Source: Cupriavidus basilensis (lineage in GTDB: Bacteria; Pseudomonadota; Gammaproteobacteria; Burkholderiales; Burkholderiaceae). Taken from it: a stretch of DNA of 64,000 bases. The DNA lies in NCBI RefSeq assembly GCF_000876015.1, contig NZ_BBQM01000018.1:1-64000 (forward strand). The letters are read 5' to 3'. Position numbers and translations under genes: made by a program. Each line of letters starts with the position of its first letter. Position 1 is the stretch's first letter. This document shows positions 1-64,000 of this stretch, one piece after another. The notes beneath the pieces were generated by a model, which saw only the letters and a list, made by a program, of their open reading frames with translations, was not told where the DNA came from and ran no database searches.

Positions 1-1
1 T

Positions 2-1447
2 AACGATGGCACCTGGGTCGTTGATCCCAAGGACATCACCGTCACCGCCACCAGCGGGCGCTCGACTTACGGCGACACACCGAGCAATCCCGGCTTCACC
101 GCCACCGGCCTGGTCAATGGGCAAGACGTCAGCGTGCTGAGCGGCCTCACCAACAGTTTCAGCATCGATCGCACCACCAACGCCGACGACTACGTGCTCA
201 CCGTCACCGGCGACTTGGCCAAGGGCAACTACCGTGTCGTCGAGCGTAACGATGGCACCTGGATCGTCGATGCGAAGGACATCACGGTCACCGCCACCAG
301 CGGGCGCTCCACCTACGGCGACAGCCCTACCAATCCGGGCTTCACTGCTGTGGGCCTGGTCAACGATCAGGACGCCAGCGTGCTGGCCGGCCTCACCAAT
401 AACTTCGGCATCGACAGCCACACCAACGCTGACGACTACGTGCTCACCGTCACCGGTGCGCTGACCAACGGCAACTACCGCGTCACGAAGCGCAACGTTG
501 GCGCCTGGGTCGTCCATCCCAAGGACATCACCGTTACCGCCACCAGCGGGCGCTCGACTTACGGCGACACACCGAGCAATCCCGGCTTCACTGCCGTGGG
601 TCTGGTCAACGATCAGGACGTCAGCGTGCTGAGCGGCCTCACCAACAGTTTCGGCATCGATCACGACACCGACGCCGGCCGTCACACGCTACGCGTCGAT
701 GGCGTGCTCACCAACGGTAACTACACCATCACCGAACGCCGCGACGGGACCTGGGTCGTCGATCCCAAGAACATCACCGTCACCGCCAACGGCGGGCGCT
801 CTACCTATGGCGATACCAAGCAGGCCAACCCCGGCCTCACCGCCAACGGCCTCGTCAATGGGCAAGACGTCAGCGTGCTAACGGGACTGACCAACGGCTT
901 CGGTATCGACCACGACACCAACGCCGGCAGCCACACGCTGCGCGTCGATGGCGTGCTCACCAACGGTAACTACACCGTCACCGAATCCCGTGACGGCACC
1001 TGGATCGTGGATCCGGCGCGTCTGTTCATCACCGCCAACAACACTACCCGGATCGCCAACGGCATCCCCTACCGCGGCGGCAACGGCGTGGGCTATGCCG
1101 GCTTCGTCAATGGCGAGGATGCCTCGGTGCTGGAGGGCGCCCTGGCCTATGGCGGCAGCGCGCAGGGTGCTACGCAGCCGGGCGTCTATAGCCTGACCGC
1201 GGAAGGCCTGCGCTCCGGCAACTACCGCATCGAATACCGCGACGGCTCCTTGACGATCGGCGCGGCACAGGGGCTGCTTACCGCGGGACAACTGGAAAAC
1301 GGCGCCATCGACGAACGCTACGCCGATCGCCACGACACTCCGTTCGGCCCCCGTCCCTCGCGGCTGGCAAGCCTGTCGCCGCCCGACCAGGGGCCGTCCC
1401 GGCTGCCGCTAAGCTTCGCCGAGAACTTTATCCGCGTGGGGCCCTGA
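2..1447 (+). CDS. C-terminal part of a large secreted adhesin with MBG-type repeats (5' end outside window)
   Basis: The frame is open from the first bases of the window, so the start lies upstream; 481 residues are visible. They consist of tandem units of about 82 residues, each with a core like ITVTATSGRSTYGD, then a GLVN-QDVSVL-GLTN segment and a GNY-(x)-DGTW segment. This is the pattern of MBG/YDG-type beta-sandwich repeats in filamentous-haemagglutinin-like surface proteins. The last unit is different (ITANNTTRIANGIPYRGG) and the protein ends SFAENFIRVGP. There is no membrane anchor or beta-barrel, which fits a TpsA-type exoprotein rather than a classical autotransporter. The last 430 or so residues are nearly identical to the end of the next gene, 42 bases downstream, so the two are paralogues. 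The partner binding activity cannot be read from the repeats. Confidence 0.85.
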   Translation, partial: NDGTWVVDPKDITVTATSGRSTYGDTPSNPGFTATGLVNGQDVSVLSGLTNSFSIDRTTNADDYVLTVTGDLAKGNYRVVERNDGTWIVDAKDITVTATSGRSTYGDSPTNPGFTAVGLVNDQDASVLAGLTNNFGIDSHTNADDYVLTVTGALTNGNYRVTKRNVGAWVVHPKDITVTATSGRSTYGDTPSNPGFTAVGLVNDQDVSVLSGLTNSFGIDHDTDAGRHTLRVDGVLTNGNYTITERRDGTWVVDPKNITVTANGGRSTYGDTKQANPGLTANGLVNGQDVSVLTGLTNGFGIDHDTNAGSHTLRVDGVLTNGNYTVTESRDGTWIVDPARLFITANNTTRIANGIPYRGGNGVGYAGFVNGEDASVLEGALAYGGSAQGATQPGVYSLTAEGLRSGNYRIEYRDGSLTIGAAQGLLTAGQLENGAIDERYADRHDTPFGPRPSRLASLSPPDQGPSRLPLSFAENFIRVGP

Positions 1448-1489
1448 CGTCCGCCGGAACCGCAAACTGCTTATAGAAGAGGTCCATCC

Positions 1490-4400
1490 ATGTGGAAGCA
1501 CGCCAGCATCAACCGCGCCTACCGGCTGGTTTGGAACCGCGTCCAGCAGGCCTTCGTGCCGGCCCCGGAAACCGCGCGCGGCCACGGCGCAGGCAGCGCC
1601 GTGGCCCGCAGCAGCCGCGCATCGGCCTGCCTCCCTCCGCGCGCGCATCCGCGCTGGCGCCTCCTGAGCCTGGCCCTGGCCGGCGCGTTCCTCGCGCACC
1701 CGGCACTCGCACTTGACGCGGGCGCCCTGCCTACCGGCGGCAGCGTCGCCGCGGGCGCGGCGAACATTACCGGCTCGGGCAACGCGCTGACCATCACCCA
1801 GGACAGCGACCGCGCCATCGTCAACTGGCAGTCGTTCGATGTCGGCACGAACGCCAGCGTGCGTTTCGTGCAGCCCTCCACCACGGCGGCTACCTTGAAC
1901 CGTGTCACCGGTAGCGGCGCCAGCCAGATCCTGGGCACCATGACCGCCAACGGTCAGGTCTACCTGGTCAACCCGGCCGGCGTGCTGTTCGGCGCCAGCG
2001 CGCAGGTCAACGTCGGCAGCCTGGTGGCCTCGACCCTGCGCCTTGCCGATGCCGATTTCCTCGCCGGCCGCGACCGCTTCACCCTCGACGGCGCCACCGG
2101 CGAGGTCAGCAACCAGGGACGCATCACGGCGGCCGACGGCGGCCGCGTGGCCTTGCTCGGGGCGCGCGTCTCCAACACCGGCACCATCCTCGCCCCGCTG
2201 GGCGACGTGGCCCTGGCCGCCGGCCGGCAGATCACACTCGCCGCGGGTGCCAACGGCCATCTGCAGATCGCCGTCGATCCGGCCGATGTGGCTACGCTGG
2301 CCAGCAACGGCGGCCTGATCCAGGCCGACGGTGGCCAGGTGGTCCTCACCGCCCAGGGCGCCAATGCGCTGGCCTCGGCCGTGGTCAGCAACACCGGCAC
2401 CGTGCAGGCGCGTACCGTGGCGACGCGCGAAGGCCGTATCCTGTTGCTGGCCGACCAGGATCGCGGCGGCACCACCAAGGTGGCCGGCATGCTCGATGCC
2501 AGCGCGCCGCAAGGCGGCAACGGCGGTTTCATCGAAACCAGCGCCGCGCGCGTGACGGTGGCCGCCGGTACGACGGTGACGACCCGCGCCGGGAACGGCA
2601 AGACCGGCACCTGGCTGATCGATCCCAACGATTTCACCATCGCCGCGGCCGACGGCGACATGACCGGCGCGGATGTCAGCGCGGCGCTGCAGAGCACCGA
2701 CTTCGAGATCCAGAGCGTCAGGGGGGGCAAGTCCGGCAAGGGCGATATCTTCGTCAACGACACGGTGAATTGGCGCGCCAATACGCTCACCCTCACCGCC
2801 GAGCGCGATATCCAGATCAACGCCGCCATGAACGGCTCGGAAGCGGCAGGGCTGGCGTTAAGGTACGGCCAGGGCGCACCGGCCGCGAACAATGCCGCCA
2901 CCTACCAGGTCCGGGCGCCGGTCAACCTGACCTCCAAGGGCCGCTTCAGCACCAGGCTGGGCAACGATGGCCCCACGCTCGACTACATCATCATCACGCA
3001 CCTGGGGGAGCAAGGCAGCCGCACGAGCACGGACTTGCAGGGCATCAACGGCGACCTGAGCGGTCGTTACGTGCTGGGCAGCGATATCGATGCCAGCGCC
3101 ACCCGTGGGTGGAACTACGGTAAGGGGTTCGAACCACTGGAGGGTAGCGGGGACTTCACCGGCATCTTCGATGGCCTGGGCCACGTCATCAGTGAGCTGA
3201 CCATCAACCGACCAAGCCAGAGCTATGTGGGGCTGTTCAGTGCCGCCAATAACGCCGCGATCCGCCACGTCGGGTTGGACGGGGTCAGTGTAGAAGGGAA
3301 GGACGGAGTCGGCGGGCTGGTCGGGCAATTTGCCTCCGACGGCAGTGGCAAGGCCCGTATCGACAACGTTTGGGTGACCGGAAACGTCAAGGGCCAGGGC
3401 AGCTTTGTGGGCGGGCTGGTCGGATACAACAAGGCTTCAGCCGGCGGCACGATCGACATCGATAACACTTGGACAAGCGGAGCCGTGTCAGGAACACTGA
3501 ACGTCGGTGGCCTGATCGGATTCAACACCGGCGACAATGGCACGGCCAACATCAGCAACGCCCATGCTTCAGGCGCCGTAACGGGCCAGAATAGCGTCGG
3601 CGGCCTGATCGGAGTCAATTCTGCCAACAATGGCGCCACGGTCAGCATCGGCAACGCCTATGCCACAGGCAACGTAACAACGGGGCCGGGTCAGAGCCTC
3701 AACGTCGGCGGTCTAGTTGGACTCAACTCTGCCAAAAGTGGCGGCACGGCCAAGATCAGCAACGCCTACGCCACAGGCACCGTGAAGGGCAACAACCTTG
3801 TCGGCGGTCTAGTTGGACTCAACCAAGCCCTCCGCGGCGGCGGCACGGCCAGCACCGGCACGGCCAGCATCAGAAACGCCTACGCCACAGGTGCCGTGAC
3901 TGGTGGCGCCAGCGTCGGCGGCCTGGTCGGATCCAACGAAGCCATCGAAGGCAGCACAGCCAGCATCAGCAACGCCTATGCCACAGGCGCCGTGGAGGGT
4001 AATACCAATGTCGGCGGCCTGGCCGGATACAATAACAACACTGGCGGCACGAGCACGGCCAGCATCAGCAATAGCTATGCCACAGGCGCCGTGACAGGCA
4101 GCAACCTTGTCGGCGGTTTTGTCGGATGGAACGCCCGCGGCACGGTTCGCGACAGCTACTGGGACCGCCATTCCACTCAGCAAGACGAAGGCAACGGCCG
4201 CAGTTCGGGAATTCTCACCAACCTGCTTTGGGTCACCAGTGACCCCGCCCAATCGGACGCCGCCGAGTACGCCTTCAAGGTCGGCGCCTACGCCAACCTG
4301 GGCACGGTCGCCACCAGCAAGAAAACCGACGCCGGCTGGTACATGATCGAGGGCCAGACCCGGCCCTTCCTGGCCTCGGAATACACGACCACCGTCACCA

Positions 4401-7400
4401 ACGCCCATCAACTGCAATTGATGGCCATGGACCTCGGGGCCAACTACACCCTGGCGCGCAACATCGACGCCCGTGCAACCGGCCTCAACAACGGCACAGC
4501 GGACCGCTCGGGGGGCATGTGGACTGGCGCGGGATTTTCGCCCATCGGTAGTGACATCATCACCCCATTCACGGGCACCTTCGATGGCCAGGGCCACGTG
4601 ATCAGCGGGCTGACCATCAACCGGCCCAGCCAGAACCATGTGGGCCTGTTTGGCCGGGCGACAAATGCCGCGATCCTCCACGTCGGGTTGGACGGGGGCA
4701 GCGTCTCAGGAAACGCATACGTCGGTGGGCTGGTCGGACAATTCGTCGCCCGCGATGACGGCACGGCCTCTCTCGACAACGTCTGGGTGACCGGAAACGT
4801 GAAGGGCCAGAGCAACTACATCGGCGGCCTGGTCGGACACAATGCCGCCGCCGTCGACAGCACGGCCAGCATCGACAACGCCTATGCCACAGGCGACGTA
4901 ACGGGTCAGGATCAGAGCGACTACGTCGGTGGCCTGGTCGGATACAACTATGCCTTCGACGGCACGGCCAGCATCCGCAACGTCTACGCCACGGGTACCG
5001 TAGAGGGTAACGACCGCGTCGGTGGCTTGGTCGGGGGCAATGTCGGCACCATCGAGGACGCATGGGCCTCCGGCAATGTCACCGGCAAGACAAATGTCGG
5101 CTCGCTGATGGGCACCCAGTGGGGAAGTATCCACAACAGCGGCTACCGGCTGACCGGAGATCGCAGCATTAGCGCCTCCGAGGGCGACGTCAACCTGCTG
5201 GGCGGCGTGGTGCAAGGCGACGGCGTGACCGGCCAGACGCTCAGCGTGAAGGCCGGCAGGAACGCGAACCTGGGCGACATCCAGTTGCCCGACAACCACC
5301 TCAGCCTGAACGTCGCCGGCGACATCACGGCCCCTGACAAAGTAGTGGTCGGCGGCTTCACGCTGGACCGGGGCAACTGGCGCCAGGTCGCCACCCTGAC
5401 CGAACTGCCCACGTTCTCGGCCAGCGACTTCCGCCTGGCCGGCGGCACCTTCGTGCGTGCCAACGGCGGCGACGGCAGCGCCGCCGCCACTCCCTATCTG
5501 CTGACCGATGTCTATGGCCTGCAAGGCATGGGTACCCTGCTGTCCGGCCGTTTCACGCTGGCCAATGACATCGATGCCAGCGGCACGGCCACGTGGAACA
5601 GCGGCGCCGGCTTCACGCCCGTGGGCGGCAATGGCTTTTACTTCATAGGTAGCCTGGATGGACAAGACCATGCCATCTCCGGCCTGGTCATCGATCGTCC
5701 CGGCGTGTCGTATATCGGCTTGTTCGGCAATGCCAATAACGCCAGCATCTCCAACCTGAGCCTGCAAGGCGGCAAGATAACAGGCAGCAACTATACCGGC
5801 GCGCTGGCCGGCGCCTTTTCCGGCACCCTCACGAATGTCCGCAGCGGCGTGGATGTCGATGGCGGCGACTTCACCGGGGGCCTGGTCGGAAGGATATGGT
5901 ACGGCGCGAACAACCATGTTTCCGATGTCTGGACAACCGGCGACGTGGCCGGCGGCGACAGGGTTGGCGGCCTGGCCGGGTGGAACGGCCAAGGCACCAT
6001 CCGCAATGCCGGCGCCAGCGGCAAGGTCAGCGGCACTACGGATGTCGGCGGCCTGGTGGGCCTGAATGACGGGTCAGCTTCCATCATCGGCGGCAGCGCC
6101 AGCGGGACGGTGGAAGGGGTCGACAACGTCGGTGGCCTGGTCGGCTGGAATTGGGGCAAGGGCACGTCCAGCAATATCGAAAATTCCTATGCCACGGGCG
6201 ATGTGACCGGCACCGGCTCGAATACCGGCGGGCTGGTCGGCTACAACAGCGGCAGCATCTGGTTCAACGCCGACGAGAGCGACAGCCTCTCGGTGGTATA
6301 TGCCAGCGGCAAGGTCAGCGGCGTCAATAACGTGGGGGGGCTGGTCGGCTTGAACGCGGGCAGCGCCAGCCTCATCAAGAATGCCAGCGCCAGGGGCGAT
6401 GTCGTCGGCAGCGGCAGCGGCGCCGGCGGGCTGGTCGGGCGCAACGAAGGGGCCATCGACGCCTCCGTGGCCTTCGGCATCGATGTCAGCGGCGTGGCAG
6501 ATGTCGGTTCACTCGCGGGGACCTGGGCGGGCGGGACCAGTCTCAACAGTGCCTATACTCTTTTTCAGAACGATCACAGCATCAGCGCCTCGAATGGTAA
6601 CGTCAACCTGCTGGGCACTGTCATACAGAGCGGGAACGCCAGCGGCCGGACCCTGAGCGTAACGGCCAGCGGCGGAAATGCGAGCCTGGACAGCATCGCG
6701 CTATCCGGCAATAACCTGAGCCTGGATATCTCCGGCGACATCACCGCTGCCGGCGCGATAGAAATCGGCGGCTTCACGCTGAACCGGGGCCACTGGCGCC
6801 AGGTCAGCGCCGCGCTGCCCACGTTCTCGGCCAGCGACTTCCGCCTGGCCGGCGGCACCTTCGTGCGTGCCACCGATGGCGATGGCAGTGCCGCCACCCC
6901 CTACCTGCTAACCGACGTGTATGGCCTGCAAGGCATGGGCACCCTGCTGTCCGGACATTTCGCGCTGGCTGGCGATATCGACGCCAGCGGCACGGCCAAG
7001 TGGAACGACCGCGCCGGGTTCTCGCCCATCGGGCGCGACGGCATCACCCCATTCACAGGCACCTTCGACGGCCAGGACCACGTCATCAGCGGGCTGACCA
7101 TCGACCGGCCCAACCAGGATTTTGTGGGGCTATTCGGTGTCGCGCAGAACGCCAGGATTCTCCACGTCGGGCTGGACGACGCCAAGATCACCGGAAAGTC
7201 GAGCGTCGGCGCGCTGGTGGGACAACTCTTCGCCACCAACAGCGACACCGCCAGCATCGATAACGCCTGGGCGAGCGGAACGGTGAATGGCTTCGCTTAT
7301 GTCGGCGGCCTGGTCGGCGTCAACGCTGCCATCAGCGGCACGGCCCGCATCAGCAACTCCCATGCCACAGGCGCCGTAACAGGCCTGAGTAAGGATCAGG

Positions 7401-10400
7401 GCGAGGATCAGAGCAACCATGTCGGCGGCCTGGTCGGCGTCAACGTTGCCTACAGCGGCAGTGCCAGCATCCGCAATGCTCATGCCACAGGCGCCGTAGA
7501 GGGTAACGACAGGGTCGGGGGCCTGGTCGGGGGCAATGACGGCACCATCGAGGACGCATGGGCCTCCGGCCATGTCACCGGCAAGACAAATGTCGGCTCG
7601 CTGATGGGCACCCAGTGGGGAAGTATCCACAACAGCGGCTACCGGCTGACCGGAGATCGCAGCATCAGCGCCTCCGAGGGCGACATCAACCTGCTGGGCG
7701 GCGTGGTGCAAGGCGATGGCGTAACCGGCCAGACGCTCAGCGTGACGGCCGGCGGGAACGCGAGTCTGGGCACCATCCAGTTGCCCGACAACCACCTCAG
7801 CCTGGACGTCGCCGGCGACATCACGGCCCCTGACAAGGTAGAGGTCGGCGGCTTCACGCTGGACCGGGGCAACTGGCGCCAGGTCGCCACCCTGACCGAA
7901 CTGCCCACGTTCTCAGCCCGCGACTTCCGCCTGGCCGGCGGCACCTTCGTGCGTGCTACCGGTGGCGACGGCAGCGCCACCACCCCCTACCTGCTGAGCG
8001 ACGTCTATGGCCTGCAAGGCATGGGCACGCTGCTGTCCGGACATTTCGCGTTGGCTGGCAATATCGACGCCAGCCACACCGCCGGATGGAACGAGGGCGC
8101 GGGGTTTTCACCCATCGGCCGGGATGAGAGCGCCCCATTCACGGGCACCCTCGATGGCCAGAGCCACGTGATCAGCGGGCTGACCATCTATCGGCCCAAT
8201 CAGGATTTGGTGGGGCTGTTCAGTGCTGCGGAGAATGCGTCGATTCGCAACGTCGGACTGGATAACGCCAACGTCACCGGAAGTGGGGACGTCGGTGCGC
8301 TGGTGGGACAACTCCGCGCCACCAACAACGGCACCGCCAGCATCGACAACGCCTGGGCGAGCGGGACGGTGAATGGCGTCGCTAATGTCGGTGGCCTGGT
8401 GGGATCCAACCAAGCTGACGAAGGCAGCACGGCCACCATCAGCAACGTCCATGCCACAGGCACCGTGACGGGCAAGCAACACGTCGGCGGCCTGGTCGGA
8501 GTCAACGTTGCCATCGGCGGCACGTCCCGCATTCGCAACGCCCAAGCCACAGGCGCCGTCACAGGTCTGAGTGAGGATCAGGGTGAGTATCAGGGCGACT
8601 ATGTCGGCGGCTTGGTCGGCATCAACGTTGCCGTCGGCGGTACCGCCAGCATTAGCAACGCCTATGCCACAGGCGCCGTGACAGGCAACGGCAAAGTCGG
8701 CGGCCTGGTCGGAGCTAATGATGCCCTTATCGGCACCGCCAGCATCAGCAACGCCTATGCCACAGGCGCCGTCGAGGGTAACGACCGCATCGGCGGCCTC
8801 GTGGGGAGCAATGGCGGCACCATCGAAGACACCTGGGCCTCCGGCGATGTCAGCGGCGCGACGAATGTCGGCTCGCTCGTGGGCCAGGGGGAAAACGCGA
8901 GCCTCATCCGCAGCAGCTACGTGCTGACCGATGATCGCAGCATCAGCGCCTCCGAGGGCGACATCAACCTGCTGGGCGGCGTCACGCAGGACGCCGGTAC
9001 CAGCGGCCGGACGCTGACCGTAAAGGCCGGCGGGAACGCGAATCTGGGTGCCATCCAATTACCCGACAACCACCTGAACCTGGACATCGCCGGCAACATC
9101 ACGGCCGCTGATGCGGTGACCGTCGACCGCTACACCCTCAACGCGGGCCACTGGCGCCAAATCGGCACCCTGCCCGCGTTGTCGGCCCGCGACTTCCGCC
9201 TGGCCGGCGGCACCTTCGTGCGCGCCACCGATGGCGATGGCAGTGCCGCCACCCCCTACCTGCTGACCGACGTGTATGGCCTGCAAGGCATGGGCACCCT
9301 GCTGTCCGGACATTTCGCGCTGGCTGGCGATATCGACGCCAGCGGCACGGCCAAGTGGAACGACCGCGCCGGGTTCTCGCCCATCGGGCGCGACGGCATC
9401 ACCCCGTTCAAGGGCACCTTCGATGGCCGACACCACGTCATCAGCGGGTTGACTATCAACCGGCACGGCCAGGAATTCGTGGGCCTGTTCGGTGCCGCGC
9501 AGAACGCCACGATTCGCAACGTCGGACTGGATGACGCCAACATCACCGGAAATTCGAACGTCGGCGCACTGGTTGGACAACTCAAAGCCACCAACAGCGA
9601 CACCGCCAGCATCGATAACGCCTGGGCGAGCGGAACGGTGAATGGCTCCGCTAGCGTCGGCGGCCTGGTTGGCGTCAACATTGCCAACGGCGGCACGGCC
9701 AGCATCAACAACGCCCATGCCACGGGCAACGTAACGGGTACCGGCACCTACAACTTCGGTGGCCTGGTTGGATACAACTATGCTGACGCTGGCGGCACGG
9801 CCAACATCAGCAGCGCCTATGCCACGGGCGCGGTAACGGGCAAGAACTTCGTCGGTGGCCTGGCCGGACAAAACGTTGCCGACAGCGGCTCGGCCAGCAT
9901 CAGCAACGCCTACGCCACAGGCACGGTAACTAGCAACGACGCCGTAACGGGTGCGAGTAGCGCCATCGGTGGTCTGGTCGGCATCAACCATGCCAACAAT
10001 GGCGGCACGGTCAGCATCAGCGACGCCTATGCCACGGGCACCGTAGAGGGCGATAGCAATGTCGGTGGCCTGGTCGGGCGCAATGACGGCACCGTCAAGG
10101 ACGCATGGGCCTCCGGCGATGTCAGCGGCGTGACGAATGTCGGCTCGCTGGTGGGCACCCAGGGGGGAAGTATCCGCAACAGCGGCTACCGGCTGACCGG
10201 AGATCGCACCATCAGCGCCGCCCGTGGCGACGTCAACCTGCTGGGCGGCGTCACCCAGGGCACCGGCACCAGCGGCCAGACGCTGACCGTGACGGCCACG
10301 CGCGGGAATGCATCACTGGGCACCATCGAGCTATCCGGCAACCACCTGAGCCTGAACGTCGCCGGCAACATCACGGCCCCTGACAAGGTGGAGGTCAGCC

Positions 10401-13069
10401 GCTACACCCTCAACGCGGGCCACTGGCGCCAGATCGGCACCCTGCCCGCGTTGCCCATGTTCTCGGCCAGCGACTTCCGCCTGGCCGGCGGCACCTTCGT
10501 GCGCGCCACCGGGAGCGACGGCAGCGCCACCACCCCCTACCTGCTGACCGACGTCTATGGCCTGCAGGGCATGGGCAGCCTGCTGGGGGGCCATTTCGTG
10601 CTGGGCGGCAATATCGATGCCGGTGCCTCGGCGGCGTGGAACGACGGCACGGGCTTCGCGCCCATAGGCTCCTCCGCGCCCTTCACCGGCAGCCTGGATG
10701 GCCAGGGCCACATCATCAGCAACCTGACTATCAACACCCCCAATCGCTCGACGGTGGGCCTGTTTTCCAAACTGCAGGGCGCACGGATCAGCAATCTCGG
10801 CCTGGTGAACGCCACCGTGACCGCCAATACCGGCGCTGGGGCCCTGGCCGGTACCAGCAGGGTCGACAGCGTCATCACGGGAGTCTATTCCCGCAACGGG
10901 ACTATCCAGGGAAAGGGAGGCCTTGGCGGATTGGTCGGAAACAACCTCGGCACTATCTCCAATTCTTATGCGGACGGTGTCGTCACCGGCAGCCTCTTCA
11001 CTTTCGGCACGGGCGGCCTGGTCGGCCAGAATGCCGGATCGGTGGAGAACAGCTATGCCACCGGCACAGTCACCGCCAACAGCTTCGTGGGCGGACTGGT
11101 GGGCACTCACAGCGGCGGCATCATCTCCAATTCCTATGCCACGGCCACGGTCAACGGCGATGGTGACTATGCCCGCGGCCTCGTCGGTAGCTACGTCGGG
11201 GGCGCCATCCAGGACAGCTTCTGGAATATGGATCTGGCCGCCATCGGCGTAGGTGCCGCCCCCGCCCCGGGCGCGAGCGGCAAGACCGGCGCGCAGTTGA
11301 TGAACCTGGGCACCTACGCCGGCTGGGACATCGACAGCCAGGGCGGCACCGGCAGCGTCTGGCGCATCTACGACGGCGACACCATGCCGCTGCTGCGCAG
11401 CTTCCTCAAGCCAGTCACGGTCACGGCCAGCGGCATGGATGGCAAGGTCTACGATGGCACCGCCGCGAGCGGCACATTCACCTACACCACCGGCATCGCC
11501 GACGCCCTGCTGGACGGCGCGGCTACCTACGGCACCCGTTCGGCCAACGCCGGCCGCTACGCGGCGGGCCTGGGTCTGGATACGGGCCTCTATTCCGGAC
11601 AATCCGGCTACGACATCATCTATGCCGACAACACGGTCACCATAGACAAGACACCGCTCACCATCACCGCCCTCGACAAGGGCAAGGTCTACGATGGGTT
11701 GATCTACACGGGCGGCTACGACGTCAGGTACGACGGCTTCGTCCACGGCGAGACCAAGGCGGCACTCGATGGCACCCTCGCCTTCGGCGGCAACGCCCAG
11801 GAGGCGTTCAACGCCGGCGACTACACCATCACCGCCAAGGACCTGAGCGCCCGCAATTACGACGTTCGCTACGTCAACGGCACGCTGACCATCGACAAGG
11901 CGCCGCTCACCATCACCGCCAACAGCGGGCGCTCCACCTACGGCGACACCCCGAGCAACCCGGGCTTCACCGCCGTGGGCCTGGTCAACGCCCAGGACGT
12001 CGGCGTGCTGGGCGACCTGGCCAACAGCTTCGGCATCGACCCCACCACCAATGCCGACGAGTACGTGCTCACCGTCTCGGGCACGCTGACCAACGGCAAC
12101 TACCGCGTCGCGCTTCGCGACGGCCGCTGGATCGTCGATCCCAAGGCCATCACCGTCACCGCCAACAGCGGCCGCTCCATCTACGGCGACGCCCCGACCA
12201 ATCCGGGCCTCACCGCCGAGGGCCTGGTCAACGGCCAGAACATCGGCGTGCTGGCCGGCCTCACCAACAGCTTCGGCATCGACCACGATACCGACGCCGG
12301 TCGTCACACGCTGCGCGTCGACGGCACGCTCACCAACGGCAACTACATCGTCACGGAGCGCAACGATGGCACCTGGGGCGTCGACCCGAGACAGATCGCG
12401 GTCACTGCCAACGGCGGGCTTTCCACCTACGGCGATACCAACCAGATCAACCCTGGCCTCACCGCCAACGGCCTGGTCAATGGGCAAGACGTGAGTGTGC
12501 TAACGGGACTGACCAACAGCTTCGGCATCAACCACGGCACCAACGCCGGCAGCCACACGCTGCGCGTCAACGGCACGCTGACCAACGGCAACTACACCGT
12601 CACCGAAGCCCGCGACGGCACCTGGATCGTCGACCCGGCACACCTGCTCATCACCGCCAACAACGCCATCCGGATCGCCAACGGCATCCCCTACCAAGGC
12701 GGCAACGGCGTGGGCTATACCGGCTTCGTCAACGGCGAGGACGCCTCGGTGCTGGAGGGCGCCCTGGCCTATGGCGGCAGCGCGCAAGGCGCTACGCAGC
12801 CGGGCGTCTATGGCCTGACGGCGGGAGGCCTGCGTTCCGGCAACTACCGCATCGACTACCGCGACGGCTCCCTGACGATCGGCGTGGCACAGGGGATGAT
12901 TACCGCCGGACAACTGGAAAACAGCGCCATCGACGCGCGCTACGCTGCCCGCCACGACACCCCGTTCGGCCCCCGTCCCTCGCGGCTGGCGAGCCTCTCG
13001 CAGCCCGACCAGGGGTCGTCCCGGCTGCCGCTGAGCTTCGCCGAGAATTTCATCCGCGTGGAACCATGA
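1490..13069 (+). CDS. Giant filamentous-haemagglutinin-like adhesin (TPS domain, GLUG and MBG repeats), 3859 aa
   Basis: Predicted surface or secreted adhesin of the two-partner-secretion type. Residues 1-33 look like an extended signal peptide region (MWKHASINRAYRLVWNRVQQ), followed by a hydrophobic core at about 57-72 and a likely cleavage after ALA near 75. Residues 76-320 form a haemagglutination-activity/TPS-like domain with the segment LVNPAGVLFGASAQVNVGSL, a variant of the usual NPNG motif. Residues about 515-3255 are GLUG-type repeats (VGGLVG, NAYATGAV) arranged in seven long cycles. Residues about 3309-3800 are MBG-type units like those of the preceding gene, ending SFAENFIRVEP. No TpsB/FhaC-type transporter is seen in the window; it may lie upstream. 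The start has a GAGG ribosome site and follows the preceding stop by 42 bases. A two-component pair sits just downstream and may control it. Confidence 0.92.
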   Translation: MWKHASINRAYRLVWNRVQQAFVPAPETARGHGAGSAVARSSRASACLPPRAHPRWRLLSLALAGAFLAHPALALDAGALPTGGSVAAGAANITGSGNALTITQDSDRAIVNWQSFDVGTNASVRFVQPSTTAATLNRVTGSGASQILGTMTANGQVYLVNPAGVLFGASAQVNVGSLVASTLRLADADFLAGRDRFTLDGATGEVSNQGRITAADGGRVALLGARVSNTGTILAPLGDVALAAGRQITLAAGANGHLQIAVDPADVATLASNGGLIQADGGQVVLTAQGANALASAVVSNTGTVQARTVATREGRILLLADQDRGGTTKVAGMLDASAPQGGNGGFIETSAARVTVAAGTTVTTRAGNGKTGTWLIDPNDFTIAAADGDMTGADVSAALQSTDFEIQSVRGGKSGKGDIFVNDTVNWRANTLTLTAERDIQINAAMNGSEAAGLALRYGQGAPAANNAATYQVRAPVNLTSKGRFSTRLGNDGPTLDYIIITHLGEQGSRTSTDLQGINGDLSGRYVLGSDIDASATRGWNYGKGFEPLEGSGDFTGIFDGLGHVISELTINRPSQSYVGLFSAANNAAIRHVGLDGVSVEGKDGVGGLVGQFASDGSGKARIDNVWVTGNVKGQGSFVGGLVGYNKASAGGTIDIDNTWTSGAVSGTLNVGGLIGFNTGDNGTANISNAHASGAVTGQNSVGGLIGVNSANNGATVSIGNAYATGNVTTGPGQSLNVGGLVGLNSAKSGGTAKISNAYATGTVKGNNLVGGLVGLNQALRGGGTASTGTASIRNAYATGAVTGGASVGGLVGSNEAIEGSTASISNAYATGAVEGNTNVGGLAGYNNNTGGTSTASISNSYATGAVTGSNLVGGFVGWNARGTVRDSYWDRHSTQQDEGNGRSSGILTNLLWVTSDPAQSDAAEYAFKVGAYANLGTVATSKKTDAGWYMIEGQTRPFLASEYTTTVTNAHQLQLMAMDLGANYTLARNIDARATGLNNGTADRSGGMWTGAGFSPIGSDIITPFTGTFDGQGHVISGLTINRPSQNHVGLFGRATNAAILHVGLDGGSVSGNAYVGGLVGQFVARDDGTASLDNVWVTGNVKGQSNYIGGLVGHNAAAVDSTASIDNAYATGDVTGQDQSDYVGGLVGYNYAFDGTASIRNVYATGTVEGNDRVGGLVGGNVGTIEDAWASGNVTGKTNVGSLMGTQWGSIHNSGYRLTGDRSISASEGDVNLLGGVVQGDGVTGQTLSVKAGRNANLGDIQLPDNHLSLNVAGDITAPDKVVVGGFTLDRGNWRQVATLTELPTFSASDFRLAGGTFVRANGGDGSAAATPYLLTDVYGLQGMGTLLSGRFTLANDIDASGTATWNSGAGFTPVGGNGFYFIGSLDGQDHAISGLVIDRPGVSYIGLFGNANNASISNLSLQGGKITGSNYTGALAGAFSGTLTNVRSGVDVDGGDFTGGLVGRIWYGANNHVSDVWTTGDVAGGDRVGGLAGWNGQGTIRNAGASGKVSGTTDVGGLVGLNDGSASIIGGSASGTVEGVDNVGGLVGWNWGKGTSSNIENSYATGDVTGTGSNTGGLVGYNSGSIWFNADESDSLSVVYASGKVSGVNNVGGLVGLNAGSASLIKNASARGDVVGSGSGAGGLVGRNEGAIDASVAFGIDVSGVADVGSLAGTWAGGTSLNSAYTLFQNDHSISASNGNVNLLGTVIQSGNASGRTLSVTASGGNASLDSIALSGNNLSLDISGDITAAGAIEIGGFTLNRGHWRQVSAALPTFSASDFRLAGGTFVRATDGDGSAATPYLLTDVYGLQGMGTLLSGHFALAGDIDASGTAKWNDRAGFSPIGRDGITPFTGTFDGQDHVISGLTIDRPNQDFVGLFGVAQNARILHVGLDDAKITGKSSVGALVGQLFATNSDTASIDNAWASGTVNGFAYVGGLVGVNAAISGTARISNSHATGAVTGLSKDQGEDQSNHVGGLVGVNVAYSGSASIRNAHATGAVEGNDRVGGLVGGNDGTIEDAWASGHVTGKTNVGSLMGTQWGSIHNSGYRLTGDRSISASEGDINLLGGVVQGDGVTGQTLSVTAGGNASLGTIQLPDNHLSLDVAGDITAPDKVEVGGFTLDRGNWRQVATLTELPTFSARDFRLAGGTFVRATGGDGSATTPYLLSDVYGLQGMGTLLSGHFALAGNIDASHTAGWNEGAGFSPIGRDESAPFTGTLDGQSHVISGLTIYRPNQDLVGLFSAAENASIRNVGLDNANVTGSGDVGALVGQLRATNNGTASIDNAWASGTVNGVANVGGLVGSNQADEGSTATISNVHATGTVTGKQHVGGLVGVNVAIGGTSRIRNAQATGAVTGLSEDQGEYQGDYVGGLVGINVAVGGTASISNAYATGAVTGNGKVGGLVGANDALIGTASISNAYATGAVEGNDRIGGLVGSNGGTIEDTWASGDVSGATNVGSLVGQGENASLIRSSYVLTDDRSISASEGDINLLGGVTQDAGTSGRTLTVKAGGNANLGAIQLPDNHLNLDIAGNITAADAVTVDRYTLNAGHWRQIGTLPALSARDFRLAGGTFVRATDGDGSAATPYLLTDVYGLQGMGTLLSGHFALAGDIDASGTAKWNDRAGFSPIGRDGITPFKGTFDGRHHVISGLTINRHGQEFVGLFGAAQNATIRNVGLDDANITGNSNVGALVGQLKATNSDTASIDNAWASGTVNGSASVGGLVGVNIANGGTASINNAHATGNVTGTGTYNFGGLVGYNYADAGGTANISSAYATGAVTGKNFVGGLAGQNVADSGSASISNAYATGTVTSNDAVTGASSAIGGLVGINHANNGGTVSISDAYATGTVEGDSNVGGLVGRNDGTVKDAWASGDVSGVTNVGSLVGTQGGSIRNSGYRLTGDRTISAARGDVNLLGGVTQGTGTSGQTLTVTATRGNASLGTIELSGNHLSLNVAGNITAPDKVEVSRYTLNAGHWRQIGTLPALPMFSASDFRLAGGTFVRATGSDGSATTPYLLTDVYGLQGMGSLLGGHFVLGGNIDAGASAAWNDGTGFAPIGSSAPFTGSLDGQGHIISNLTINTPNRSTVGLFSKLQGARISNLGLVNATVTANTGAGALAGTSRVDSVITGVYSRNGTIQGKGGLGGLVGNNLGTISNSYADGVVTGSLFTFGTGGLVGQNAGSVENSYATGTVTANSFVGGLVGTHSGGIISNSYATATVNGDGDYARGLVGSYVGGAIQDSFWNMDLAAIGVGAAPAPGASGKTGAQLMNLGTYAGWDIDSQGGTGSVWRIYDGDTMPLLRSFLKPVTVTASGMDGKVYDGTAASGTFTYTTGIADALLDGAATYGTRSANAGRYAAGLGLDTGLYSGQSGYDIIYADNTVTIDKTPLTITALDKGKVYDGLIYTGGYDVRYDGFVHGETKAALDGTLAFGGNAQEAFNAGDYTITAKDLSARNYDVRYVNGTLTIDKAPLTITANSGRSTYGDTPSNPGFTAVGLVNAQDVGVLGDLANSFGIDPTTNADEYVLTVSGTLTNGNYRVALRDGRWIVDPKAITVTANSGRSIYGDAPTNPGLTAEGLVNGQNIGVLAGLTNSFGIDHDTDAGRHTLRVDGTLTNGNYIVTERNDGTWGVDPRQIAVTANGGLSTYGDTNQINPGLTANGLVNGQDVSVLTGLTNSFGINHGTNAGSHTLRVNGTLTNGNYTVTEARDGTWIVDPAHLLITANNAIRIANGIPYQGGNGVGYTGFVNGEDASVLEGALAYGGSAQGATQPGVYGLTAGGLRSGNYRIDYRDGSLTIGVAQGMITAGQLENSAIDARYAARHDTPFGPRPSRLASLSQPDQGSSRLPLSFAENFIRVEP
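3033..11250 (+). repeat. Seven GLUG super-repeat cycles inside the giant adhesin gene
   Basis: Each cycle opens with a segment like LQGMGTLLSGHFALAGDIDA, continues with TGTFDGQ-HVISGLTI and VGLF, then runs into several VGGLVG/NAYATGAV units. Openings lie near 3033, 4408, 5516, 6926, 8010, 9280 and 10561. Some cycles are nearly identical at the DNA level, for example about 6840-7070 against 9198-9410, and about 5090-5300 against 7575-7790. Such long near-identical direct repeats are expected to support recombination that changes cycle number. Confidence 0.85.
11914..13069 (+). repeat. Duplicated adhesin 3' segment (second copy of the tract at about 134-1447)
   Basis: The end of the giant gene repeats the end of the upstream adhesin gene. 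Shared landmarks include ITANNA/T-RIANGIPY, GFVNGEDASVLEGALAYGGS, the GQLEN segment and the FGPRPSRLASLS terminus. The two copies lie in the same orientation about 11.6 kb apart and differ by scattered substitutions. They could recombine or undergo gene conversion. Confidence 0.85.
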
Positions 13070-13281
13070 AACCCTGCGCCTATCGCGGTCCTCCAGATCG
13101 CGCCATCGCCACAGGCCACCGACGCGGTTCGGAGACGCGCGCGCCTGGGCGCCATCGTCGCGCATGTCGCAGCACTCGTCTTTTGCGCGCGAACATCCGA
13201 CTGCGAAATAAGATAATTCCCAAACAGACTCAGCACTTGCACGGCTTGCCAATGTCGCCTGGCTGCGATATTGGTCGAAAC

Positions 13282-13947
13282 ATGCTTGCTGCCTTGTCCA
13301 CCTCATCCATCTCCATCCTCATCGTCGAAGACGATGCGCCGCTGCGCCAGGAGTTCGAGCGCATGGTCCAGGCCCACGAAGGGCTGCGCCTGCTGGGCGC
13401 CGCCGGCACGCTGGCGCAGGCGCGTGCGTTGCTGCAACGCTGCCGCCCGGACGTGATGATCGTCGACCTGGGCCTGCCCGACGGCGACGGCGTCGAACTG
13501 ATCGCGGCCGTGGCGCGCGAATGGCCCGAGACCGCGTCGCTGGTGGCGACCGTGTTCGGCGACGAGGCCCATGTCATTCGCGCCATCGAGGCCGGCGCGC
13601 GCGGCTACCTGCTCAAGGACACCTCGCTGGAAGAGTTCGCCCACGCCCTGCGCGTGGTGCACGACGGCGGCTCGCCGCTGTCGCCACGGATCGCGTGCCA
13701 TCTGCTCAGGCGCCTGGCGCCGGCGGCGCAGTCGGCATGGCAGGCTGGCCCCAACGCGCTGACCAGCCGCGAGATCGACATCCTGACCCACATCTCGCAA
13801 GGCTACACGGTGGCCGAGGCCGCCAGTCTCATGCATATCTCCACGCATACGGCCTCCACGCACGTCAAGAATATCTACAGCAAGCTGGCGGTGCGCAACC
13901 GGGTCGAAGCGGTCAACCTGGCGCGCCGCCAGGGCCTGATACGATGA
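13282..13947 (+). CDS. LuxR/NarL-family response regulator
   Basis: Cytoplasmic transcription regulator of 221 residues. The N-terminal receiver domain has the acidic pair in LIVEDDAP, the phospho-acceptor Asp62 in VDLGLPDGDG and the conserved Lys in YLLKDTS. A LuxR-type helix-turn-helix follows at about 155-215 (LTSREIDILTHISQGYTVAEA). I start at ATG 13282 because the receiver fold begins right after it; an ATG at 13252 is possible, while the more upstream open frame does not look coding. The stop overlaps the start of the kinase gene as ATGA, which indicates translational coupling. The location directly behind the adhesin gene suggests, but does not prove, that the pair regulates adhesin expression. 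Target promoters are unknown. Confidence 0.9.
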   Translation: MLAALSTSSISILIVEDDAPLRQEFERMVQAHEGLRLLGAAGTLAQARALLQRCRPDVMIVDLGLPDGDGVELIAAVAREWPETASLVATVFGDEAHVIRAIEAGARGYLLKDTSLEEFAHALRVVHDGGSPLSPRIACHLLRRLAPAAQSAWQAGPNALTSREIDILTHISQGYTVAEAASLMHISTHTASTHVKNIYSKLAVRNRVEAVNLARRQGLIR

Positions 13948-15818
13948 AGCGCCCGTGGATGCGGCTGCCGGCCTGCGTGGTAGCGCTGCTGGCCTGCCTG
14001 CTTGTGCTGCCCGATAGCGTCCAGGCCATCAACCCGGTCACGCCCACGGCACAGGCCGCGGCTGCCCCTCCCGCCACCACGCCCGCCGCCACGATACCCG
14101 GGACGCTCACCCCGGCGCTGCCCGCCACCGACGACGGCGTGCTGTGGCTGGAGCACGGCGAATTCGTCGCCAGCGACGCGCCGCTGCCGCCCGCCGCCGG
14201 CTGGACGCCGGTCGCGCTGCCCGACAACTGGCGCCTGAGCCGGCCGCAATACAGCGGCTACGGCTGGTACCGCCTGCGCTTCACCCTGCCCGCGGTGCCA
14301 CGCGAGCCCCAGGCCCTGTACCTGCCGCGGCTGGCGCTGATCGGCGAGCTATGGTTCAACGGCTCGCTGCTGAGTCCCGACGTGCGCTTCGACGAAGCGG
14401 GCCGCAAGGGCGACAGCATGGCCGATGCGCCCCTCTATCTGGTGCTGCCTTCCGCCCTGTTCCGCCCCGGCGAGAATATGCTGGACGTGCGCCTGCAAGG
14501 CGATCGCGGCCTGCGCAGCGGCCTGCCGGCCATCCGGCTCGGGCCCACCCATGTCCTGCATCCGGTCTGGCTGCTGCGCTACCTGCCGCAGGTCGTGGCG
14601 CCCTACATCCTGCTGGTGCTGGTCGCCGGCGCGTTGTGCTTTCTCTCCGCCTACGCCCGGCGCCAGCGGCACTTCGGGGCCACGCCGCAGGCCTTTCTGG
14701 CCGGCCTGGTGACGCTGTTGCTGTACCTGACGCAGGCACTGCCGGTGTCGCGCGACAGCCTGGAAGGGCTGCGCGCCCTGGCCAGCCTGCCCATGTACTG
14801 GCTGCTGTGCGTGGAAGGCTATCGCCTGAGCGGCTTCGCCATACGTGGCATGCATGCCGTCATCCACGGCCTGTCGGCGCTGACCGTGGCGGCCATCGTG
14901 GCGGCGCTGGCCCTGGGCGACTCCGGCGACGACATATGGATGCTGACCTGGCCGCACCTCGCCCTGCGGGTGCTGCTGTGCGGCCTGCTGCTGGTGGCCG
15001 GCTGGCGCCGGCGTTCGCCCAAGCTCGTACTGCTGGCATTGAGCGCGGCGTTGTGGTGCGCGACGGTGGCGCAGTCCTACCTGATCCTGATGGAGTGGCT
15101 GCCCTGGGACGCATTCCGCTGGAGCGTCGCCGGCGCGCTGCCTTTCTGCGTCGTGCTGATCTTCGTTTTCGCCGAGCGCTTCATCCTCGACCGCGAGGAA
15201 AGCGCGCGCGAACGGCAGGCGGCCATCGCCACCGAGCGCGGCCGCATCCTGCAGGACATGCACGACGGCATGGGCGCCCAGCTCATCACCGCGCGCCGCC
15301 TGGCCCAGCGGCCCGACGTCGACCGCCGGGACCTGGAGCGCGCCATCGAGGAATCGCTGCAGGACCTGCGCCTGATCATCGACTCGCTGGACCTGACCGA
15401 CAGCGACCTGCTGTCGCTGCTGGGCAACCTGCGGTTCCGCCTGGCACCGCGCCTGGCCACGCTGGGCATACGCCTGACGTGGGACGTGCTGCCGCCGCCC
15501 GAGCTGGACGCGCTGACGCCGACGTCGGCGCTGGCCATCCTGCGCATCGTGCAGGAGGCCATCAACAACGCGCTGCGCCACGCCGCACCCGCCCACATCC
15601 GCGTATCGGTGCGGCCCGAGGGCGAGCACATCGTCATCCGGGTCGCGGACGACGGACAGGGCTTCGATCAGCCGGCTGCCAACCCGGGCTCGCGCGGGCT
15701 GGCCGGCATGCGCCTGCGCGCCGAGCGCATCGGCGCCCGGCTGGACGTGCGCAGCGCGCCCGGCCACGGCACCGAGGTCAGCCTGACGATCCCGACGGCC
15801 ATGCCGCCGACACCGTAG
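13944..15818 (+). CDS. Membrane sensor histidine kinase (NarX/DegS type), partner of the preceding regulator
   Basis: A 624-residue kinase. It has an N-terminal signal sequence (residues 1-28), then a periplasmic beta-rich domain of about 170 residues with a jelly-roll look (WYRLRFTLPAVP, YLPRLALIGELWFNG). Seven or so hydrophobic segments follow from about 210 to 410, the layout of 7TMR-DISM-type sensors. The cytoplasmic part holds a HisKA_3 dimerization box with His440 in DMHDGMGAQL and a HATPase_c domain with the N-box EAINNALRHA near 539 and the G-box VADDGQGFD. Such kinases pair with LuxR-type regulators, matching the gene just upstream. The ATG at 13944 overlaps the regulator stop. The ligand is unknown; the sugar-binding-like fold hints at a carbohydrate or envelope signal. 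Confidence 0.9.
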   Translation: MKRPWMRLPACVVALLACLLVLPDSVQAINPVTPTAQAAAAPPATTPAATIPGTLTPALPATDDGVLWLEHGEFVASDAPLPPAAGWTPVALPDNWRLSRPQYSGYGWYRLRFTLPAVPREPQALYLPRLALIGELWFNGSLLSPDVRFDEAGRKGDSMADAPLYLVLPSALFRPGENMLDVRLQGDRGLRSGLPAIRLGPTHVLHPVWLLRYLPQVVAPYILLVLVAGALCFLSAYARRQRHFGATPQAFLAGLVTLLLYLTQALPVSRDSLEGLRALASLPMYWLLCVEGYRLSGFAIRGMHAVIHGLSALTVAAIVAALALGDSGDDIWMLTWPHLALRVLLCGLLLVAGWRRRSPKLVLLALSAALWCATVAQSYLILMEWLPWDAFRWSVAGALPFCVVLIFVFAERFILDREESARERQAAIATERGRILQDMHDGMGAQLITARRLAQRPDVDRRDLERAIEESLQDLRLIIDSLDLTDSDLLSLLGNLRFRLAPRLATLGIRLTWDVLPPPELDALTPTSALAILRIVQEAINNALRHAAPAHIRVSVRPEGEHIVIRVADDGQGFDQPAANPGSRGLAGMRLRAERIGARLDVRSAPGHGTEVSLTIPTAMPPTP

Positions 15819-16192
15819 GGCACCCGGTACCTGGTTGAAGAGGGGCGCGGCGTTGCGCAGGCGGGCATCCTCGGTCGGCCTGAGGGATCTCCGGTGGCGC
15901 GACGATACGGCGCCCTTACCTGACCTCAAACCGGACATCGAACCGGACATCGAACCGGACACCGCCCGCGCCACGCGCGGCAAACAGCCGGAGCGGCAAC
16001 TCAGGCAATCCGCCTGCCGGATGGATACTGCCAACCAAGGCGAGCGCATCGGCCGAAACGCGCCGCCGTCTTTCAGGTGCAAATTCAGACCGCGCTCCGT
16101 TATTTTCGGAAATTTCCCTCCCCGCGACCGCTCCGCCGCCCTGTATAAAGCCAATTTGCGCGTGTGGAGCGAATGCATGCTCCGATATCTGC
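15819..16192. other. Intergenic stretch, no convincing gene
   Basis: This separates the kinase gene from the lipid operon and probably contains the operon promoter. It includes a short tandem repeat (CCGGACATCGAA units near 15930-15962) and a more AT-rich patch at 16080-16160. A 122-codon open frame crosses it, but its composition is not protein-like and it has no ribosome site. Confidence 0.5.
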
Positions 16193-16345
16193 ATGGCGCA
16201 TGACACGAATGAATCTCCGGCCCTCGCCGGCAATGCGCCCCCGATACCCGAGGATGAAGCGGCTCCGCTCCGACGAACGCCCATGATGATCGACACAACC
16301 CTCGTCGAGACAGATCGGCGTGCCTCACGAGCAACGCCGCAGTAA
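16193..16345 (+). CDS. Possible 50-residue leader protein of the lipid operon
   Basis: A short frame (starts MAHDTNESPALAGNAPP) ends five bases before the KAS III start, the same tight spacing as the rest of the operon. It is rich in Pro, Ala and charged residues, has no signal peptide or recognizable domain, and resembles no family I know. It could be a small operon-linked protein, a translational leader or chance. No strong ribosome site is seen. Confidence 0.3.
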   Translation: MAHDTNESPALAGNAPPIPEDEAAPLRRTPMMIDTTLVETDRRASRATPQ

Positions 16346-16349
16346 CACC

Positions 16350-17330
16350 ATGCTGTCCCTCACGATTCTCTGTACCGGCAAGGCACTGCCATCGCAGCGC
16401 GTTTCATCCGACGAACTCGACGTGAAGCTGGGAGCCCTGCCCGGCTTCTGCCGGAGCAAGTCGGGCATCGATTTCCGCTACGTTGCCGCACCCGGCGAGA
16501 CGCAATCCGGACTGGCCGCGGCCGCGCTGCGCGATGCGATGCGGCGCGGCCGGTGCGAGGCCGCGTCGATCGATCTGCTGCTGTCGGTGTCGGGAGTCGG
16601 CGAGCAGGCCTTGCCCAGCACCGCCAGCCGGATTCTGGAGCCGGCCGGACTGCCCGCCGGCACGCCGGCGTTCGACATCAACGCGAGCTGCCTGGGCTTT
16701 CTGGCCGCCTTGCAGTTGGCAGCCAGCCTGCTGGCAAGCGGCACTTACCGGCGCATCGCCATTGCGGCATCCGACCTGGCATCGCGCGGCGTCGACTGGG
16801 ACAACCCCGAGGCCTCCTTGATCTTTGGCGACGGCGCCGCCGCGGCCATCGTCGAGCAAGGCGACGCCCGTACAGGCATCGACGCGTTCCGGATGGAGAC
16901 GCACCCGGCAGGCAATACCCTCTGCGAGGTCCGCGCCGGCGGCACGCGCCGCAACCCGCGCACCGGCGCCGAACCGGCGGACTACCTCTTCAGAATGGAT
17001 GGCAGGCGCCTGTTCAGGCTGACGTCCGAGTTGATGGGCGGGTTCGTGGAACGCCTGTTTTCCGGCCTGCCATACGGCCCCGGCGACGTGGACATCGTCA
17101 TACCGCATCAGGCCAGCCACCTCGGCATGGAACACGTGCGCAAGCGTCTCGGGATAAGGCCGGAGGATGTCGTCGACATCTACCGGCAACATGGCAACCA
17201 GGTAGCCGCGTCCATCCCGACGGCACTGCATGAGGCATTCGCACAGCGCCGCATCTTCCGCGGTACCCGCGTGCTGCTGATCGGCACCGCGGCCGGACTG
17301 ACGCTTGGCGGAATGGTCCTGGTCATATGA
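16350..17330 (+). CDS. 3-oxoacyl-[ACP] synthase III-like (KAS III) condensing enzyme
   Basis: A thiolase-fold enzyme expected to join an acyl-thioester to a malonyl or second acyl-thioester. All three residues of the KAS III triad are visible at the expected spacing: Cys114 in NASCLGF, His253 in IPHQASHLGM and Asn283 in HGNQVAAS. At 326 residues it has the normal FabH length. It heads a specialised operon rather than sitting with fabD/fabG/acpP, so a dedicated role (OleA-like head-to-head condensation or priming of a special acyl chain) is more likely than housekeeping synthesis; this is inference. I start at ATG 16350, since the ten residues before it (PHEQRRSNT) look non-coding. The stop overlaps the next start as ATGA. 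Confidence 0.9.
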   Translation: MLSLTILCTGKALPSQRVSSDELDVKLGALPGFCRSKSGIDFRYVAAPGETQSGLAAAALRDAMRRGRCEAASIDLLLSVSGVGEQALPSTASRILEPAGLPAGTPAFDINASCLGFLAALQLAASLLASGTYRRIAIAASDLASRGVDWDNPEASLIFGDGAAAAIVEQGDARTGIDAFRMETHPAGNTLCEVRAGGTRRNPRTGAEPADYLFRMDGRRLFRLTSELMGGFVERLFSGLPYGPGDVDIVIPHQASHLGMEHVRKRLGIRPEDVVDIYRQHGNQVAASIPTALHEAFAQRRIFRGTRVLLIGTAAGLTLGGMVLVI

Positions 17331-18340
17331 CGATCCTGGTCACCGGCGCGACCAGCGGGCTGGGCCGCAATGCGGTCGACGCGCTGCTGCGCGACGGCAT
17401 CGCCGTGCGTGCGACCGGGCGCAACCTCGCCGCAGGCGAGGCACTGGAGCGCAACGGCGCCGAATTCGTTCCCGCGGATCTGGCAACGCTCGACGAGGCG
17501 AAAGCCGATGCGCTGCTTCACGGTGTCGACGCGGTCTGGCATTGCGCCGCCTTGTCCGCACCCTGGGGCCGTCACGCGGACTTCGTGGCGGCCAATGTAT
17601 CGGCCACCCGGCATATGGCGCAGGCTGCCGCGGTACGCGGCGTCCGCCGCTTCGTGCACGTATCGACGCCTTCGATCTATTTCGACTACCGGCACCATCG
17701 CGGCATCGAAGAAACGTATCGCGCGGCAAGATTAGCCAATCACTATGCGGCCACCAAGGCGGCGGCCGAGGATCGCATCCTGACGCTGTCCAGCCAATGG
17801 CGCGGGACCACCTTCGTCATCCTGCGGCCTCGCGGTCTCTTCGGCCCGCATGATCGGGTGATCGTGCCGCGCATCCTGCAACTGCTGCGGTCCCGGCACG
17901 GTGTGCTTCCGCTGCCGCGTGGCGGGAAGGCGTTCATCGACATGACCTACGTCGGCAACGTGGTGCATGCCATGAAGACCGCCACCCATGCGCCCGTTGC
18001 CTCCGGCGAGGCGTTCAACATCACCAACTTCGAGCCATGCACGCTGGCGTCGATGCTCCAGCGCCTGCTCGGCGACGGCCTGGGCCTGCGATACCGAATT
18101 CGCGCGCTTCCGTACCCGCTGCTCGACGCGGCTGCGCGCGCGGCCGAACTCGGGGCGCGGCTGCGCCGCCGCGAGCCGCTGTTGACGCGCTATGGCATAG
18201 GCGCGCTGCATTTCGACATGACACTGAGCAATGCGCGAGCGCGGCAGCGGCTGGGCTACCACCCTCGCCACGGCATCGACGAGGGCATTCGCCTGACTGC
18301 CGACTGGATTCGTGGCCATGGCGACCATTACGGCATTTGA
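17327..18340 (+). CDS. NAD(P)-dependent epimerase/dehydrogenase (3-beta-HSD/OleD-like extended SDR)
   Basis: An extended short-chain dehydrogenase of 337 residues. The dinucleotide-binding motif GATSGLG is at residues 7-13, the catalytic Ser region is HVSTPSIYFD (111-120), and the catalytic Tyr140 and Lys144 are in YAATK. The RPRGLFGPHD segment after the active site is typical of the 3-beta-hydroxysteroid dehydrogenase/OleD branch. In olefin synthesis OleD reduces the beta-keto acid made by OleA; placement right after a KAS III gene suggests an analogous ketoreduction. It overlaps the upstream gene by four bases and the downstream gene by about 23 bases, so the products are probably made in fixed proportion. 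The true substrate is unknown. Confidence 0.85.
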   Translation: MTILVTGATSGLGRNAVDALLRDGIAVRATGRNLAAGEALERNGAEFVPADLATLDEAKADALLHGVDAVWHCAALSAPWGRHADFVAANVSATRHMAQAAAVRGVRRFVHVSTPSIYFDYRHHRGIEETYRAARLANHYAATKAAAEDRILTLSSQWRGTTFVILRPRGLFGPHDRVIVPRILQLLRSRHGVLPLPRGGKAFIDMTYVGNVVHAMKTATHAPVASGEAFNITNFEPCTLASMLQRLLGDGLGLRYRIRALPYPLLDAAARAAELGARLRRREPLLTRYGIGALHFDMTLSNARARQRLGYHPRHGIDEGIRLTADWIRGHGDHYGI

Positions 18341-19124
18341 GGCGGGCTACTGCATCCATCCGGCCTGCATTGCGCTGCGGGGCGCGGGCCTCTCGGCGCG
18401 CGCCTTCCCCGCGCGCGGCTATCTGCTCGAAGCGAAGGGCCGCCGCTGGCTGTGGGATACCGGCTATGCATCGCATTTCCTCGACCACACACGGCGCGGC
18501 ATCCATGCGCTCTATCGCTGGGTCACGCCGGTACGCTTCGATGCCGCCGAGGCTCTCGTCCACCAGCTCGCGAGAGCGGGCCTGCGTCCGGCCGACCTGG
18601 ACGGCATCATCATGTCGCACTTTCACGGCGATCACATCGCCGGGTTGCGCGATTTTCCCGGCGTGCCGCTGATCTGTTCGGGAAACGGCTGGCGGGCGAC
18701 GCATCCTCTGCGCGGCATTCGGGCGCTTAGCCGCGGCTTCGTTCCCGAGCTTGTCCCGAGCGATTTCGGCACGCGCGCCCGATTCGTCGAAACGTTCCGA
18801 CACATGGCGCTGTCCGCCGCGCTGGCGCCGTTCGGCCGGGCCTACGCCCTGCCGAATGCGGGCAACGAGATCCTGCTCGTCGAACTGCCCGGCCATGCGG
18901 CCGGCCACATCGGCGCGTTCGTCGACACCCGCGACGGCTGGGTGCTGCTCGCCTCCGATGCCGCGTGGTCCCCGGAAGGCTACCTGGAGCCGCGGGGCCC
19001 CTCCCGGCTGGCGCACCTGATCATGGACGATCCGGTGGCGTACTACGCGACGCTCGACAAGCTGCACCGGCTCCATGCCACGGGCCGCGTGTCCATTCTG
19101 CTGACGCATGAGGAAGCCCGCTGA
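18318..19124 (+). CDS. Metallo-beta-lactamase-fold hydrolase
   Basis: A soluble 268-residue hydrolase with the metal-binding motif HFHGDH at residues 101-106 and later His residues in LPGHAAGH and LLTHEEA, enough for a binuclear zinc or iron site. The family includes thioesterases, lactonases and glyoxalase II. In this operon a role in releasing or editing an acyl-thioester or lactone intermediate is plausible but inferred. I take ATG 18318; GTG 18312 is an alternative. The gene starts inside the end of the dehydrogenase gene and its TGA shares one base with the next ATG. Confidence 0.85.
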   Translation: MATITAFEAGYCIHPACIALRGAGLSARAFPARGYLLEAKGRRWLWDTGYASHFLDHTRRGIHALYRWVTPVRFDAAEALVHQLARAGLRPADLDGIIMSHFHGDHIAGLRDFPGVPLICSGNGWRATHPLRGIRALSRGFVPELVPSDFGTRARFVETFRHMALSAALAPFGRAYALPNAGNEILLVELPGHAAGHIGAFVDTRDGWVLLASDAAWSPEGYLEPRGPSRLAHLIMDDPVAYYATLDKLHRLHATGRVSILLTHEEAR

Positions 19125-20422
19125 TGCGATTGCACCGCCTGCTGTGGGCTTACGCGAATGCACGTCTGCGCCGCCATGCGGATCGGGCGGCGCTGGAACG
19201 CCACCAGGCGGCCGCGATCGATCGATTCGCGCGCACCGTCTTGAGACACAGTCCGTGGTTCCGTCCATACGCCGATCGGCCGCGCCACACCTGGCCGTTG
19301 ATGGACAAGCAGGTCATGCTCGCCCATTTCGACGAGATGAATACCGCCGGACTGAAACTTCAGGAGGTGTTGGCGTGCGCGATGCGCGCGGAGCATGACC
19401 GGGACTTCAGTGCCACGCTCGGCGGCTACAGCGTCGGCCTGTCGTCGGGCACCTCGGGAAGCCGAGGCGTGTTCGTCGCCAGCGCGGATGAGCGCGCCAC
19501 ATGGGCAGGCATCATGCTGGCGAAGATGCTGCCCCGGGGACTGATGCACCGGGAGCGCGTGGCACTGTTTCTGCGCGCGAACAACCGGCTCTATTCGACA
19601 GTACGGACACCGTGGCTCTCATTCGTCTTTTACGATCTTTTCCAGCCGCTCGAGTCCCTGTTGAATCGACTCGAAGCGTACCGTCCGACCATCATCGTCG
19701 CGCCGGCACAGGTGCTGCGCGCCATCGTCCTGGGCGTGCACGGGAATCGAGCCGCCACGTTGCGCCAGTGCCGGGCTGTCGCCGTCGCCGAAGTGCTCGA
19801 GCCGCTGGACCGCGCACTGCTCGGCGAAGCCTTCGCCAGCGTCGGCGAGGTCTACCAGGCGACCGAGGGCTTCCTCGGTGCGACCTGCCCGCACGGGACA
19901 ATGCACCTGAACGAAGAGTTCGTGCACATCGAACCCCAGTGGCTGGACGAGTCGCGGTTTGTGCCGATCATCACCGATTTCACGCGCAGCACCCAGCCCA
20001 TCGTCCGCTATCGGCTCGACGACGTGCTCACCGTCCGCCACGCGGCCTGCCCCTGCGGGAATCCCGCAAGGGCGATCGAGCGGATTGAAGGGCGCTGCGA
20101 CGATATGCTCGTGCTGCCGGGCATCGACGGCGTGGAGCGCACCGTCTTCGCCGATGTGTGTGCCCGGGCGCTTGCCCAGGCGCTTCCCATGCATGCCGAC
20201 TACCGGCTCATACAGACCGGCTCGACGTCGCTGGCGCTCTCGGTCGATGCGGGACCCGGCACAAGCATTTGCGCTTCGGCCTGCCGGCAACACCTGGAGG
20301 ACGTGTTCGCCCGGCTCGGCGTCGCCACCCAGGCCATTGAATGGACGGTGGCAGACCGCCTGCCGAACACCGATTTCATGCTGAAGCGACGGCGCATCAC
20401 CCGCGCGAGGGAGCCCCGATGA
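19124..20422 (+). CDS. CapK / coenzyme-F390-synthetase-like adenylate-forming enzyme
   Basis: A 432-residue member of the ANL superfamily branch that includes phenylacetate-CoA ligase, CapK and F390 synthetase. Visible motifs are the phosphate-binding loop SSGTSGSRG (107-115), the adenine-region motif YQATEGFLG and RYRLDD before the hinge. A CPCG zinc-knuckle-like segment follows, as in the PaaK/CapK group. It should activate a carboxylate as acyl-AMP. Beside KAS III and OleD-like enzymes it could fill the OleC role, but it is not in the OleC family. There is no second catalytic domain. It overlaps the previous gene by one base and the next by four. Confidence 0.82.
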   Translation: MRLHRLLWAYANARLRRHADRAALERHQAAAIDRFARTVLRHSPWFRPYADRPRHTWPLMDKQVMLAHFDEMNTAGLKLQEVLACAMRAEHDRDFSATLGGYSVGLSSGTSGSRGVFVASADERATWAGIMLAKMLPRGLMHRERVALFLRANNRLYSTVRTPWLSFVFYDLFQPLESLLNRLEAYRPTIIVAPAQVLRAIVLGVHGNRAATLRQCRAVAVAEVLEPLDRALLGEAFASVGEVYQATEGFLGATCPHGTMHLNEEFVHIEPQWLDESRFVPIITDFTRSTQPIVRYRLDDVLTVRHAACPCGNPARAIERIEGRCDDMLVLPGIDGVERTVFADVCARALAQALPMHADYRLIQTGSTSLALSVDAGPGTSICASACRQHLEDVFARLGVATQAIEWTVADRLPNTDFMLKRRRITRAREPR

Positions 20423-21024
20423 ACGGATGGATCTTCCGACTGCGCGCAATGGCGCTCGGCTGGGGCACGGTCGGCATCGTCTACACGACCGCCGCCCTCG
20501 CGCAGGGATCCGGCACGGCGATTCCGGAGACCGCGCTGGACCGGCTCATTCCATTCGACCCGCGAGGCATTTGGCTGTACCTGTCGTTCTTCGCGCTGAT
20601 TCCGTTCGCCTATCTGCGCGCGGAGGCGCTCCGCCTGCCCTGGCTCGCACGATCCATGCAACTGAGCGCGATCGTGTCGGGCGTGGTCTTCGTGCTGTAC
20701 CCCACGACGCTGAGTTATCCCCTGTTCGATGATGCGTCTATCCCTACCCGCTTGCTTCGCCTGCTGATTGCCGGCGACTCCTCACAAAACTGCCTTCCAT
20801 CGCTGCATGCGGCGCTGACTTACCTTTCGGTATGGGCGCTGGCGGACGCCCGGCGCCCATGGCAAAGCGCGCTGGCCGCGCTCTGGGGGCTGGCCATCGC
20901 CTGTGCGATGGTCCAGACGCGCCGCCATCTGGCGCTCGACACGTCCGCGGGCCTGCTCGTCGCGCTTGTATGCGGCGCGATCGCATCACGCCGGCCATTC
21001 CGCTCCATGAGGATGCTGCCATGA
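20419..21024 (+). CDS. PAP2-fold integral membrane phosphatase/transferase
   Basis: A small membrane protein of 201 residues with five to six hydrophobic segments. It carries the acid-phosphatase signature CLPSLH (Ser128, His130) and the catalytic TRRHLALD (His170, Asp174). PAP2-fold enzymes dephosphorylate lipid phosphates or transfer head groups, as in inositol-phosphorylceramide or sphingomyelin synthases. In this operon it probably acts on a lipid made by the upstream enzymes, at or near the outer face of the inner membrane. The ATG overlaps the adenylating-enzyme stop, and its own stop overlaps the next ATG. Substrate unknown. Confidence 0.82.
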   Translation: MNGWIFRLRAMALGWGTVGIVYTTAALAQGSGTAIPETALDRLIPFDPRGIWLYLSFFALIPFAYLRAEALRLPWLARSMQLSAIVSGVVFVLYPTTLSYPLFDDASIPTRLLRLLIAGDSSQNCLPSLHAALTYLSVWALADARRPWQSALAALWGLAIACAMVQTRRHLALDTSAGLLVALVCGAIASRRPFRSMRMLP

Positions 21025-22118
21025 ACATGTTCGCGCTGCCGCTGGCACTGATGCTCGTCCTGGTCCTTGCCGACGTTGCCGGCCTGCGCTGGCTCCGAGG
21101 GCAGCGAACGCCATGGCGCGACGTGATCTTCAACCTCAATTCCGGCCATATCGTGATGTGGTTGTTCCGTGGCCTCGAGGTCATGCTGTTCGCATGGCTG
21201 TCGGCGCACCTGAATCTCCACTGGGTCACCCGGACCGGCGCCCTCGGCGTCTGGATATTCGCCTTCTTCGCCTGGGACTTCTGTTTCTACTGGCTTCACC
21301 GGCTGCATCACAGCATTCCCTTGATGTGGGCCGTCCACGCGGTCCATCACGAAGGCGAGCACTACAACCTGTCCCTGGGCGTGCGGAACTCCTGGTACTC
21401 GTCGCTGACATCGATCCCATTCTTCGCCGGCCTGGCCGTGGTCGGCGTTCCGGTGGAGGTGTTCGTGCTGGTCTCGGCCTTTCACTACTCGGTCCAGTTC
21501 TACAACCATTGCGGCACTATCCACCGCTCCGGCTGGCTCGACCGCGTCTTCGTCACGCCGGCGAATCACCGGGTTCATCATGGCCTGAATCCCGAGTACA
21601 TCGACAAGAACTTCGGCGGCACGCTGCTGCTCTGGGACAAGCTGTTCGGCACCTATCAGGCGGAGCTTCCCCGCGTAAAGATCCGCTACGGCGTCCATGA
21701 CGCCGTGGGCTCGGCGAATCCGTTCTGGGCGAACAACATCCCGGTGCTTCGCTGCTTCGGCCTGGACGTGCCCAGGCGCGGGGCCGCCACCCCGTCGTCA
21801 CCGATGGCCGACGGCTGGATCGCCAGCGGTGGCCTCATCCTGTTCGGCTTCGCCATCTACTATGTGCGGTGGCAAGGCCTGCTTCCGTCACCGCAGGAGC
21901 CCCTGTTGTTTGTGTGGATCGTCATGCAGACGATCGCGCTCGGCGCGCTGTCGGATGGATGGCGCAGCGCCCGCCGCACCTGGAGCGCGATGGCGCTGGC
22001 GATGCCCGCCTGCTTCGCGGGCCTGTTTGGCTGGCGCGATCCGCTCGGCTGCGTGCTCCTCGCGCTGCTGGCACTGCACGGCCTCGCCTGTCTGTTCGCG
22101 CGCGCTCCGGAGGCATGA
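21021..22118 (+). CDS. Sterol desaturase / fatty-acid hydroxylase family di-iron membrane enzyme
   Basis: A 365-residue integral membrane oxygenase. Its histidine clusters are HRLHH (93-97), HAVHH (106-110), NHCGTIH (162-168) and HRVHH (183-187), the eight-histidine pattern of fatty-acid hydroxylases and C-5 sterol desaturases. At least four hydrophobic segments come before or between them and three more follow at the C-terminus (about 275-360). In bacteria such enzymes usually hydroxylate acyl chains or carotenoids. Here it probably modifies the chain of the operon's lipid. It begins within the stop of the PAP2 gene and ends four bases before the desaturase gene. Confidence 0.87.
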   Translation: MNMFALPLALMLVLVLADVAGLRWLRGQRTPWRDVIFNLNSGHIVMWLFRGLEVMLFAWLSAHLNLHWVTRTGALGVWIFAFFAWDFCFYWLHRLHHSIPLMWAVHAVHHEGEHYNLSLGVRNSWYSSLTSIPFFAGLAVVGVPVEVFVLVSAFHYSVQFYNHCGTIHRSGWLDRVFVTPANHRVHHGLNPEYIDKNFGGTLLLWDKLFGTYQAELPRVKIRYGVHDAVGSANPFWANNIPVLRCFGLDVPRRGAATPSSPMADGWIASGGLILFGFAIYYVRWQGLLPSPQEPLLFVWIVMQTIALGALSDGWRSARRTWSAMALAMPACFAGLFGWRDPLGCVLLALLALHGLACLFARAPEA

Positions 22119-22122
22119 CGCG

Positions 22123-23229
22123 ATGACGACGCGCTTCTGGCCCACCGGCGAATCGGCCTTCGATATTGCACTGCGCGAGGCGGCCGGGGCCTATCTGCGC
22201 GAGGCGGGCGATCATCGCTACGCGAACGCACGGCACTGGATGAAAGGCGCCGTTCTTCTCGCCGCCGCGGCCGGGTCAGGCGCACTCGCGCTGACGGCGG
22301 ACGGATCGATGCGTTTCATGGTCAGCTACATCGCCTGCGTCATGCTGTTCGCGCTGCTGGCCGTCAATGTCCTGCATGACGCAGCCCACGGGACCCTTGT
22401 CGATCCCATGCGCACATCCCGCGCGGCATCCCGGCACTGGCAAGCGCTGATCGCGCGGGTCGCCGCCTTGCCCCTGGGCATCGAGCCGGCATATTGGCGC
22501 GTTCGCCATGTCGAATTCCATCATCCCTACGCGAACATCGAAGGCCGTGACCTCGACATGGAAGAGAATTTCTTCCTGTGCCAGACGCCATTTCAGAAAA
22601 GACGCGCCCACCATCGCTGTCAGCACCTGTATTGGCCGTTGATCGCAGCCTTGTCGATGCCATATGTCGGCTGGGTCTACGACTGGTCCGATCGGCTCGG
22701 GCTGACCCCTGTCGGCAAGCGCCGCGCCCTGCGTGGTGCCGGCGGCTGGCTTCTGTTCGTTGCAACGAAGCTGGCACACTTCGCGCTGATGCTGGTGCTG
22801 CCGGCCTGGATCCTGTCCAGGATGGGCATCGGCTGGAGCGCCGCGCTTGGCACTTATGTCGTTGCGCAAATGGCGGCGTCCTGCCTCGTCGTCGGGCTGC
22901 TGCTCGGCACGCATTGGGCCGATGTCGCGTTCTACCGGGAACCGCCAGGCGGGACGATGCCGCATGGCCGGCGCGAGCACGGCCTGTACACCGCGGTGGA
23001 CTGGCTGCCGCGGCCGCGCTGGATCGGTTTCTGGCTGGGAGGGCTCCATCGCCACGCCACCCATCACCTGTTTCCATCATGGCACCACCGCCATTGCGAC
23101 GCGCTCGCGGCACTGGCGGCGCCGATCGCTGCCCGTCACGGCCTGCCGTATCGCGTGCTCACGTATCGCGAGCTCATCGCCGCCCAGCAGCGGTTCCTGA
23201 AACGGATGGGTGCCCCGGGCCCACGCTGA
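22123..23229 (+). CDS. Membrane fatty-acid desaturase
   Basis: A 368-residue desaturase with the three classic histidine boxes: HDAAHG (85-90), HVEFHH (129-134) and HRHATHH (309-315), with hydrophobic pairs between them. The box spacing fits acyl-lipid desaturases that use a di-iron centre and O2. It is the last gene of the operon. The ATG at 22123 has a GGAGG-like site (CCGGAGGC) in the end of the previous gene. With the hydroxylase-family enzyme before it, the pathway product is likely both hydroxylated (or otherwise oxidised) and unsaturated; that is inference. Confidence 0.88.
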   Translation: MTTRFWPTGESAFDIALREAAGAYLREAGDHRYANARHWMKGAVLLAAAAGSGALALTADGSMRFMVSYIACVMLFALLAVNVLHDAAHGTLVDPMRTSRAASRHWQALIARVAALPLGIEPAYWRVRHVEFHHPYANIEGRDLDMEENFFLCQTPFQKRRAHHRCQHLYWPLIAALSMPYVGWVYDWSDRLGLTPVGKRRALRGAGGWLLFVATKLAHFALMLVLPAWILSRMGIGWSAALGTYVVAQMAASCLVVGLLLGTHWADVAFYREPPGGTMPHGRREHGLYTAVDWLPRPRWIGFWLGGLHRHATHHLFPSWHHRHCDALAALAAPIAARHGLPYRVLTYRELIAAQQRFLKRMGAPGPR

Positions 23230-23296
23230 ACCAACATGATGTGCGGAAGATGGCTCCGTTTGCGCGAACGAAGTCGGCGATAGGTGGATGGAAGAC

Positions 23297-23419
23297 ATGT
23301 TGGCTACTCGTACCGTTCTCGTCCACGGCGCCAACGAGATCGGCTCAGCGATCTGTCATTGCCAGACCGGACGACCCGACACCTCGATGACACGCATCAA
23401 CGAAGCTTTCGGCAAATGA
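23297..23419 (+). pseudogene. 40-codon fragment, likely gene remnant
   Basis: A short frame begins MLATRTVLVHGANEIGSAI, which resembles the N-terminal strand and loop of a Rossmann-fold or alpha/beta-hydrolase protein, then stops after INEAFGK. Nothing continues it in another frame, so it looks like debris rather than a complete gene. The rest of 23230-23519 shows no gene. Confidence 0.3.
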
Positions 23420-23519
23420 CGCCATACTTGACCGCAATTGGCCAAGATCGTCGGCAACGGTCTCCAGGCGATGCAGGCCGTGACATGTATATGCGCTTGC
23501 CATGTTGAAAGGAGTTGAT

Positions 23520-23942
23520 ATGTGGACAGTCGAGGTCACAGGTGAATGCGCCGCGACACCGGCCCAGGTCTTCGGCATCCTGGCGGAGCCGGAGAAGTGG
23601 TCGGAGTGGAACAAGGGCGTCCTCAGAATCGAGATGCATGGGCCGTTCCGGGCCGGCACGACGGCGGTGATGGTCCTGCCGGATTCGACGGCGCTGCCGT
23701 TCCGCTTCGCGTGGGTTGAGGCCGACAAGGGCTTCGAGGATGTGACCGAGGTCCCCGACGCCGGTGTGGTCGTCCGCGTTCGCCACGAACTATCGGCGAC
23801 CGGGCACAGCACCCGGATCACCTATCGCTGCGAAGTCGACGGACCGGAGCCGGCAGCCAGCGAGGTGGGGGCTGCGGTTACTTCCGACTTCGCCGATGTC
23901 ATCGCTGCCCTCGGTTCTCGTGCGGAACAGTTGGGTGCGTGA
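23520..23942 (+). CDS. SRPBCC-family (polyketide cyclase/START-like) protein
   Basis: A 140-residue single-domain protein. The start of the fold (VEVTGECAATPAQVFGILAEPEKWSEWN) and the central strand-turn-strand pattern match the helix-grip SRPBCC family, which binds hydrophobic ligands in a deep cavity. I choose ATG 23520 because AAAGGAG lies just upstream; ATG 23502 is less likely. It stands alone, 290 bases after the lipid operon and in the same direction. It may handle a lipid ligand, but no link is shown. Intact and of normal length. Confidence 0.8.
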   Translation: MWTVEVTGECAATPAQVFGILAEPEKWSEWNKGVLRIEMHGPFRAGTTAVMVLPDSTALPFRFAWVEADKGFEDVTEVPDAGVVVRVRHELSATGHSTRITYRCEVDGPEPAASEVGAAVTSDFADVIAALGSRAEQLGA

Positions 23943-24316
23943 ATCCATTCGATCCAGCCAGAGCCTTGGACTTCGTCCGAGGCGCGCGACGCCAGCCTGA
24001 CGGCGTCACATCACGGCGGCACTGAAGAAACGCCAGGTCAGACCAATATCGACGGACACGCCGATACCACCTCGGCGTTCATCTCACTGCCAACGAGCCA
24101 AGGCTGGAAGTCGGCACCATCGCTCGCCACCTCAAACGACTCGGACGCGATCGTCTTCCCGAGTTGGAGCACGCTCCGCCGATCGGGCGCCATCAGTACG
24201 CTCAACCAGGCGAGCCGGCTGCACGCTATCCGCGCAGCGTGCAGCGCCATCCACTACGCATGGAGGGCGTCGGGTCGGCTCTCACCGGAAAGTCGATCTC
24301 TTCGCCGCGTTGATCC
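23943..24316. other. Intergenic stretch, no gene recognised
   Basis: No frame here has a ribosome site and a protein-like sequence. It probably holds decayed DNA, including whatever once encoded the missing N-terminal part of the fimbrial gene that follows. Confidence 0.4.
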
Positions 24317-24331
24317 CCTATCCTCACCAGA

Positions 24332-24847
24332 ATGATTGGCGCCACATTGATATGGGACCCCGCCTCTCCTTTCACCTGGCAAACGTGGTTTCGAAATGCA
24401 TCCCTGGGCAAGATGATGCAAACGACGTGTACCGTGACCAACGCATCGATCAGGGTCCCCATGGATCCCATCAACGCTACCGTGCTGAGCGCACAAGGCA
24501 GCGGCGGCGAGACCGGCTTCAATATCGGCCTGAGCAACTGCGCCTCCGGCCCCACGGTCTACATCACCCTCACCGACCTCACCACGCCAGGCAACCGCAG
24601 CGACCTGCTGACTCCGGCATCCGGCTCCACCGCCACCGGCGTGCGGTTGCGCATCTTTCGCGGCAGCACACCGGTCAGCTACGGGCCGGATTCGGTTGCG
24701 CCGGGCAACCCCGGCCAGTGGCGAGTGGGCGGCACCACCGGCGCCAGCGCCCTCAACATCCCGCTGAGCGTGCGCTACGTCGCCACCGGCGCCGTTGGTG
24801 CGGGTTCGATCAACGGCGTGGCCACCTTCATCATGAGCTACCAGTAA
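24332..24847 (+). pseudogene. 5'-truncated fimbrial subunit / fimbrial adhesin C-terminal pilin domain
   Basis: The frame encodes 171 residues ending VATFIMSYQ, the typical end of a type-1-like fimbrial subunit. The pilin domain contains the paired cysteines (CTVTNASIRVP and LSNCASGP) and the beta-strand pattern LSVRYVATG. There is no signal peptide, and the frame is closed by a stop 21 bases before the first ATG. The upstream 400 bases hold no fimbrial sequence, and no chaperone or usher gene is near. It therefore looks like the surviving C-terminal half of a fimbrial adhesin or subunit gene. Confidence 0.65.
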
Positions 24848-25033
24848 AAGGGGGTCAGCGCGGCGCTCGTTCGCCACACGCATAGGCGCGCCATCCACGA
24901 CCGAGCCGGCAGCCGATGCGTTGCGCATTGCTATGGGGATGGTCCTGGCCATGGTGTTTCCTCCTACAGCGCCTCTCAAATGCTCCGGGAATGTCGAGAT
25001 TTCCCCCGCTGGCCAAAGCTGGAAGGACCTTCT

Positions 25034-25453
25034 TCAATCGATTGGCCGACTCAGAAAATCAACCGGCCTCAGTATGTCGATGCCATGGAAAGGATGCAGT
25101 TCCAGCAGATCCAAGTCTCCGGTCAGGATGACCTTCGCCTCGCCACTCAGCGCCGCATCCAGGAACTTATCATCCTTGGGGTCGCGGCATGCCGTCATCC
25201 GGCGGGTGACGGTGACCACCCGAACAACCCCACCGAGCAGAAGCACGAATTGCTGGCGGTCTTCGCGGGAGACGTAGCGGTCGAATTTCGGTCGGGCCAG
25301 CACATCCGCCAGCTCCGCCAACGTTTCCTCCGTCATCAGCGGCACACCCCAGGCCAGTCCGTGATCCACAGCCTTGGCTGCCGTCCCGCCAGGCATGAGC
25401 AAGCGACTGATCCAGAGGTTGGTATCGATTACCAGCTTTCGGTCAGTTCTCAC
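25034..25453 (-). CDS. PIN-domain toxin ribonuclease
   Basis: A 139-residue VapC-like protein of the PIN family found in toxin-antitoxin systems. Acidic residues expected to bind Mg2+ are Asp10 in LVIDTNLWIS, Glu43/44, Asp95/Asp99 in DPKDDKFLDAA, and Asp113/Asp115 in TGDLDLL. It would cut RNA when free of its antitoxin. The start lies within the last 11 bases of the antitoxin gene, so the two are translationally coupled. Length and motifs are complete, so the toxin is probably functional. Confidence 0.9.
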   Translation of the reverse strand: MRTDRKLVIDTNLWISRLLMPGGTAAKAVDHGLAWGVPLMTEETLAELADVLARPKFDRYVSREDRQQFVLLLGGVVRVVTVTRRMTACRDPKDDKFLDAALSGEAKVILTGDLDLLELHPFHGIDILRPVDFLSRPID

Positions 25454-25694
25454 TGCTCAGCAATCCCTGCAACACGTCCTCCGTCAGGCCAGCTTCCTTC
25501 GCCTTGGCACCGACACGATCACTGAAGCGCTGGAACTCGGCCACGTTGAGGTGTACCAGGCGCTCGTATTCGTCCATCGACATCACCACGGCCACATCCC
25601 GCTTCTGGCGCTGGATCACCACGGGCTCCCGCCGGGCAGCTTCAAGCACCTCGGCAAACCCCTGCCGGGCTTCACTTGCTGTAATGGTTCGCAT
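25443..25694 (-). CDS. Phd/YefM-family antitoxin
   Basis: An 83-residue antitoxin whose first 55 residues form the DNA-binding Phd/YefM fold (ITASEARQGFAEVLEAA, PVVIQRQKRDVAVVMSMDEY). The C-terminal 30 residues should wrap the PIN toxin. It precedes and overlaps the toxin gene, the usual order. A strong palindrome directly upstream of the start is the likely autoregulatory operator. Confidence 0.9.
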   Translation of the reverse strand: MRTITASEARQGFAEVLEAARREPVVIQRQKRDVAVVMSMDEYERLVHLNVAEFQRFSDRVGAKAKEAGLTEDVLQGLLSSEN

Positions 25695-25705
25695 GACTCA
25701 CTCTC

Positions 25706-25729
25706 TGTACGTTTTGTACAAATCGTACA
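25706..25729. promoter_or_regulatory. Palindromic operator of the toxin-antitoxin operon
   Basis: Outer arms TGTACG and CGTACA flank an inner palindrome TTGTACAA, giving a nearly perfect 24-base dyad 12 bases upstream of the antitoxin ATG. The position and symmetry fit binding of an antitoxin dimer pair or toxin-antitoxin complex. Confidence 0.7.
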
Positions 25730-26068
25730 CCACTTACAGGCGAAGTCAATTTGGAGGGGATATCGGCATGTTCTTGCCATGCTGCTTGCCCGGCACACCG
25801 GCGCGAGAGAATCCGCGCCGCACATCGGCACGCGCGAGCCGGCGATCACGGAGCGAGAGCCCGCCATCGCAAAAGAGGCGACACCGCCGCTGGCTTGCGC
25901 CAGATCAAGCCGCCGTACCATCGCCGGGATAACATTTCGACACCCGCACCCGTCGCCCCACGGCTCAAGGCTTTCCCGATGTCCCTCCCCTCTCGCCCAC
26001 CCCTCGCGCTGATAGCCCGGTTCCCGGAGCCATCCAACAACGCCTGCCCATTCGGGGCACGATAGTCG
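25730..26068. other. Intergenic stretch before the ABC efflux operon
   Basis: No protein-like frame on either strand. The 340 bases probably contain the promoter of the efflux operon; I cannot place its -35 and -10 boxes with confidence. No regulator gene is adjacent. Confidence 0.4.
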
Positions 26069-27055
26069 ATGAAAAAGAAGCCTGGCTGGGGTATCGCAGC
26101 ACTGTTGTCGGTCATGGTCGTCGCGGGCACCTTGTGGTGGCTTGGCACGCATCGCGATCCCTGGCCCGCGTATGTCGTCCACAGCAACGGGCGCATGGAG
26201 ATCGGCCGGCTCGACGTGGCCGTGAAGTACGGCGGCCGCGTGATCGACCTGCCCGTGCGCGAGGGCGATGCCGTGGCTGCCGGCGCCGTGGTCGCGCGCC
26301 AGGATGACGCCGAACTGCAGGCCCAGCTGAGCCTGGCCAACGCCGCGCGGGAGCGCGCCATGCAGGCGGCATCGCGGGCGCAGGCGGAAATCGATGCGCG
26401 CGCGAGCCGGCAGCGGCTGGCGCGGCTGGAGCTGACCGAGGCGGTCAAGCTCTATCAGGACCAGCAGATTTCCTCGGTGGAGCGGGATCGCCGGCAGTTT
26501 GGCCTGGATGGCGAGAACGCGGGCGCGGCGGGCGCGCGGGCGGCGCTCGGCGAGGCCCGGGCCGCGATCGTGGAGGCCGATGCCCAGATCGCCCGCCTGA
26601 AGGTGCTGCTCGACGAGAGCGTGATCCATGCGCCCGTGGCCGGCCGCGTGGAATACCGCGTGATCGAGGTCGGCGCGGTGCTGCCGGCGGGCGGGCGCGT
26701 GGTGTCGCTGCTGAATCTGGCCGACATGTACTTCACCGTGTTCCTGCCGGCCGGCGCCGCCGGCAAGCTGGCCATCGGCGACGAAGCCCGCATCGTGCTG
26801 GATGCGATGCCGGACGAGCCGATCCCGGCGCGAGTCGGTTTCGTCGCCAGCGAGGCGCAGTTCACGCCCAAGTACGTGGAGACGGATGCCGAGCGGGCCA
26901 AGCTCATGTACCGCGTCAAGCTGCAGTTGACGCCGGAGATGGCGCGGCACTACGCGGCCAGGCTGAAGGCCGGCATGACGGGCGACGGCTTCGTGCGCCT
27001 GGACGCCTCCCAGCCCTGGCCCGCCGCGCTGGCGCCGCGCAAGCGGCCGGACTGA
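26069..27055 (+). CDS. HlyD-family periplasmic adaptor of an ABC efflux pump
   Basis: A 328-residue membrane-fusion protein. It has one N-terminal membrane anchor (residues 7-25), a lipoyl/biotinyl half-motif (VKYGGRVIDLPVREGDAV), a long alpha-helical coiled-coil hairpin (about 85-190), the second lipoyl half (VIHAPVAGRVEYRVIEVGAVL) and a beta-barrel domain. It should link the inner-membrane ABC transporter to the outer-membrane channel. The layout and following genes match the YhiI-RbbA-YhhJ arrangement of Escherichia coli. It is the first gene of a four-gene operon and ends four bases before the next start. Confidence 0.9.
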   Translation: MKKKPGWGIAALLSVMVVAGTLWWLGTHRDPWPAYVVHSNGRMEIGRLDVAVKYGGRVIDLPVREGDAVAAGAVVARQDDAELQAQLSLANAARERAMQAASRAQAEIDARASRQRLARLELTEAVKLYQDQQISSVERDRRQFGLDGENAGAAGARAALGEARAAIVEADAQIARLKVLLDESVIHAPVAGRVEYRVIEVGAVLPAGGRVVSLLNLADMYFTVFLPAGAAGKLAIGDEARIVLDAMPDEPIPARVGFVASEAQFTPKYVETDAERAKLMYRVKLQLTPEMARHYAARLKAGMTGDGFVRLDASQPWPAALAPRKRPD

Positions 27056-27059
27056 CGCC

Positions 27060-29861
27060 GTGGCCAGCCAGCACGCCGGCGAGGCCGCGTCCATCCGCGT
27101 CGAGGGCGTCTCGCACCGCTATGGCGCGAGCGTGGCGCTGGACAACGTGTCGCTCACGCTGCCGGGCAATGCCACCATCGGCCTGATCGGCCCCGATGGC
27201 GTCGGCAAGTCGACCCTGCTGGGCCTGATCGCCGGGGTCAAGCGCATCCAGCAGGGCAGCGTTTCGGTGCTGGGCGCGGATCTGCGCGACCGGCGCGCGC
27301 GCGAGGCGCTGTCGCCGCGCGTGGCCTTCATGCCGCAGGGGCTGGGGCGCAATCTCTACCCGACGCTGTCCGTGGTCGAGAACATCGATTTCTTCGCCCG
27401 GCTGTTCGGCCTGGACGCGGCCGAGCGGCGCCGGCGCATCGCGCGCCTGCTCACGGCCACCGGCCTCGCCCCGTTCCCGGACCGGCCGGCGGGCAAGCTC
27501 TCGGGCGGCATGAAACAGAAGCTGGGGCTGTGCTGCGCGCTGGTGCACGATCCCGACCTGCTGATCCTCGACGAGCCCACCACGGGCGTGGACCCGCTGT
27601 CGCGGCGCCAGTTCTGGACGCTGGTGGAGGACCTGCGGGCGGAGCTGCGGAACATGACGGTGATCGTCGCCACCGCGTACATCGAGGAAGCGCAGCGCTT
27701 CGAGCATCTGGTGGCAATGGACATGGGCAAGGTGCTGGTGTGCGATCGCACCGCCGACGTGCTCGCGCGTGCCGGCACCAGCGATCTTGAACAGGCTTAT
27801 GTCTCGCTGCTGCCGGCCTCGCGGCGCGGCAGCGCCGCGGGCCTGGTGATGCCGCCGCGCCCGCCCGACGACCGCGGGCCCGCCATCGAGGCCGAGGGCC
27901 TGACGCGGCGCTTCGGCGACTTCGTCGCCGTGGACAACGTGAGCTTTCGCATCGGGCGCAGCGAGATCTTCGGCTTTCTCGGCTCCAATGGCTGCGGCAA
28001 GACCACCACCATGAAGATGCTGACCGGGCTGCTCGACGCCACCAGCGGCAGCGCGCGCCTGCTCGGCCAGACCATCGACGCCCGCGACATGCGCACGCGC
28101 ATGCGGGTGGGCTACATGTCGCAGGCGTTCTCGCTCTACGAGGAGCTCACGGTGCGGCAGAACCTCGACCTGCACGCCAAGCTCTACCGCATGGAGAACG
28201 CCGCGGCGCGGCAGGCCGTGGGAGAGGCCCTGCGTGATTTCGAGCTGGAGCCATATGCCGATGCGCAGCCCGCCGCGTTGTCGCTGGGCATCCGCCAGCG
28301 CCTGCAACTGGCCGCGGCCTGCCTGCACCACCCGGAAGTGCTGATCCTCGACGAGCCGACTTCCGGCGTGGACCCGGCCGCCCGGGACATGTTCTGGCGC
28401 CACCTGGCGCAGCTTTCGCGCCAGCAGCAGGTCACCATCTTCGTCTCCACCCACTTCATGAACGAGGCCGCGCGCTGCGACCGCATCTCGTTCATGCATC
28501 GCGGCCGGGTGCTGGCGGTGGGCACGCCGGCGGAGCTGCAGGAAAGCCGCCACGCCCACACGCTGGAGGATGCCTTCGTCAGCTACCTGGAGGAAGCCGA
28601 GAGTCCGGCTCGTGACGCGGCGGCGGCTACCGCGGCTGTTGCGGCTGTTGCGGCGGCGGCGGCTTCCGCGCCGGCATCGCCCGCGCAACCGGCGCCGGCC
28701 CCGCCGCCGGACGGCCGCCGCGCGGCCAGGTCCGGCGGCTCGGCGCTGGCGCGCACGTGGGCGTTCGGCCGGCGCGAGGCCATGGAGCTGGCGCGCGACA
28801 AGCTCCGGCTGGCGTTTGCCATCCTCGGCCCCATCGTGCTGCTCTGCGCCGCGGCGTGGAGCGTGTCGTTCGACGTGGAGAACGTGCGCTTCGCCGTGCT
28901 GGACCGCGACCAGAGCCGCGCGAGCCGCGAGCTGGTGGAGCAGTTCTCCGGCTCGCGCTACTTCGTGCAGACGGACGCCGCGCGAGACGACGCGGATGCG
29001 GACCGGCGCCTGCGCGCGGCCGCCGCCACGATGGTGATCGAGATCCCGCCCGGCTTCGCGCGCGACCTGCTGGCCGGCCGGCAGCCGCAGGTCGCGTTCC
29101 GCATCGACGGCTCCAGCCCTTTCCCCGGCGCGACCACGCGCGCCTACGTCACCGGCGTGCTGCTGGCCTATGCCGAGGCGCAGATGCGCGCGCAGCCGGC
29201 CCGGGCGCCGGCGCTGCCGATTGCCATCGAATCCCGCTTCGTCTACAACCAGGAATTCCGCAGCATCTACGCCATCACGCCGGGCATCGTCATGCTGGCG
29301 CTGATCCTGATCCCCACCATGCTGACCGCGCTCGGCGTGGTGCGTGAAAAGGAGATGGGATCCATCACCAACCTGTATGCCTCGCCGGCGAGCGTGGGCG
29401 AATACCTGATCGGCAAGCAGATGCCCTATGTGGCGCTGGCGATGGTCAGCTACCTGACCCTGGTGGCGCTGGCGATCGTGCTGCTCCAGGTGCCGCTCAA
29501 GGGCTCCTTCTTCGCCCTGTCGCTGGGCGCGGCGCTGTTCGTGCTGGCCGCGACCGCCCTCGGCCTGCTGGTGTCCACCTTCGTGCGCTCGCAGGTGGCG
29601 GCCATCTTCGGCACCGCCATCCTGTGCCTGATCCCGTCCGTCAACTTCTCCGGCCTGCTCTATCCGGTGTCCACGCTGACCGGCAGCAGCTACTGGATCG
29701 GGCTGGGATTTCCGTCGTCGTGGTTCCAGCTGGTCAGCCTGGGCAGCTTCACCAAGGGCCTGGGCGCGGGCAGCTTCGGCTCCATGTACCTGGCCTTGCT
29801 GGGTTTTGCGCTGTCATACCTCGCTGCCGCGCGCCTGCTGTTGCGCAAGCAGGAAACCTAG
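27060..29861 (+). CDS. rbbA: RbbA-like fused ABC transporter (two ATPase domains plus ABC-2 permease)
   Basis: A 933-residue protein with a GTG start. NBD1 (about 10-235) has Walker A GPDGVGKST, signature LSGGMKQKLGL and Walker B LLILDEPTTG. NBD2 (about 275-510) has Walker A GSNGCGKTTT, a divergent signature LSLGIRQRLQLA and Walker B VLILDEPTSG. An Ala/Pro-rich linker (about 516-560) leads to an ABC-2 permease domain with six hydrophobic segments. This domain order is that of RbbA/YhiH. The E. coli protein has been described as ribosome-associated, but the operon context here argues for drug or lipid efflux. It pairs with the separate ABC-2 permease encoded next. Confidence 0.87.
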   Translation: MASQHAGEAASIRVEGVSHRYGASVALDNVSLTLPGNATIGLIGPDGVGKSTLLGLIAGVKRIQQGSVSVLGADLRDRRAREALSPRVAFMPQGLGRNLYPTLSVVENIDFFARLFGLDAAERRRRIARLLTATGLAPFPDRPAGKLSGGMKQKLGLCCALVHDPDLLILDEPTTGVDPLSRRQFWTLVEDLRAELRNMTVIVATAYIEEAQRFEHLVAMDMGKVLVCDRTADVLARAGTSDLEQAYVSLLPASRRGSAAGLVMPPRPPDDRGPAIEAEGLTRRFGDFVAVDNVSFRIGRSEIFGFLGSNGCGKTTTMKMLTGLLDATSGSARLLGQTIDARDMRTRMRVGYMSQAFSLYEELTVRQNLDLHAKLYRMENAAARQAVGEALRDFELEPYADAQPAALSLGIRQRLQLAAACLHHPEVLILDEPTSGVDPAARDMFWRHLAQLSRQQQVTIFVSTHFMNEAARCDRISFMHRGRVLAVGTPAELQESRHAHTLEDAFVSYLEEAESPARDAAAATAAVAAVAAAAASAPASPAQPAPAPPPDGRRAARSGGSALARTWAFGRREAMELARDKLRLAFAILGPIVLLCAAAWSVSFDVENVRFAVLDRDQSRASRELVEQFSGSRYFVQTDAARDDADADRRLRAAAATMVIEIPPGFARDLLAGRQPQVAFRIDGSSPFPGATTRAYVTGVLLAYAEAQMRAQPARAPALPIAIESRFVYNQEFRSIYAITPGIVMLALILIPTMLTALGVVREKEMGSITNLYASPASVGEYLIGKQMPYVALAMVSYLTLVALAIVLLQVPLKGSFFALSLGAALFVLAATALGLLVSTFVRSQVAAIFGTAILCLIPSVNFSGLLYPVSTLTGSSYWIGLGFPSSWFQLVSLGSFTKGLGAGSFGSMYLALLGFALSYLAAARLLLRKQET

Positions 29862-29876
29862 CCCGGAGCCGCCGAG

Positions 29877-31004
29877 ATGAACCAGTGGTGCAAGAACGTG
29901 GCGCGGCTGTGCGGCAAGGAATTGCGCAGCCTGTCGAGCGACATCACGCTGATGGTGCTGATCGCGTTCGCCTTTACGCTGGCCGTGCAGTCGGTGGCCA
30001 AGGGCATCAAGGCGGAAGTATCGAACGCATCGGTGGCCATCGTCGACGCCGACCATTCCGAACTCTCGCGCCGCCTGCGCAACGCGATCCGCCCGCCGTA
30101 TTTCAAGACGCCCGTCGACGTGGACCGGCATGCCGTGGACGAGGAGATGGACCGCGGACGCTATATCTTCGCCATCGAGATCCCGCCGCGCCTCGAGGCC
30201 GACGTGCTCGCCGGCAGGACGCCGACCGTGCAGGTGCTCGTCGATGCCACGGCGATGACGCAGGCCGGGCTCGGCTCGGCCTACCTGCAGCAGATCTTCA
30301 CGCGCGAGGTGCTCGAATTCCTGCACGCCGCCGACATCGAGGCGCAGCTTCCGGTGCGCGTGGAAAGCACGGTGATGTTCAATCCCAATACGGAATCGCA
30401 CTGGTTTACGTCCACCATGCAGATCGTGGTCAACATCACCGTGCTGGCCATCATCCTGGTCGGCGCCGCGGTCATCCGCGAACGCGAGCACGGCACCATC
30501 GAACACCTGCTGGTGATGCCGGTGCGCGCCAGCGAGATCGCGGTGGCCAAGATCCTCGCCAACGGCGCGGTGATCTTCGTGGCCTCCCTGCTGTCGCTGT
30601 GGCTGGTGGTCCATCTGTGGCTGAAGGTGCCGCTCTCGGGCTCGCCGGCGCTGTTCGCGCTGAGCACGGCGCTGTACCTGTTTTCCGTCACGGCGCTGGG
30701 CATGTGGCTGGCCACGGTGGCGCCGTCGATGCCGCAGTTCGGCCTGCTGGCGGTGCCGACCTACGCCGTGGCCTACCTGCTGTCCGGCGCCGCCACGCCG
30801 GTGCAAAGCATGCCGGCCGCCATGCAGCGCGCCGTGCAATTCCTGCCGACCACCCAGTTCGTCAACCTCACCCAGGCCATCCTGTTCCGCAGCGCGGGCC
30901 TGGAGGTCGTGTGGCCGCAGTTGCTGGGCGTCACGGCCGCGGGCGGGATCTTCCTCGCGCTGGCGCTCGCGCGCTTTCGCTCCATGCTGGCGCAGCAGGG
31001 CTAG
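29877..31004 (+). CDS. ABC-2 type permease (YhhJ-like)
   Basis: A 375-residue inner-membrane protein with one N-terminal transmembrane helix, a periplasmic domain of about 140 residues (VAIVDADHSELSRRLRNAI) and five or six C-terminal helices starting at about residue 180. The motif VIREREHGTIEHLLVMPV is the usual cytoplasmic coupling segment of ABC-2 permeases. It is probably the second membrane half for the RbbA-like protein. It starts 15 bases after that gene behind a GGAG site. Confidence 0.9.
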   Translation: MNQWCKNVARLCGKELRSLSSDITLMVLIAFAFTLAVQSVAKGIKAEVSNASVAIVDADHSELSRRLRNAIRPPYFKTPVDVDRHAVDEEMDRGRYIFAIEIPPRLEADVLAGRTPTVQVLVDATAMTQAGLGSAYLQQIFTREVLEFLHAADIEAQLPVRVESTVMFNPNTESHWFTSTMQIVVNITVLAIILVGAAVIREREHGTIEHLLVMPVRASEIAVAKILANGAVIFVASLLSLWLVVHLWLKVPLSGSPALFALSTALYLFSVTALGMWLATVAPSMPQFGLLAVPTYAVAYLLSGAATPVQSMPAAMQRAVQFLPTTQFVNLTQAILFRSAGLEVVWPQLLGVTAAGGIFLALALARFRSMLAQQG

Positions 31005-31010
31005 GCCGCC

Positions 31011-32525
31011 ATGCCGGAACGCCACGCACATTCCCCCGCAACCACGCCACCCAAGCGGATTTCTGCCTTGAGCCATAGTCCAGGAGCCACCCTCGCCACC
31101 CTTGTCACCGTTGCCGGCCTTGTCGCGTGCGTCGCGCTCGGCCTGCCCGGCTGCACCACGGTGAGCGTCGCCGTGCCGGGCAGCGTCGCGCTGCCCGCCG
31201 CGTTCACGGAAGCCCCCGATCCGGCCGCGCCGGGCGCCGGGCAGGACTTGTCGCAGTGGTGGCAGAACTGGGATGACCCCGAACTGACGCAGCGGATCAC
31301 CCGCACCCTGCAGGCCAATCCCGATCTGCGCCTGGCGCAGGCCCGCGTGGCGGAGGCGCACGCCACCGGCCGGATCGCCGATTCGGCGCTCTACCCGACG
31401 CTCTCGGCGCAGGCGCGCGCCGCGCGCGGCGTGACCGACCTGCGCAGCCCGGCCGGCCTGCCCGACATGTCGCCGGGCGTGGACGGCTACCTTGCCGGGG
31501 CCACCGTGGCATGGGAGATCGATGTCTTCGGCGGCCGGCGCAGCGACGCGCAGGCCGCCGCGGCCGTCGCGCTCGGCGCCGAAGAGCAGATGCGCGGCAC
31601 GCGCCTGATGATCGCCGCCGACGTGGCCGAAAACTACTTCGCGGCGCGCGGCCTGCAGCGCCGCCTGCAGGTGCTGGACCGCAGCGTCGACACCGTGGCG
31701 CAGTTGCTGCGCTACACCCGCGCGCGCCGTGCCGCCGGGCAGGCGCTGCCGTTCGACGTGGATCGCGTGAGCGAACAGCTCGACGCGCTGCGCGCGCAGC
31801 GGCCCGTGCTGCTGAGCCAGATCTCGGTCCGCGAGCGCCGCCTGGCCGTGCTCGCCGGCGACGCGCCCCAGGGCACCGCCGCGCTGCCCGCGCCGGCGGC
31901 GTTCTTCGTGCCGGCGCCTCCCGCCGGACAGTTGCCGTCCGAGGTCATCCAGCGGCGGCCCGACGTGCGCGCCAACGCCGCGCTCGTGCAGGCACAGGCC
32001 GCCAAGCTCGGCAGCGCCAAGGCGGAGCTGTTCCCGCGCTTCTACCTGACCTTCCTCGGCCAGGACGGGCGCCTGCACCTGGAGGGACTGCCGGCGCTGA
32101 GCGGCTCCGGCGGCTTGCTGGGCGTCGGCGTGCAGCTGCCGATCTTCACGGCCGGGCGCGTCCAGGCCAATATCGACGCCGCGGATGCCCGCCTGCAAGC
32201 GGCGCAGGCGAACTACGACATGGTCGTGCTGCGCGCGCTCGAAGAGGTGGACAACGCCTACGGCGTTCGCCGTGGCCTGGACCAGCGCAACGCCACGCTG
32301 GATACGGTGGTGGCCACCGCGCGGCGCAACAGCGAAAGCGCCGTGCGCCTCTATGAAGGCGGCCTGCGCACGCTGCAGGACGTGCTGGATGCGCGCGTCG
32401 ACGCGCTGCGGCGCGAGGACGAGCAGGTCCAGACGCAGACGGGCCAGGCCATTGCCTCCGTGCAACTGTACCGGGCGCTGGGCGGAGGATGGCCCGCCGG
32501 CCGGGCGACGAACGCCAGCGAATGA
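31011..32525 (+). CDS. NodT-family outer-membrane efflux lipoprotein (TolC-like)
   Basis: A 504-residue channel protein. A hydrophobic segment (28-47) ends in the lipobox LPGC with Cys48 as the likely lipidated residue. Two outer-membrane efflux repeats follow, with long helical stretches (NPDLRLAQARVAEAHATG and VRANAALVQAQAAKLGSAK) typical of the TolC trimer. It supplies the outer-membrane exit for the ABC pump and is six bases downstream of the permease gene. It is the last gene of the operon. Confidence 0.9.
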   Translation: MPERHAHSPATTPPKRISALSHSPGATLATLVTVAGLVACVALGLPGCTTVSVAVPGSVALPAAFTEAPDPAAPGAGQDLSQWWQNWDDPELTQRITRTLQANPDLRLAQARVAEAHATGRIADSALYPTLSAQARAARGVTDLRSPAGLPDMSPGVDGYLAGATVAWEIDVFGGRRSDAQAAAAVALGAEEQMRGTRLMIAADVAENYFAARGLQRRLQVLDRSVDTVAQLLRYTRARRAAGQALPFDVDRVSEQLDALRAQRPVLLSQISVRERRLAVLAGDAPQGTAALPAPAAFFVPAPPAGQLPSEVIQRRPDVRANAALVQAQAAKLGSAKAELFPRFYLTFLGQDGRLHLEGLPALSGSGGLLGVGVQLPIFTAGRVQANIDAADARLQAAQANYDMVVLRALEEVDNAYGVRRGLDQRNATLDTVVATARRNSESAVRLYEGGLRTLQDVLDARVDALRREDEQVQTQTGQAIASVQLYRALGGGWPAGRATNASE

Positions 32526-32953
32526 GCAGCGCGCAAGTGAGCGGCATCGGGCGTTCCGCCCAGACCGGCAGAACGGGATCGGCTTTTCTGGCGTGACCGG
32601 CTGGCAGTGCCGGGGCGGCGTCGACCGTGCGCCGTGCCGACGTGCACTGTGCCGACGTGACCGTGAAAACGTGCCGGGACGCGCGGCGCGTGACAACGCG
32701 GAAGCGGGCAATCGACAGACGGATTCACCCAGTGATGTGTCCGCTGACGGCCCACAAAAAACAAAACCCCGGAAGACCGCAATCTTCCGGGGTTCTGCCG
32801 CCATTGCTGGCGGAGACGGAGTCTGCCAAATACCGATCCAAGGCAGTTCAACGGCATCCAATATTTCTCAATAAATTCAATAGCTTGCACCGTCCCTCCG
32901 TCCAATGTACGCTAGCATCTTCCAACCCCATCCAACGTTTCCTGATGGGCTGA
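32526..32953. other. Gap between the efflux operon and the integrase; probable island boundary
   Basis: No gene is seen. It holds the hairpin at 32765-32794 and, at 32803-32811, a TGGCGGAGA block that read on the minus strand equals the TCTCCGCCA end common in serine tRNAs. No complete tRNA can be folded around it. The change from chromosomal genes to the P4-type integrase places the island end in this gap. Confidence 0.45.
32765..32794 (-). terminator. Strong hairpin terminator, T-run on the minus strand
   Basis: A perfect 12-base stem (AACCCCGGAAGA / TCTTCCGGGGTT) with a six-base loop. The run TTTTGTTTTTTG follows it on the minus strand, so it would stop leftward transcription best. No leftward gene now lies beside it, suggesting that it belonged to a gene disrupted at the island boundary. 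Confidence 0.7.
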
Positions 32954-34180
32954 ATGATGGGCCAGAATTCGATGCTAACCGACAAACAAGCAAGAGCACT
33001 CAAGCCAAACGACAAGCCTGTCTTCGATGGGAAAGTCACTGGGCTACTGCTGACACCAGCAAAATCCGGCTGCAAATGGACTCTGCGCTTCACCAGCCCG
33101 ACGACAGGCAAACGACGCGACGCGGGTCTTGGCACCTATCCCGAAACGTCAATTGCAGAGGCACGCGAAAAGGCGCTCGCCATGCGCAAGCTCATCGACA
33201 ATGGGGAAGACCCCATCGACCAGCGGAACCGAGAACGCGAAGCCGCCGCTGTTGTCGCGGCGGCCCTCACTTTCGAGAAAGCGGCCCGCCAAGTGCATGA
33301 AGAACTCAAGCCTGGCTGGAAGAACAAGAAGCATGCAGCGCAATGGATCAGCACGCTCGAAACCTATGTATTTCCGAAGATAGGAGCAAGAAAACTGGAT
33401 GCGATCACGCCCGCGGATTGCGCCGATGCCCTGCGTCCGATCTGGCTGTCGAAGGCTGAAACGGCTGGTCGCACCCGACAAAGAATGCACGCCGTCATGC
33501 AATGGGCCTGGGCACATGGCCACATCGCGGCAAATCCGCTTACCGTTATCGACCACATCCTGCCAAAGCAATCGGGAAAGAAGACCCACCAACCTGCCAT
33601 GCCGTGGCGGCAAGTTCCGACGTTCGTCTCTCAGCATCTCAAGGAGATTGATGCTGGCGACAGCACGCGCATGGCCCTCCTGTTCCTGATCCTCACCGCG
33701 ACACGCAGCGGCGAGATTCGCGGTGCGACCTGGGCTGAGTTCGATCTACGTAATCGCGTCTGGAGCATTCCAGCGGATCGGATGAAAGCTGCCGAAATGC
33801 ACCGTGTGCCACTGTCGGAAAAAGCGGTCTCGCTACTCGAAAGGATAAAGGAACGTCAATTGCACGATACGCTAGTCTTTCCCTCCCCGCGGGAAAAGAT
33901 ACTTAGCGACATGACCCTCACAGCATTCCTTCGTAGGGCCAAGGCCGAAAGCGATACCCCCGGCCGCTTTGCTACGGCCCATGGATTTCGATCAAGCTTC
34001 CGCGACTGGGCAAGTGAGCACGGCTACGCGCGCGATCTTGCAGAGCGGGCACTTGCACATACCGTCGCTAACAAAGTTGAGGCGGCTTACCATCGCACGG
34101 ACTTACTGGAGCAGCGGCGGCCGCTGATGGAGTCGTGGGCGAACCATGTCTACGCCTCGGTGGCTCCCACAGAATCATAA
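32954..34180 (+). CDS. P4-type tyrosine recombinase (island integrase)
   Basis: A 408-residue integrase. An N-terminal DUF4102-type arm-binding domain (LTDKQARALKPNDKPVFDGKV) is followed by a core-binding domain and the catalytic domain. Catalytic residues are visible: Arg in TATRSGEIRGATW, His and Arg in TAHGFRSSFRDW, His in ALAHTVANKVEAAY and Tyr in the same segment. It should drive site-specific integration and excision of the element to its right, usually at a tRNA 3' end. ATG 32972 (MLTDKQ) is an alternative start. No excisionase gene was recognised nearby. Confidence 0.93.
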   Translation: MMGQNSMLTDKQARALKPNDKPVFDGKVTGLLLTPAKSGCKWTLRFTSPTTGKRRDAGLGTYPETSIAEAREKALAMRKLIDNGEDPIDQRNREREAAAVVAAALTFEKAARQVHEELKPGWKNKKHAAQWISTLETYVFPKIGARKLDAITPADCADALRPIWLSKAETAGRTRQRMHAVMQWAWAHGHIAANPLTVIDHILPKQSGKKTHQPAMPWRQVPTFVSQHLKEIDAGDSTRMALLFLILTATRSGEIRGATWAEFDLRNRVWSIPADRMKAAEMHRVPLSEKAVSLLERIKERQLHDTLVFPSPREKILSDMTLTAFLRRAKAESDTPGRFATAHGFRSSFRDWASEHGYARDLAERALAHTVANKVEAAYHRTDLLEQRRPLMESWANHVYASVAPTES

Positions 34181-34397
34181 TCCCCAGGTTCGGACAACAC
34201 TCCCCTTGCTCCTCCATCGCCGCAGCTATAGGCCAACAGAGTAACTGTCTAGCTACAAACAGTTCACAAGCTTCATCTCCAGAACAGTAGCCATTACGGT
34301 CTCCGACTACAAAAACACTTACACCAACCGGCCAATACAATCAACAATTGATATTCGACCAATGAAACTAAAAAACGGCCTTGATATACCTACAATA

Positions 34398-35426
34398 CTA
34401 TTTTTTTTGCCGCGATATCCGCTCGACTTGTTTAGGCTTGACTATCCTCCGACCACTCCAGAATCGTCGATCACCATTCAATACCTTCGCTCTAAAATAA
34501 AATTCAGGCTCCGTCAATATTACGACAAATCTTAATGCCATCTCACCATTCATCTTTCCACACTGAATGTGGTCTCGCACATAGAACTCCACCGTCCCGA
34601 ATACCGGCAGCACCTCACGAGAAGCCATTTCTATTAATCTATCAAAGAGCCAAATGACATTATTTTTTGTAAACAACAAAACCTCAATATAATACCTGCC
34701 ACCTTCATCTTGCTTCAAGAAGATTGCGTGCCCAAGATATTGATCTCTCAATTCATGTTTTAGATTCCTAGCCAAGCCGTTTCGTAATCTTCGCATGGCA
34801 TCATAAATCTGCACCGCCAATCCTTTGAATTGCAGTCGATATACATGCAAGCCTTCATGAGACATAACTATCGTACTTGTCAGTCGCAGCATGCTACTCT
34901 GAACTTTTTCCGCAGCTTTCCGCCAAGAATTGATCTCCCGCACAAGCTCCTTTGACTTTGCCTCCCGCTCAAGAGCTTTATCAAAATGGTCATACAAGGA
35001 TCGGCGAGTCTCCTCGCAATCCTTTAACCTAGCCTTGCGATCCATTATAAGTTTCGGCACCGCAAGACGCCGGATATCTTTTGGATCATTTCCGTACACA
35101 CCTTGGCTACCGGCCCATTCCAAAATGACATCCACACACAAACGAAAATATGGATGGCGACACTCCCGATGATGATTCACCGAAATCTTCACCACTTCAT
35201 TGAGAATATCCTCAGAAAACACCAAGCCCACAAAATTCTCAAGGTCATAATTTCTCGAGTAATTCACCACATCATTCTCAACCTTAAAAATTGACCTCCT
35301 GCCTCTACGGTATTCAATTATCAGACCGGCAATCCATACCGATATTCCTTTGACAGTCCGAATAAATCGATCCGCATCTCTCCCCCAGAACTCCTCCACC
35401 TGCTCAATGCTCGGCTTTCCCAGCAT
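34398..35426 (-). CDS. Uncharacterised AT-rich protein, possibly a distant Gp2/replication-type protein
   Basis: A 342-residue protein from ATG 35426 (start MLGKPSIEQVEEFWG), with GGAG nine bases upstream; a TTG at 35462 would add 12 residues. It is rich in Lys, Arg and aromatic residues and far lower in GC than its neighbours, a sign of foreign origin. I recognise no family with certainty. A central segment (YLGHAIFLKQDEGGRYYIEV followed by LLFT) resembles the corresponding part of the Gp2-like protein encoded 1 kb away (YVWKIEQ, HHHVLLIF), but without its histidines. A coiled-coil-like stretch lies near residues 145-185. There is no signal peptide or membrane segment. Confidence 0.6.
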   Translation of the reverse strand: MLGKPSIEQVEEFWGRDADRFIRTVKGISVWIAGLIIEYRRGRRSIFKVENDVVNYSRNYDLENFVGLVFSEDILNEVVKISVNHHRECRHPYFRLCVDVILEWAGSQGVYGNDPKDIRRLAVPKLIMDRKARLKDCEETRRSLYDHFDKALEREAKSKELVREINSWRKAAEKVQSSMLRLTSTIVMSHEGLHVYRLQFKGLAVQIYDAMRRLRNGLARNLKHELRDQYLGHAIFLKQDEGGRYYIEVLLFTKNNVIWLFDRLIEMASREVLPVFGTVEFYVRDHIQCGKMNGEMALRFVVILTEPEFYFRAKVLNGDRRFWSGRRIVKPKQVERISRQKK

Positions 35427-36087
35427 CAGTTTATACTCCACTCCATTTAAAAACCCTCGCAAAAATCAATACTTCATTTCAGCAAATACCCAACGGGTAC
35501 GTAGCCCTGCAAATTCTGCTCGGAGCACAGCAAAGTATCGAAAGAATTATTAGGTTAGCACGAAGTGGTAGCAGAGTTGGTAGCAGCAGCATCGTATACT
35601 TGGTTCTCAGTGGGCTTCTAGTTAGTTCTGATGAGCTATTTGTTAGTTCATCAGAGATATAAAGTTAGTTCCCAAGCTAGCAAACTCGTTGGGAAGCACC
35701 GCACCCGATGCTACTGTGGAACCCCATGTCTCCATCAGGACTGCATGCGGGATGCTTGATGCCCCTCGGGATCTAGCGAAGACTGATAGCAGCGAGACTG
35801 GACAATTCGGAAGAATATGCCTGAGGCACAAGAGCCACAATAACGAAGGATGTTCACGACCAAGCTCCAGTAATGACTGGTCGTCCATCACCCTCCAATT
35901 TAGGAAAGTAATAAGGTAGCAGAGAAGTAGTATAGCAATGGAGAAATGGAGAAGTAGCAGAGAAATAATAACTCAACAAGGCAGCATGATATAGCAGCTC
36001 CAACAGTACCGGCAAGAATGAGCTGACTCGAAGTCGCCAACATGTTCCCTTTGATTGACCACCAGAGAACCTGATAAGGACGCGATC
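35427..36087. other. AT-rich intergenic region with iterons, possible replication origin
   Basis: No gene is seen in these 660 bases between divergent genes. It holds the GTTAGTTC iterons and hairpin, three copies of GTAGCAGAG (35568, 35916, 35954) and a purine-rich stretch at 35916-35970. The Gp2-like gene starts at its right end. Confidence 0.5.
35620..35671. repeat. Three iterons with an overlapping hairpin, candidate origin
   Basis: GTTAGTTC occurs at 35621, 35642 and 35664, a spacing of 21-22 bases (about two DNA turns). A perfect eight-base inverted repeat, TCTGATGA / TCATCAGA (35627-35634 and 35648-35655), lies across the first two copies. Iterons plus a hairpin upstream of a replication-type gene is the usual layout of an initiator binding site. 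Confidence 0.5.
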
Positions 36088-37254
36088 ATGCTGAACTCAA
36101 CAATCGACATACCCGATATACTCAGAGTCAACCATACTCCAACATGGGATGTCATCGAGGTAGAGGATGTACCAACCATATGGGAAGTTGGAGAGTACAG
36201 CAAACTGTTCAAGAAGCTTGTGAGCTTCCTCGAAGCCGTACTCTATACTCAGGACAAGGCCTATGTAATTCAGGAACGACATGGTCGACGGTCAGTAAAG
36301 GAGTGCTCAAAGCTGGCAACCCACTTCCGTCACTTCGGTTATCTGCATAGCGTGCTCTTTGAGCACTATGTCTACACGCCGGATATTGAGCTATTCCGTC
36401 GCTGCCATATAACCCACCCTGGAATTGGAGCTTGCTTATTTACTAGTCCTCGACGGTATGTCGCTGACGGGCGCATGGAGGCCGAGGTATTCGATGAGTT
36501 CATTGCGTACCTACGCGATGAAGCCATCCGATTGGGAATCAAGAAAGAGCTCCACGACTGGCGGTACGGACAGACAAGCATACAGCGAGAGCTCATTAAG
36601 GCTTACCTTCGTACTATGCCGATCCGAACGACGAAGCTCCTGGCTGTCCGTTGTGAACTGCAATACAGGGAAGAGGCAGTTACTGAGGAAGATATTGTCT
36701 TTCGGGAGGCCTTCGGTACTCACATGGGCATCGAGCGCTCTCACATTCACGATAAATACAGGGCCGAATATCGAGGTCGAATCGACATCAAGGAGGCCAT
36801 GAATCATCGGAAGCGCTTCTTCTCCAACCCTCATGGGAAAGATGCCGAACTCTTCAAATATCTCATTGGCTATGTCTGGAAGATCGAACAATCGACAGCC
36901 ATTCATCACCATGTCCTGCTCATTTTCGATGGCCAGAGGGTTCGAGATGATATTCAACGCATCGAACACGTGTTCAATCGGTGGGAGGCGATAACCGGTG
37001 ATGCCGGGTATGGTCACAGTACTCACTATCGGAAGAAAGTGCTGATCGATCAAGGTCGGTGGGACTTCGGAAACATTGACTGCCGAGATACCGCAGCGCT
37101 CGAGAGAATGATCGACAACGTTGCCGAGTACTTCACGAAGGACGGCCAACTTCTTCGTGTAAAACCCAGTCTCAAAGCACGCGCGCTGACGATGGGCCGT
37201 GCGATAAAAAAGCGTACTAAAGGGCCTGGGCGCCCTCGCTCGACTCCTTGCTGA
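36088..37254 (+). CDS. Inovirus Gp2 / YagK-YfjJ-family replication-type protein
   Basis: A 388-residue protein. The C-terminal half carries the family pattern: KYLIGYVWKIEQ, then the histidine cluster HHHVLLIFDG, then the RWDFGNIDCRD and YFTKDGQLLRVKP segments. Members occur in filamentous phage remnants and satellite elements and are thought to act in DNA replication. I use ATG 36088 with AAGGA eight bases upstream. Codon use is more AT-rich than in the metal genes. The iteron/hairpin region 400 bases upstream may be its target. No coat or export genes of a full inovirus are present. Confidence 0.8.
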   Translation: MLNSTIDIPDILRVNHTPTWDVIEVEDVPTIWEVGEYSKLFKKLVSFLEAVLYTQDKAYVIQERHGRRSVKECSKLATHFRHFGYLHSVLFEHYVYTPDIELFRRCHITHPGIGACLFTSPRRYVADGRMEAEVFDEFIAYLRDEAIRLGIKKELHDWRYGQTSIQRELIKAYLRTMPIRTTKLLAVRCELQYREEAVTEEDIVFREAFGTHMGIERSHIHDKYRAEYRGRIDIKEAMNHRKRFFSNPHGKDAELFKYLIGYVWKIEQSTAIHHHVLLIFDGQRVRDDIQRIEHVFNRWEAITGDAGYGHSTHYRKKVLIDQGRWDFGNIDCRDTAALERMIDNVAEYFTKDGQLLRVKPSLKARALTMGRAIKKRTKGPGRPRSTPC

Positions 37255-37291
37255 TCAGATACTGAGCCACTGCCAATGCCTCCAAGTGCTT

Positions 37292-37753
37292 TCATACGGA
37301 CATTCTTGGTGGCCACACATGTGTCTCCGCCTGGCAGCTTTGACACCACGCATATAGCGCGTCGTACATCACCATGCCGTGTTCAAGCATTTCATGGTCG
37401 TCGGCGAAAACGTGAGACAGTCCCAATGAAATCGCATAGAGCCCGCTGGACTGCGGCGTCAGGTCCAGCCGTGATGTATCCGCGCCGCGCACGACTCCGG
37501 CCATTTGCTGCAGGGCCGGATCACCACCAAGGTTGTACTTGGCGAGGAAGGCATCGAAGCTGCAAAGCTCGCCCACATGCGTAAGTTCGACACCGGGGAT
37601 GTCATAGGGAACTGCGCCACTCTCGTTGGCGATGCGCAGGACATCCCCGGCCTGCACGTACAAGAAGTCCGGTGTTTCGTCGATAAAGCGCGCGATCAGC
37701 CAAGGACAGGCGATACGATCGATCTTGGGGCGCTCCCGCGTAATCCATTGCAT
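37292..37753 (-). CDS. Stand-alone ChrB C-terminal-domain protein
   Basis: A 153-residue protein matching only the C-terminal domain of ChrB: DRIACPWLIARFID here against DRIACAWLIRRFID in the full-length ChrB encoded 2 kb upstream, and THVGELCSFDAFLA against THVGDRVSFEVLLA. It is the last gene of the chr operon, 11 bases after the superoxide dismutase gene, with a GGAGG-like site. Function is unproven; a role in chromate sensing or reduction is inferred from context. It lacks the N-terminal domain of ChrB. Confidence 0.85.
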   Translation of the reverse strand: MQWITRERPKIDRIACPWLIARFIDETPDFLYVQAGDVLRIANESGAVPYDIPGVELTHVGELCSFDAFLAKYNLGGDPALQQMAGVVRGADTSRLDLTPQSSGLYAISLGLSHVFADDHEMLEHGMVMYDALYAWCQSCQAETHVWPPRMSV

Positions 37754-37764
37754 GACAGCCTCCG

Positions 37765-38376
37765 CTAGTTTGCGGGATGAACAGCTTGCTGCTGTAGGGC
37801 CGCCAGACGGTCGGCCACGTGTTTCCAGTGGATGTTCTGCATGAACGCGTCCACATAGGCCGCTGCCTTGGCGCCGTAGTCCATCTGGTAGGAGTGCTCG
37901 TACATATCGAGCGCCAGGATGGGTGTAGCACCTGCGAGCGTATGGGCGTGATCCGACGCCCACTGGTTGACGAGGCGCCGGTTGCGCGGCGAGTAGGTGA
38001 GCAATACCCATCCCGAGCCGCCGCCAAGCGCCTTGCCCATTGCCGTGAATTCGGCTTGCCAGCGTGCGAGCGAACCGAAATCGCGCTCGATAGCGGCCTT
38101 CAGATTGCCTTCCAGCGGCCCACCATCACCTAGGCTGTCGAAATAGACCTCATGCAAGATCATCGAGTTTGTGGCGAGCAGTTCCTCGCGCTTCAACCCA
38201 TTGAGCACGAACACGGGCGAGGTCGCCGCATCCATGACAGCAAGCTCGGCCGCAATGGCGTTAAGTCGCTTTACCGCACCACCATAGTTGTTCTCGTAGT
38301 GACTGACGATCAGTTTCTCGGACAGGCCAGGCAGCCTGGCTGAATCGCATGAGAGCGGTGTCATCTGGTAAATCAT
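37765..38376 (-). CDS. chrC: Fe/Mn superoxide dismutase of the chromate operon (ChrC)
   Basis: A 203-residue superoxide dismutase. Metal ligands are visible as His26 (SHYENNYGG), His75 (ILHEVYFD), Asp157 and His161 (LDMYEHSYQMDYG). The N-terminal segment is shorter and more divergent than in housekeeping SodB, as in ChrC proteins. It should remove superoxide formed while chromate is reduced. It lies 18 bases after chrA in the same operon. No signal peptide, so cytoplasmic. Confidence 0.88.
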   Translation of the reverse strand: MIYQMTPLSCDSARLPGLSEKLIVSHYENNYGGAVKRLNAIAAELAVMDAATSPVFVLNGLKREELLATNSMILHEVYFDSLGDGGPLEGNLKAAIERDFGSLARWQAEFTAMGKALGGGSGWVLLTYSPRNRRLVNQWASDHAHTLAGATPILALDMYEHSYQMDYGAKAAAYVDAFMQNIHWKHVADRLAALQQQAVHPAN

Positions 38377-38394
38377 GGCGTCTCCTGTGGCAAG

Positions 38395-39600
38395 TCAGTG
38401 ATGCAGCAGCGGATAGGCCACGAGCCCGATCAAGGCAGCACCCGCAACGATCATGGGCTCGGACAGCTTCTTGAACTTCAGCAGCAGCGCAACGGTGACT
38501 AGCGCCAGCAGCACGGTGGGAATATCGACGATCGAGCGCTTGGCGAGCACGATGACCGCTCCTGTAATGGCACCGATGGCCGCTGCGGTAACGCCATCCA
38601 CGAACGCCAGGATGCCCGGCAGCTTGCCGTACTTCTTGAAGTACGGCGCCGGCAGAATCGTGAAGAGGTAGCACGGCAGGAATGTCGCAGCCGCTGCCAC
38701 GCAGGCGCCTGGCAGGCCCGCGACCAGATAGCCAATGAAGCCGACGGTGATGACGACCGGGCCAGGCGTGATCATTGCCACCGCCACGGCGTCGACAAAC
38801 TGCTTGTCGTTCAACCAGTGGTGTTCCGTCACCACACCGCCGTACAAGAACGGCACGATGGCGAGCCCCGAACCGAAGACGAACGCGCCGGCTTTGGCAA
38901 AGAACACACCGATCTGCGAGAGCAGAGGCCAGTCCACAGTGCTCAGCAGGTTGCTCGCCGCCGGCAAGGGCATTGCGGCTATCGCATTCAGCTTGCCTTG
39001 ACGCAGCCACTTGGGCGGCGCACGCCAAAACCAGACCAGCACGCCGGCCGCGAGAAACAACCAGGCCACCTCCGACTCCGTAATGACCGTCACTGCGGTG
39101 AGAACCAGGTAGATGAACCACAGCAGTTTGTCTTTGCCCACGCTCTTCTTGGTCAGCTTGTAGGCACTGATCGCGATGATGCCGATGACGGCCGCACCCA
39201 CGCCATAGAACACCGACTGCATCCACGTCAGCCCACCGAAGCGCACGTACGCCCAGCCGAGCGCCAGCACTATCAGGAAGGATGGCAACACAAAGGCGAT
39301 CCCGACGAGCGTGGCACCCAGGATGCGGTAGTGCACATAGCCAAGATAGATCGCCAACTGGGCCGCCAGCGGCCCTGGCGCCAGTTGTGCCAGCGCGATG
39401 CCCTCCTTATAGTCGGCATCGGTGATCCACTGCCGCGCATCGACCAGGTCACGGTGCATGTAGCCGGCGAGGGCCACCGGGCCGCCAAAGCCCAAGGTGC
39501 CAAGCCGCAGGAAGTAAAGCACCAGTTGCCGTAGCGTGTATCCGGGGCGCTTCTGAGTTGACTGCGCCGAGGAGGTATCGGTTGGTTGGGGCGAGTTCAT
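38395..39600 (-). CDS. chrA: Chromate efflux transporter ChrA
   Basis: A 401-residue inner-membrane protein of the long-chain CHR family, built of two homologous halves. Each half has the family motifs, e.g. GTLGFGGPVALAGYM with LAPGPLAAQLA in the first, and FGSGLAIVPFLYG with MITPGPVVITVGFIGYL in the second. Ten or more hydrophobic segments are seen. It exports chromate from the cytoplasm. It is the second gene of chrB-chrA-chrC, 39 bases after chrB. Confidence 0.93.
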   Translation of the reverse strand: MNSPQPTDTSSAQSTQKRPGYTLRQLVLYFLRLGTLGFGGPVALAGYMHRDLVDARQWITDADYKEGIALAQLAPGPLAAQLAIYLGYVHYRILGATLVGIAFVLPSFLIVLALGWAYVRFGGLTWMQSVFYGVGAAVIGIIAISAYKLTKKSVGKDKLLWFIYLVLTAVTVITESEVAWLFLAAGVLVWFWRAPPKWLRQGKLNAIAAMPLPAASNLLSTVDWPLLSQIGVFFAKAGAFVFGSGLAIVPFLYGGVVTEHHWLNDKQFVDAVAVAMITPGPVVITVGFIGYLVAGLPGACVAAAATFLPCYLFTILPAPYFKKYGKLPGILAFVDGVTAAAIGAITGAVIVLAKRSIVDIPTVLLALVTVALLLKFKKLSEPMIVAGAALIGLVAYPLLHH

Positions 39601-39639
39601 CGTCAGCCTTGAAGGGTGAGCCTGATTGGTGGAAAGTGG

Positions 39640-40614
39640 TTAGCGCCTGCGGCTGCTGGAGAAATGCGCATGGAGCGAATCGAGGACATGGCTCATCTCG
39701 CCCAGCAGGGCATCGTCATCGGGCAGCCTCTCGCGGGCACCGGTCAGTACGGCCTCAAAGCCGCTCGCTTCCGCGACGGGCGTGCCGCCGATGTCGAGTA
39801 CATGAATCATCTGGCCGAGGCGCGTCAGTCCTTTGTCCTCGTCGAGCCCAAAGCTGGCGAGCAGCACCTCAAAAGAAACGCGGTCGCCGACATGCGTGAA
39901 GGTTGCGCCGTCGAAATCGAATCCCAGCGCGTCGTCCGGGCATTGGCGAACGTCGTCGAGCCAGAGAAACGTGGCATGGGGGTCGATGAAGCGCCGGATC
40001 AGCCAGGCACATGCGATCCGGTCCACCCAGAGGTGCCGGCGGGTTGCCCAGCGCCTTCCCTGATATTGGCTGGGATCGCGTCGCGGAATTCTGCCGGCTA
40101 CCTCGTGCGGTTCGCCCGGCGACAGCAGGATATCGACGGCCGCGTTGAAGTCGCGCCATTGCGCTTCCGCTCGCGCCGACGCGTCGTTGGGGAAAAAATC
40201 GATATGCCGGATCGCGTCGAATCCCCGGCCGTGACGGCGCACCAGGCGCAGCAGTTCCGCTTCGTCCGCGTCGCCCAACGTTGCGCGCGCGCCGGAGAGT
40301 TCGGCCGTCCAGGCCGCATACTCGGCAGACCGGTCGAACAATGCGCGATACTCGGCATCTTCCTGTGCATCTTTCGTCTGGACCGAGAGGATCCAGACTT
40401 TGCCGTCCTCGCTGGTCGCGTCCTCGGCCATCTTTTCGAGCTGGCCGCGCAATCCCGGCTGATCGGGCAAAAGATAGGCGCCATCGCGCAGTGGTGCGCC
40501 GCCGAGCGACTTGATGCCGCGCCACAGTCGCATGCGCGGAGTAGCGGACGATGTCGGCAGGCTGACGATCAGCAGCAGCCAGGTGGCCCGGGGGCTCGAT
40601 TGGAGAGGAATCAT
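39640..40614 (-). CDS. chrB: Chromate-responsive regulator ChrB
   Basis: A 324-residue protein. The N-terminal domain (1-150, starting PLQSSPRATWLLLIVSLPTS) is followed by the ChrB C-terminal domain (from about 180, RRHLWVDRIACAWLIRRFID). ChrB proteins act as chromate-dependent repressors or activators of the chr promoter. It heads the operon. A perfect palindrome 38 bases upstream of its start is the likely binding site, in a gap shared with the divergent nickel/cobalt operon. Confidence 0.92.
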   Translation of the reverse strand: MIPLQSSPRATWLLLIVSLPTSSATPRMRLWRGIKSLGGAPLRDGAYLLPDQPGLRGQLEKMAEDATSEDGKVWILSVQTKDAQEDAEYRALFDRSAEYAAWTAELSGARATLGDADEAELLRLVRRHGRGFDAIRHIDFFPNDASARAEAQWRDFNAAVDILLSPGEPHEVAGRIPRRDPSQYQGRRWATRRHLWVDRIACAWLIRRFIDPHATFLWLDDVRQCPDDALGFDFDGATFTHVGDRVSFEVLLASFGLDEDKGLTRLGQMIHVLDIGGTPVAEASGFEAVLTGARERLPDDDALLGEMSHVLDSLHAHFSSSRRR

Positions 40615-40651
40615 GCGCCAAGCGTAGCCGTCCGTAGCCTTGTCTTCAATG

Positions 40652-40669
40652 TTGTAGAGACCTCTACAA
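40652..40669. promoter_or_regulatory. Palindromic operator upstream of chrB
   Basis: TTGTAGAG and CTCTACAA form a perfect eight-base inverted repeat with a two-base spacer, 38 bases upstream of the chrB start. The likely ligand is ChrB. The site lies in the 134-base gap between chrB and the divergent cnrY-like gene, so it might also affect the latter. Confidence 0.7.
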
Positions 40670-40748
40670 TCTCGAAAATTGGATACAGGTGCGAGGGTGT
40701 TTGCTGTCGCGCGCCGTATTAGCTAGGTCAAGGGTATGGAGATGAGCA

Positions 40749-41036
40749 ATGGCTGACGTCGACGAATGGCTTAATAGCGCCTCAAAAATCACATTTGAGG
40801 CATCTTCCGGCACGCGCGTCGCAGCCATTCAGCAGCGCATCGCAGCAGAGCCGACGCAGGAAGTACTCGTGGCGCGCCACGATGTGTGGCGCGCTGTCCT
40901 GTGCGCTGCCGTTGCGGCGCTGGTGGCCTATGCGGCAATGGACCGGGTAGCGACGAGCCTGATGGTCAAGACAGCGCCGACATGGGTCGCCACGCCTTCT
41001 GCCGCGTCGCCGTTCGGCTTGCTGATAGGCGAATGA
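40749..41036 (+). CDS. cnrY: CnrY/NccY-like anti-sigma protein
   Basis: A 95-residue protein, the same length as CnrY. The N-terminal cytoplasmic stretch ([20 protein letters not shown]) should bind the ECF sigma factor; a single membrane helix follows at about 48-64 and a short periplasmic tail. CnrY holds CnrH inactive until CnrX senses metal. GGAG precedes the ATG. Its stop overlaps the cnrX start as ATGA. Identification relies on order and length more than on sequence. Confidence 0.82.
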
Positions 41037-41479
41037 TGACGCCGCGAACTCGACGTCTATCCATTTCCACGCTGGTTGGAGCGCTGGTCGGCATCTCTGT
41101 GGCCATCGCAGGTGTCTATGCCACGCGTTCCGCGCATGACCGACATACCGACTTGCATGAAATGCTGCACGAAGCTGTGCCGCTCGACGCCAATGAGCGC
41201 GAAATTCTGGAGCTGAAAGAAGAGGCATTTGCGCAGCGCCGGCGGGAAATCGAGATGCGGTTGCGGGCTGCGAACGGCAAGCTGGCGGACGCCATTGCCA
41301 GAAATCCGAACTGGTCGCCCGAGGTGGAGGCCGCGATCCAAGAGGTCGAGCGCGCAGCCGGCGACCTGCAGCGCGCCACGTTGGTCCACGTGTTTGAAAT
41401 GCGTGCAGGCCTCAAGCCCGAGCATCGGCCTGCATACGACCACGTCCTTGTCGATGCGCTTCGCCGTGGATCGCAGTGA
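41033..41479 (+). CDS. cnrX: CnrX/NccX periplasmic nickel/cobalt sensor
   Basis: A 148-residue membrane-anchored sensor with one helix at about 12-30 and a periplasmic four-helix domain. The metal ligands known for CnrX are present at the same numbers: His42 and His46 in [10 protein letters not shown], Glu63, His119 and Met123 in [10 protein letters not shown]. Ni2+ or Co2+ binding would signal through CnrY to release the sigma factor. ATGA overlap with cnrY and GTGA overlap with cnrH show tight coupling. Confidence 0.93.
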
Positions 41480-42051
41480 ATCTGGACGACGCGGACAGGC
41501 TGCTCGCCCGACAGGCGGCTGACGGCAACCAGCGCGCATTCGGCCAGCTCGTGGAACGACATGGCATCGCCCTGGCCCAGGCTGCGCGCAGTTTCGGCGT
41601 TCCCGAAACCGACATTGACGACGTCGTGCAGGATACCTTTGTCGCCGCATGGCACGCGCTTGATGATTTCGATCCGGACAGGCCATTCCGCGCCTGGCTT
41701 TTCCGTATTGGGCTGAACAAGATGCGGGACCTGTATCGCTTCCGGCGCGTCAGGCAATTTCTTTTTGGTGCCGAGGACCTTGGCGAAATGGAGCTAGCAG
41801 GCGGCGTCGCCAATGAAGAGCCCGGCCCGGAACAGCGCGTGGCGGCTCGCCGGGATCTGGCGCGTGTGATCAGGACCCTGGACAAGCTGGACAGGAGCTC
41901 GCGCGAAGCCATCGTGCTGACGGCCATTGTAGGGATGTCCCAGCCGGAGGCGGCAGCCGTGCTGGGGATGAGCGCGAAGGCCGTCGAAGGGCGAATCGCG
42001 CGCGCGCGGGCCAAACTTGCCGCCGTGCTCGAAACCGTCTTGGAAAAATAA
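41476..42051 (+). CDS. cnrH: ECF sigma factor CnrH/NccH
   Basis: A 191-residue sigma-70-family factor, the same length as CnrH. Region 2 is seen in [20 protein letters not shown] and [14 protein letters not shown], and region 4 in [20 protein letters not shown]. It starts with GTG overlapping the cnrX stop. It should transcribe the cnrY and cnrC promoters when nickel or cobalt releases it from CnrY/CnrX. Confidence 0.92.
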
Positions 42052-42126
42052 AACTGGAACTCGCCGAGGGGAAGCACCGACCTGCCTCGTATAGAGAGGG
42101 ATAGCCGTCAACCGTCTCTCCTTTCG

Positions 42127-43383
42127 ATGAAACAGGTGAACCTTTCGTTGCTTTGTCGACCTCGCTACATCGGCGCCGCAGTGTGGCTCGTGCCCGCAGC
42201 GTTGAGCCATGCCGCCGAGGCGCCTCCCTATTCGAATTTGTTGCAGCAATCGCTGGCACTTGCCCCGGCAATGGTTGCGCAGGCCGCCGATGTTCGAGCT
42301 GCCGGCGCAGATGCTGCCCAAGCGCGGGCGTGGCTCAATCCGCGGGTCGATACCGTGCTCGAGAACCTAGGCGCCCCGGCCAGCGATGGCGTGAGTCAGC
42401 GCCAGAACACCTACTCGATCACGCAGCCCTTTGAAATCGGGGGCAAGCGGGGAGCCCGCGTCGCGGTCGGCGAGCGCAACTTTGCCGCCGCACAGGCGCG
42501 GGAGCGGCAGGCGCAGGTAGCCTATGCCGCGGAACTCGCCGTCGCTTACGCAACGGCGGAAGCCATGCTGGGTCGCCAAGCGCTGGCAACCGAGAACCTG
42601 GCGCGCGCCAATGAGGAACTGGCAGCCGCGCGCGCCCTAGTCGATTCCGGGAAGGAGGCCAGCTTGCGCAGCGCGCAGGCAAAGGCCAGCGTGGCAGCGG
42701 CGCAGGCCACCGAGGCCGCAGCCATCAACGACGCCACGCAGGCTCTGGCAAGGTTGTCCGCGATGTCTGGCGCCGCTGAGCCCTACACCGCCCTTGCCAG
42801 TTCATTGCTGACCGCACTGCCAGCCATCCCGGGCGCATCCATGACGATCGGCGAGTCGCCGTCGGTGCGGGCCGCCGAAGCAGAACGCAGTGCGCTGGAC
42901 GCACAGGTGGATGTCGAAAGACGGCGCTGGATTCCCGACGTCGGGGTCAGCGCTGGCATACGGCGTTACGGCTGGACCAATGCCAGTGGCTACGTGGTAG
43001 GTGTCACGGCCTCCATTCCGTTGTTCGACCAGAACCGCAACGGCATCAACGCCGCCGTCGAGCGAGTTGCGGCCGCCCAGGCGCGGCTGGACAGCGTCCG
43101 GCTGGAAGCCAATGCCGCGCGTCAGTCCGCCGTATCCCAGGTGGCCACAACGGAAAAGCAGCTCGTCGCGGCCAGCGAAGGAGAACAGGCCGCTGCACAA
43201 GCCTATCGCATGGGGCGCATTGGCTATGAATCAGGCAAGACGCCGCTAATGGAACTGCTGGCCGTGCGCCGTGCATTGGTCGAAGCCCGGCAACTGACGA
43301 TCGACGCGCGCCTGGCGCGCGTGCGCGCTCTGGCGGCGCTGGCTCAGGTGGACGGCCGCCTGGCATTTGAGGAATCACGATGA
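42127..43383 (+). CDS. cnrC: Outer-membrane channel of the nickel/cobalt RND pump (CnrC/NccC)
   Basis: A 418-residue TolC-like protein with a signal peptide (1-30, cleavage near SHAAEA), two outer-membrane efflux repeats, and helical hairpins rich in Ala and Gln. It forms the exit duct for the CnrCBA pump. It starts 75 bases after cnrH; this gap has a CGTATA element near 42087 that could be an ECF-type -10 box. Its stop overlaps the next gene. Confidence 0.9.
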   Translation: MKQVNLSLLCRPRYIGAAVWLVPAALSHAAEAPPYSNLLQQSLALAPAMVAQAADVRAAGADAAQARAWLNPRVDTVLENLGAPASDGVSQRQNTYSITQPFEIGGKRGARVAVGERNFAAAQARERQAQVAYAAELAVAYATAEAMLGRQALATENLARANEELAAARALVDSGKEASLRSAQAKASVAAAQATEAAAINDATQALARLSAMSGAAEPYTALASSLLTALPAIPGASMTIGESPSVRAAEAERSALDAQVDVERRRWIPDVGVSAGIRRYGWTNASGYVVGVTASIPLFDQNRNGINAAVERVAAAQARLDSVRLEANAARQSAVSQVATTEKQLVAASEGEQAAAQAYRMGRIGYESGKTPLMELLAVRRALVEARQLTIDARLARVRALAALAQVDGRLAFEESR

Positions 43384-44567
43384 TGAAAAACGAGCGCCGG
43401 TCTGTGAACTGGCCGATGGTTGCGGGGGCGGCCGCAGTGGCGGCGGCTGTGGGTTTCGGTGCAGCGCGCCTGTCGGGATCGGAGAAGTCCTCCGCATCCT
43501 CGCTGGCAGCAGAAGTACAGAAGCCGGAAGCCGCCGCGAAGAAGCCCAGTGAACAGGAGGTCAAGATACCTGCCGCCTACCTTGCGGCCGCCAACATCGC
43601 CGTGGAGCCGGTGGCGAGCGCGGCAGTCGGCACGGAAATCCTGGCGCCGGCCACGGTGACAGCCGTGCCAGGCAGCGAAGCGGCCATCGCGTCGCGCGCC
43701 GCCGGCGCGGTGCAGCGCATCCAGCGCCGGCTCGGCGATGTCGTGCACGCGGGCGACGTGCTGGCCGTGGTCGATAGCCCCGACGCGGCTGCTATGGCGG
43801 CCGAGCGCAAGGTCGCGCAGGCCAAGGCCGATCTGGCGCGCAAGACCTACGAGCGCGAGGTGACGCTGTTCCAGCAAGGCGTCACGCCGCGCCAGGAAAT
43901 GGAAGCGGCAAAGGCCGCGCTCGATGTCGCCCAAGCCGAGGCGCTGCGTGCTGCGACGGTGGCCCAGTCCGCGCATCTGTCCAGCGACGGGCGCTCGGTG
44001 GCGGTCGTGAGCCCGATTGCGGGCAAGATCACGGCGCAATCCGTGACGCTCGGCGCCTTCGTGGCCCCCCAGGCGGAGCTCTTCCGTGTGGCCGGAGCCG
44101 GCGCCGTGCAGGTGGAGGCCGCCGTGACCGCCGCCGACACGAGCCGCATTGCCGCTGGCAGCGACGCCACGATCCTGCTAGCCAACGGCTCGCCGCTACC
44201 AGCGCGCGTACAGGCCGTCACGCCGACGGCAACAGGCGCCGCGCGCGCCGCGACCGTGGTCGTGGAGCCGGTGCGGCCGACCGATCGCCTCGTCGTGGGC
44301 GAAGGTGTGCAAGTGCGCCTGCGCACGGCGGCGAGCGAGGCCGCGTCCCTTTCGGTGCCAGAAGACGCCGTACAGAACCTCGATGGCCGTGACGTCCTGT
44401 TCGTTCGCACGCAGGACGGCTTCCGCCCAAGGGCCGTGCTGGTTGGGACCCGTAGCGGCGGCGCGGCACAGATCCTCTCCGGCGTGCGGGCTGGTGAACA
44501 GGTGGCCACCCGCAACGCCTTCCTGGTCAAGGCGGAAATGAACAAGGGCGGCGGGGACGAGGAATGA
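43380..44567 (+). CDS. cnrB: Periplasmic adaptor of the nickel/cobalt RND pump (CnrB/NccB)
   Basis: A 395-residue HlyD/CzcB-family membrane-fusion protein, equal in length to CnrB. It has an N-terminal anchor (about 12-30), the lipoyl half-motif ASRAAGAVQRIQRRLGDVVH, a helical hairpin (about 135-200), the second lipoyl half (VVSPIAGKITAQSVTLGAFV) and beta-barrel domains. The ATG overlaps the cnrC stop; a second ATG three bases later is also possible. Confidence 0.92.
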   Translation: MMKNERRSVNWPMVAGAAAVAAAVGFGAARLSGSEKSSASSLAAEVQKPEAAAKKPSEQEVKIPAAYLAAANIAVEPVASAAVGTEILAPATVTAVPGSEAAIASRAAGAVQRIQRRLGDVVHAGDVLAVVDSPDAAAMAAERKVAQAKADLARKTYEREVTLFQQGVTPRQEMEAAKAALDVAQAEALRAATVAQSAHLSSDGRSVAVVSPIAGKITAQSVTLGAFVAPQAELFRVAGAGAVQVEAAVTAADTSRIAAGSDATILLANGSPLPARVQAVTPTATGAARAATVVVEPVRPTDRLVVGEGVQVRLRTAASEAASLSVPEDAVQNLDGRDVLFVRTQDGFRPRAVLVGTRSGGAAQILSGVRAGEQVATRNAFLVKAEMNKGGGDEE

Positions 44568-47500
44568 TCGAAGGTATCCTCAGCGGCTCGGTCCGCTATC
44601 GCTGGCTGGTGCTGTTCATGACGGCGGTCGTCGCGATGATCGGCGCCTGGCAACTCAACCTGCTGCCGATCGACGTCACGCCTGACATCACCAACAAGCA
44701 GGTCCAGATCAACACCGTGGTGCCGACGATGAGCCCGGTGGAAGTGGAGAAGCGCGTCACGTATCCGATCGAGACCGCGATCGCCGGCCTGAACGGTGTA
44801 GAGAGCACGCGGTCGATGTCCCGCAACGGCTTCAGCCAGGTGACTGTGATCTTCAAGGAAAGCGCGAACCTGTACTTCATGCGTCAGCAGGTATCGGAGC
44901 GGCTGGCGCAGGCGCGTCCGAACCTGCCGGAGAACGTCGAGCCGCAGATGGGACCCGTGTCGACCGGGCTTGGCGAGGTCTTCCACTACAGCGTCGAATA
45001 CCAGCATCCGGACGGCACAGGCGCTCCCGTCAAGGACGGCGAGCCCGGCTGGCAGGGCGACGGCAGCTTTCTCACCGAGCGTGGCGAGCGTCTGGACGAT
45101 CGCGTCTCCAGGCTGGCCTATCTGCGCACGGTGCAGGACTGGATTATCCGGCCGCAATTGCGCACGACGCCTGGCGTGGCCGACGTCGACTCGCTCGGCG
45201 GTTACGTCAAGCAGTTCGTCGTAGAACCCGACGCGGCAAAGATGGCCGCCTACGGCATCTCCTACGGGGAACTCGCCCGGGCACTTGAGGATGCCAACCT
45301 ATCGGTCGGCGCGAATTTCATCCGGCGCTCGGGGGAATCGTATCTGGTACGCGCCGATGCCCGGATCAAGTCCGTCGACGAAATTTCCCGGGCGGTAATT
45401 GCCCAGCGCCAAAACGTGCCGATCACAGTGGCGCAGGTCGCTGCCGTCAAGATCGGCGGGGAATTGCGGTCCGGTGCCGCCAGCCGCAACGGCAACGAAA
45501 CGGTGGTGGGCAGTGCGCTGATGCTCGTCGGCGCAAACAGCCGCACGGTGGCACAAGCCGTAGGCGACAAGCTCGAACAGATCTCGAAGACGCTGCCGCC
45601 GGGCGTGGTGATCGTTCCCACGCTCAATCGCTCCCAATTGGTAATTGCGACCATCGAGACGGTGGCGAAGAACCTGGTGGAAGGGGCGCTACTGGTGGCA
45701 GCGATCCTGTTCGCCCTGCTGGGCAACTGGCGCGCGGCGGCCATCGCGGCCCTGGTTATTCCGCTCTCCCTGCTGGTCAGTGCGATCGGCATGAACCAGT
45801 TCAACATCTCCGGCAACCTGATGAGCCTGGGGGCGCTGGACTTCGGCTTGATCATTGACGGCGCGGTCATCATCGTGGAGAACTCGCTCAGGCGGCTGGC
45901 CGAACGGCAGCGCCACGAGGGACGCCTGCTCACGCTCCATGAGCGGCTGGAGGAAGTCATCCAGTCGTCCCGCGAAATGGTCCGTCCGACGGTGTACGGG
46001 CAACTCGTGATCTTCATGGTCTTCCTGCCATGCCTGACCTTCCAGGGGGTGGAAGGCAAGATGTTTTCGCCGATGGTGATCACGCTGATGCTGGCGCTCG
46101 CGTCTGCCTTCGTGCTGTCACTGACCTTCGTGCCGGCCATGGTGGCGGTGCTGCTGCGCAAGAAGGTCTCCGAGAACGAGGTGCGCGTCATCGTTGTGAC
46201 CAAGCGGCGCTATCGGCCCTGGCTGGAGCATGCGGTAGCTCGTCCGATGCCGTTCATTGGCGCCGGCGTCGCGACGCTGGCGATCGCGGCGGTGGCATTC
46301 ACGTTCGTCGGGCGCGAATTCATGCCGACGCTCGACGAGCAGAATCTGAATCTGTCGTCGGTGCGCATCCCGTCGACGTCGATTGACCAGTCGGTCGCCA
46401 TCGATCTGCCGCTCGAGCGCGCCGTGCTGTCGCTGCCGGAAGTCAAGACCGTGTACTCCAAGGCGGGGACGGCCAGCCTGGCGGCCGACCCCATGCCGCC
46501 GAACGCCTCGGACAACTACATCATCCTGAAACCGAAGAGCGAGTGGCCGAAAGGCGTGACGACCAAGGAACAGGTCATCGAGCGTATCCGCGAGAAGACC
46601 GCGCCGATGGTCGGCAACAACTACGACGTGACGCAGCCGATCGAGATGCGGTTTAACGAACTGATCGGCGGAGTGCGTAGCGACGTCGCCGTGAAAATCT
46701 ACGGTGAAAACCTGGATGAACTGGCGGCCACGGCTCAGCGCATCGCCGGCGTGTTGAAGAAAACCCCGGGCGCCACGGACGTTCGCGTGCCACTGACCAG
46801 CGGATTTCCGACGTTCGACATCGTCTTTGACCGCGCCGCGATCGCCCGGTATGGCCTGACGGTCAAGGAGGTGGCTGATACCCTTTCCGCAGCCATGGCA
46901 GGTCGGGCGTCCGGACAGATCTTCGATGGCGACCGTCGCTTCGACATCGTGATCCGCCTGCCGGGCGACCAACGCGAAAATCTCGATGTCCTTGGCGCGC
47001 TTCCCGTCATGCTGCCTGTGACCGACGGTCAGGCTCGCGCTTCCGTGCCGCTGCGCCAACTGGTGCAATTCCGGTTCACGCAGGGTCTCAACGAGGTCAG
47101 TCGCGACAACGGCAAGCGCCGCGTGTACGTGGAAGCCAATGTAGGCGGCCGGGATCTCGGCAGCTTCGTTGACGATGCCGCGGAGCGCATCGCCAAGGAA
47201 GTCAAACTGCCCCCGGGCATGTATATCGAATGGGGCGGCCAATTCCAGAACCTTCAGGCGGCTACCAAGCGCCTGGCCATCATTGTGCCCCTGTGCTTCA
47301 TCCTGATCGCCGCGACGCTGTATATGGCAATCGGCAGCGCCGCGCTGACGGCAACCGTGCTGACGGCGGTACCCCTGGCATTGGCTGGCGGCGTCTTCGC
47401 GCTGCTACTGCGCGGGATCCCGTTCTCGATCTCGGCGGCAGTTGGCTTCATTGCGGTGTCCGGCGTGGCGGTGCTGAACGGACTGGTACTGATCTCCGCC

Positions 47501-47794
47501 ATCCGCAAACGTCTGGAAGACGGCATGATGCCTGACACGGCCGTGATCGAGGGCGCGATGGAGCGCGTCAGGCCGGTGTTGATGACTGCGTTGGTGGCTT
47601 CGCTGGGCTTTGTGCCGATGGCAATTGCAACGGGCACGGGTGCCGAAGTCCAGAAGCCGTTGGCGACGGTCGTCATCGGTGGCTTGATCACGGCGACCGT
47701 GCTGACATTGTTTGTCCTGCCCGCCCTGTGCGGTATCGTTTTGCGCCGGCAACCGCAGGTCATCTCAGGTGGCCGCGATCTGATCGAAGCGTAG
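44564..47794 (+). CDS. cnrA: Heavy-metal RND transporter CnrA/NccA
   Basis: A 1076-residue inner-membrane proton antiporter of the HME-RND family, the size of CnrA/NccA. Twelve transmembrane segments are arranged as one plus five in each half, with two large periplasmic loops. The family motif DFGLIIDGAVIIVEN in helix 4 contains the Asp/Asp/Glu residues needed for proton coupling. LLPIDVTPDITNKQVQINT near the start is typical of CzcA/CnrA. It exports Ni2+ and Co2+, perhaps also Cd2+. ATGA overlap with cnrB. Confidence 0.95.
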   Translation: MIEGILSGSVRYRWLVLFMTAVVAMIGAWQLNLLPIDVTPDITNKQVQINTVVPTMSPVEVEKRVTYPIETAIAGLNGVESTRSMSRNGFSQVTVIFKESANLYFMRQQVSERLAQARPNLPENVEPQMGPVSTGLGEVFHYSVEYQHPDGTGAPVKDGEPGWQGDGSFLTERGERLDDRVSRLAYLRTVQDWIIRPQLRTTPGVADVDSLGGYVKQFVVEPDAAKMAAYGISYGELARALEDANLSVGANFIRRSGESYLVRADARIKSVDEISRAVIAQRQNVPITVAQVAAVKIGGELRSGAASRNGNETVVGSALMLVGANSRTVAQAVGDKLEQISKTLPPGVVIVPTLNRSQLVIATIETVAKNLVEGALLVAAILFALLGNWRAAAIAALVIPLSLLVSAIGMNQFNISGNLMSLGALDFGLIIDGAVIIVENSLRRLAERQRHEGRLLTLHERLEEVIQSSREMVRPTVYGQLVIFMVFLPCLTFQGVEGKMFSPMVITLMLALASAFVLSLTFVPAMVAVLLRKKVSENEVRVIVVTKRRYRPWLEHAVARPMPFIGAGVATLAIAAVAFTFVGREFMPTLDEQNLNLSSVRIPSTSIDQSVAIDLPLERAVLSLPEVKTVYSKAGTASLAADPMPPNASDNYIILKPKSEWPKGVTTKEQVIERIREKTAPMVGNNYDVTQPIEMRFNELIGGVRSDVAVKIYGENLDELAATAQRIAGVLKKTPGATDVRVPLTSGFPTFDIVFDRAAIARYGLTVKEVADTLSAAMAGRASGQIFDGDRRFDIVIRLPGDQRENLDVLGALPVMLPVTDGQARASVPLRQLVQFRFTQGLNEVSRDNGKRRVYVEANVGGRDLGSFVDDAAERIAKEVKLPPGMYIEWGGQFQNLQAATKRLAIIVPLCFILIAATLYMAIGSAALTATVLTAVPLALAGGVFALLLRGIPFSISAAVGFIAVSGVAVLNGLVLISAIRKRLEDGMMPDTAVIEGAMERVRPVLMTALVASLGFVPMAIATGTGAEVQKPLATVVIGGLITATVLTLFVLPALCGIVLRRQPQVISGGRDLIEA

Positions 47795-47821
47795 TGATCG
47801 TTATGAAGCGTCGGAGACGTC

Positions 47822-49162
47822 ATGCTTGAAGTACTGGGAAATCGCACATACAGGCACTTGTTTGCCGCGCAGGTGATTGCATTGGTCGGGACCGGGCTCG
47901 CAACCGTTGCCCTTGGGTTGCTGGCCTACGACCTCGCCGGAGCAAACGCCGGAAGCGTCCTCGGCACGGCGCTCGCCATCAAGATGGTCGCCTATGTCGG
48001 CATCGCACCGGTGGTGGGCGCCTTCGCCAACCGGCTACCGCGCCGGGCATTCCTGGTGGCAATGGATTTGGTGCGAGCCGCAGTGGCCATCTCGTTGCCG
48101 TTCGTGACACAAGTCTGGGAGATTTACGTGCTGATCTTCCTGCTGCAATCTGCCTCGGCAGCGTTCACGCCAACTTTCCAGGCGACGATACCAGACGTGT
48201 TGCCGGAGGAGAAGGACTACACCCGGGCACTATCGTTGTCGCGTCTGGCCTATGACATGGAGAGCCTGGCGAGTCCCGCGCTCGCTGCCGCGCTGCTCTC
48301 AGTCATCAGCTTTCACTGGCTGTTTGGTGGCACGGTCATTGGCTTCCTTTGCTCAGCCGCACTCGTGGTATCGGTACGCCTGCCGCAGTCCCGCGCCGTG
48401 GACCGTACCGGCAGCATCTACGCGAAGACCTTCCGCGGGATTTCCATCTATCTGCGCACCCCGCGTCTGCGAGGATTGCTCGCGCTGAACCTTGCCGCGG
48501 CAGCCGCCAGTTCGATGGTGATCGTCAACACGGTAGTCTACGTGCAGAGCAAACTACAGCGGCCGGCATCGGACGTTCCGTTCGGACTGGCGGCATTCGG
48601 ATGCGGCTCGATGCTGGTTGCACTGATATTGCCGCGGTTCCTCAATGAGCGTCCAGACCGGCCCCCAATGCTGACCGGGGCGTTCATCATGACCCTTGGC
48701 CTTGCGTTCGGCGTGGTGCTGACCAGCTTTGCGCCGGCGGTCGAATGGCCCGAATTTCTTCTGACATGGTTTGTGATCGGCGTTGGCTACTCGATGACAC
48801 AGACACCGAGCGGGCGCCTGCTCAGGCGATCTGCCGCCTCGCCCGATCGCCCCGCAGTATTTGCCGCCCAGTTCTCGCTGTCGCACGCCTGCTGGTTGAT
48901 CGCCTATCCGCTGGCTGGCCAGATCGGTGCCGGGTATGGGATGACTGCGGCGTTCGCGGTGTTGGCGGGTCTCTCACTGATTGGCGTCCTTTGCGCATGG
49001 CGGCTATGGCCTGCCGATGATCCCGATATGCTCGAGCACGAGCACCCTGATGGCGACGAATTGGATGGACATCTGGAAGAGGGAGAGAGGACGGGGCAAC
49101 GCAGGCATCGCCACGCTTTCACGATTGATGACCTTCACGGGGAATGGCCCGGCAAGTGGTGA
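47822..49162 (+). CDS. nreB: NreB-like MFS nickel exporter with His-rich tail
   Basis: A 446-residue major-facilitator protein with about 12 hydrophobic segments. The first helix region (FAAQVIALVGTGLATVALGLLAYDLA) fits the NreB/enterobactin-exporter-like branch. The C-terminal tail after about residue 398 is rich in acidic residues and histidine (LEHEHPDGDELDGH, RHRHAF), as in NreB, where it helps nickel handling. It starts 27 bases after cnrA and probably belongs to the operon. A CnrT or NccN gene is not found here. Confidence 0.8.
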   Translation: MLEVLGNRTYRHLFAAQVIALVGTGLATVALGLLAYDLAGANAGSVLGTALAIKMVAYVGIAPVVGAFANRLPRRAFLVAMDLVRAAVAISLPFVTQVWEIYVLIFLLQSASAAFTPTFQATIPDVLPEEKDYTRALSLSRLAYDMESLASPALAAALLSVISFHWLFGGTVIGFLCSAALVVSVRLPQSRAVDRTGSIYAKTFRGISIYLRTPRLRGLLALNLAAAAASSMVIVNTVVYVQSKLQRPASDVPFGLAAFGCGSMLVALILPRFLNERPDRPPMLTGAFIMTLGLAFGVVLTSFAPAVEWPEFLLTWFVIGVGYSMTQTPSGRLLRRSAASPDRPAVFAAQFSLSHACWLIAYPLAGQIGAGYGMTAAFAVLAGLSLIGVLCAWRLWPADDPDMLEHEHPDGDELDGHLEEGERTGQRRHRHAFTIDDLHGEWPGKW

Positions 49163-49455
49163 TCTGCGTCGCCCGTTCACTGGTGGTCTGACGAGCAAGA
49201 TTGAGACGTCCGATCAATCTCAGTTCGGCCGTTCGACTCATGGCCGCCGGGCACTGTTCTTCGCTGGAAGTTGCCGGTCGTCTTTACCGGACAAGCGGCC
49301 GTCTCCGACCTGCCGCAGTCCGTCGCCCTACTCCGTTGGCGAATCCGTTGATCGCATTTCCCCCTGATCGACAAAGGCAAGGGCGGAGCGGTAGATCGAA
49401 CCAGCCCGTTTTGCGCCCTGAGACGTCATGCTGATAGGATGCAGGGAACCGGGGT

Positions 49456-51933
49456 TCACACCTTGCTGTGCCGCAGGCGCAGCGCATTGCCGACCACCGA
49501 AGCCGAACTCAGGCTCATCGCCAGCGCGGCGATCAGCGGCGACAGCAGCCAGCCGGTAAACGGGTACAGCACCCCAGCAGCAACCGGGATGCCCAGGCCG
49601 TTGTAGAGAAAGGCGAACACCAGATTCTCCTTCATGTTGCGCACCGTCCCCACCGACAGCCCGCGCGCGGTGGCAATGCCGCGCAGGTCACCCTTGACCA
49701 GCGTGATCTGGGCGCTGTTCATCGCCACGTCGGTGCCAGTACCCATGGCGATGCCGACGTCAGCCTTGGCGAGCGCCGGGGCGTCATTGATGCCGTCGCC
49801 AGCCATGGCGACCACACGACCTTCCTTCTGCAGGCGCTCGATCAGCGTCAGCTTGTCGACCGGCTTCACTTCGCCGTGGACCTCGTCGATGCCCAGGCGG
49901 GCCCCCACCGACTTCGCGGTCGTCAGGCCGTCGCCAGTCGCCATGATCACCCGCAGGCCAGCCGCCTTGAGGGTCGCCAGCGCCTCCGGCGTACTCGCCT
50001 TCACTGGGTCGGAGACTGCCAGCAGGCCGGCAAGGCGTCCGCCCACCGCCAGGTACATCACGCTAGCCCCTTCCCTGCGCAGAGATTCGGCCTGCTGCGC
50101 GCGTGAATCGACGGCGACACCGACCTGCGCCATGAGGACGGTGTTACCAAGCGCGAGAGGCTGCCCTTCCACTTGTCCGCGCACACCGATGCCAGAACCG
50201 GACTCGAAGTTCTCCGGCTTGCTCAGTGCGAGGCCCTGGGCGCGCGCGGCCTGCACGATCGCATCGGCCAGCGGGTGCTCGCTGCCCTGGTCCAGGCTGG
50301 CCGCCAGGCGCAGCACCTCCGCGGAAGTGAAGCCGTCCGCCGGGACCACCTGATCGAAGGCAGGGCGGCCTTCGGTCAGCGTGCCGGTCTTGTCGATGAC
50401 CAGGGTATCGACCCGGCGCAGGTTCTCGATCGCGGCGGCATCGCGGAACAGCACGCCCTGGGTCGCACCGCGCCCGGTGGCGACCATGATCGACATCGGC
50501 GTTGCCAGCCCCAGCGCGCAGGGGCAGGCGATGATCAGCACCGACACGGCGTTGATCAGACCGAACACCCAGGACGGCTGCGGGCCGAACAAACCCCAGA
50601 TGAAGAAGGTAGCGATGGCGATGGCGACGACCACCATCACGAAGTAGCCGGCGACCACATCTGCCATGCGCTGCATGGGCGCCTTGGACCGCTGGGCCTG
50701 AGCCACCATCTGCACGATCTGCGAGAGCACGGTCTCCGAGCCGATGCGCTCGGAGCGAATGACGAGCGCGCCGCTGGTATTGAGCGTGGCGCCGATGACC
50801 TTGTCACCCTCGCGCTTGCTCACCGGCAGGGGTTCGCCGGTCAGCATGGACTCGTCCACCGAGCTTGCACCCTCGACCACCGCGCCATCGACGGGCACTT
50901 TCTCGCCGGGCCGCACGCGCAGGAGGTCGCCGACGTGCACGTGGGTCAGCGGCACATCCTCCTCACTACCGTCGGCGCCGATGCGGCGCGCGGTCTTGGG
51001 AGCCAGCCCCAGCAGCGACTTGATCGCCGCCGAGGTCTGCGAGCGCGCCTTGAGTTCGAGAACCTGCCCGAGCAGCGTCAGCGAGATGATGACCCCCGCG
51101 GCCTCGAAGTAAACGCCGACCCGACCCATCGAGATGAACGACGCCGGAAAGATCCCTGGCGCGACGGTGGCAACGACGCTGTAAACGAAGGCAGCGCCCG
51201 TGCCCAGGCCGATCAGCGTCCACATGTTCGGGCTGCGGTTGAGCACGGACTGCCAGCCGCGCGAGAAAAACGGCCAGCCGGCCCACAGCACGATCGGCAG
51301 CGACAGCACCAGTTCCATCCAGCTCTGCGTGGCCATGTCCATCAGATGCAGACGTTCGCCGAACATCGCCAGTGCCAGCACCACCAAGGTCAGCGGCAGC
51401 GTCCACCAGAAGCGCCGGGAGAAATCGCGCAGCTCTGGGTTGTCGTCCTCCAGGTCCGGCAGCAGCGGCTCGAGGGTCATGCCGCAGATAGGGCAATTGC
51501 CGGGGTGATCCTGGCGGATCTGCGGGTGCATCGGGCAGGTGTAAATTGTGCCTGGAGCCGCAGGCTTCGGCGGTTGCGCCGAGTCCGCTACTACCGGGGC
51601 TGCTTGCGGTGCGTGCCCATGGTCCTGCCCATGGCGGTGATGGCCCGCCGTGCTGCCGCTGGTGCCGGGGGCTCCGGCATGCGTCTGCCCTGCCGGGACG
51701 GGTTGAAGCGTCATGCCGCATTTCGGGCAGGCGCCAGGATGATCCTGCCGGACTTCGGGGTGCATCGGACAGGTGTAGATCACGCCCGTCGGCGTTGCGC
51801 CCGACCGACCCTCGGCTGCGGGTGCGCCTGTGTGGCCGCAATACACATGCGCTCCGGGAACCATGTTGCCCGACGGCAGTGTCCCCTGTGCGGGAAGATC
51901 CCGTTCGGGTGTTTTTCCCGGGGGCTGGCTCAT
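49456..51933 (-). CDS. Copper-exporting P1B-type ATPase with two N-terminal CxMHP metal-binding domains
   Basis: An 825-residue pump. The N-terminus has no ferredoxin-like HMA domain; two heavy-metal-binding modules replace it ([20 protein letters not shown] at about 53-72 and a near copy at 131-150), with a His-rich linker between. The core has the actuator motif LTGEP, the metal-binding CPC (about residue 470), the phosphorylated Asp in DKTGTLT (about 512), and [20 protein letters not shown]. It moves Cu+ from cytoplasm to periplasm. It is the last gene in the leftward cop cluster, 93 bases after copZ. Confidence 0.93.
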
Positions 51934-52026
51934 GACGGTTTCTCCGAGTTCTCTTGGATGGGTATATCGGCTTCGACCTGGTGGACGAAACTGTGTTCTG
52001 ATTCCACACGGGAGGTACCGAGCGGA

Positions 52027-52290
52027 TTATCCGCAGCAGCAACGCCCGCGGCCGGCGCCGGGCGCTTTGCTGGCCCCGGCGCCACTGGCTTGCGCCGGGT
52101 AGCCGGCCTGTTTCAGCGCCGACACCAGCGGATCGATGCCTTCGGCAAGATCGCCATGGACACGAACACGGCCTGCGCCCAGGTCAACCTCCACCTCTCG
52201 CACGCCCGGCAGAGGTTTGAGTGCTTCAGTGACGTGTTTGACGCAGGCGCCGCAGGACATGCCCTGGACGTCAAGATCGATGGTGGTCAT
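52027..52290 (-). CDS. copZ: CopZ-like copper chaperone with Cys-rich tail
   Basis: An 87-residue HMA-domain protein: MTTIDLDVQGMSCGACVKHV contains the copper-binding MxCxxC. Unusually, the C-terminus ends in CCCG, giving three extra cysteines that could bind more metal. It probably delivers Cu+ to the ATPase encoded next. Ending the frame at ATG 52290 leaves a normal-size chaperone; the upstream extension is Pro-rich and unlikely to be coding. Confidence 0.9.
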   Translation of the reverse strand: MTTIDLDVQGMSCGACVKHVTEALKPLPGVREVEVDLGAGRVRVHGDLAEGIDPLVSALKQAGYPAQASGAGASKAPGAGRGRCCCG

Positions 52291-52333
52291 GGTCGTGATC
52301 TCCAGATGGATTGGCGCCAATGGATCGGGCGCA

Positions 52334-52981
52334 TCAGGTTGCGGCGGACCGCCGCCACCGGGGGAAAAAACGCGGCGTGGCTTGCGTATAGCGCTCGAAC
52401 TCCGCCCCGAATCGGGCTCGCATCTCGGCTTCCTCATTCACCGCCAGACGGCCGTACATGATCAGCAGGATCGGGAACATCAGCAACGTGAGCAGCGTCG
52501 GCCATTGCAGCAGGAAGCCCAGCAGGATAAGCACGAACGCCACATACTGGGGGTGACGGACGCGGGCGTAGGGGCCTGCCGTGGCCAAGGTGCCCCGGCG
52601 CTGCGCGTGATAAAGCACCTGCCAGGATCTGGACAGCAGATAGAAGCCGTAGGCGAGCAAGACGTAGCTGGCGATGTGCAGCACGCCGAAATGCGGGTCG
52701 CCCTTCTCACCCAGCAAGGTCCACCACAGATGGCCGGCGTCGTGGGAAAGAAGGTCGAGGCCGGGATAGCGGGTCTGCAGCCAGCCCGAGAGCAGATAGA
52801 TGGTCAGCGGAAACCCATACATCTCGACGAACAGCGCGACGATGAAAGCGGCAAACGCGCCGAAGGTCCGCCAGTCGCGCGCCGTCGCCGGTTTGAAGAA
52901 GCTGAAGGCGAACAGGATGAAGATGGCCGAGTTGAAGAACACCAGCAGCCACAGGCCGTAGGCGGGTTGATCGTGGCTCAT
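52334..52981 (-). CDS. Isoprenylcysteine methyltransferase-family membrane protein (CzcN/NccN-like)
   Basis: A 215-residue membrane protein with four or five hydrophobic segments. The C-terminal motif GPYARVRHPQYVAFVLILLG, then NEEAEMRARFGAEFERY, is the ICMT/PEMT signature for S-adenosylmethionine binding. Relatives such as CzcN and NccN accompany metal-resistance operons with an unknown job. It overlaps the preceding DUF2933-like gene as ATGA. Confidence 0.85.
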   Translation of the reverse strand: MSHDQPAYGLWLLVFFNSAIFILFAFSFFKPATARDWRTFGAFAAFIVALFVEMYGFPLTIYLLSGWLQTRYPGLDLLSHDAGHLWWTLLGEKGDPHFGVLHIASYVLLAYGFYLLSRSWQVLYHAQRRGTLATAGPYARVRHPQYVAFVLILLGFLLQWPTLLTLLMFPILLIMYGRLAVNEEAEMRARFGAEFERYTQATPRFFPRWRRSAAT

Positions 52982-53301
52982 GGCTGGTCTCCGCGTTGAT
53001 CGCGTGCGTTGATGTCGGAGCCGGCGCCTGGATTCGGTGTTTGGGTCGGCGTGCCCGGCGTCGTATCAGGCGGTGTGCGGGAGGAATGGTCATGCCCGCC
53101 GTGGCCATGGCCGTGGTGCATGAAGATGTGCATCAACGGGCAAGCCGCGAGCAACAGGAAGGGCAGGAACCCGACCACATGGGCGGCGTGTTCCTTGAGC
53201 AGGAAGTAGCCCGCAATCGCGCCAAGAACGAGCAGGCCGATCCCGTATCGGGAGCGCCAGAAACGTGGAGGCGATTCGTTGTGACGGTGATGTTCGTTCA
53301 T
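52978..53301 (-). CDS. DUF2933-like small membrane protein with His-rich loop
   Basis: A 107-residue protein with two short hydrophobic segments (about 22-40 and 45-58), then PLMHIFMHHGHGHGGHDH and a Pro/Thr-rich tail. The Met/His-rich CPLMHIFMHHGH block matches DUF2933 proteins often found in copper clusters. It probably binds copper at the membrane; the role is unproven. I start at ATG 53301, before MNEHHRHN. Confidence 0.82.
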   Translation of the reverse strand: MNEHHRHNESPPRFWRSRYGIGLLVLGAIAGYFLLKEHAAHVVGFLPFLLLAACPLMHIFMHHGHGHGGHDHSSRTPPDTTPGTPTQTPNPGAGSDINARDQRGDQP

Positions 53302-53357
53302 GATGAACCTTCCTTCAAAAGGGTCGGCCCAGCGAGCGCCGACCATGCCTGTCGAAA

Positions 53358-54299
53358 TCAATAGGGTCTCGTGTTGCCGGGTGGACTCAAGGTGCCCAGC
53401 CAGGCCACTGCCAGCAGGATCAGCGTCATGGCCGTCGCCTCAATCGCCAGGCTCTTGCACAAGGCACGCTTGGCGCAAGCGATCTCGGTGGAACTTCTTG
53501 CCCGCTCCAACAGCGGCCCCAACCGAAAACGATTTGCCGCGGCCAGCGCGAGCATGGTGCCGAACAGGCCCAGCTTCACCAGCAGCAAGATACCGTAAAG
53601 GCTGGATGCCATGCCCTGAAGGCTCGGGCCGACGATAAGCAGATAGTTCACGACGCCGGTGACGATCAGCACCGCGACGATGAGCGTGCCGGCCGCCGAA
53701 AACCCTGTCACGGCCTGGCGCAAGAGCAACAGATGCCGGTAGGCATCGCCCTGGACCGGGCGCAGCAGCAACAGCAGAAAGGCGGCCAGTGCACCGAGCC
53801 AGGCGCCAGCACCGAGCAGGTGCAAGGTGTCGGCCGCGAGATGGATACCGCCGCGTGTGCCGGTATCCATCGCTCCATGTCCCGACCAGACCAGCGTGGA
53901 CAGCCCAACCGCTGCTAACAACGAGGCGAGCGCCAGGCTCGCCGTGGGCGACCGTCCGTAGAAGCCGGCGCAAAACAGGATGCCCACGAGCGTCGCTATC
54001 TTGACCACCCACGCGATACCGACGTTGGTGCCGGTGATGATCATGCCGAACACATGGCGTTCAAGTTCGCCAAACTCCGCCACTCCGCTCATGGTCACCG
54101 CAAGCATCAGCATGCCGACGCCCGACACCAGCAGACCAACGCCCGCGAGCCAGGAGAACAGCCTTCGAAAACCGAAAGCTGCATGGGCGTCGGCCGCGTT
54201 ACCCTTCACGCCGTACAGGCCGAACAGCGGCAGCCCGAACAGCAGCATCAGATCGGTGTAGCTGACGAAGCGGACAATGATGTTGCCCCAACCCTCCAT
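53358..54299 (-). CDS. copD: Copper-resistance membrane protein CopD
   Basis: A 313-residue integral membrane protein with about eight helices. Conserved residues such as the His in WSGHGAMDTGTRGGIHLAAD and HLLGAGAWLGALA are typical of CopD, which is thought to take copper from CopC across the inner membrane. It starts three bases after copC. Complete. Confidence 0.92.
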   Translation of the reverse strand: MEGWGNIIVRFVSYTDLMLLFGLPLFGLYGVKGNAADAHAAFGFRRLFSWLAGVGLLVSGVGMLMLAVTMSGVAEFGELERHVFGMIITGTNVGIAWVVKIATLVGILFCAGFYGRSPTASLALASLLAAVGLSTLVWSGHGAMDTGTRGGIHLAADTLHLLGAGAWLGALAAFLLLLLRPVQGDAYRHLLLLRQAVTGFSAAGTLIVAVLIVTGVVNYLLIVGPSLQGMASSLYGILLLVKLGLFGTMLALAAANRFRLGPLLERARSSTEIACAKRALCKSLAIEATAMTLILLAVAWLGTLSPPGNTRPY

Positions 54300-54302
54300 G
54301 GC

Positions 54303-54689
54303 TCACTTCACCTTGAAGGAGAAGTCGCCCGTCACGGGATGGGTATCGGCCGACACGGCGCGCCACTCCACGCGGTAGTCCCCCGACATCGGCGGCTTGG
54401 CAGGTGTGATCACCATGGTCTTGCCGTCCTCGCCACCGGATACCTTGACGTCCACCGGCATGGGACTGTGGGACATTCCCGGCATGCCGGTCATGACCAG
54501 CTTGGCGCCGGAGAACTGAGTGGTCAGCGTTTCGGAAAAATGCAGTTCGATCTTCGCCGGAGCCGCCACTTCAGCGTTCGCTTGCGGATCGGAGGTCAGT
54601 AGCCTTGGATGGGCCTGCGCGGCGACGCTGAACAGCAGAATGCTGGTGGCAGCGGCAATGGGGAGGAGAAATTTGCGAATCGAGAACAT
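54303..54689 (-). CDS. copC: Periplasmic copper-binding protein CopC
   Basis: A 128-residue protein with signal peptide ending in AAQA before HPRLLTSDP; the mature N-terminal His is a Cu2+ ligand of CopC. The Met-rich loop MTGMPGMSHSPM suits Cu+ and the C-terminal VSADTHPVTGDFSFKVK gives the second Cu2+ site (Asp, His). I take ATG 54689 because AGAGGA sits six bases ahead; ATG 54695 is possible. Confidence 0.93.
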   Translation of the reverse strand: MFSIRKFLLPIAAATSILLFSVAAQAHPRLLTSDPQANAEVAAPAKIELHFSETLTTQFSGAKLVMTGMPGMSHSPMPVDVKVSGGEDGKTMVITPAKPPMSGDYRVEWRAVSADTHPVTGDFSFKVK

Positions 54690-54776
54690 GGTCATTCCTC
54701 TGTTGGGTGGTCGGTGGTTGAAAAACGGTTGTCTGTCCAGACGGTGATCGGCAGGACGAGCCTGGGCGCCAGCCCC

Positions 54777-55784
54777 CTAGAACCAGAAACGTACACCCGC
54801 GACCCAGCGAATCTCCTGCGCGCGTTCGCCCGAAGCGCGCACGAAGCCAGCGGTCTTGCCGAAACTGCCGCTGCTCTCCACGCCGATGTAGGGGGCGAAC
54901 TGCCGGCTGAACTCGTAGCGCAGGCGAAGCCCGACCGTGGCGTTCGACAGGCCGCTACCAATGTCCCGCTCCGGGTCGCTCTTGCCGTAGAACTGCGCCT
55001 CGGCGCGCGGCTGCAGAATGAGCTTCTGGGTCAGAAGCAGGTCGTAGCTCGCGGCCAGCCTCAGCGCGGTCCTGCCGCCATTGCCGACATAGCCCGTCGC
55101 TTCGACATCGAACCAGTATGGCGCCAGCCCCTGGACCCCGAAGGCAAGCCATCCACGATCGGGGCCAGTGCCCGTGTCATAGCGCAGGCCCAACTGGGTG
55201 TCCCAGTACGGCGTGATGGCGTGCCCCCACAGCAATTCGGTGCGGGCGTCCTGGAGCTTGCCGCGGGCCACCTCGCCTTCGGCCTTGAGGACTGCCTTGT
55301 CGAAGTCGTAGCCGAACCAGCCTTGCAGGTCGTAGGCGATGGCGTTACCGCCATGGTTCGCATAGGAGCGTTCCAGCCGATCGACCAGCAGCGCACCGAA
55401 GCTATGCCCATCGGCAAGACTCAGGGCGGGAACGCCGGGAACCGCATACGCGCCCGCGCCGCGGATCAGGCCATCGGAATAGGCATTGGGATCACGCGCG
55501 TCGGCGGGCGCGGAGCCGCCTTGCATCTGCATGTCGCCATGGTCCATGAGCGGCGTGGAAACCGGTGTGGCAAGCGCTGTAGCGGGCGCTGGGGGCGCAC
55601 TATGGCCGGCATGAGGATCGGCTTGGGCCGCGCCCGGCGAAGCCGCTGGCGGGGGCGGCGTGGCCGCCGCACCATGGTGCGCTGAATGGTCGTCTTCCTG
55701 ACCAGCCTGTGACTGCGCCAGCACGGGGTTCGCCATCGTGACAATCAGTGCCAGGGTCAATGCGTGGAGGTGTGTCGTTTTCAT
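54777..55784 (-). CDS. copB: Outer-membrane copper-resistance protein CopB
   Basis: A 335-residue protein with signal peptide (about 1-23, ending VLAQ), then a His- and Pro-rich region (DDHSAHHGAAATPPPP, ADPHAGHSAPP) of about 100 residues, then a beta-barrel domain starting near RSYANHGGNAIAYDLQGWFG and ending in VAGVRFWF with the terminal aromatic. It is believed to bind or sequester copper in the outer membrane. It follows copA by 28 bases. Confidence 0.92.
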   Translation of the reverse strand: MKTTHLHALTLALIVTMANPVLAQSQAGQEDDHSAHHGAAATPPPPAASPGAAQADPHAGHSAPPAPATALATPVSTPLMDHGDMQMQGGSAPADARDPNAYSDGLIRGAGAYAVPGVPALSLADGHSFGALLVDRLERSYANHGGNAIAYDLQGWFGYDFDKAVLKAEGEVARGKLQDARTELLWGHAITPYWDTQLGLRYDTGTGPDRGWLAFGVQGLAPYWFDVEATGYVGNGGRTALRLAASYDLLLTQKLILQPRAEAQFYGKSDPERDIGSGLSNATVGLRLRYEFSRQFAPYIGVESSGSFGKTAGFVRASGERAQEIRWVAGVRFWF

Positions 55785-55812
55785 CGTTTGTGCACTTCTC
55801 TTCAAGCGGCGC

Positions 55813-57651
55813 TCAAGACACCACGACCTCGCGGAACATGCCCGCATCCATGTGAAGCATCAGGTGGCAGTGCCAGGCCCAGCGCCCCAGTGCGTCGGCA
55901 GTGACCAGCAAACTGAGGCGCTGAGCCGGCTGCACGGACAGGGTGTGGCGACGTGCCAGGAAGCGCCCGTCGGGGCTCTCCAGCTCGCTCCACATCCCAT
56001 GTAGGTGCATCGGGTGGGTCATCATCGTGTCGTTGTGCAAGATGACGCGCAGCCGCTCACCGTGGCGGAAATGCACTGGCTTGGACTTGCCGAATTGAAG
56101 CCCGTCGATGGACCAGGTGTAGCGCTCCATGTTGCCGGTGAGGTGCAGTTCGACCTCGCGACCAGGGCCGCGCAGGTCGAGCGGACCGCCGGGCGTGTGC
56201 AGGTCGGCCAGGGTCAGCACGCGCCGGCCGTTATTGCGCAATCCGATGCCCGGATCGTCCAGCGCGGTGCGCGGCATGTCCACGCGCATGTCCGTACCCG
56301 GCCCGTACTCCGTTCGGGCGTGTCGCACGGTGGTACTGGGCGCGGCCAGGGGATTCGCGCTGTCCATGCCCTGCATCTGGCCGGAATCCATGCCTGTCAT
56401 GCCTGTCATGCCTGTCATTCCCTGCATGGCACCGTGGTCCATGCCGGCCATGGAGCCGTGGTCCATCCCGGACATGCCCGACATGTCGCCGTGGTCCATC
56501 GCTCCCATCATGTCCGCCATCGACAGCCACGGGGCCGCGTCCATCGGCGGCACGGGCGCACTGAGCCCGGCACGTACCGCAAGCGTGCCTCTGGCATAGC
56601 CTGTGCGATCCATGGATTGCGCGAAGATCGTGTAGGCATCGTCGTGCGGCTCGACCAACACATCGCAGGTCTCGCCTGGGCCGAAGCGGAACTCGTCCAC
56701 CGTGACCGGCTCGACGTCCACGCCATCGACATGCACCACCTTCAGTTTCAGGCCAGGAATGCGCACGTCGTAGAAGGTGTTGCCGGCGCCGTTGATGAAG
56801 CGCAGGCGCACGCGCTCTCCCGGACGGAACAGGCCGGTCCAGTTTCCTGCGGGCGTGGTGCCGTTGGCCAGATAGGTCAAGGTCTGTGCCGAAAGGTCCG
56901 AGAGATCCGTCGGGCTCATACGCATCTGGTTCCACATCTTGCGCTTGTCCAGCGCGGCCGAGAGGCCATCGCGCGAGGCGTCGCGGAAGAAGTCCACCGC
57001 CGTCGGCTGATGGTAGTTGTAGTAGCCGCTCTGAATCTTGAGCTTCATGAAGACGCGCATGGGGTCTTCATCGGTCCAGTCCGAAAGCAGCACGACGTGG
57101 TCGCGCTCGGCACGGATGGTTTCAGGGCCGGCGGGGTCGATGATGATCGCCCCGTACATGCCGGTCAGCTCTTGGAAGCCGGAATGCGAGTGGTACCAGT
57201 AGGTGCCGCTCTGGCTGACCTTGAAGCGGTAGGTGAAGGTTTCCCCCGGCGCGATACCACCAAAGCTGATGCCCGGCACGCCGTCCATCTGGTAGGGAAG
57301 GATGATGCCGTGCCAGTGGACGGAGGTGGACTCATGCAGCCGGTTGGTGACGCGGATGGTGACCGTATCCCCTTCGCGCCAGCGCAGCGTCGGCGCAGGC
57401 AGCGAGCCGTTGATCGTGGTGGCCATGCCCGGTTGGCCGGTGAAGTTTACGGGTGACTCGGCAATCACCAGATCGAACTCCGTACCTTGCAGGACTGGGG
57501 CGGTTCCGCTGGCGGCCCGCGCTTGCTGGGCTACGGCTTTCAATGCGGTCGTTGACAGCCCCAGCAGGACACCGCCCGCCGCCAATCCCTGTACGAATCG
57601 CCGCCGCGACAGCATTAGTGGCCGTGGGGCATGAGGGGGATAGCGCGTCAT
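55813..57651 (-). CDS. copA: Periplasmic multicopper oxidase CopA
   Basis: A 612-residue cuproxidase with a Tat signal (SRRRFVQGLAAGG, residues about 15-27). Type 2 and 3 copper motifs HWHG and HSHS lie in the first domain and HPMHLHGM and HCHLMLHMDAGM in the last. A Met-rich block of MDHGxM/GMTGM repeats (near residues 380-425) is typical of CopA and binds Cu+. It oxidises Cu+ to Cu2+ in the periplasm. ATG 57651 has GGAG nine bases upstream; ATG 57615 directly before the Tat motif is an alternative. It heads the leftward operon. Confidence 0.95.
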   Translation of the reverse strand: MTRYPPHAPRPLMLSRRRFVQGLAAGGVLLGLSTTALKAVAQQARAASGTAPVLQGTEFDLVIAESPVNFTGQPGMATTINGSLPAPTLRWREGDTVTIRVTNRLHESTSVHWHGIILPYQMDGVPGISFGGIAPGETFTYRFKVSQSGTYWYHSHSGFQELTGMYGAIIIDPAGPETIRAERDHVVLLSDWTDEDPMRVFMKLKIQSGYYNYHQPTAVDFFRDASRDGLSAALDKRKMWNQMRMSPTDLSDLSAQTLTYLANGTTPAGNWTGLFRPGERVRLRFINGAGNTFYDVRIPGLKLKVVHVDGVDVEPVTVDEFRFGPGETCDVLVEPHDDAYTIFAQSMDRTGYARGTLAVRAGLSAPVPPMDAAPWLSMADMMGAMDHGDMSGMSGMDHGSMAGMDHGAMQGMTGMTGMTGMDSGQMQGMDSANPLAAPSTTVRHARTEYGPGTDMRVDMPRTALDDPGIGLRNNGRRVLTLADLHTPGGPLDLRGPGREVELHLTGNMERYTWSIDGLQFGKSKPVHFRHGERLRVILHNDTMMTHPMHLHGMWSELESPDGRFLARRHTLSVQPAQRLSLLVTADALGRWAWHCHLMLHMDAGMFREVVVS

Positions 57652-57771
57652 GACGAAAAACTCCAGAAACAGACATCGAAGGGTACGCGCGAGCCCTGGG
57701 AAAGGGAGCGCGCTTTTACGCCGTTGACGACCATGCTAGAGAGGCGCCACTTTCTCTCGCATGACCCATTA

Positions 57772-57787
57772 ATTACATTCATGTAAT
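57772..57787. promoter_or_regulatory. Palindromic cop box between copA and copR
   Basis: ATTACAT and ATGTAAT form a perfect seven-base inverted repeat with a two-base spacer, in the 247-base gap between the divergent copA and copR genes. Its sequence resembles known CopR/CusR boxes, so phosphorylated CopR probably binds here to drive one or both operons. Confidence 0.75.
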
Positions 57788-57898
57788 GATCCAGTCATCT
57801 TGGTGGAAGATTCATCCAAGTACATTGATCCGGAAGTCAGTCGCGCAGAATGAGCGAACAGATGCGCGAGAGTTCATGGCGTGAGCCAGGGAAGAGTG

Positions 57899-58582
57899 AT
57901 GAAACTGTTGGTGGTCGAGGACGAGGACAAGACAGCGGACTACGTTCGCCAGGGCCTCATGGAAGCGGGGTTTGTGGTGGACGTGGCACGCAATGGCCTG
58001 GACGGCCACCACCAGGCCATGAGCGAACCCTACGATCTGGTCATCCTCGACGTCATGCTGCCCGACGTGGATGGCTGGCGCATCGTGCAGTCGCTGCGTG
58101 AGGCGGGCAAGCAGGTTCCGGTACTATTCCTGACCGCGCGTGGCGGCGTGGATGACCGCGTCAAGGGCCTGGAACTCGGCGCCGACGACTACCTGGTCAA
58201 GCCCTTCGCGTTTTCCGAGCTGCTCGCGCGCGTGCGCACGTTGCTGCGCCGCGGCAGCGCGCCCAATCATCCGGATCGCATCCAGATCGCCGATCTGCTG
58301 CTCGACCTAGCGCGACGACGCGCGACCCGGGCAGGACAGCGCATCAACCTGACAAGCAAGGAGTTCGCCCTGCTCGAGCTGCTGGCGCGGCGCCAAGGCG
58401 AGGTGCTGCCGCGTTCATTGATCGCTTCGCAGGTCTGGGACATGAATTTCGACAGCGACAGCAACGTGATCGACGTCGCCATTCGCCGGCTGCGCGCGAA
58501 GATTGACGATGCCTTCGAACCCAAGCTCATCCATACGGTACGGGGCATGGGATATACGCTGGATGCCCCGGATGCCGACTAG
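57899..58582 (+). CDS. copR: Copper response regulator CopR
   Basis: A 227-residue OmpR-family regulator. The receiver has the acidic cluster VVEDEDKTA, phospho-acceptor Asp51 in [13 protein letters not shown] and Lys in [10 protein letters not shown]. The winged-helix domain includes [12 protein letters not shown] and [18 protein letters not shown] site precedes ATG 57899; the six residues upstream are not needed. It is transcribed divergently from copA with a cop-box palindrome between them. Confidence 0.93.
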
Positions 58583-59993
58583 GGCCTTACGCATCCGTCG
58601 CCCGGCTTCGCTCGCGCTGCGGGTTACGGCCCTGGTCGGCATCGCCACGACGCTAGTATTCCTGGCCTTCAGTTGGCTCATCGTCCGCGCGTTGGAACAC
58701 CACTTTGCCGAGCAAGATGCCGGGGAACTCAGGGCCGTGGCCGATGCCGTCGTCAAGCCGTTGCGCGACGCCGGTATGAATGCCGATGATGGGTCGCTGC
58801 GCCGCCGGCTTGCCGGCGCGGTGGCGGGACATCATGGGGTGTTCTACTACGTCGCCAACACCGAAGGAACCACGGTCTATGCTAGCGGAGGCCCCAAACT
58901 GTCATCCCTCGTCGCAAGCAAGAGTCCCACCGAGACGATCAATACCCGCAAGTTGGCAACCTGGCAGGAACAAGGGAAGTCCTACCGTGGCGCGGTGCTA
59001 CGTGTGGATGGCGGTGCAGGCCGGAACGCAGATCGCTATACCGTCGCTGTTGCGATGGACATCGATTTCCACCTCTCGTTTCTCGAAGACTTCAAGCGCA
59101 TGCTGTGGTTGGCCACCTGCGTTGTGCTGTGCATTGCGCTGCTGGTCGCCTGGCTGTCCGTTCAATGGGGGCACCGGCCCATCCGCAAAGTCAGCGCCCG
59201 GATTCGCGCGATCCGCTCATCGCAGCTAAACGTGCGATTGAATCCCCACGAAGTACCGCTCGAACTGGAAGAACTTGTCGCCTCGTTCAACGACATGCTC
59301 GCACGCATCGAAGACGGATTCGTGCAGTTGGCTAATTTCTCGGCTGACATCGCGCACGAGTTGCGCACCCCGGTTACCAACCTGACCACGCAGACGGAAG
59401 TGGCCCTCGGCCAGTCCCGCTCCGCCGAAGAGTATCGGGAAGTGCTGTACTCCAATCTGGAGGAGTTCGGGCGCATGAGCCGAATGATCGGGGACATGCT
59501 GTTTCTCGCGCAGACGGAGAACGACCCGCGCAATCTCCATCGGGTAGAAATGGACCTGGGCAACACGATCAAGGGACTCTTCGACTATTTCGAGGCCTTC
59601 GCGGAGGATCGCAACGTGACCCTTCGTTTGCAGGGGCGGATCGAACCGATAAGGGCCGATAGGGAGATGCTGCGGCGTGCCTTGAGCAACCTTCTGTCCA
59701 ACGCCATCCGCCACACCCCGCGCGGCGCTGCCGTCACCGTGCGGCTGGGTCAGGATCAGGGACGCACCACGGTGCGCGTCGAGAATCCGGGCAGCAAGAT
59801 CGCTGATGAGGACCTGCCTAGGCTGTTCGATCGCTTCTACCGTGTCGATCCCTCGCGGCAACGCAAGGGAGAAGGCGCTGGGTTGGGGCTCGCCATCGTC
59901 AAGTCGATCGTCGAGGCACATGGCGGTGATGTGCATGTGGCATCGGACGACACGGTAACGCGGTTCGATATCCTCTTGCCGCCAAGCGACTGA
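58572..59993 (+). CDS. copS: Copper sensor histidine kinase CopS
   Basis: A heavy-metal sensor kinase of about 473 residues. It has two membrane helices (about 16-38 and 175-198) bounding a periplasmic sensor domain, a HAMP domain, the phospho-acceptor His in [16 protein letters not shown], and ATPase boxes NAIRHTPRG and [21 protein letters not shown] 58572 overlaps the copR end by 11 bases; ATG 58563 is also possible. It phosphorylates CopR when periplasmic copper rises. Confidence 0.92.
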
Positions 59994-60038
59994 CGCACTG
60001 GCCTGCGCGCGAGTGCAGACCAAGGCCGCCCAGAAAAC

Positions 60039-60377
60039 TCAGCATCCCGACACGGGCGGCGCCGGCCTGGCGGTCGCCCCTGCTGTCGCGGGCTTCGACC
60101 GGACCCATCTGACGGTGAGACGGGAGCCGCCATAGGTCTGGCGACCAGCGTTACTAAGTGCCAGGCTGGCGGTGACCTCCATCGCGCGGCCGGAGATCAT
60201 TTCAGCGCCTTTCGTATTGGCGATCTGGACCGTTCGGACAAGGGCGAGGAGTAGTTGGCGGAGATCGCATGGCTGAGCCAAGAGCTCGAGCGGGAGCGGG
60301 AGCGGGAGCGGAATGAGCTCGCTGCCGTCCGACGACCCCTCATGCAGGCTAAGCTTCGCGTTGAGACGGTAGTCCAT
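60039..60377 (-). CDS. Hypothetical protein, convergent with copS
   Basis: A 112-residue frame from ATG 60377 (start MDYRLNAKLSLHEGSSDGSE); GTG 60395 would add six residues. A CTCCCG hexamer repeated in tandem encodes LPLPLPLE. Sequence is reasonably protein-like (MEVTASLALSNAGRQTYGG) with no known domain. It lies just beyond the terminator of the genes upstream. It may instead be non-coding. Confidence 0.4.
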   Translation of the reverse strand: MDYRLNAKLSLHEGSSDGSELIPLPLPLPLELLAQPCDLRQLLLALVRTVQIANTKGAEMISGRAMEVTASLALSNAGRQTYGGSRLTVRWVRSKPATAGATARPAPPVSGC

Positions 60378-60394
60378 CCGGAACCCCGCAACCA

Positions 60395-60418
60395 CAAAAA
60401 AGCCTCCCGAAGGAGGCT
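60395..60418 (-). terminator. Rho-independent terminator of the leftward small-gene operon
   Basis: On the minus strand AGCCTCC, loop TTCG, GGAGGCT, followed by six T residues. The seven-base perfect stem with a stable tetraloop lies 22 bases after the stop of the 75-residue gene. Confidence 0.8.
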
Positions 60419-60440
60419 CGTCGGGAGTCTGCGCCCGACC

Positions 60441-60668
60441 CTATTTGACCGTCAAGCGAGACTTGCTGACCGTGACACGCAGAGTACTGGTATAGGCGCT
60501 CCGCACAGGCTTGGAGGGCTGGGGCTTGCTCGCCGCAGTGTCCGCCTGCGCCAGCAGAACTTGCATGCCGCGCTGCTGCATGGCGACCACTCGCGGACGC
60601 AACTGCTTGCTCGGCTTACTGGCCTTGGTCGAGCGGGCCGGCAGCAGGTTACGCGCGTTCAAAGCCAT
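60441..60668 (-). CDS. Small basic hypothetical protein
   Basis: A 75-residue protein rich in Lys, Arg, Ser and Ala (MALNARNLLPARSTKASKPS, ending VSKSRLTVK), with a predicted pI well above 10. A full AAGGAGG site sits just upstream of the ATG and a terminator follows its stop, so it is very likely expressed. It overlaps the previous gene by 20 bases. Charge and size suggest nucleic-acid binding, but no family is recognised. Confidence 0.75.
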   Translation of the reverse strand: MALNARNLLPARSTKASKPSKQLRPRVVAMQQRGMQVLLAQADTAASKPQPSKPVRSAYTSTLRVTVSKSRLTVK

Positions 60669-61209
60669 AGAAACCTCCTTTATCCTGATCCGGTCGCGTG
60701 ACGCACCGGAACCTGGGGCCATAGCGCCCCTTGTCGAAGTGCTTACCCAATCTATTGTAAAGCAGATCCAACTGGCCCGATTGCGGCATGAAGAAGTACT
60801 GCGGCACGTCCGAGTATGTGCTTGCATGAATAACCAGTGATCTTGCCAGCACATCGCAGAATTGCCAAATCATCCCCGGGTCGGGCAGTGGCCAACTTTG
60901 GGGATCGAACATGGTTTCGGCGTCGGCCTCCGCCCGCATGAATTTCACCAGACGGGCATGCGGGGCGGGCGCGAAGCCGTCCGCCCATTCTTCGGCCGTC
61001 TCCCGCATCCATTCGAGATCACCGTCGGCATAAACGAGGACGTCGGCGAAGAAAACCACGAAACGCACCACACCGAATGTGATGCCAATCACTTCGATGC
61101 CGTCGCCATCGACCGGCATCGGTTCGCTGATTCCCACAAAGGTTGGATCGTTCGCCGGCTGGTCCGCAAGAAGATCAATTAGCAGCGCCGGCGTGATGTA
61201 GTGGTGCAC
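60649..61209 (-). CDS. Hypothetical ICE-backbone protein
   Basis: A 186-residue acidic protein (starts MHHYITPALLIDLLADQP) with a hydrophobic strand-rich core (VIGITFGVVRFVVFFADVLV) and many Trp and Asp residues. No signal peptide or catalytic motif is clear, and I do not recognise the family. It is the first gene of a two-gene operon with the small basic protein and has a dyad upstream that may be its operator. Confidence 0.7.
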   Translation of the reverse strand: MHHYITPALLIDLLADQPANDPTFVGISEPMPVDGDGIEVIGITFGVVRFVVFFADVLVYADGDLEWMRETAEEWADGFAPAPHARLVKFMRAEADAETMFDPQSWPLPDPGMIWQFCDVLARSLVIHASTYSDVPQYFFMPQSGQLDLLYNRLGKHFDKGRYGPRFRCVTRPDQDKGGFYGFERA

Positions 61210-61231
61210 AGTGCGAGGATTCCTATCAATT

Positions 61232-61249
61232 TGTGATTACTGTATCACA
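61232..61249. promoter_or_regulatory. Dyad upstream of the leftward hypothetical operon
   Basis: TGTGAT and ATCACA are separated by six bases, 23 bases upstream of the gene that starts at 61209. The symmetry suggests a regulator site. Arms TGTGA and TCACA are eight bases apart, two more than a CRP site. Confidence 0.45.
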
Positions 61250-61420
61250 TCAAGGTGACAAGAGAGGAACTGCCGCCGCCCAATAAGCCTCCGCTCACGC
61301 ACAAAGACCGCTACACAGCCCCGATCCCAGAAATTTTCAATCTCATATCACTGACACGAACCCGCCCCGGTATTGCCTTGGGGTGCCTCATCCATCGAGT
61401 TCTCTCTTCATGGAGTCAGC

Positions 61421-61597
61421 GTGATACCCATCCAACGACCTTCCCGACCGCTTCCGGTCATCGTCATCCTCGAGACCAGCAGGCACGCTCGCCTCGACAA
61501 TTTCACCAACTGCACGAAAGCTGCGCCGCGCTGCCGACTCACGGACAGCGGCGCGGCAACGCGCCCGGTCTACACGCTCCCGGGGAACACGCCATGA
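61421..61597 (+). CDS. Possible 58-residue protein with GTG start
   Basis: A short frame begins GTG with GGAG six bases before it and reads IPIQRPSRPLPVIVILETS. It ends in a TGA overlapping the next ATG (ATGA), which suggests translational coupling. No domain is recognised. The sequence is plausible but too short to be sure. Confidence 0.35.
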   Translation: MIPIQRPSRPLPVIVILETSRHARLDNFTNCTKAAPRCRLTDSGAATRPVYTLPGNTP

Positions 61598-61917
61598 CGC
61601 TGCCCTGCCCTCGCTGCAATTCCACCCGGATCGAAACCCGGGATTACGCTCGCAAGAGCGCTGGCATCATCGGCGGCATTGCCGGTGCCGTAGGCGGCAC
61701 GTCGGCCGCGATTGGCGGCGCGGAGGCTGGAGCTCTCGTCGGCTCGGCTGGTGGCCCCTTCGGTACGATTGCCGGAGCCATCATCGGAGGACTCGTGGGC
61801 GGAGCCACTGGCTGTGTCACCGGCGCGCGGATCGGCGAAGCGATAGACGATGCCGTCCTCGACAACTTCCATTGCCTTGATTGTCAGCATGTCTTCAGCG
61901 CGCGTAAGCGCGAGTAG
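61594..61917 (+). CDS. Zinc-ribbon protein with glycine-zipper region
   Basis: A 107-residue protein. An N-terminal CPRC and a C-terminal CLDC pair could form one zinc ribbon across the chain. Between them lie about 60 residues of Gly/Ala-rich sequence (GIIGGIAGAVGGTSAAIGGA, GAIIGGLVGGATGC), a glycine zipper that could insert in membranes. No signal peptide. Typical of small ICE cargo genes of unknown role. The GGGGAAC before ATG 61594 may act as its ribosome site. Confidence 0.7.
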   Translation: MTLPCPRCNSTRIETRDYARKSAGIIGGIAGAVGGTSAAIGGAEAGALVGSAGGPFGTIAGAIIGGLVGGATGCVTGARIGEAIDDAVLDNFHCLDCQHVFSARKRE

Positions 61918-61970
61918 CTCGTTCAGCGTGACGCCACGTCGACTGCATTGACTCTCTTGATCTTAGGTAG

Positions 61971-61992
61971 AGCCCGGCCCCGTTGCCGGGCT
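61971..61992 (+). terminator. Intergenic GC hairpin 1
   Basis: AGCCCGGC and GCCGGGCT make a perfect eight-base stem with a six-base loop, followed by TTAT. It lies between the zinc-ribbon gene and the next start, and shares its AGCCCGG arm with two hairpins downstream. It may be a weak terminator or an RNA-processing signal. Confidence 0.65.
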
Positions 61993-62016
61993 TTATGCCT
62001 CTTGTGCCTTACCACC

Positions 62017-62316
62017 ATGACCACGGCTACCCCATCCCTCGCGCCAACGCATGACGGCCTAGAACATGTCCTGCCCCTGAAGCAAGCCTATGTGAAAGGC
62101 ACCGACCTGCGCATCGTCGGCACTCTCGAGCAGATCCCGGGCTGCGCCTGCGTGGCCGGCTTCGACCACCATGACCAACCCGTCTATTCCGGCAACACCG
62201 AAGTCTGGTGGAACGGCCAGAGGACGGAAACCGATCCCTGCAACGACCAGCCCATCTATGTCGACCAGAACCTCGAGACACGGGGCGCCAACGAGATCGA
62301 ATTCCGAGGCGCCTGA
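62017..62316 (+). CDS. Hypothetical ICE-backbone protein
   Basis: A 99-residue protein (starts MTTATPSLAPTHDGLEHVLP) with conserved-looking charged and aromatic residues (EVWWNGQRTETDPCNDQPIY) and three cysteines, two in GCACVAGFDHHDQPVY. No transmembrane segment or known domain. It lies between two similar hairpins in a run of rightward small genes and resembles ICE-borne hypothetical proteins preceding DUF932 genes. Confidence 0.7.
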   Translation: MTTATPSLAPTHDGLEHVLPLKQAYVKGTDLRIVGTLEQIPGCACVAGFDHHDQPVYSGNTEVWWNGQRTETDPCNDQPIYVDQNLETRGANEIEFRGA

Positions 62317-62350
62317 TCACCCTTTACCGCGTCTACGTCAACCCACTCCG

Positions 62351-62373
62351 AAGCCCGGTCTTGCGCCGGGCTT
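62351..62373 (+). terminator. Intergenic GC hairpin 2
   Basis: AAGCCCGG and CCGGGCTT form a perfect eight-base stem with a seven-base loop, followed by TTTGCATTTTT. This is a good rho-independent terminator and lies 32 bases before the DUF932 start. Confidence 0.75.
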
Positions 62374-62404
62374 TTTGCATTTTTCTCTCTAAAGGATTTT
62401 TATC

Positions 62405-63370
62405 ATGCATCTCGTACAAACGATGGCCTACGTCAACGCAACGCCCTGGCATGGTCTGGGCAACAAGTTGACCGCGAACCAGCCGCTCGAGGTCTGGGCC
62501 GAGCGCGCCGGCATGAACTGGCGCATCGAGGAGTCCGAAGTTCGCTTCGTGTCCGGGAGCGCCGGCCTGGGCTCCATTCACGCCTTTCCCGAACAGAAGG
62601 TCCTCTACCGCTCCGATACCAAGGCGCCGCTCTCCGTCGTCTCCAGCCGCTACCAGGTCGTCCAGCCCGCCGAGATTTTGGAGTTCTATCGGGATCTCAC
62701 CGAGGTCGGTGGCTTCGAACTGGAAACGGCCGGCGTGCTGAAGGAAGGCCGCAAGCTCTGGGCGCTCGCCCGCACCGGGCAGAGCGCCACGCTGAAGGGT
62801 CGCGACAAGGTCAACGGCTATCTGCTGTTGGCGACAGCCTGTGACGGGACCCTTGCCACCACCGCGCAATTCACTTCCGTGCGCGTCGTCTGCAACAACA
62901 CCTTGTCCATCGCGCTGGGCGACGGCGCGGGTGCCGTCAAGGTACCCCACCGCAGCCAATTCGATGCGCAAGCCGTCAAGCGCCAGCTCGGGATTGCCAT
63001 CTCATCCTGGGATGGTTTTATGGCTCGCATGAAGGCGCTGTCCGAATGCCGTGTCAGTGACGATGCAGTCGAAACCTTCTTCCGCCGTGTGCTGACCTAC
63101 CCCACCGCCAACCCGGCCGAGCGGGCAACCACTGCCGTCAACGATCGCGCCGTCAAGGCGGTGCAGGAACTCTACGCGGGTAGCGGCAAAGGTGCGCAGC
63201 TTCCCTCCTCGGCCGGGACCGCGTGGGGTCTGCTCAACAGCATCACGGAATTCGTCGACCACCATCGCCGTGCCCGCAGCGACGACCACCGCCGCGACGC
63301 AGCGTGGTTTGGTCAGGGTGCCGTCATCAAGCAACGCGCGTGGGAGGAGGCCTTGCGGCTGGCGCACTGA
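62405..63370 (+). CDS. DUF932 phage/plasmid-type protein
   Basis: A 321-residue protein of the DUF932/TIGR03299 family, common in ICEs, plasmids and phages. The start MAYVNATPWHGLGNKL, the region YRSDTKAPLSVVSSRYQVVQ and the late KQRAWEEALRLA are family hallmarks. Its role is unknown; it commonly accompanies recombination genes such as YqaJ and RecT-like proteins, as it does here. AAAGGA precedes the ATG. Confidence 0.9.
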   Translation: MHLVQTMAYVNATPWHGLGNKLTANQPLEVWAERAGMNWRIEESEVRFVSGSAGLGSIHAFPEQKVLYRSDTKAPLSVVSSRYQVVQPAEILEFYRDLTEVGGFELETAGVLKEGRKLWALARTGQSATLKGRDKVNGYLLLATACDGTLATTAQFTSVRVVCNNTLSIALGDGAGAVKVPHRSQFDAQAVKRQLGIAISSWDGFMARMKALSECRVSDDAVETFFRRVLTYPTANPAERATTAVNDRAVKAVQELYAGSGKGAQLPSSAGTAWGLLNSITEFVDHHRRARSDDHRRDAAWFGQGAVIKQRAWEEALRLAH

Positions 63371-63405
63371 TCGCGTGCGCTGTGCAGTCCTTCATTCATC
63401 AGTCC

Positions 63406-63436
63406 AAGCCCGGTGTGCATATCGCACACCGGGCTT
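63406..63436 (+). terminator. Intergenic GC hairpin 3
   Basis: AAGCCCGGTGTGC and its complement give a perfect 13-base stem with a five-base loop, followed by ATTCATTTC. It lies between the DUF932 and YqaJ genes, 22 bases before the next start, and shares the AAGCCCGG arm with hairpins 1 and 2. Confidence 0.75.
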
Positions 63437-63457
63437 ATTCATTTCAAGGAGGCAAAG

Positions 63458-64000
63458 ATGTCTCACCCCAACCAACAAACGAAGTCCGCCAATGGCAGGC
63501 CCGCGCTGCGCCTGGTCGATACCAAGGGCCTGAGCCGAGATGATTGGCTCGCCGCGCGCAGAACCGGCATCGGCGGCTCGGATGCGGCTGCCGCGGTTGG
63601 ACTGAATCCCTACCAAAGCCAACTGGAACTGTGGCTCGAAAAAACCGGGCGCGATGCCGGCCTGACCAAGCCCGACCCTCAGGACACCACGGAGCCCGTC
63701 TACTGGGGCACGCTGCTCGAACCCATCGTGGCCGCCGCCTACACCCAGCAAACGGGTCGCCGGGTGCGCAAGGTCAATGCCATCCTGCGCCATGCATCCG
63801 TGCCCTTCATGCTGGCCAACCTCGATCGAGAGATCGTTGGCGTGCCGGACGTGCAGATTCTCGAATGCAAGACGGCGGGCGAGTTCGGCGCACGGCTGTG
63901 GCGGGATGGTGTGCCCGAATACGTGCAGTTGCAGGTCCAGCACCAACTCGCTGTCACCGGCAAGCAGGCGGCGGATGTCGCCGTCCTGCTGTGCGGACAG
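63458..64000 (+). CDS. YqaJ-family viral recombinase/exonuclease (3' end outside window)
   Basis: The first 181 residues are visible. The YqaJ/lambda-exonuclease fold is shown by WLAARRTGIGGSDAAAAVGL, the catalytic Asp in GVPDVQILECKTAGE with Glu and Lys, and YVQLQVQHQLAVTGK. It would resect DNA ends to make 3' single strands for a partner annealase. It has a full AAGGAGG site before ATG 63458. It is intact as far as seen and runs off the window. Confidence 0.9.
   Translation, partial: MSHPNQQTKSANGRPALRLVDTKGLSRDDWLAARRTGIGGSDAAAAVGLNPYQSQLELWLEKTGRDAGLTKPDPQDTTEPVYWGTLLEPIVAAAYTQQTGRRVRKVNAILRHASVPFMLANLDREIVGVPDVQILECKTAGEFGARLWRDGVPEYVQLQVQHQLAVTGKQAADVAVLLCGQ

Follow-up and report, generated by a model that had tools for sequence, protein, structure and literature searches.

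The window analysed here is a stretch of 64,000 nucleotides of Cupriavidus basilensis DNA, in which seven intact frames of the plus strand, each with a single stop at the end of the frame, occupy positions 16350-23229. The seven proteins were assigned to families with Pfam and NCBIfam models, and the features are listed below with the basis of each assignment in brackets.

16350..17330, plus strand: gene 1, putative KAS III-type ketosynthase of the MxnB/CorB group (PF08545/PF08541, PDB profile, tree, model)
17327..18340, plus strand: gene 2, extended SDR, OleD-like reductase (NF042422, invariant residues)
18318..19124, plus strand: gene 3, MBL-fold metal hydrolase (PF00753, PDB profile, invariant metal residues)
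19124..20422, plus strand: gene 4, F390-synthetase-related, PaaK-like adenylating enzyme (TIGR02304, PaaK 4r1l, motifs)
20419..21024, plus strand: gene 5, PAP2_3 membrane protein (PF14378, model, motifs)
21021..22118, plus strand: gene 6, membrane protein of the fatty-acid hydroxylase/sterol desaturase family (PF04116, invariant boxes)
22123..23229, plus strand: gene 7, membrane fatty-acid desaturase (PF00487, invariant histidines)

From gene 1 to gene 7 the junction spacings are -4, -23, -1, -4, -4 and +4 bases, so that five of the six junctions overlap. An earlier note on this DNA had described seven coupled lipid-type genes with intact catalytic motifs, and both parts of that description stood: the frames, overlaps and family matches were all recovered, and the catalytic residues were intact in the genes of the window and conserved among their relatives. 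No conserved regulator was found: a tblastn search of 95 loci, one of which (L044) is without the operon, with the two-component pair encoded upstream in the window gave no match at an E-value of 1e-5 or lower.

Gene 1 carries the triad Cys114/His253/Asn283. When its family profile was compared with PDB sequences, MxnB (289 bits) and CorB (277 bits) ranked above the best FabH (250 bits) and OleA (about 100 bits), and MxnB and CorB were the nearest solved relatives both by sequence profile and by Foldseek. The predicted model matched MxnB with a Z of 44.0, MxnB and FabH being only 1.8 apart in Z. In a tree of 42 rows, the operon sequences together with MxnB/CorB split from FabH and OleA with a support of 95/90, where the outside rows were just two FabH and three OleA sequences and long-branch warnings were raised. 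The operon sequences formed a group of their own apart from MxnB/CorB with a support of just 43/14, and MxnB/CorB sat on a long branch (1.77) away from them. The position of the catalytic Glu of OleA and PpyS (E117 in OleA) is occupied by Leu88, invariant in 49 sequences, much as Val or Leu replaces this Glu in MxnB and CorB, the stand-alone ketosynthases of myxopyronin and corallopyronin. Gene 1 thus shows both the CHN triad and the non-acidic residue of the MxnB/CorB type, a combination that is not decisive because FabH may share it.

A plain FabH was rejected for gene 1, which scored about 193 bits (192.6-193.1) against the FabH model TIGR00747, under the cut-off of 292.1, and the FabH of the host genome was located elsewhere (L147, 406.9 bits). 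Membership of OleA was rejected on the PDB profile scores, the tree and the missing Glu. By sequence comparison, the ketosynthase appears to group with MxnB/CorB and not with OleA or FabH; the earlier note had taken it to be OleA-like, which did not hold, and its question of whether gene 1 would join OleA or FabH would be answered by neither. MxnB/CorB have themselves been placed within the FabH clade (PMC4578411), and MxnB has been shown to join two long acyl chains (PMC5724707).

Gene 2 matched the Pfam models of epimerase/3beta-HSD-type SDRs; it has a TGxxxxxG motif and the residues Ser113/Tyr140/Lys144, invariant in 32 sequences. Its best curated match was OleD (NF042422), at 153.5 bits and far under the cut-off of 580, so the likeness to OleD proposed earlier was confirmed at that level; conversely, the profile of the operon SDRs scored OleD loci at 217-239 bits. 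In the SDR tree, each outside row is the longest frame of a locus. For several rows this frame is probably the wrong one, with branches as long as 9 changes per column, and the sole result drawn from the tree is the tight group formed by the OleD rows (100/99), outside which the operon SDR fell. Gene 3 carries HFHGDH, with metal residues invariant in 32 sequences, and its nearest solved relatives by PDB profile were lactonases, not thioesterases. The PqsD/PqsE pair of quinolone signalling also combines a KAS III with an MBL-fold hydrolase, although PqsD ranked under MxnB and FabH for gene 1 in the PDB profile search and in Foldseek.

Gene 4 scored 483.9 bits against TIGR02304 (F390 synthetase-related protein), over the cut-off of 251.9, and contains the motifs SSGTSG, YQATEG and YRLDD. 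By PDB profile its nearest solved relatives were of the PaaK type (PaaK 4r1l, 58.4 bits). The gene 4 profile had no match in four Ole-type loci, where OleC itself could not be picked out. Among the seven proteins, Pfam detected no alpha/beta hydrolase of the OleB kind. The earlier view that hydrolase and ligase come from families unrelated to those of Ole was half right for the ligase, since PaaK-like enzymes and OleC both belong to the ANL superfamily. The possibility that gene 4 is phage-borne was rejected, as no tblastn match was found among 50,697 phage records.

Gene 5 matched PF14378 (PAP2_3) with 28.4 bits, just over the cut-off of 27, and has His130/His170/Asp174. Among its relatives, PSxH and R-H-x3-D were present in 54 of 54, whereas KX6RP, the C1 motif of phosphatases, was present in none of the 54 and is also missing from gene 5. 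Loss of this motif is a mark of Aur1/SMS-type transferases as opposed to phosphatases. The predicted model (pLDDT 91.9) gave tied fold matches to SMSr (Z 13.2), IPC synthase (13.1), Aur1 (13.1) and the phosphatase LpxE (13.0); the alignment covered 188-198 residues for the three transferases and 149 for LpxE. Foldseek returned no match to this model at E 0.001 or better, and a PDB sequence search returned LpxE alone, at E 0.29. By family gene 5 is a PAP2 protein, as the earlier note had it; in view of the model and the missing motif, it may transfer head groups instead of acting as a phosphatase.

Gene 6 scored 101.1 bits against PF04116 (FA_hydroxylase) and 68.8 bits against the OlsE model, under the cut-off of 475 of the latter; its three HxxHH boxes are invariant in 21 sequences. 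Gene 7 scored 73.7 bits against PF00487 (FA_desaturase) and has the boxes HDAAH, HVEFHH and HATHH, with histidines invariant in 21 sequences. For neither protein was anything found in a PDB sequence search up to E 0.1.

Among the best-scoring 80 of 562 related loci, 53 carry all seven genes in the order of the window, and 77 carry the four-gene core (KAS III, SDR, MBL protein and adenylating enzyme) without interruption; both shares are biased upward because the 80 are the best-scoring of the 562. Such recurrence excludes chance. Two of the 53 loci are blemished: in L072 a stop interrupts the KAS frame, and in L047 the MBL protein is matched in two pieces. In 12 of the same 80, no recognised finishing gene of the seven adjoins the core. 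The expected conservation of gene order was thus found, and the genes are not scattered in relatives; the composition, called unusual before, is on the contrary widespread and not an oddity of the C. basilensis genome. The hosts include many soil, plant, insect and gut bacteria, and Burkholderiales, Enterobacterales and bee-gut symbionts are among them. Finishing genes in relatives encode GT21/HpnI-type or GT1-type glycosyltransferases, and other sets comprise ATP-grasp plus GNAT proteins, an AMP-binding/carrier protein, a single NRPS-type module or a sulfotransferase. The four-gene core is constant and the finishing sets are exchangeable between bacteria; like the families, the intact catalytic residues and the gene order, this is a direct observation on the loci. 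Literature searches of CC-licensed PMC papers found neither a paper on this operon nor a described pathway that it matches, and a description elsewhere is possible.

Our tentative explanation, quite possible if short of an even chance, is that this is a horizontally spread (mobile) biosynthetic operon for an unusual head-grouped lipid, oxidised and desaturated, whose core product would be an activated, hydroxylated and perhaps two-chain acid. We infer its substrates, order of steps, acceptor, head group and product as follows. Fatty-acid synthesis would supply acyl or beta-ketoacyl chains, and the KAS III, joining two of them in the manner of MxnB, would form a beta-keto product, whose keto group the SDR would reduce to a hydroxyl. 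The MBL protein would then hydrolyse the thioester, or a lactone derived from it, to the free acid, and adenylation of the carboxylate by gene 4 would ready the acyl group for transfer to an acceptor. The PAP2_3 protein would place a phospho-head-group on a lipid hydroxyl, or remove it, and genes 6 and 7, as oxygen-dependent di-iron membrane enzymes, would hydroxylate and desaturate a chain. In other bacteria, glycosyltransferases, ATP-grasp plus GNAT proteins, an NRPS-type module or a sulfotransferase would finish the core product.

This explanation is supported by the proximity of the KAS III to MxnB/CorB in profile, tree and fold, MxnB being an enzyme shown to join two long acyl chains; by the conserved order and core, the low dN/dS given below, the OleD match of the SDR and the PaaK type of gene 4; and by the longer coverage of transferases by gene 5, its missing C1 motif and the swapping of finishing sets. 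It is weakened by the few outside rows of the KAS III tree, the narrow Z gap between MxnB and FabH and the placement in PMC4578411, as well as by the SDR score under the OleD cut-off, the tied PAP2 matches, the lactonase relatives of the MBL protein and the bare cores.

Less probable, and on balance unlikely, is a single-chain route in which gene 1 would be a specialised FabH extending with malonyl-ACP, and the SDR, MBL protein and gene 4 would yield either a 3-hydroxy acid or a lactone, free or activated, that serves as a small diffusible signal or as a precursor. The FabH-like CHN triad, the closeness of FabH behind MxnB in profile and Z, the lactonase-like MBL protein and the lack of the OleA-type Glu fit this route, but the tree groups the operon KAS III with MxnB/CorB away from the two FabH rows, and the three membrane enzymes of the seven-gene version suggest a membrane lipid. 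We give still less weight to remodelling of the membrane, whereby the hydroxylase, the desaturase and an LpxE/PgpB-like PAP2 phosphatase would modify bulk phospholipid or lipid A, for which a special acyl chain would be all that the core supplies. Although the OlsE-type match of gene 6 and the tie of LpxE with the transferases agree with this, core and finishing genes move together as one overlapping unit and the phosphatase motif is missing in all 54 gene 5 relatives.

An Ole-like route, in which gene 4 would, like OleC, form a beta-lactone from the hydroxy acid and the MBL protein would open or decarboxylate this lactone to give an olefin or beta-lactone lipid, appears doubtful indeed. With OleABCD the operon shares a thiolase-fold condensing enzyme, an OleD-type SDR and an adenylating enzyme within one operon, and the analogy drawn in the earlier note survives in the SDR match, mutual in that OleD loci score with the operon profile, and in the one lipid-enzyme operon. 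It fails for the KAS III, which appears to lie in the MxnB/CorB group and lacks the Glu; moreover, the SDR is under the cut-off and outside the tight OleD group, gene 4 is nearest to PaaK, an MBL protein stands where Ole has its alpha/beta hydrolase, and three membrane enzymes are added. Finally, an alpha-pyrone or related secreted product, made by an MxnB-like enzyme from two beta-ketoacyl chains and then opened and decorated, is highly improbable, since MxnB and CorB, pyrone-forming and nearest to gene 1 as they are, serve PKS lines and lie on a long branch away from the operon sequences, whereas the seven genes, for all the lactonase-like MBL protein, comprise SDR, MBL and adenylating genes and no polyketide synthase or carrier protein.

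A bolder explanation, which we regard as rather unlikely, is a ceramide-like pathway that dispenses with serine palmitoyltransferase. The core would build and activate a two-chain acid with a hydroxyl group, and a changeable set of enzymes in the style of sphingolipid synthesis (PAP2 head-group transferase, hydroxylase, desaturase, GT21 glycosyltransferase) would complete it. The resulting lipid, with a structural role or an action on the host, would occur in Burkholderiales and Enterobacterales, E. coli ST131 and bee-gut symbionts among them. SUR2, DES1 and ceramide glucosyltransferase are sphingolipid chain or head-group enzymes; the FA_hydroxylase and FA_desaturase families are common to them and the operon, GT21 occurs in the relatives of the operon, and gene 5 matches the PAP2_3 fold of Aur1 and SMSr over its full length, the homology being at superfamily level only. 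No PLP-family match, as expected of serine palmitoyltransferase, was found among the seven operon proteins with Pfam and NCBIfam.

If the operon makes a lipid, a single core with interchangeable finishing sets would mark out a family of bacterial lipids open to discovery by genome mining. Carrier strains of E. coli would gain a membrane desaturase and a hydroxylase, both missing at this locus in K-12 MG1655, which is without the operon there, and would hold a lipid that the model organism is not known to make. The E. coli version of the operon was present in 672 of 5,426 complete E. coli genomes (about one in eight), and carriers include an O25b:H4-ST131 blood isolate. The dN/dS was 0.08-0.15 for all seven genes (L033 against L096), and the operon is under purifying selection in Escherichia.

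The seven consecutive genes on the + strand at 16350-23229 of the window all have intact frames, and five of their six junctions are overlaps, the last one being a 4-base spacing. Their composition was uniform (GC 0.65-0.69, GC3 0.79-0.86), and family searches assigned them as listed.

Genes of the operon (16350-23229), by family search
Gene 1, + strand, KAS III
Gene 2, + strand, extended SDR
Gene 3, + strand, MBL-fold hydrolase
Gene 4, + strand, TIGR02304 'F390 synthetase-related protein'
Gene 5, + strand, PAP2_3, barely above the cut-off
Gene 6, + strand, FA_hydroxylase
Gene 7, + strand, FA_desaturase

Active-site residues were invariant in KAS III (Cys114/His253/Asn283, 31 aligned relatives), in the SDR (Ser113/Tyr140/Lys144) and the MBL hydrolase (HxHxDH, His193 and Asp214), with 32 aligned sequences each, in the PAP2 protein (His130/His170/Asp174, 54 sequences), and in the hydroxylase (all three HxxHH boxes) and the desaturase (His boxes), with 21 sequences each. 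Across 32 sequences of gene 4, both the SSGTSG and the YQATEG region were conserved; Lys421 was invariant in nine of nine full-length sequences and is absent from the invariant list of the 32-sequence alignment, in which sequence ends were clipped at the match limits. These frames, overlaps, families and residues confirm the seven-gene operon described in the earlier note.

Directly upstream, the same strand encodes a response regulator of the LuxR type and a histidine kinase (13282-15818); neither was matched in 95 other loci, and therefore the pair lies outside the conserved unit. A small Polyketide_cyc2/lipid-transport (SRPBCC) protein gene is located ~270 bases past the operon end (23502-23942).

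When a plasmid collection was searched with gene 4, 61 records were obtained, of which 23 spanned 80% or more of the gene, and all seven genes were found in order in loci of Burkholderia stagnalis (L032) and E. coli (L033). A scan of genome_contigs revealed at least 562 encoded gene 4 relatives. Conservation counts rest on the best 80 of these, among which the four-gene core (genes 1-4) was contiguous in 77 and all seven genes were in order in 53, a share biased upward because these 80 loci are the most similar ones. The core was absent in L051 and L052, where no KAS was detected beside the SDR, and in L058, at a contig end. Two of the 53 seven-gene loci were blemished: the MBL match of L047 is in two pieces, and the KAS III frame of L072 (Pseudomonas caricapapayae, 5203-6171) contains a stop codon, so that this copy may be decaying. 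The hosts of the best 80 included Burkholderia, Ralstonia, Cupriavidus, Paraburkholderia, Janthinobacterium, Pseudomonas, Serratia, Pectobacterium, Erwinia, Escherichia, Xenorhabdus, Providencia, Rahnella, Gilliamella, Snodgrassella and others. The gene order is kept across relatives; the operon is real and widely conserved, and is not peculiar to the source genome.

Of 5,426 complete E. coli genomes, 672 carried the E. coli version, 671 of them with 80% or more of its 6,882 bases, and 671 of its 673 places were chromosomal. Both E. coli loci examined carry it between narI and purU, where K-12 MG1655 has ychS, rttR/tpr and tyrV/tyrT instead. The operon was also seen directly behind the nar nitrate-reductase genes in Escherichia, Leclercia and Serratia, in nine of the best 80 loci (L057, L059, L064, L074, L083, L092, L093, L094 and L096) and in L033. 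The latter belongs to a 'plasmid' record of E. coli KE48 in which narGHJI, purU and hns lie beside the operon, and therefore this record looks like chromosomal sequence filed as plasmid. Across the seven genes, dN/dS was 0.08-0.15 between L033 and L096 (Escherichia sp. E1V33) and 0.05-0.41, with few changes behind these values, when L033 was set against L093. Purifying selection acts on the genes in the compared Escherichia loci.

Among 60 genomes from the window's genus, three had gene 4 above its family cut-off; so did one of 200 from its order, the source genome itself, and two of 274 in a class sample, source genome counted. This occurrence pattern is most simply explained by horizontal spread. 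One of the three same-genus carriers (G235) has two cores, and the KAS of that on contig C22 is nearly identical to that of Cupriavidus sp. BIS7 (L053). Its second, divergent core (L154, G235:C10:145000-161000) is followed by ATP-grasp, GNAT and Rieske/VanA_C oxygenase genes.

The core was contiguous in seven of the ten plasmid-collection loci examined around gene 4 (L032-L036, L039-L043); in L040 an ATP-grasp gene interrupts it, L043 retained MBL and gene 4, and L035 has gene 4 alone, going by locus annotation. The genes beside the core fell into sets. Set (a), the window's arrangement, comprises a PAP2 protein, a hydroxylase and either one desaturase or two. In set (b), a second SDR precedes a glycosyltransferase of family GT21 (79.3 bits with the HpnI model, cut-off 310), after which come an unassigned small protein and a glycosyltransferase of the GT1 type. 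With domains identified in L057 and other loci assigned by clustering, this set was complete (four genes) in L057, L067, L079, L098 and L114 and represented by three genes in L069 and L090; it comes after all seven operon genes in L057 and L069 and replaces genes 5-7 in the other five. Set (c), ATP-grasp plus GNAT, was found in L034, L040, L120 and L154, and L042 has a GNAT from the same cluster. Set (d) is a protein of ~1,000 aa in L112 and L122; AMP-binding and carrier domains were recognised in the L122 one, and the first 400 residues include HALMDAGG, which we take to be a condensation-domain motif. Set (e) is a sulfotransferase pointing away (L036, L039). In three Xenorhabdus loci (L075, L085, L088) a PAP2 gene is located upstream of the core, and 12 of the best 80 loci have a bare core, with no other gene of the seven alongside. 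This variety after the core argues that the core yields one activated building block, finished differently by different bacteria.

Judging from enzyme families and gene order, the putative chemistry of this lipid operon would be condensation followed by reduction, release and adenylation, and then by head-group transfer, hydroxylation and desaturation. Rival readings are that the product is a single-chain hydroxy acid or signal, an Ole-like lactone or olefin, or a pyrone-type compound, or that bulk membrane lipid is remodelled. For the PAP2 model (pLDDT 91.9), SMSr, IPC synthase, Aur1 and LpxE were tied (Z 13.0-13.2), with 188-198 residues aligned for the first three and 149 for LpxE; Foldseek gave no match at E 0.001 or better, and the phosphatase C1 motif KX6RP was found in none of 54 PAP2 relatives. 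Genes 5-7, and the GT21 in relatives, resemble sphingolipid finishing, although serine palmitoyltransferase of that pathway is not among the seven genes. PaaK and PaaK-like ligases were closest to gene 4, and lactonases were the closest solved relatives of the MBL hydrolase.

In a PDB profile search the KAS III scored 289 bits with MxnB, 277 with CorB, 250 with FabH and ~100 with OleA; its model (pLDDT 90.7) had MxnB as top Foldseek match, with Z of 44.0 for MxnB, 42.2 for the best FabH, 41.7 for CorB and 39.5 for OleA. MxnB joins two acyl chains via two tunnels, according to PMC5724707. In a 42-row tree, 35 operon KAS plus MxnB/CorB split from FabH and OleA (95/90), but the tree had few outside rows (two FabH and three treated as OleA, with one long branch) and is subject to long-branch warnings; the operon rows alone were unsupported as a group (43/14). 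PMC4578411 places MxnB and CorB inside the FabH clade, a reason for caution about this grouping, and gives Val94 in MxnB/CorB for the Glu of OleA and PpyS. By alignment, the operon enzyme has Leu88 at that position, invariant in 49 sequences. The likeness to OleA drawn in the earlier note was therefore not sustained, the enzyme lying on the MxnB/CorB side of the split and lacking the Glu.

The operon works somewhat like OleABCD. Its SDR has OleD as best curated match, far under the cut-off, and its SDR profile scored 217-239 bits with OleD-type loci. Membership in OleABCD was rejected, as the KAS group differs, the Glu and an OleB gene are absent and the SDR stays under the OleD cut-off. No description of the operon was found in the CC-licensed PMC papers searched, and within that scope it is undescribed.

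Elsewhere in the window, a fimbrial-protein family gene (24332-24847) and, on the - strand, a PIN_3 domain protein overlapping a Phd/YefM antitoxin (25034-25694), likely a toxin-antitoxin pair, were observed. Within 32954-36000, a tyrosine-type integrase-like frame, recognised by eye, borders a low-GC stretch (GC 0.46 at 34001-36000), and therefore a mobile island probably starts ~10 kb downstream of the operon.
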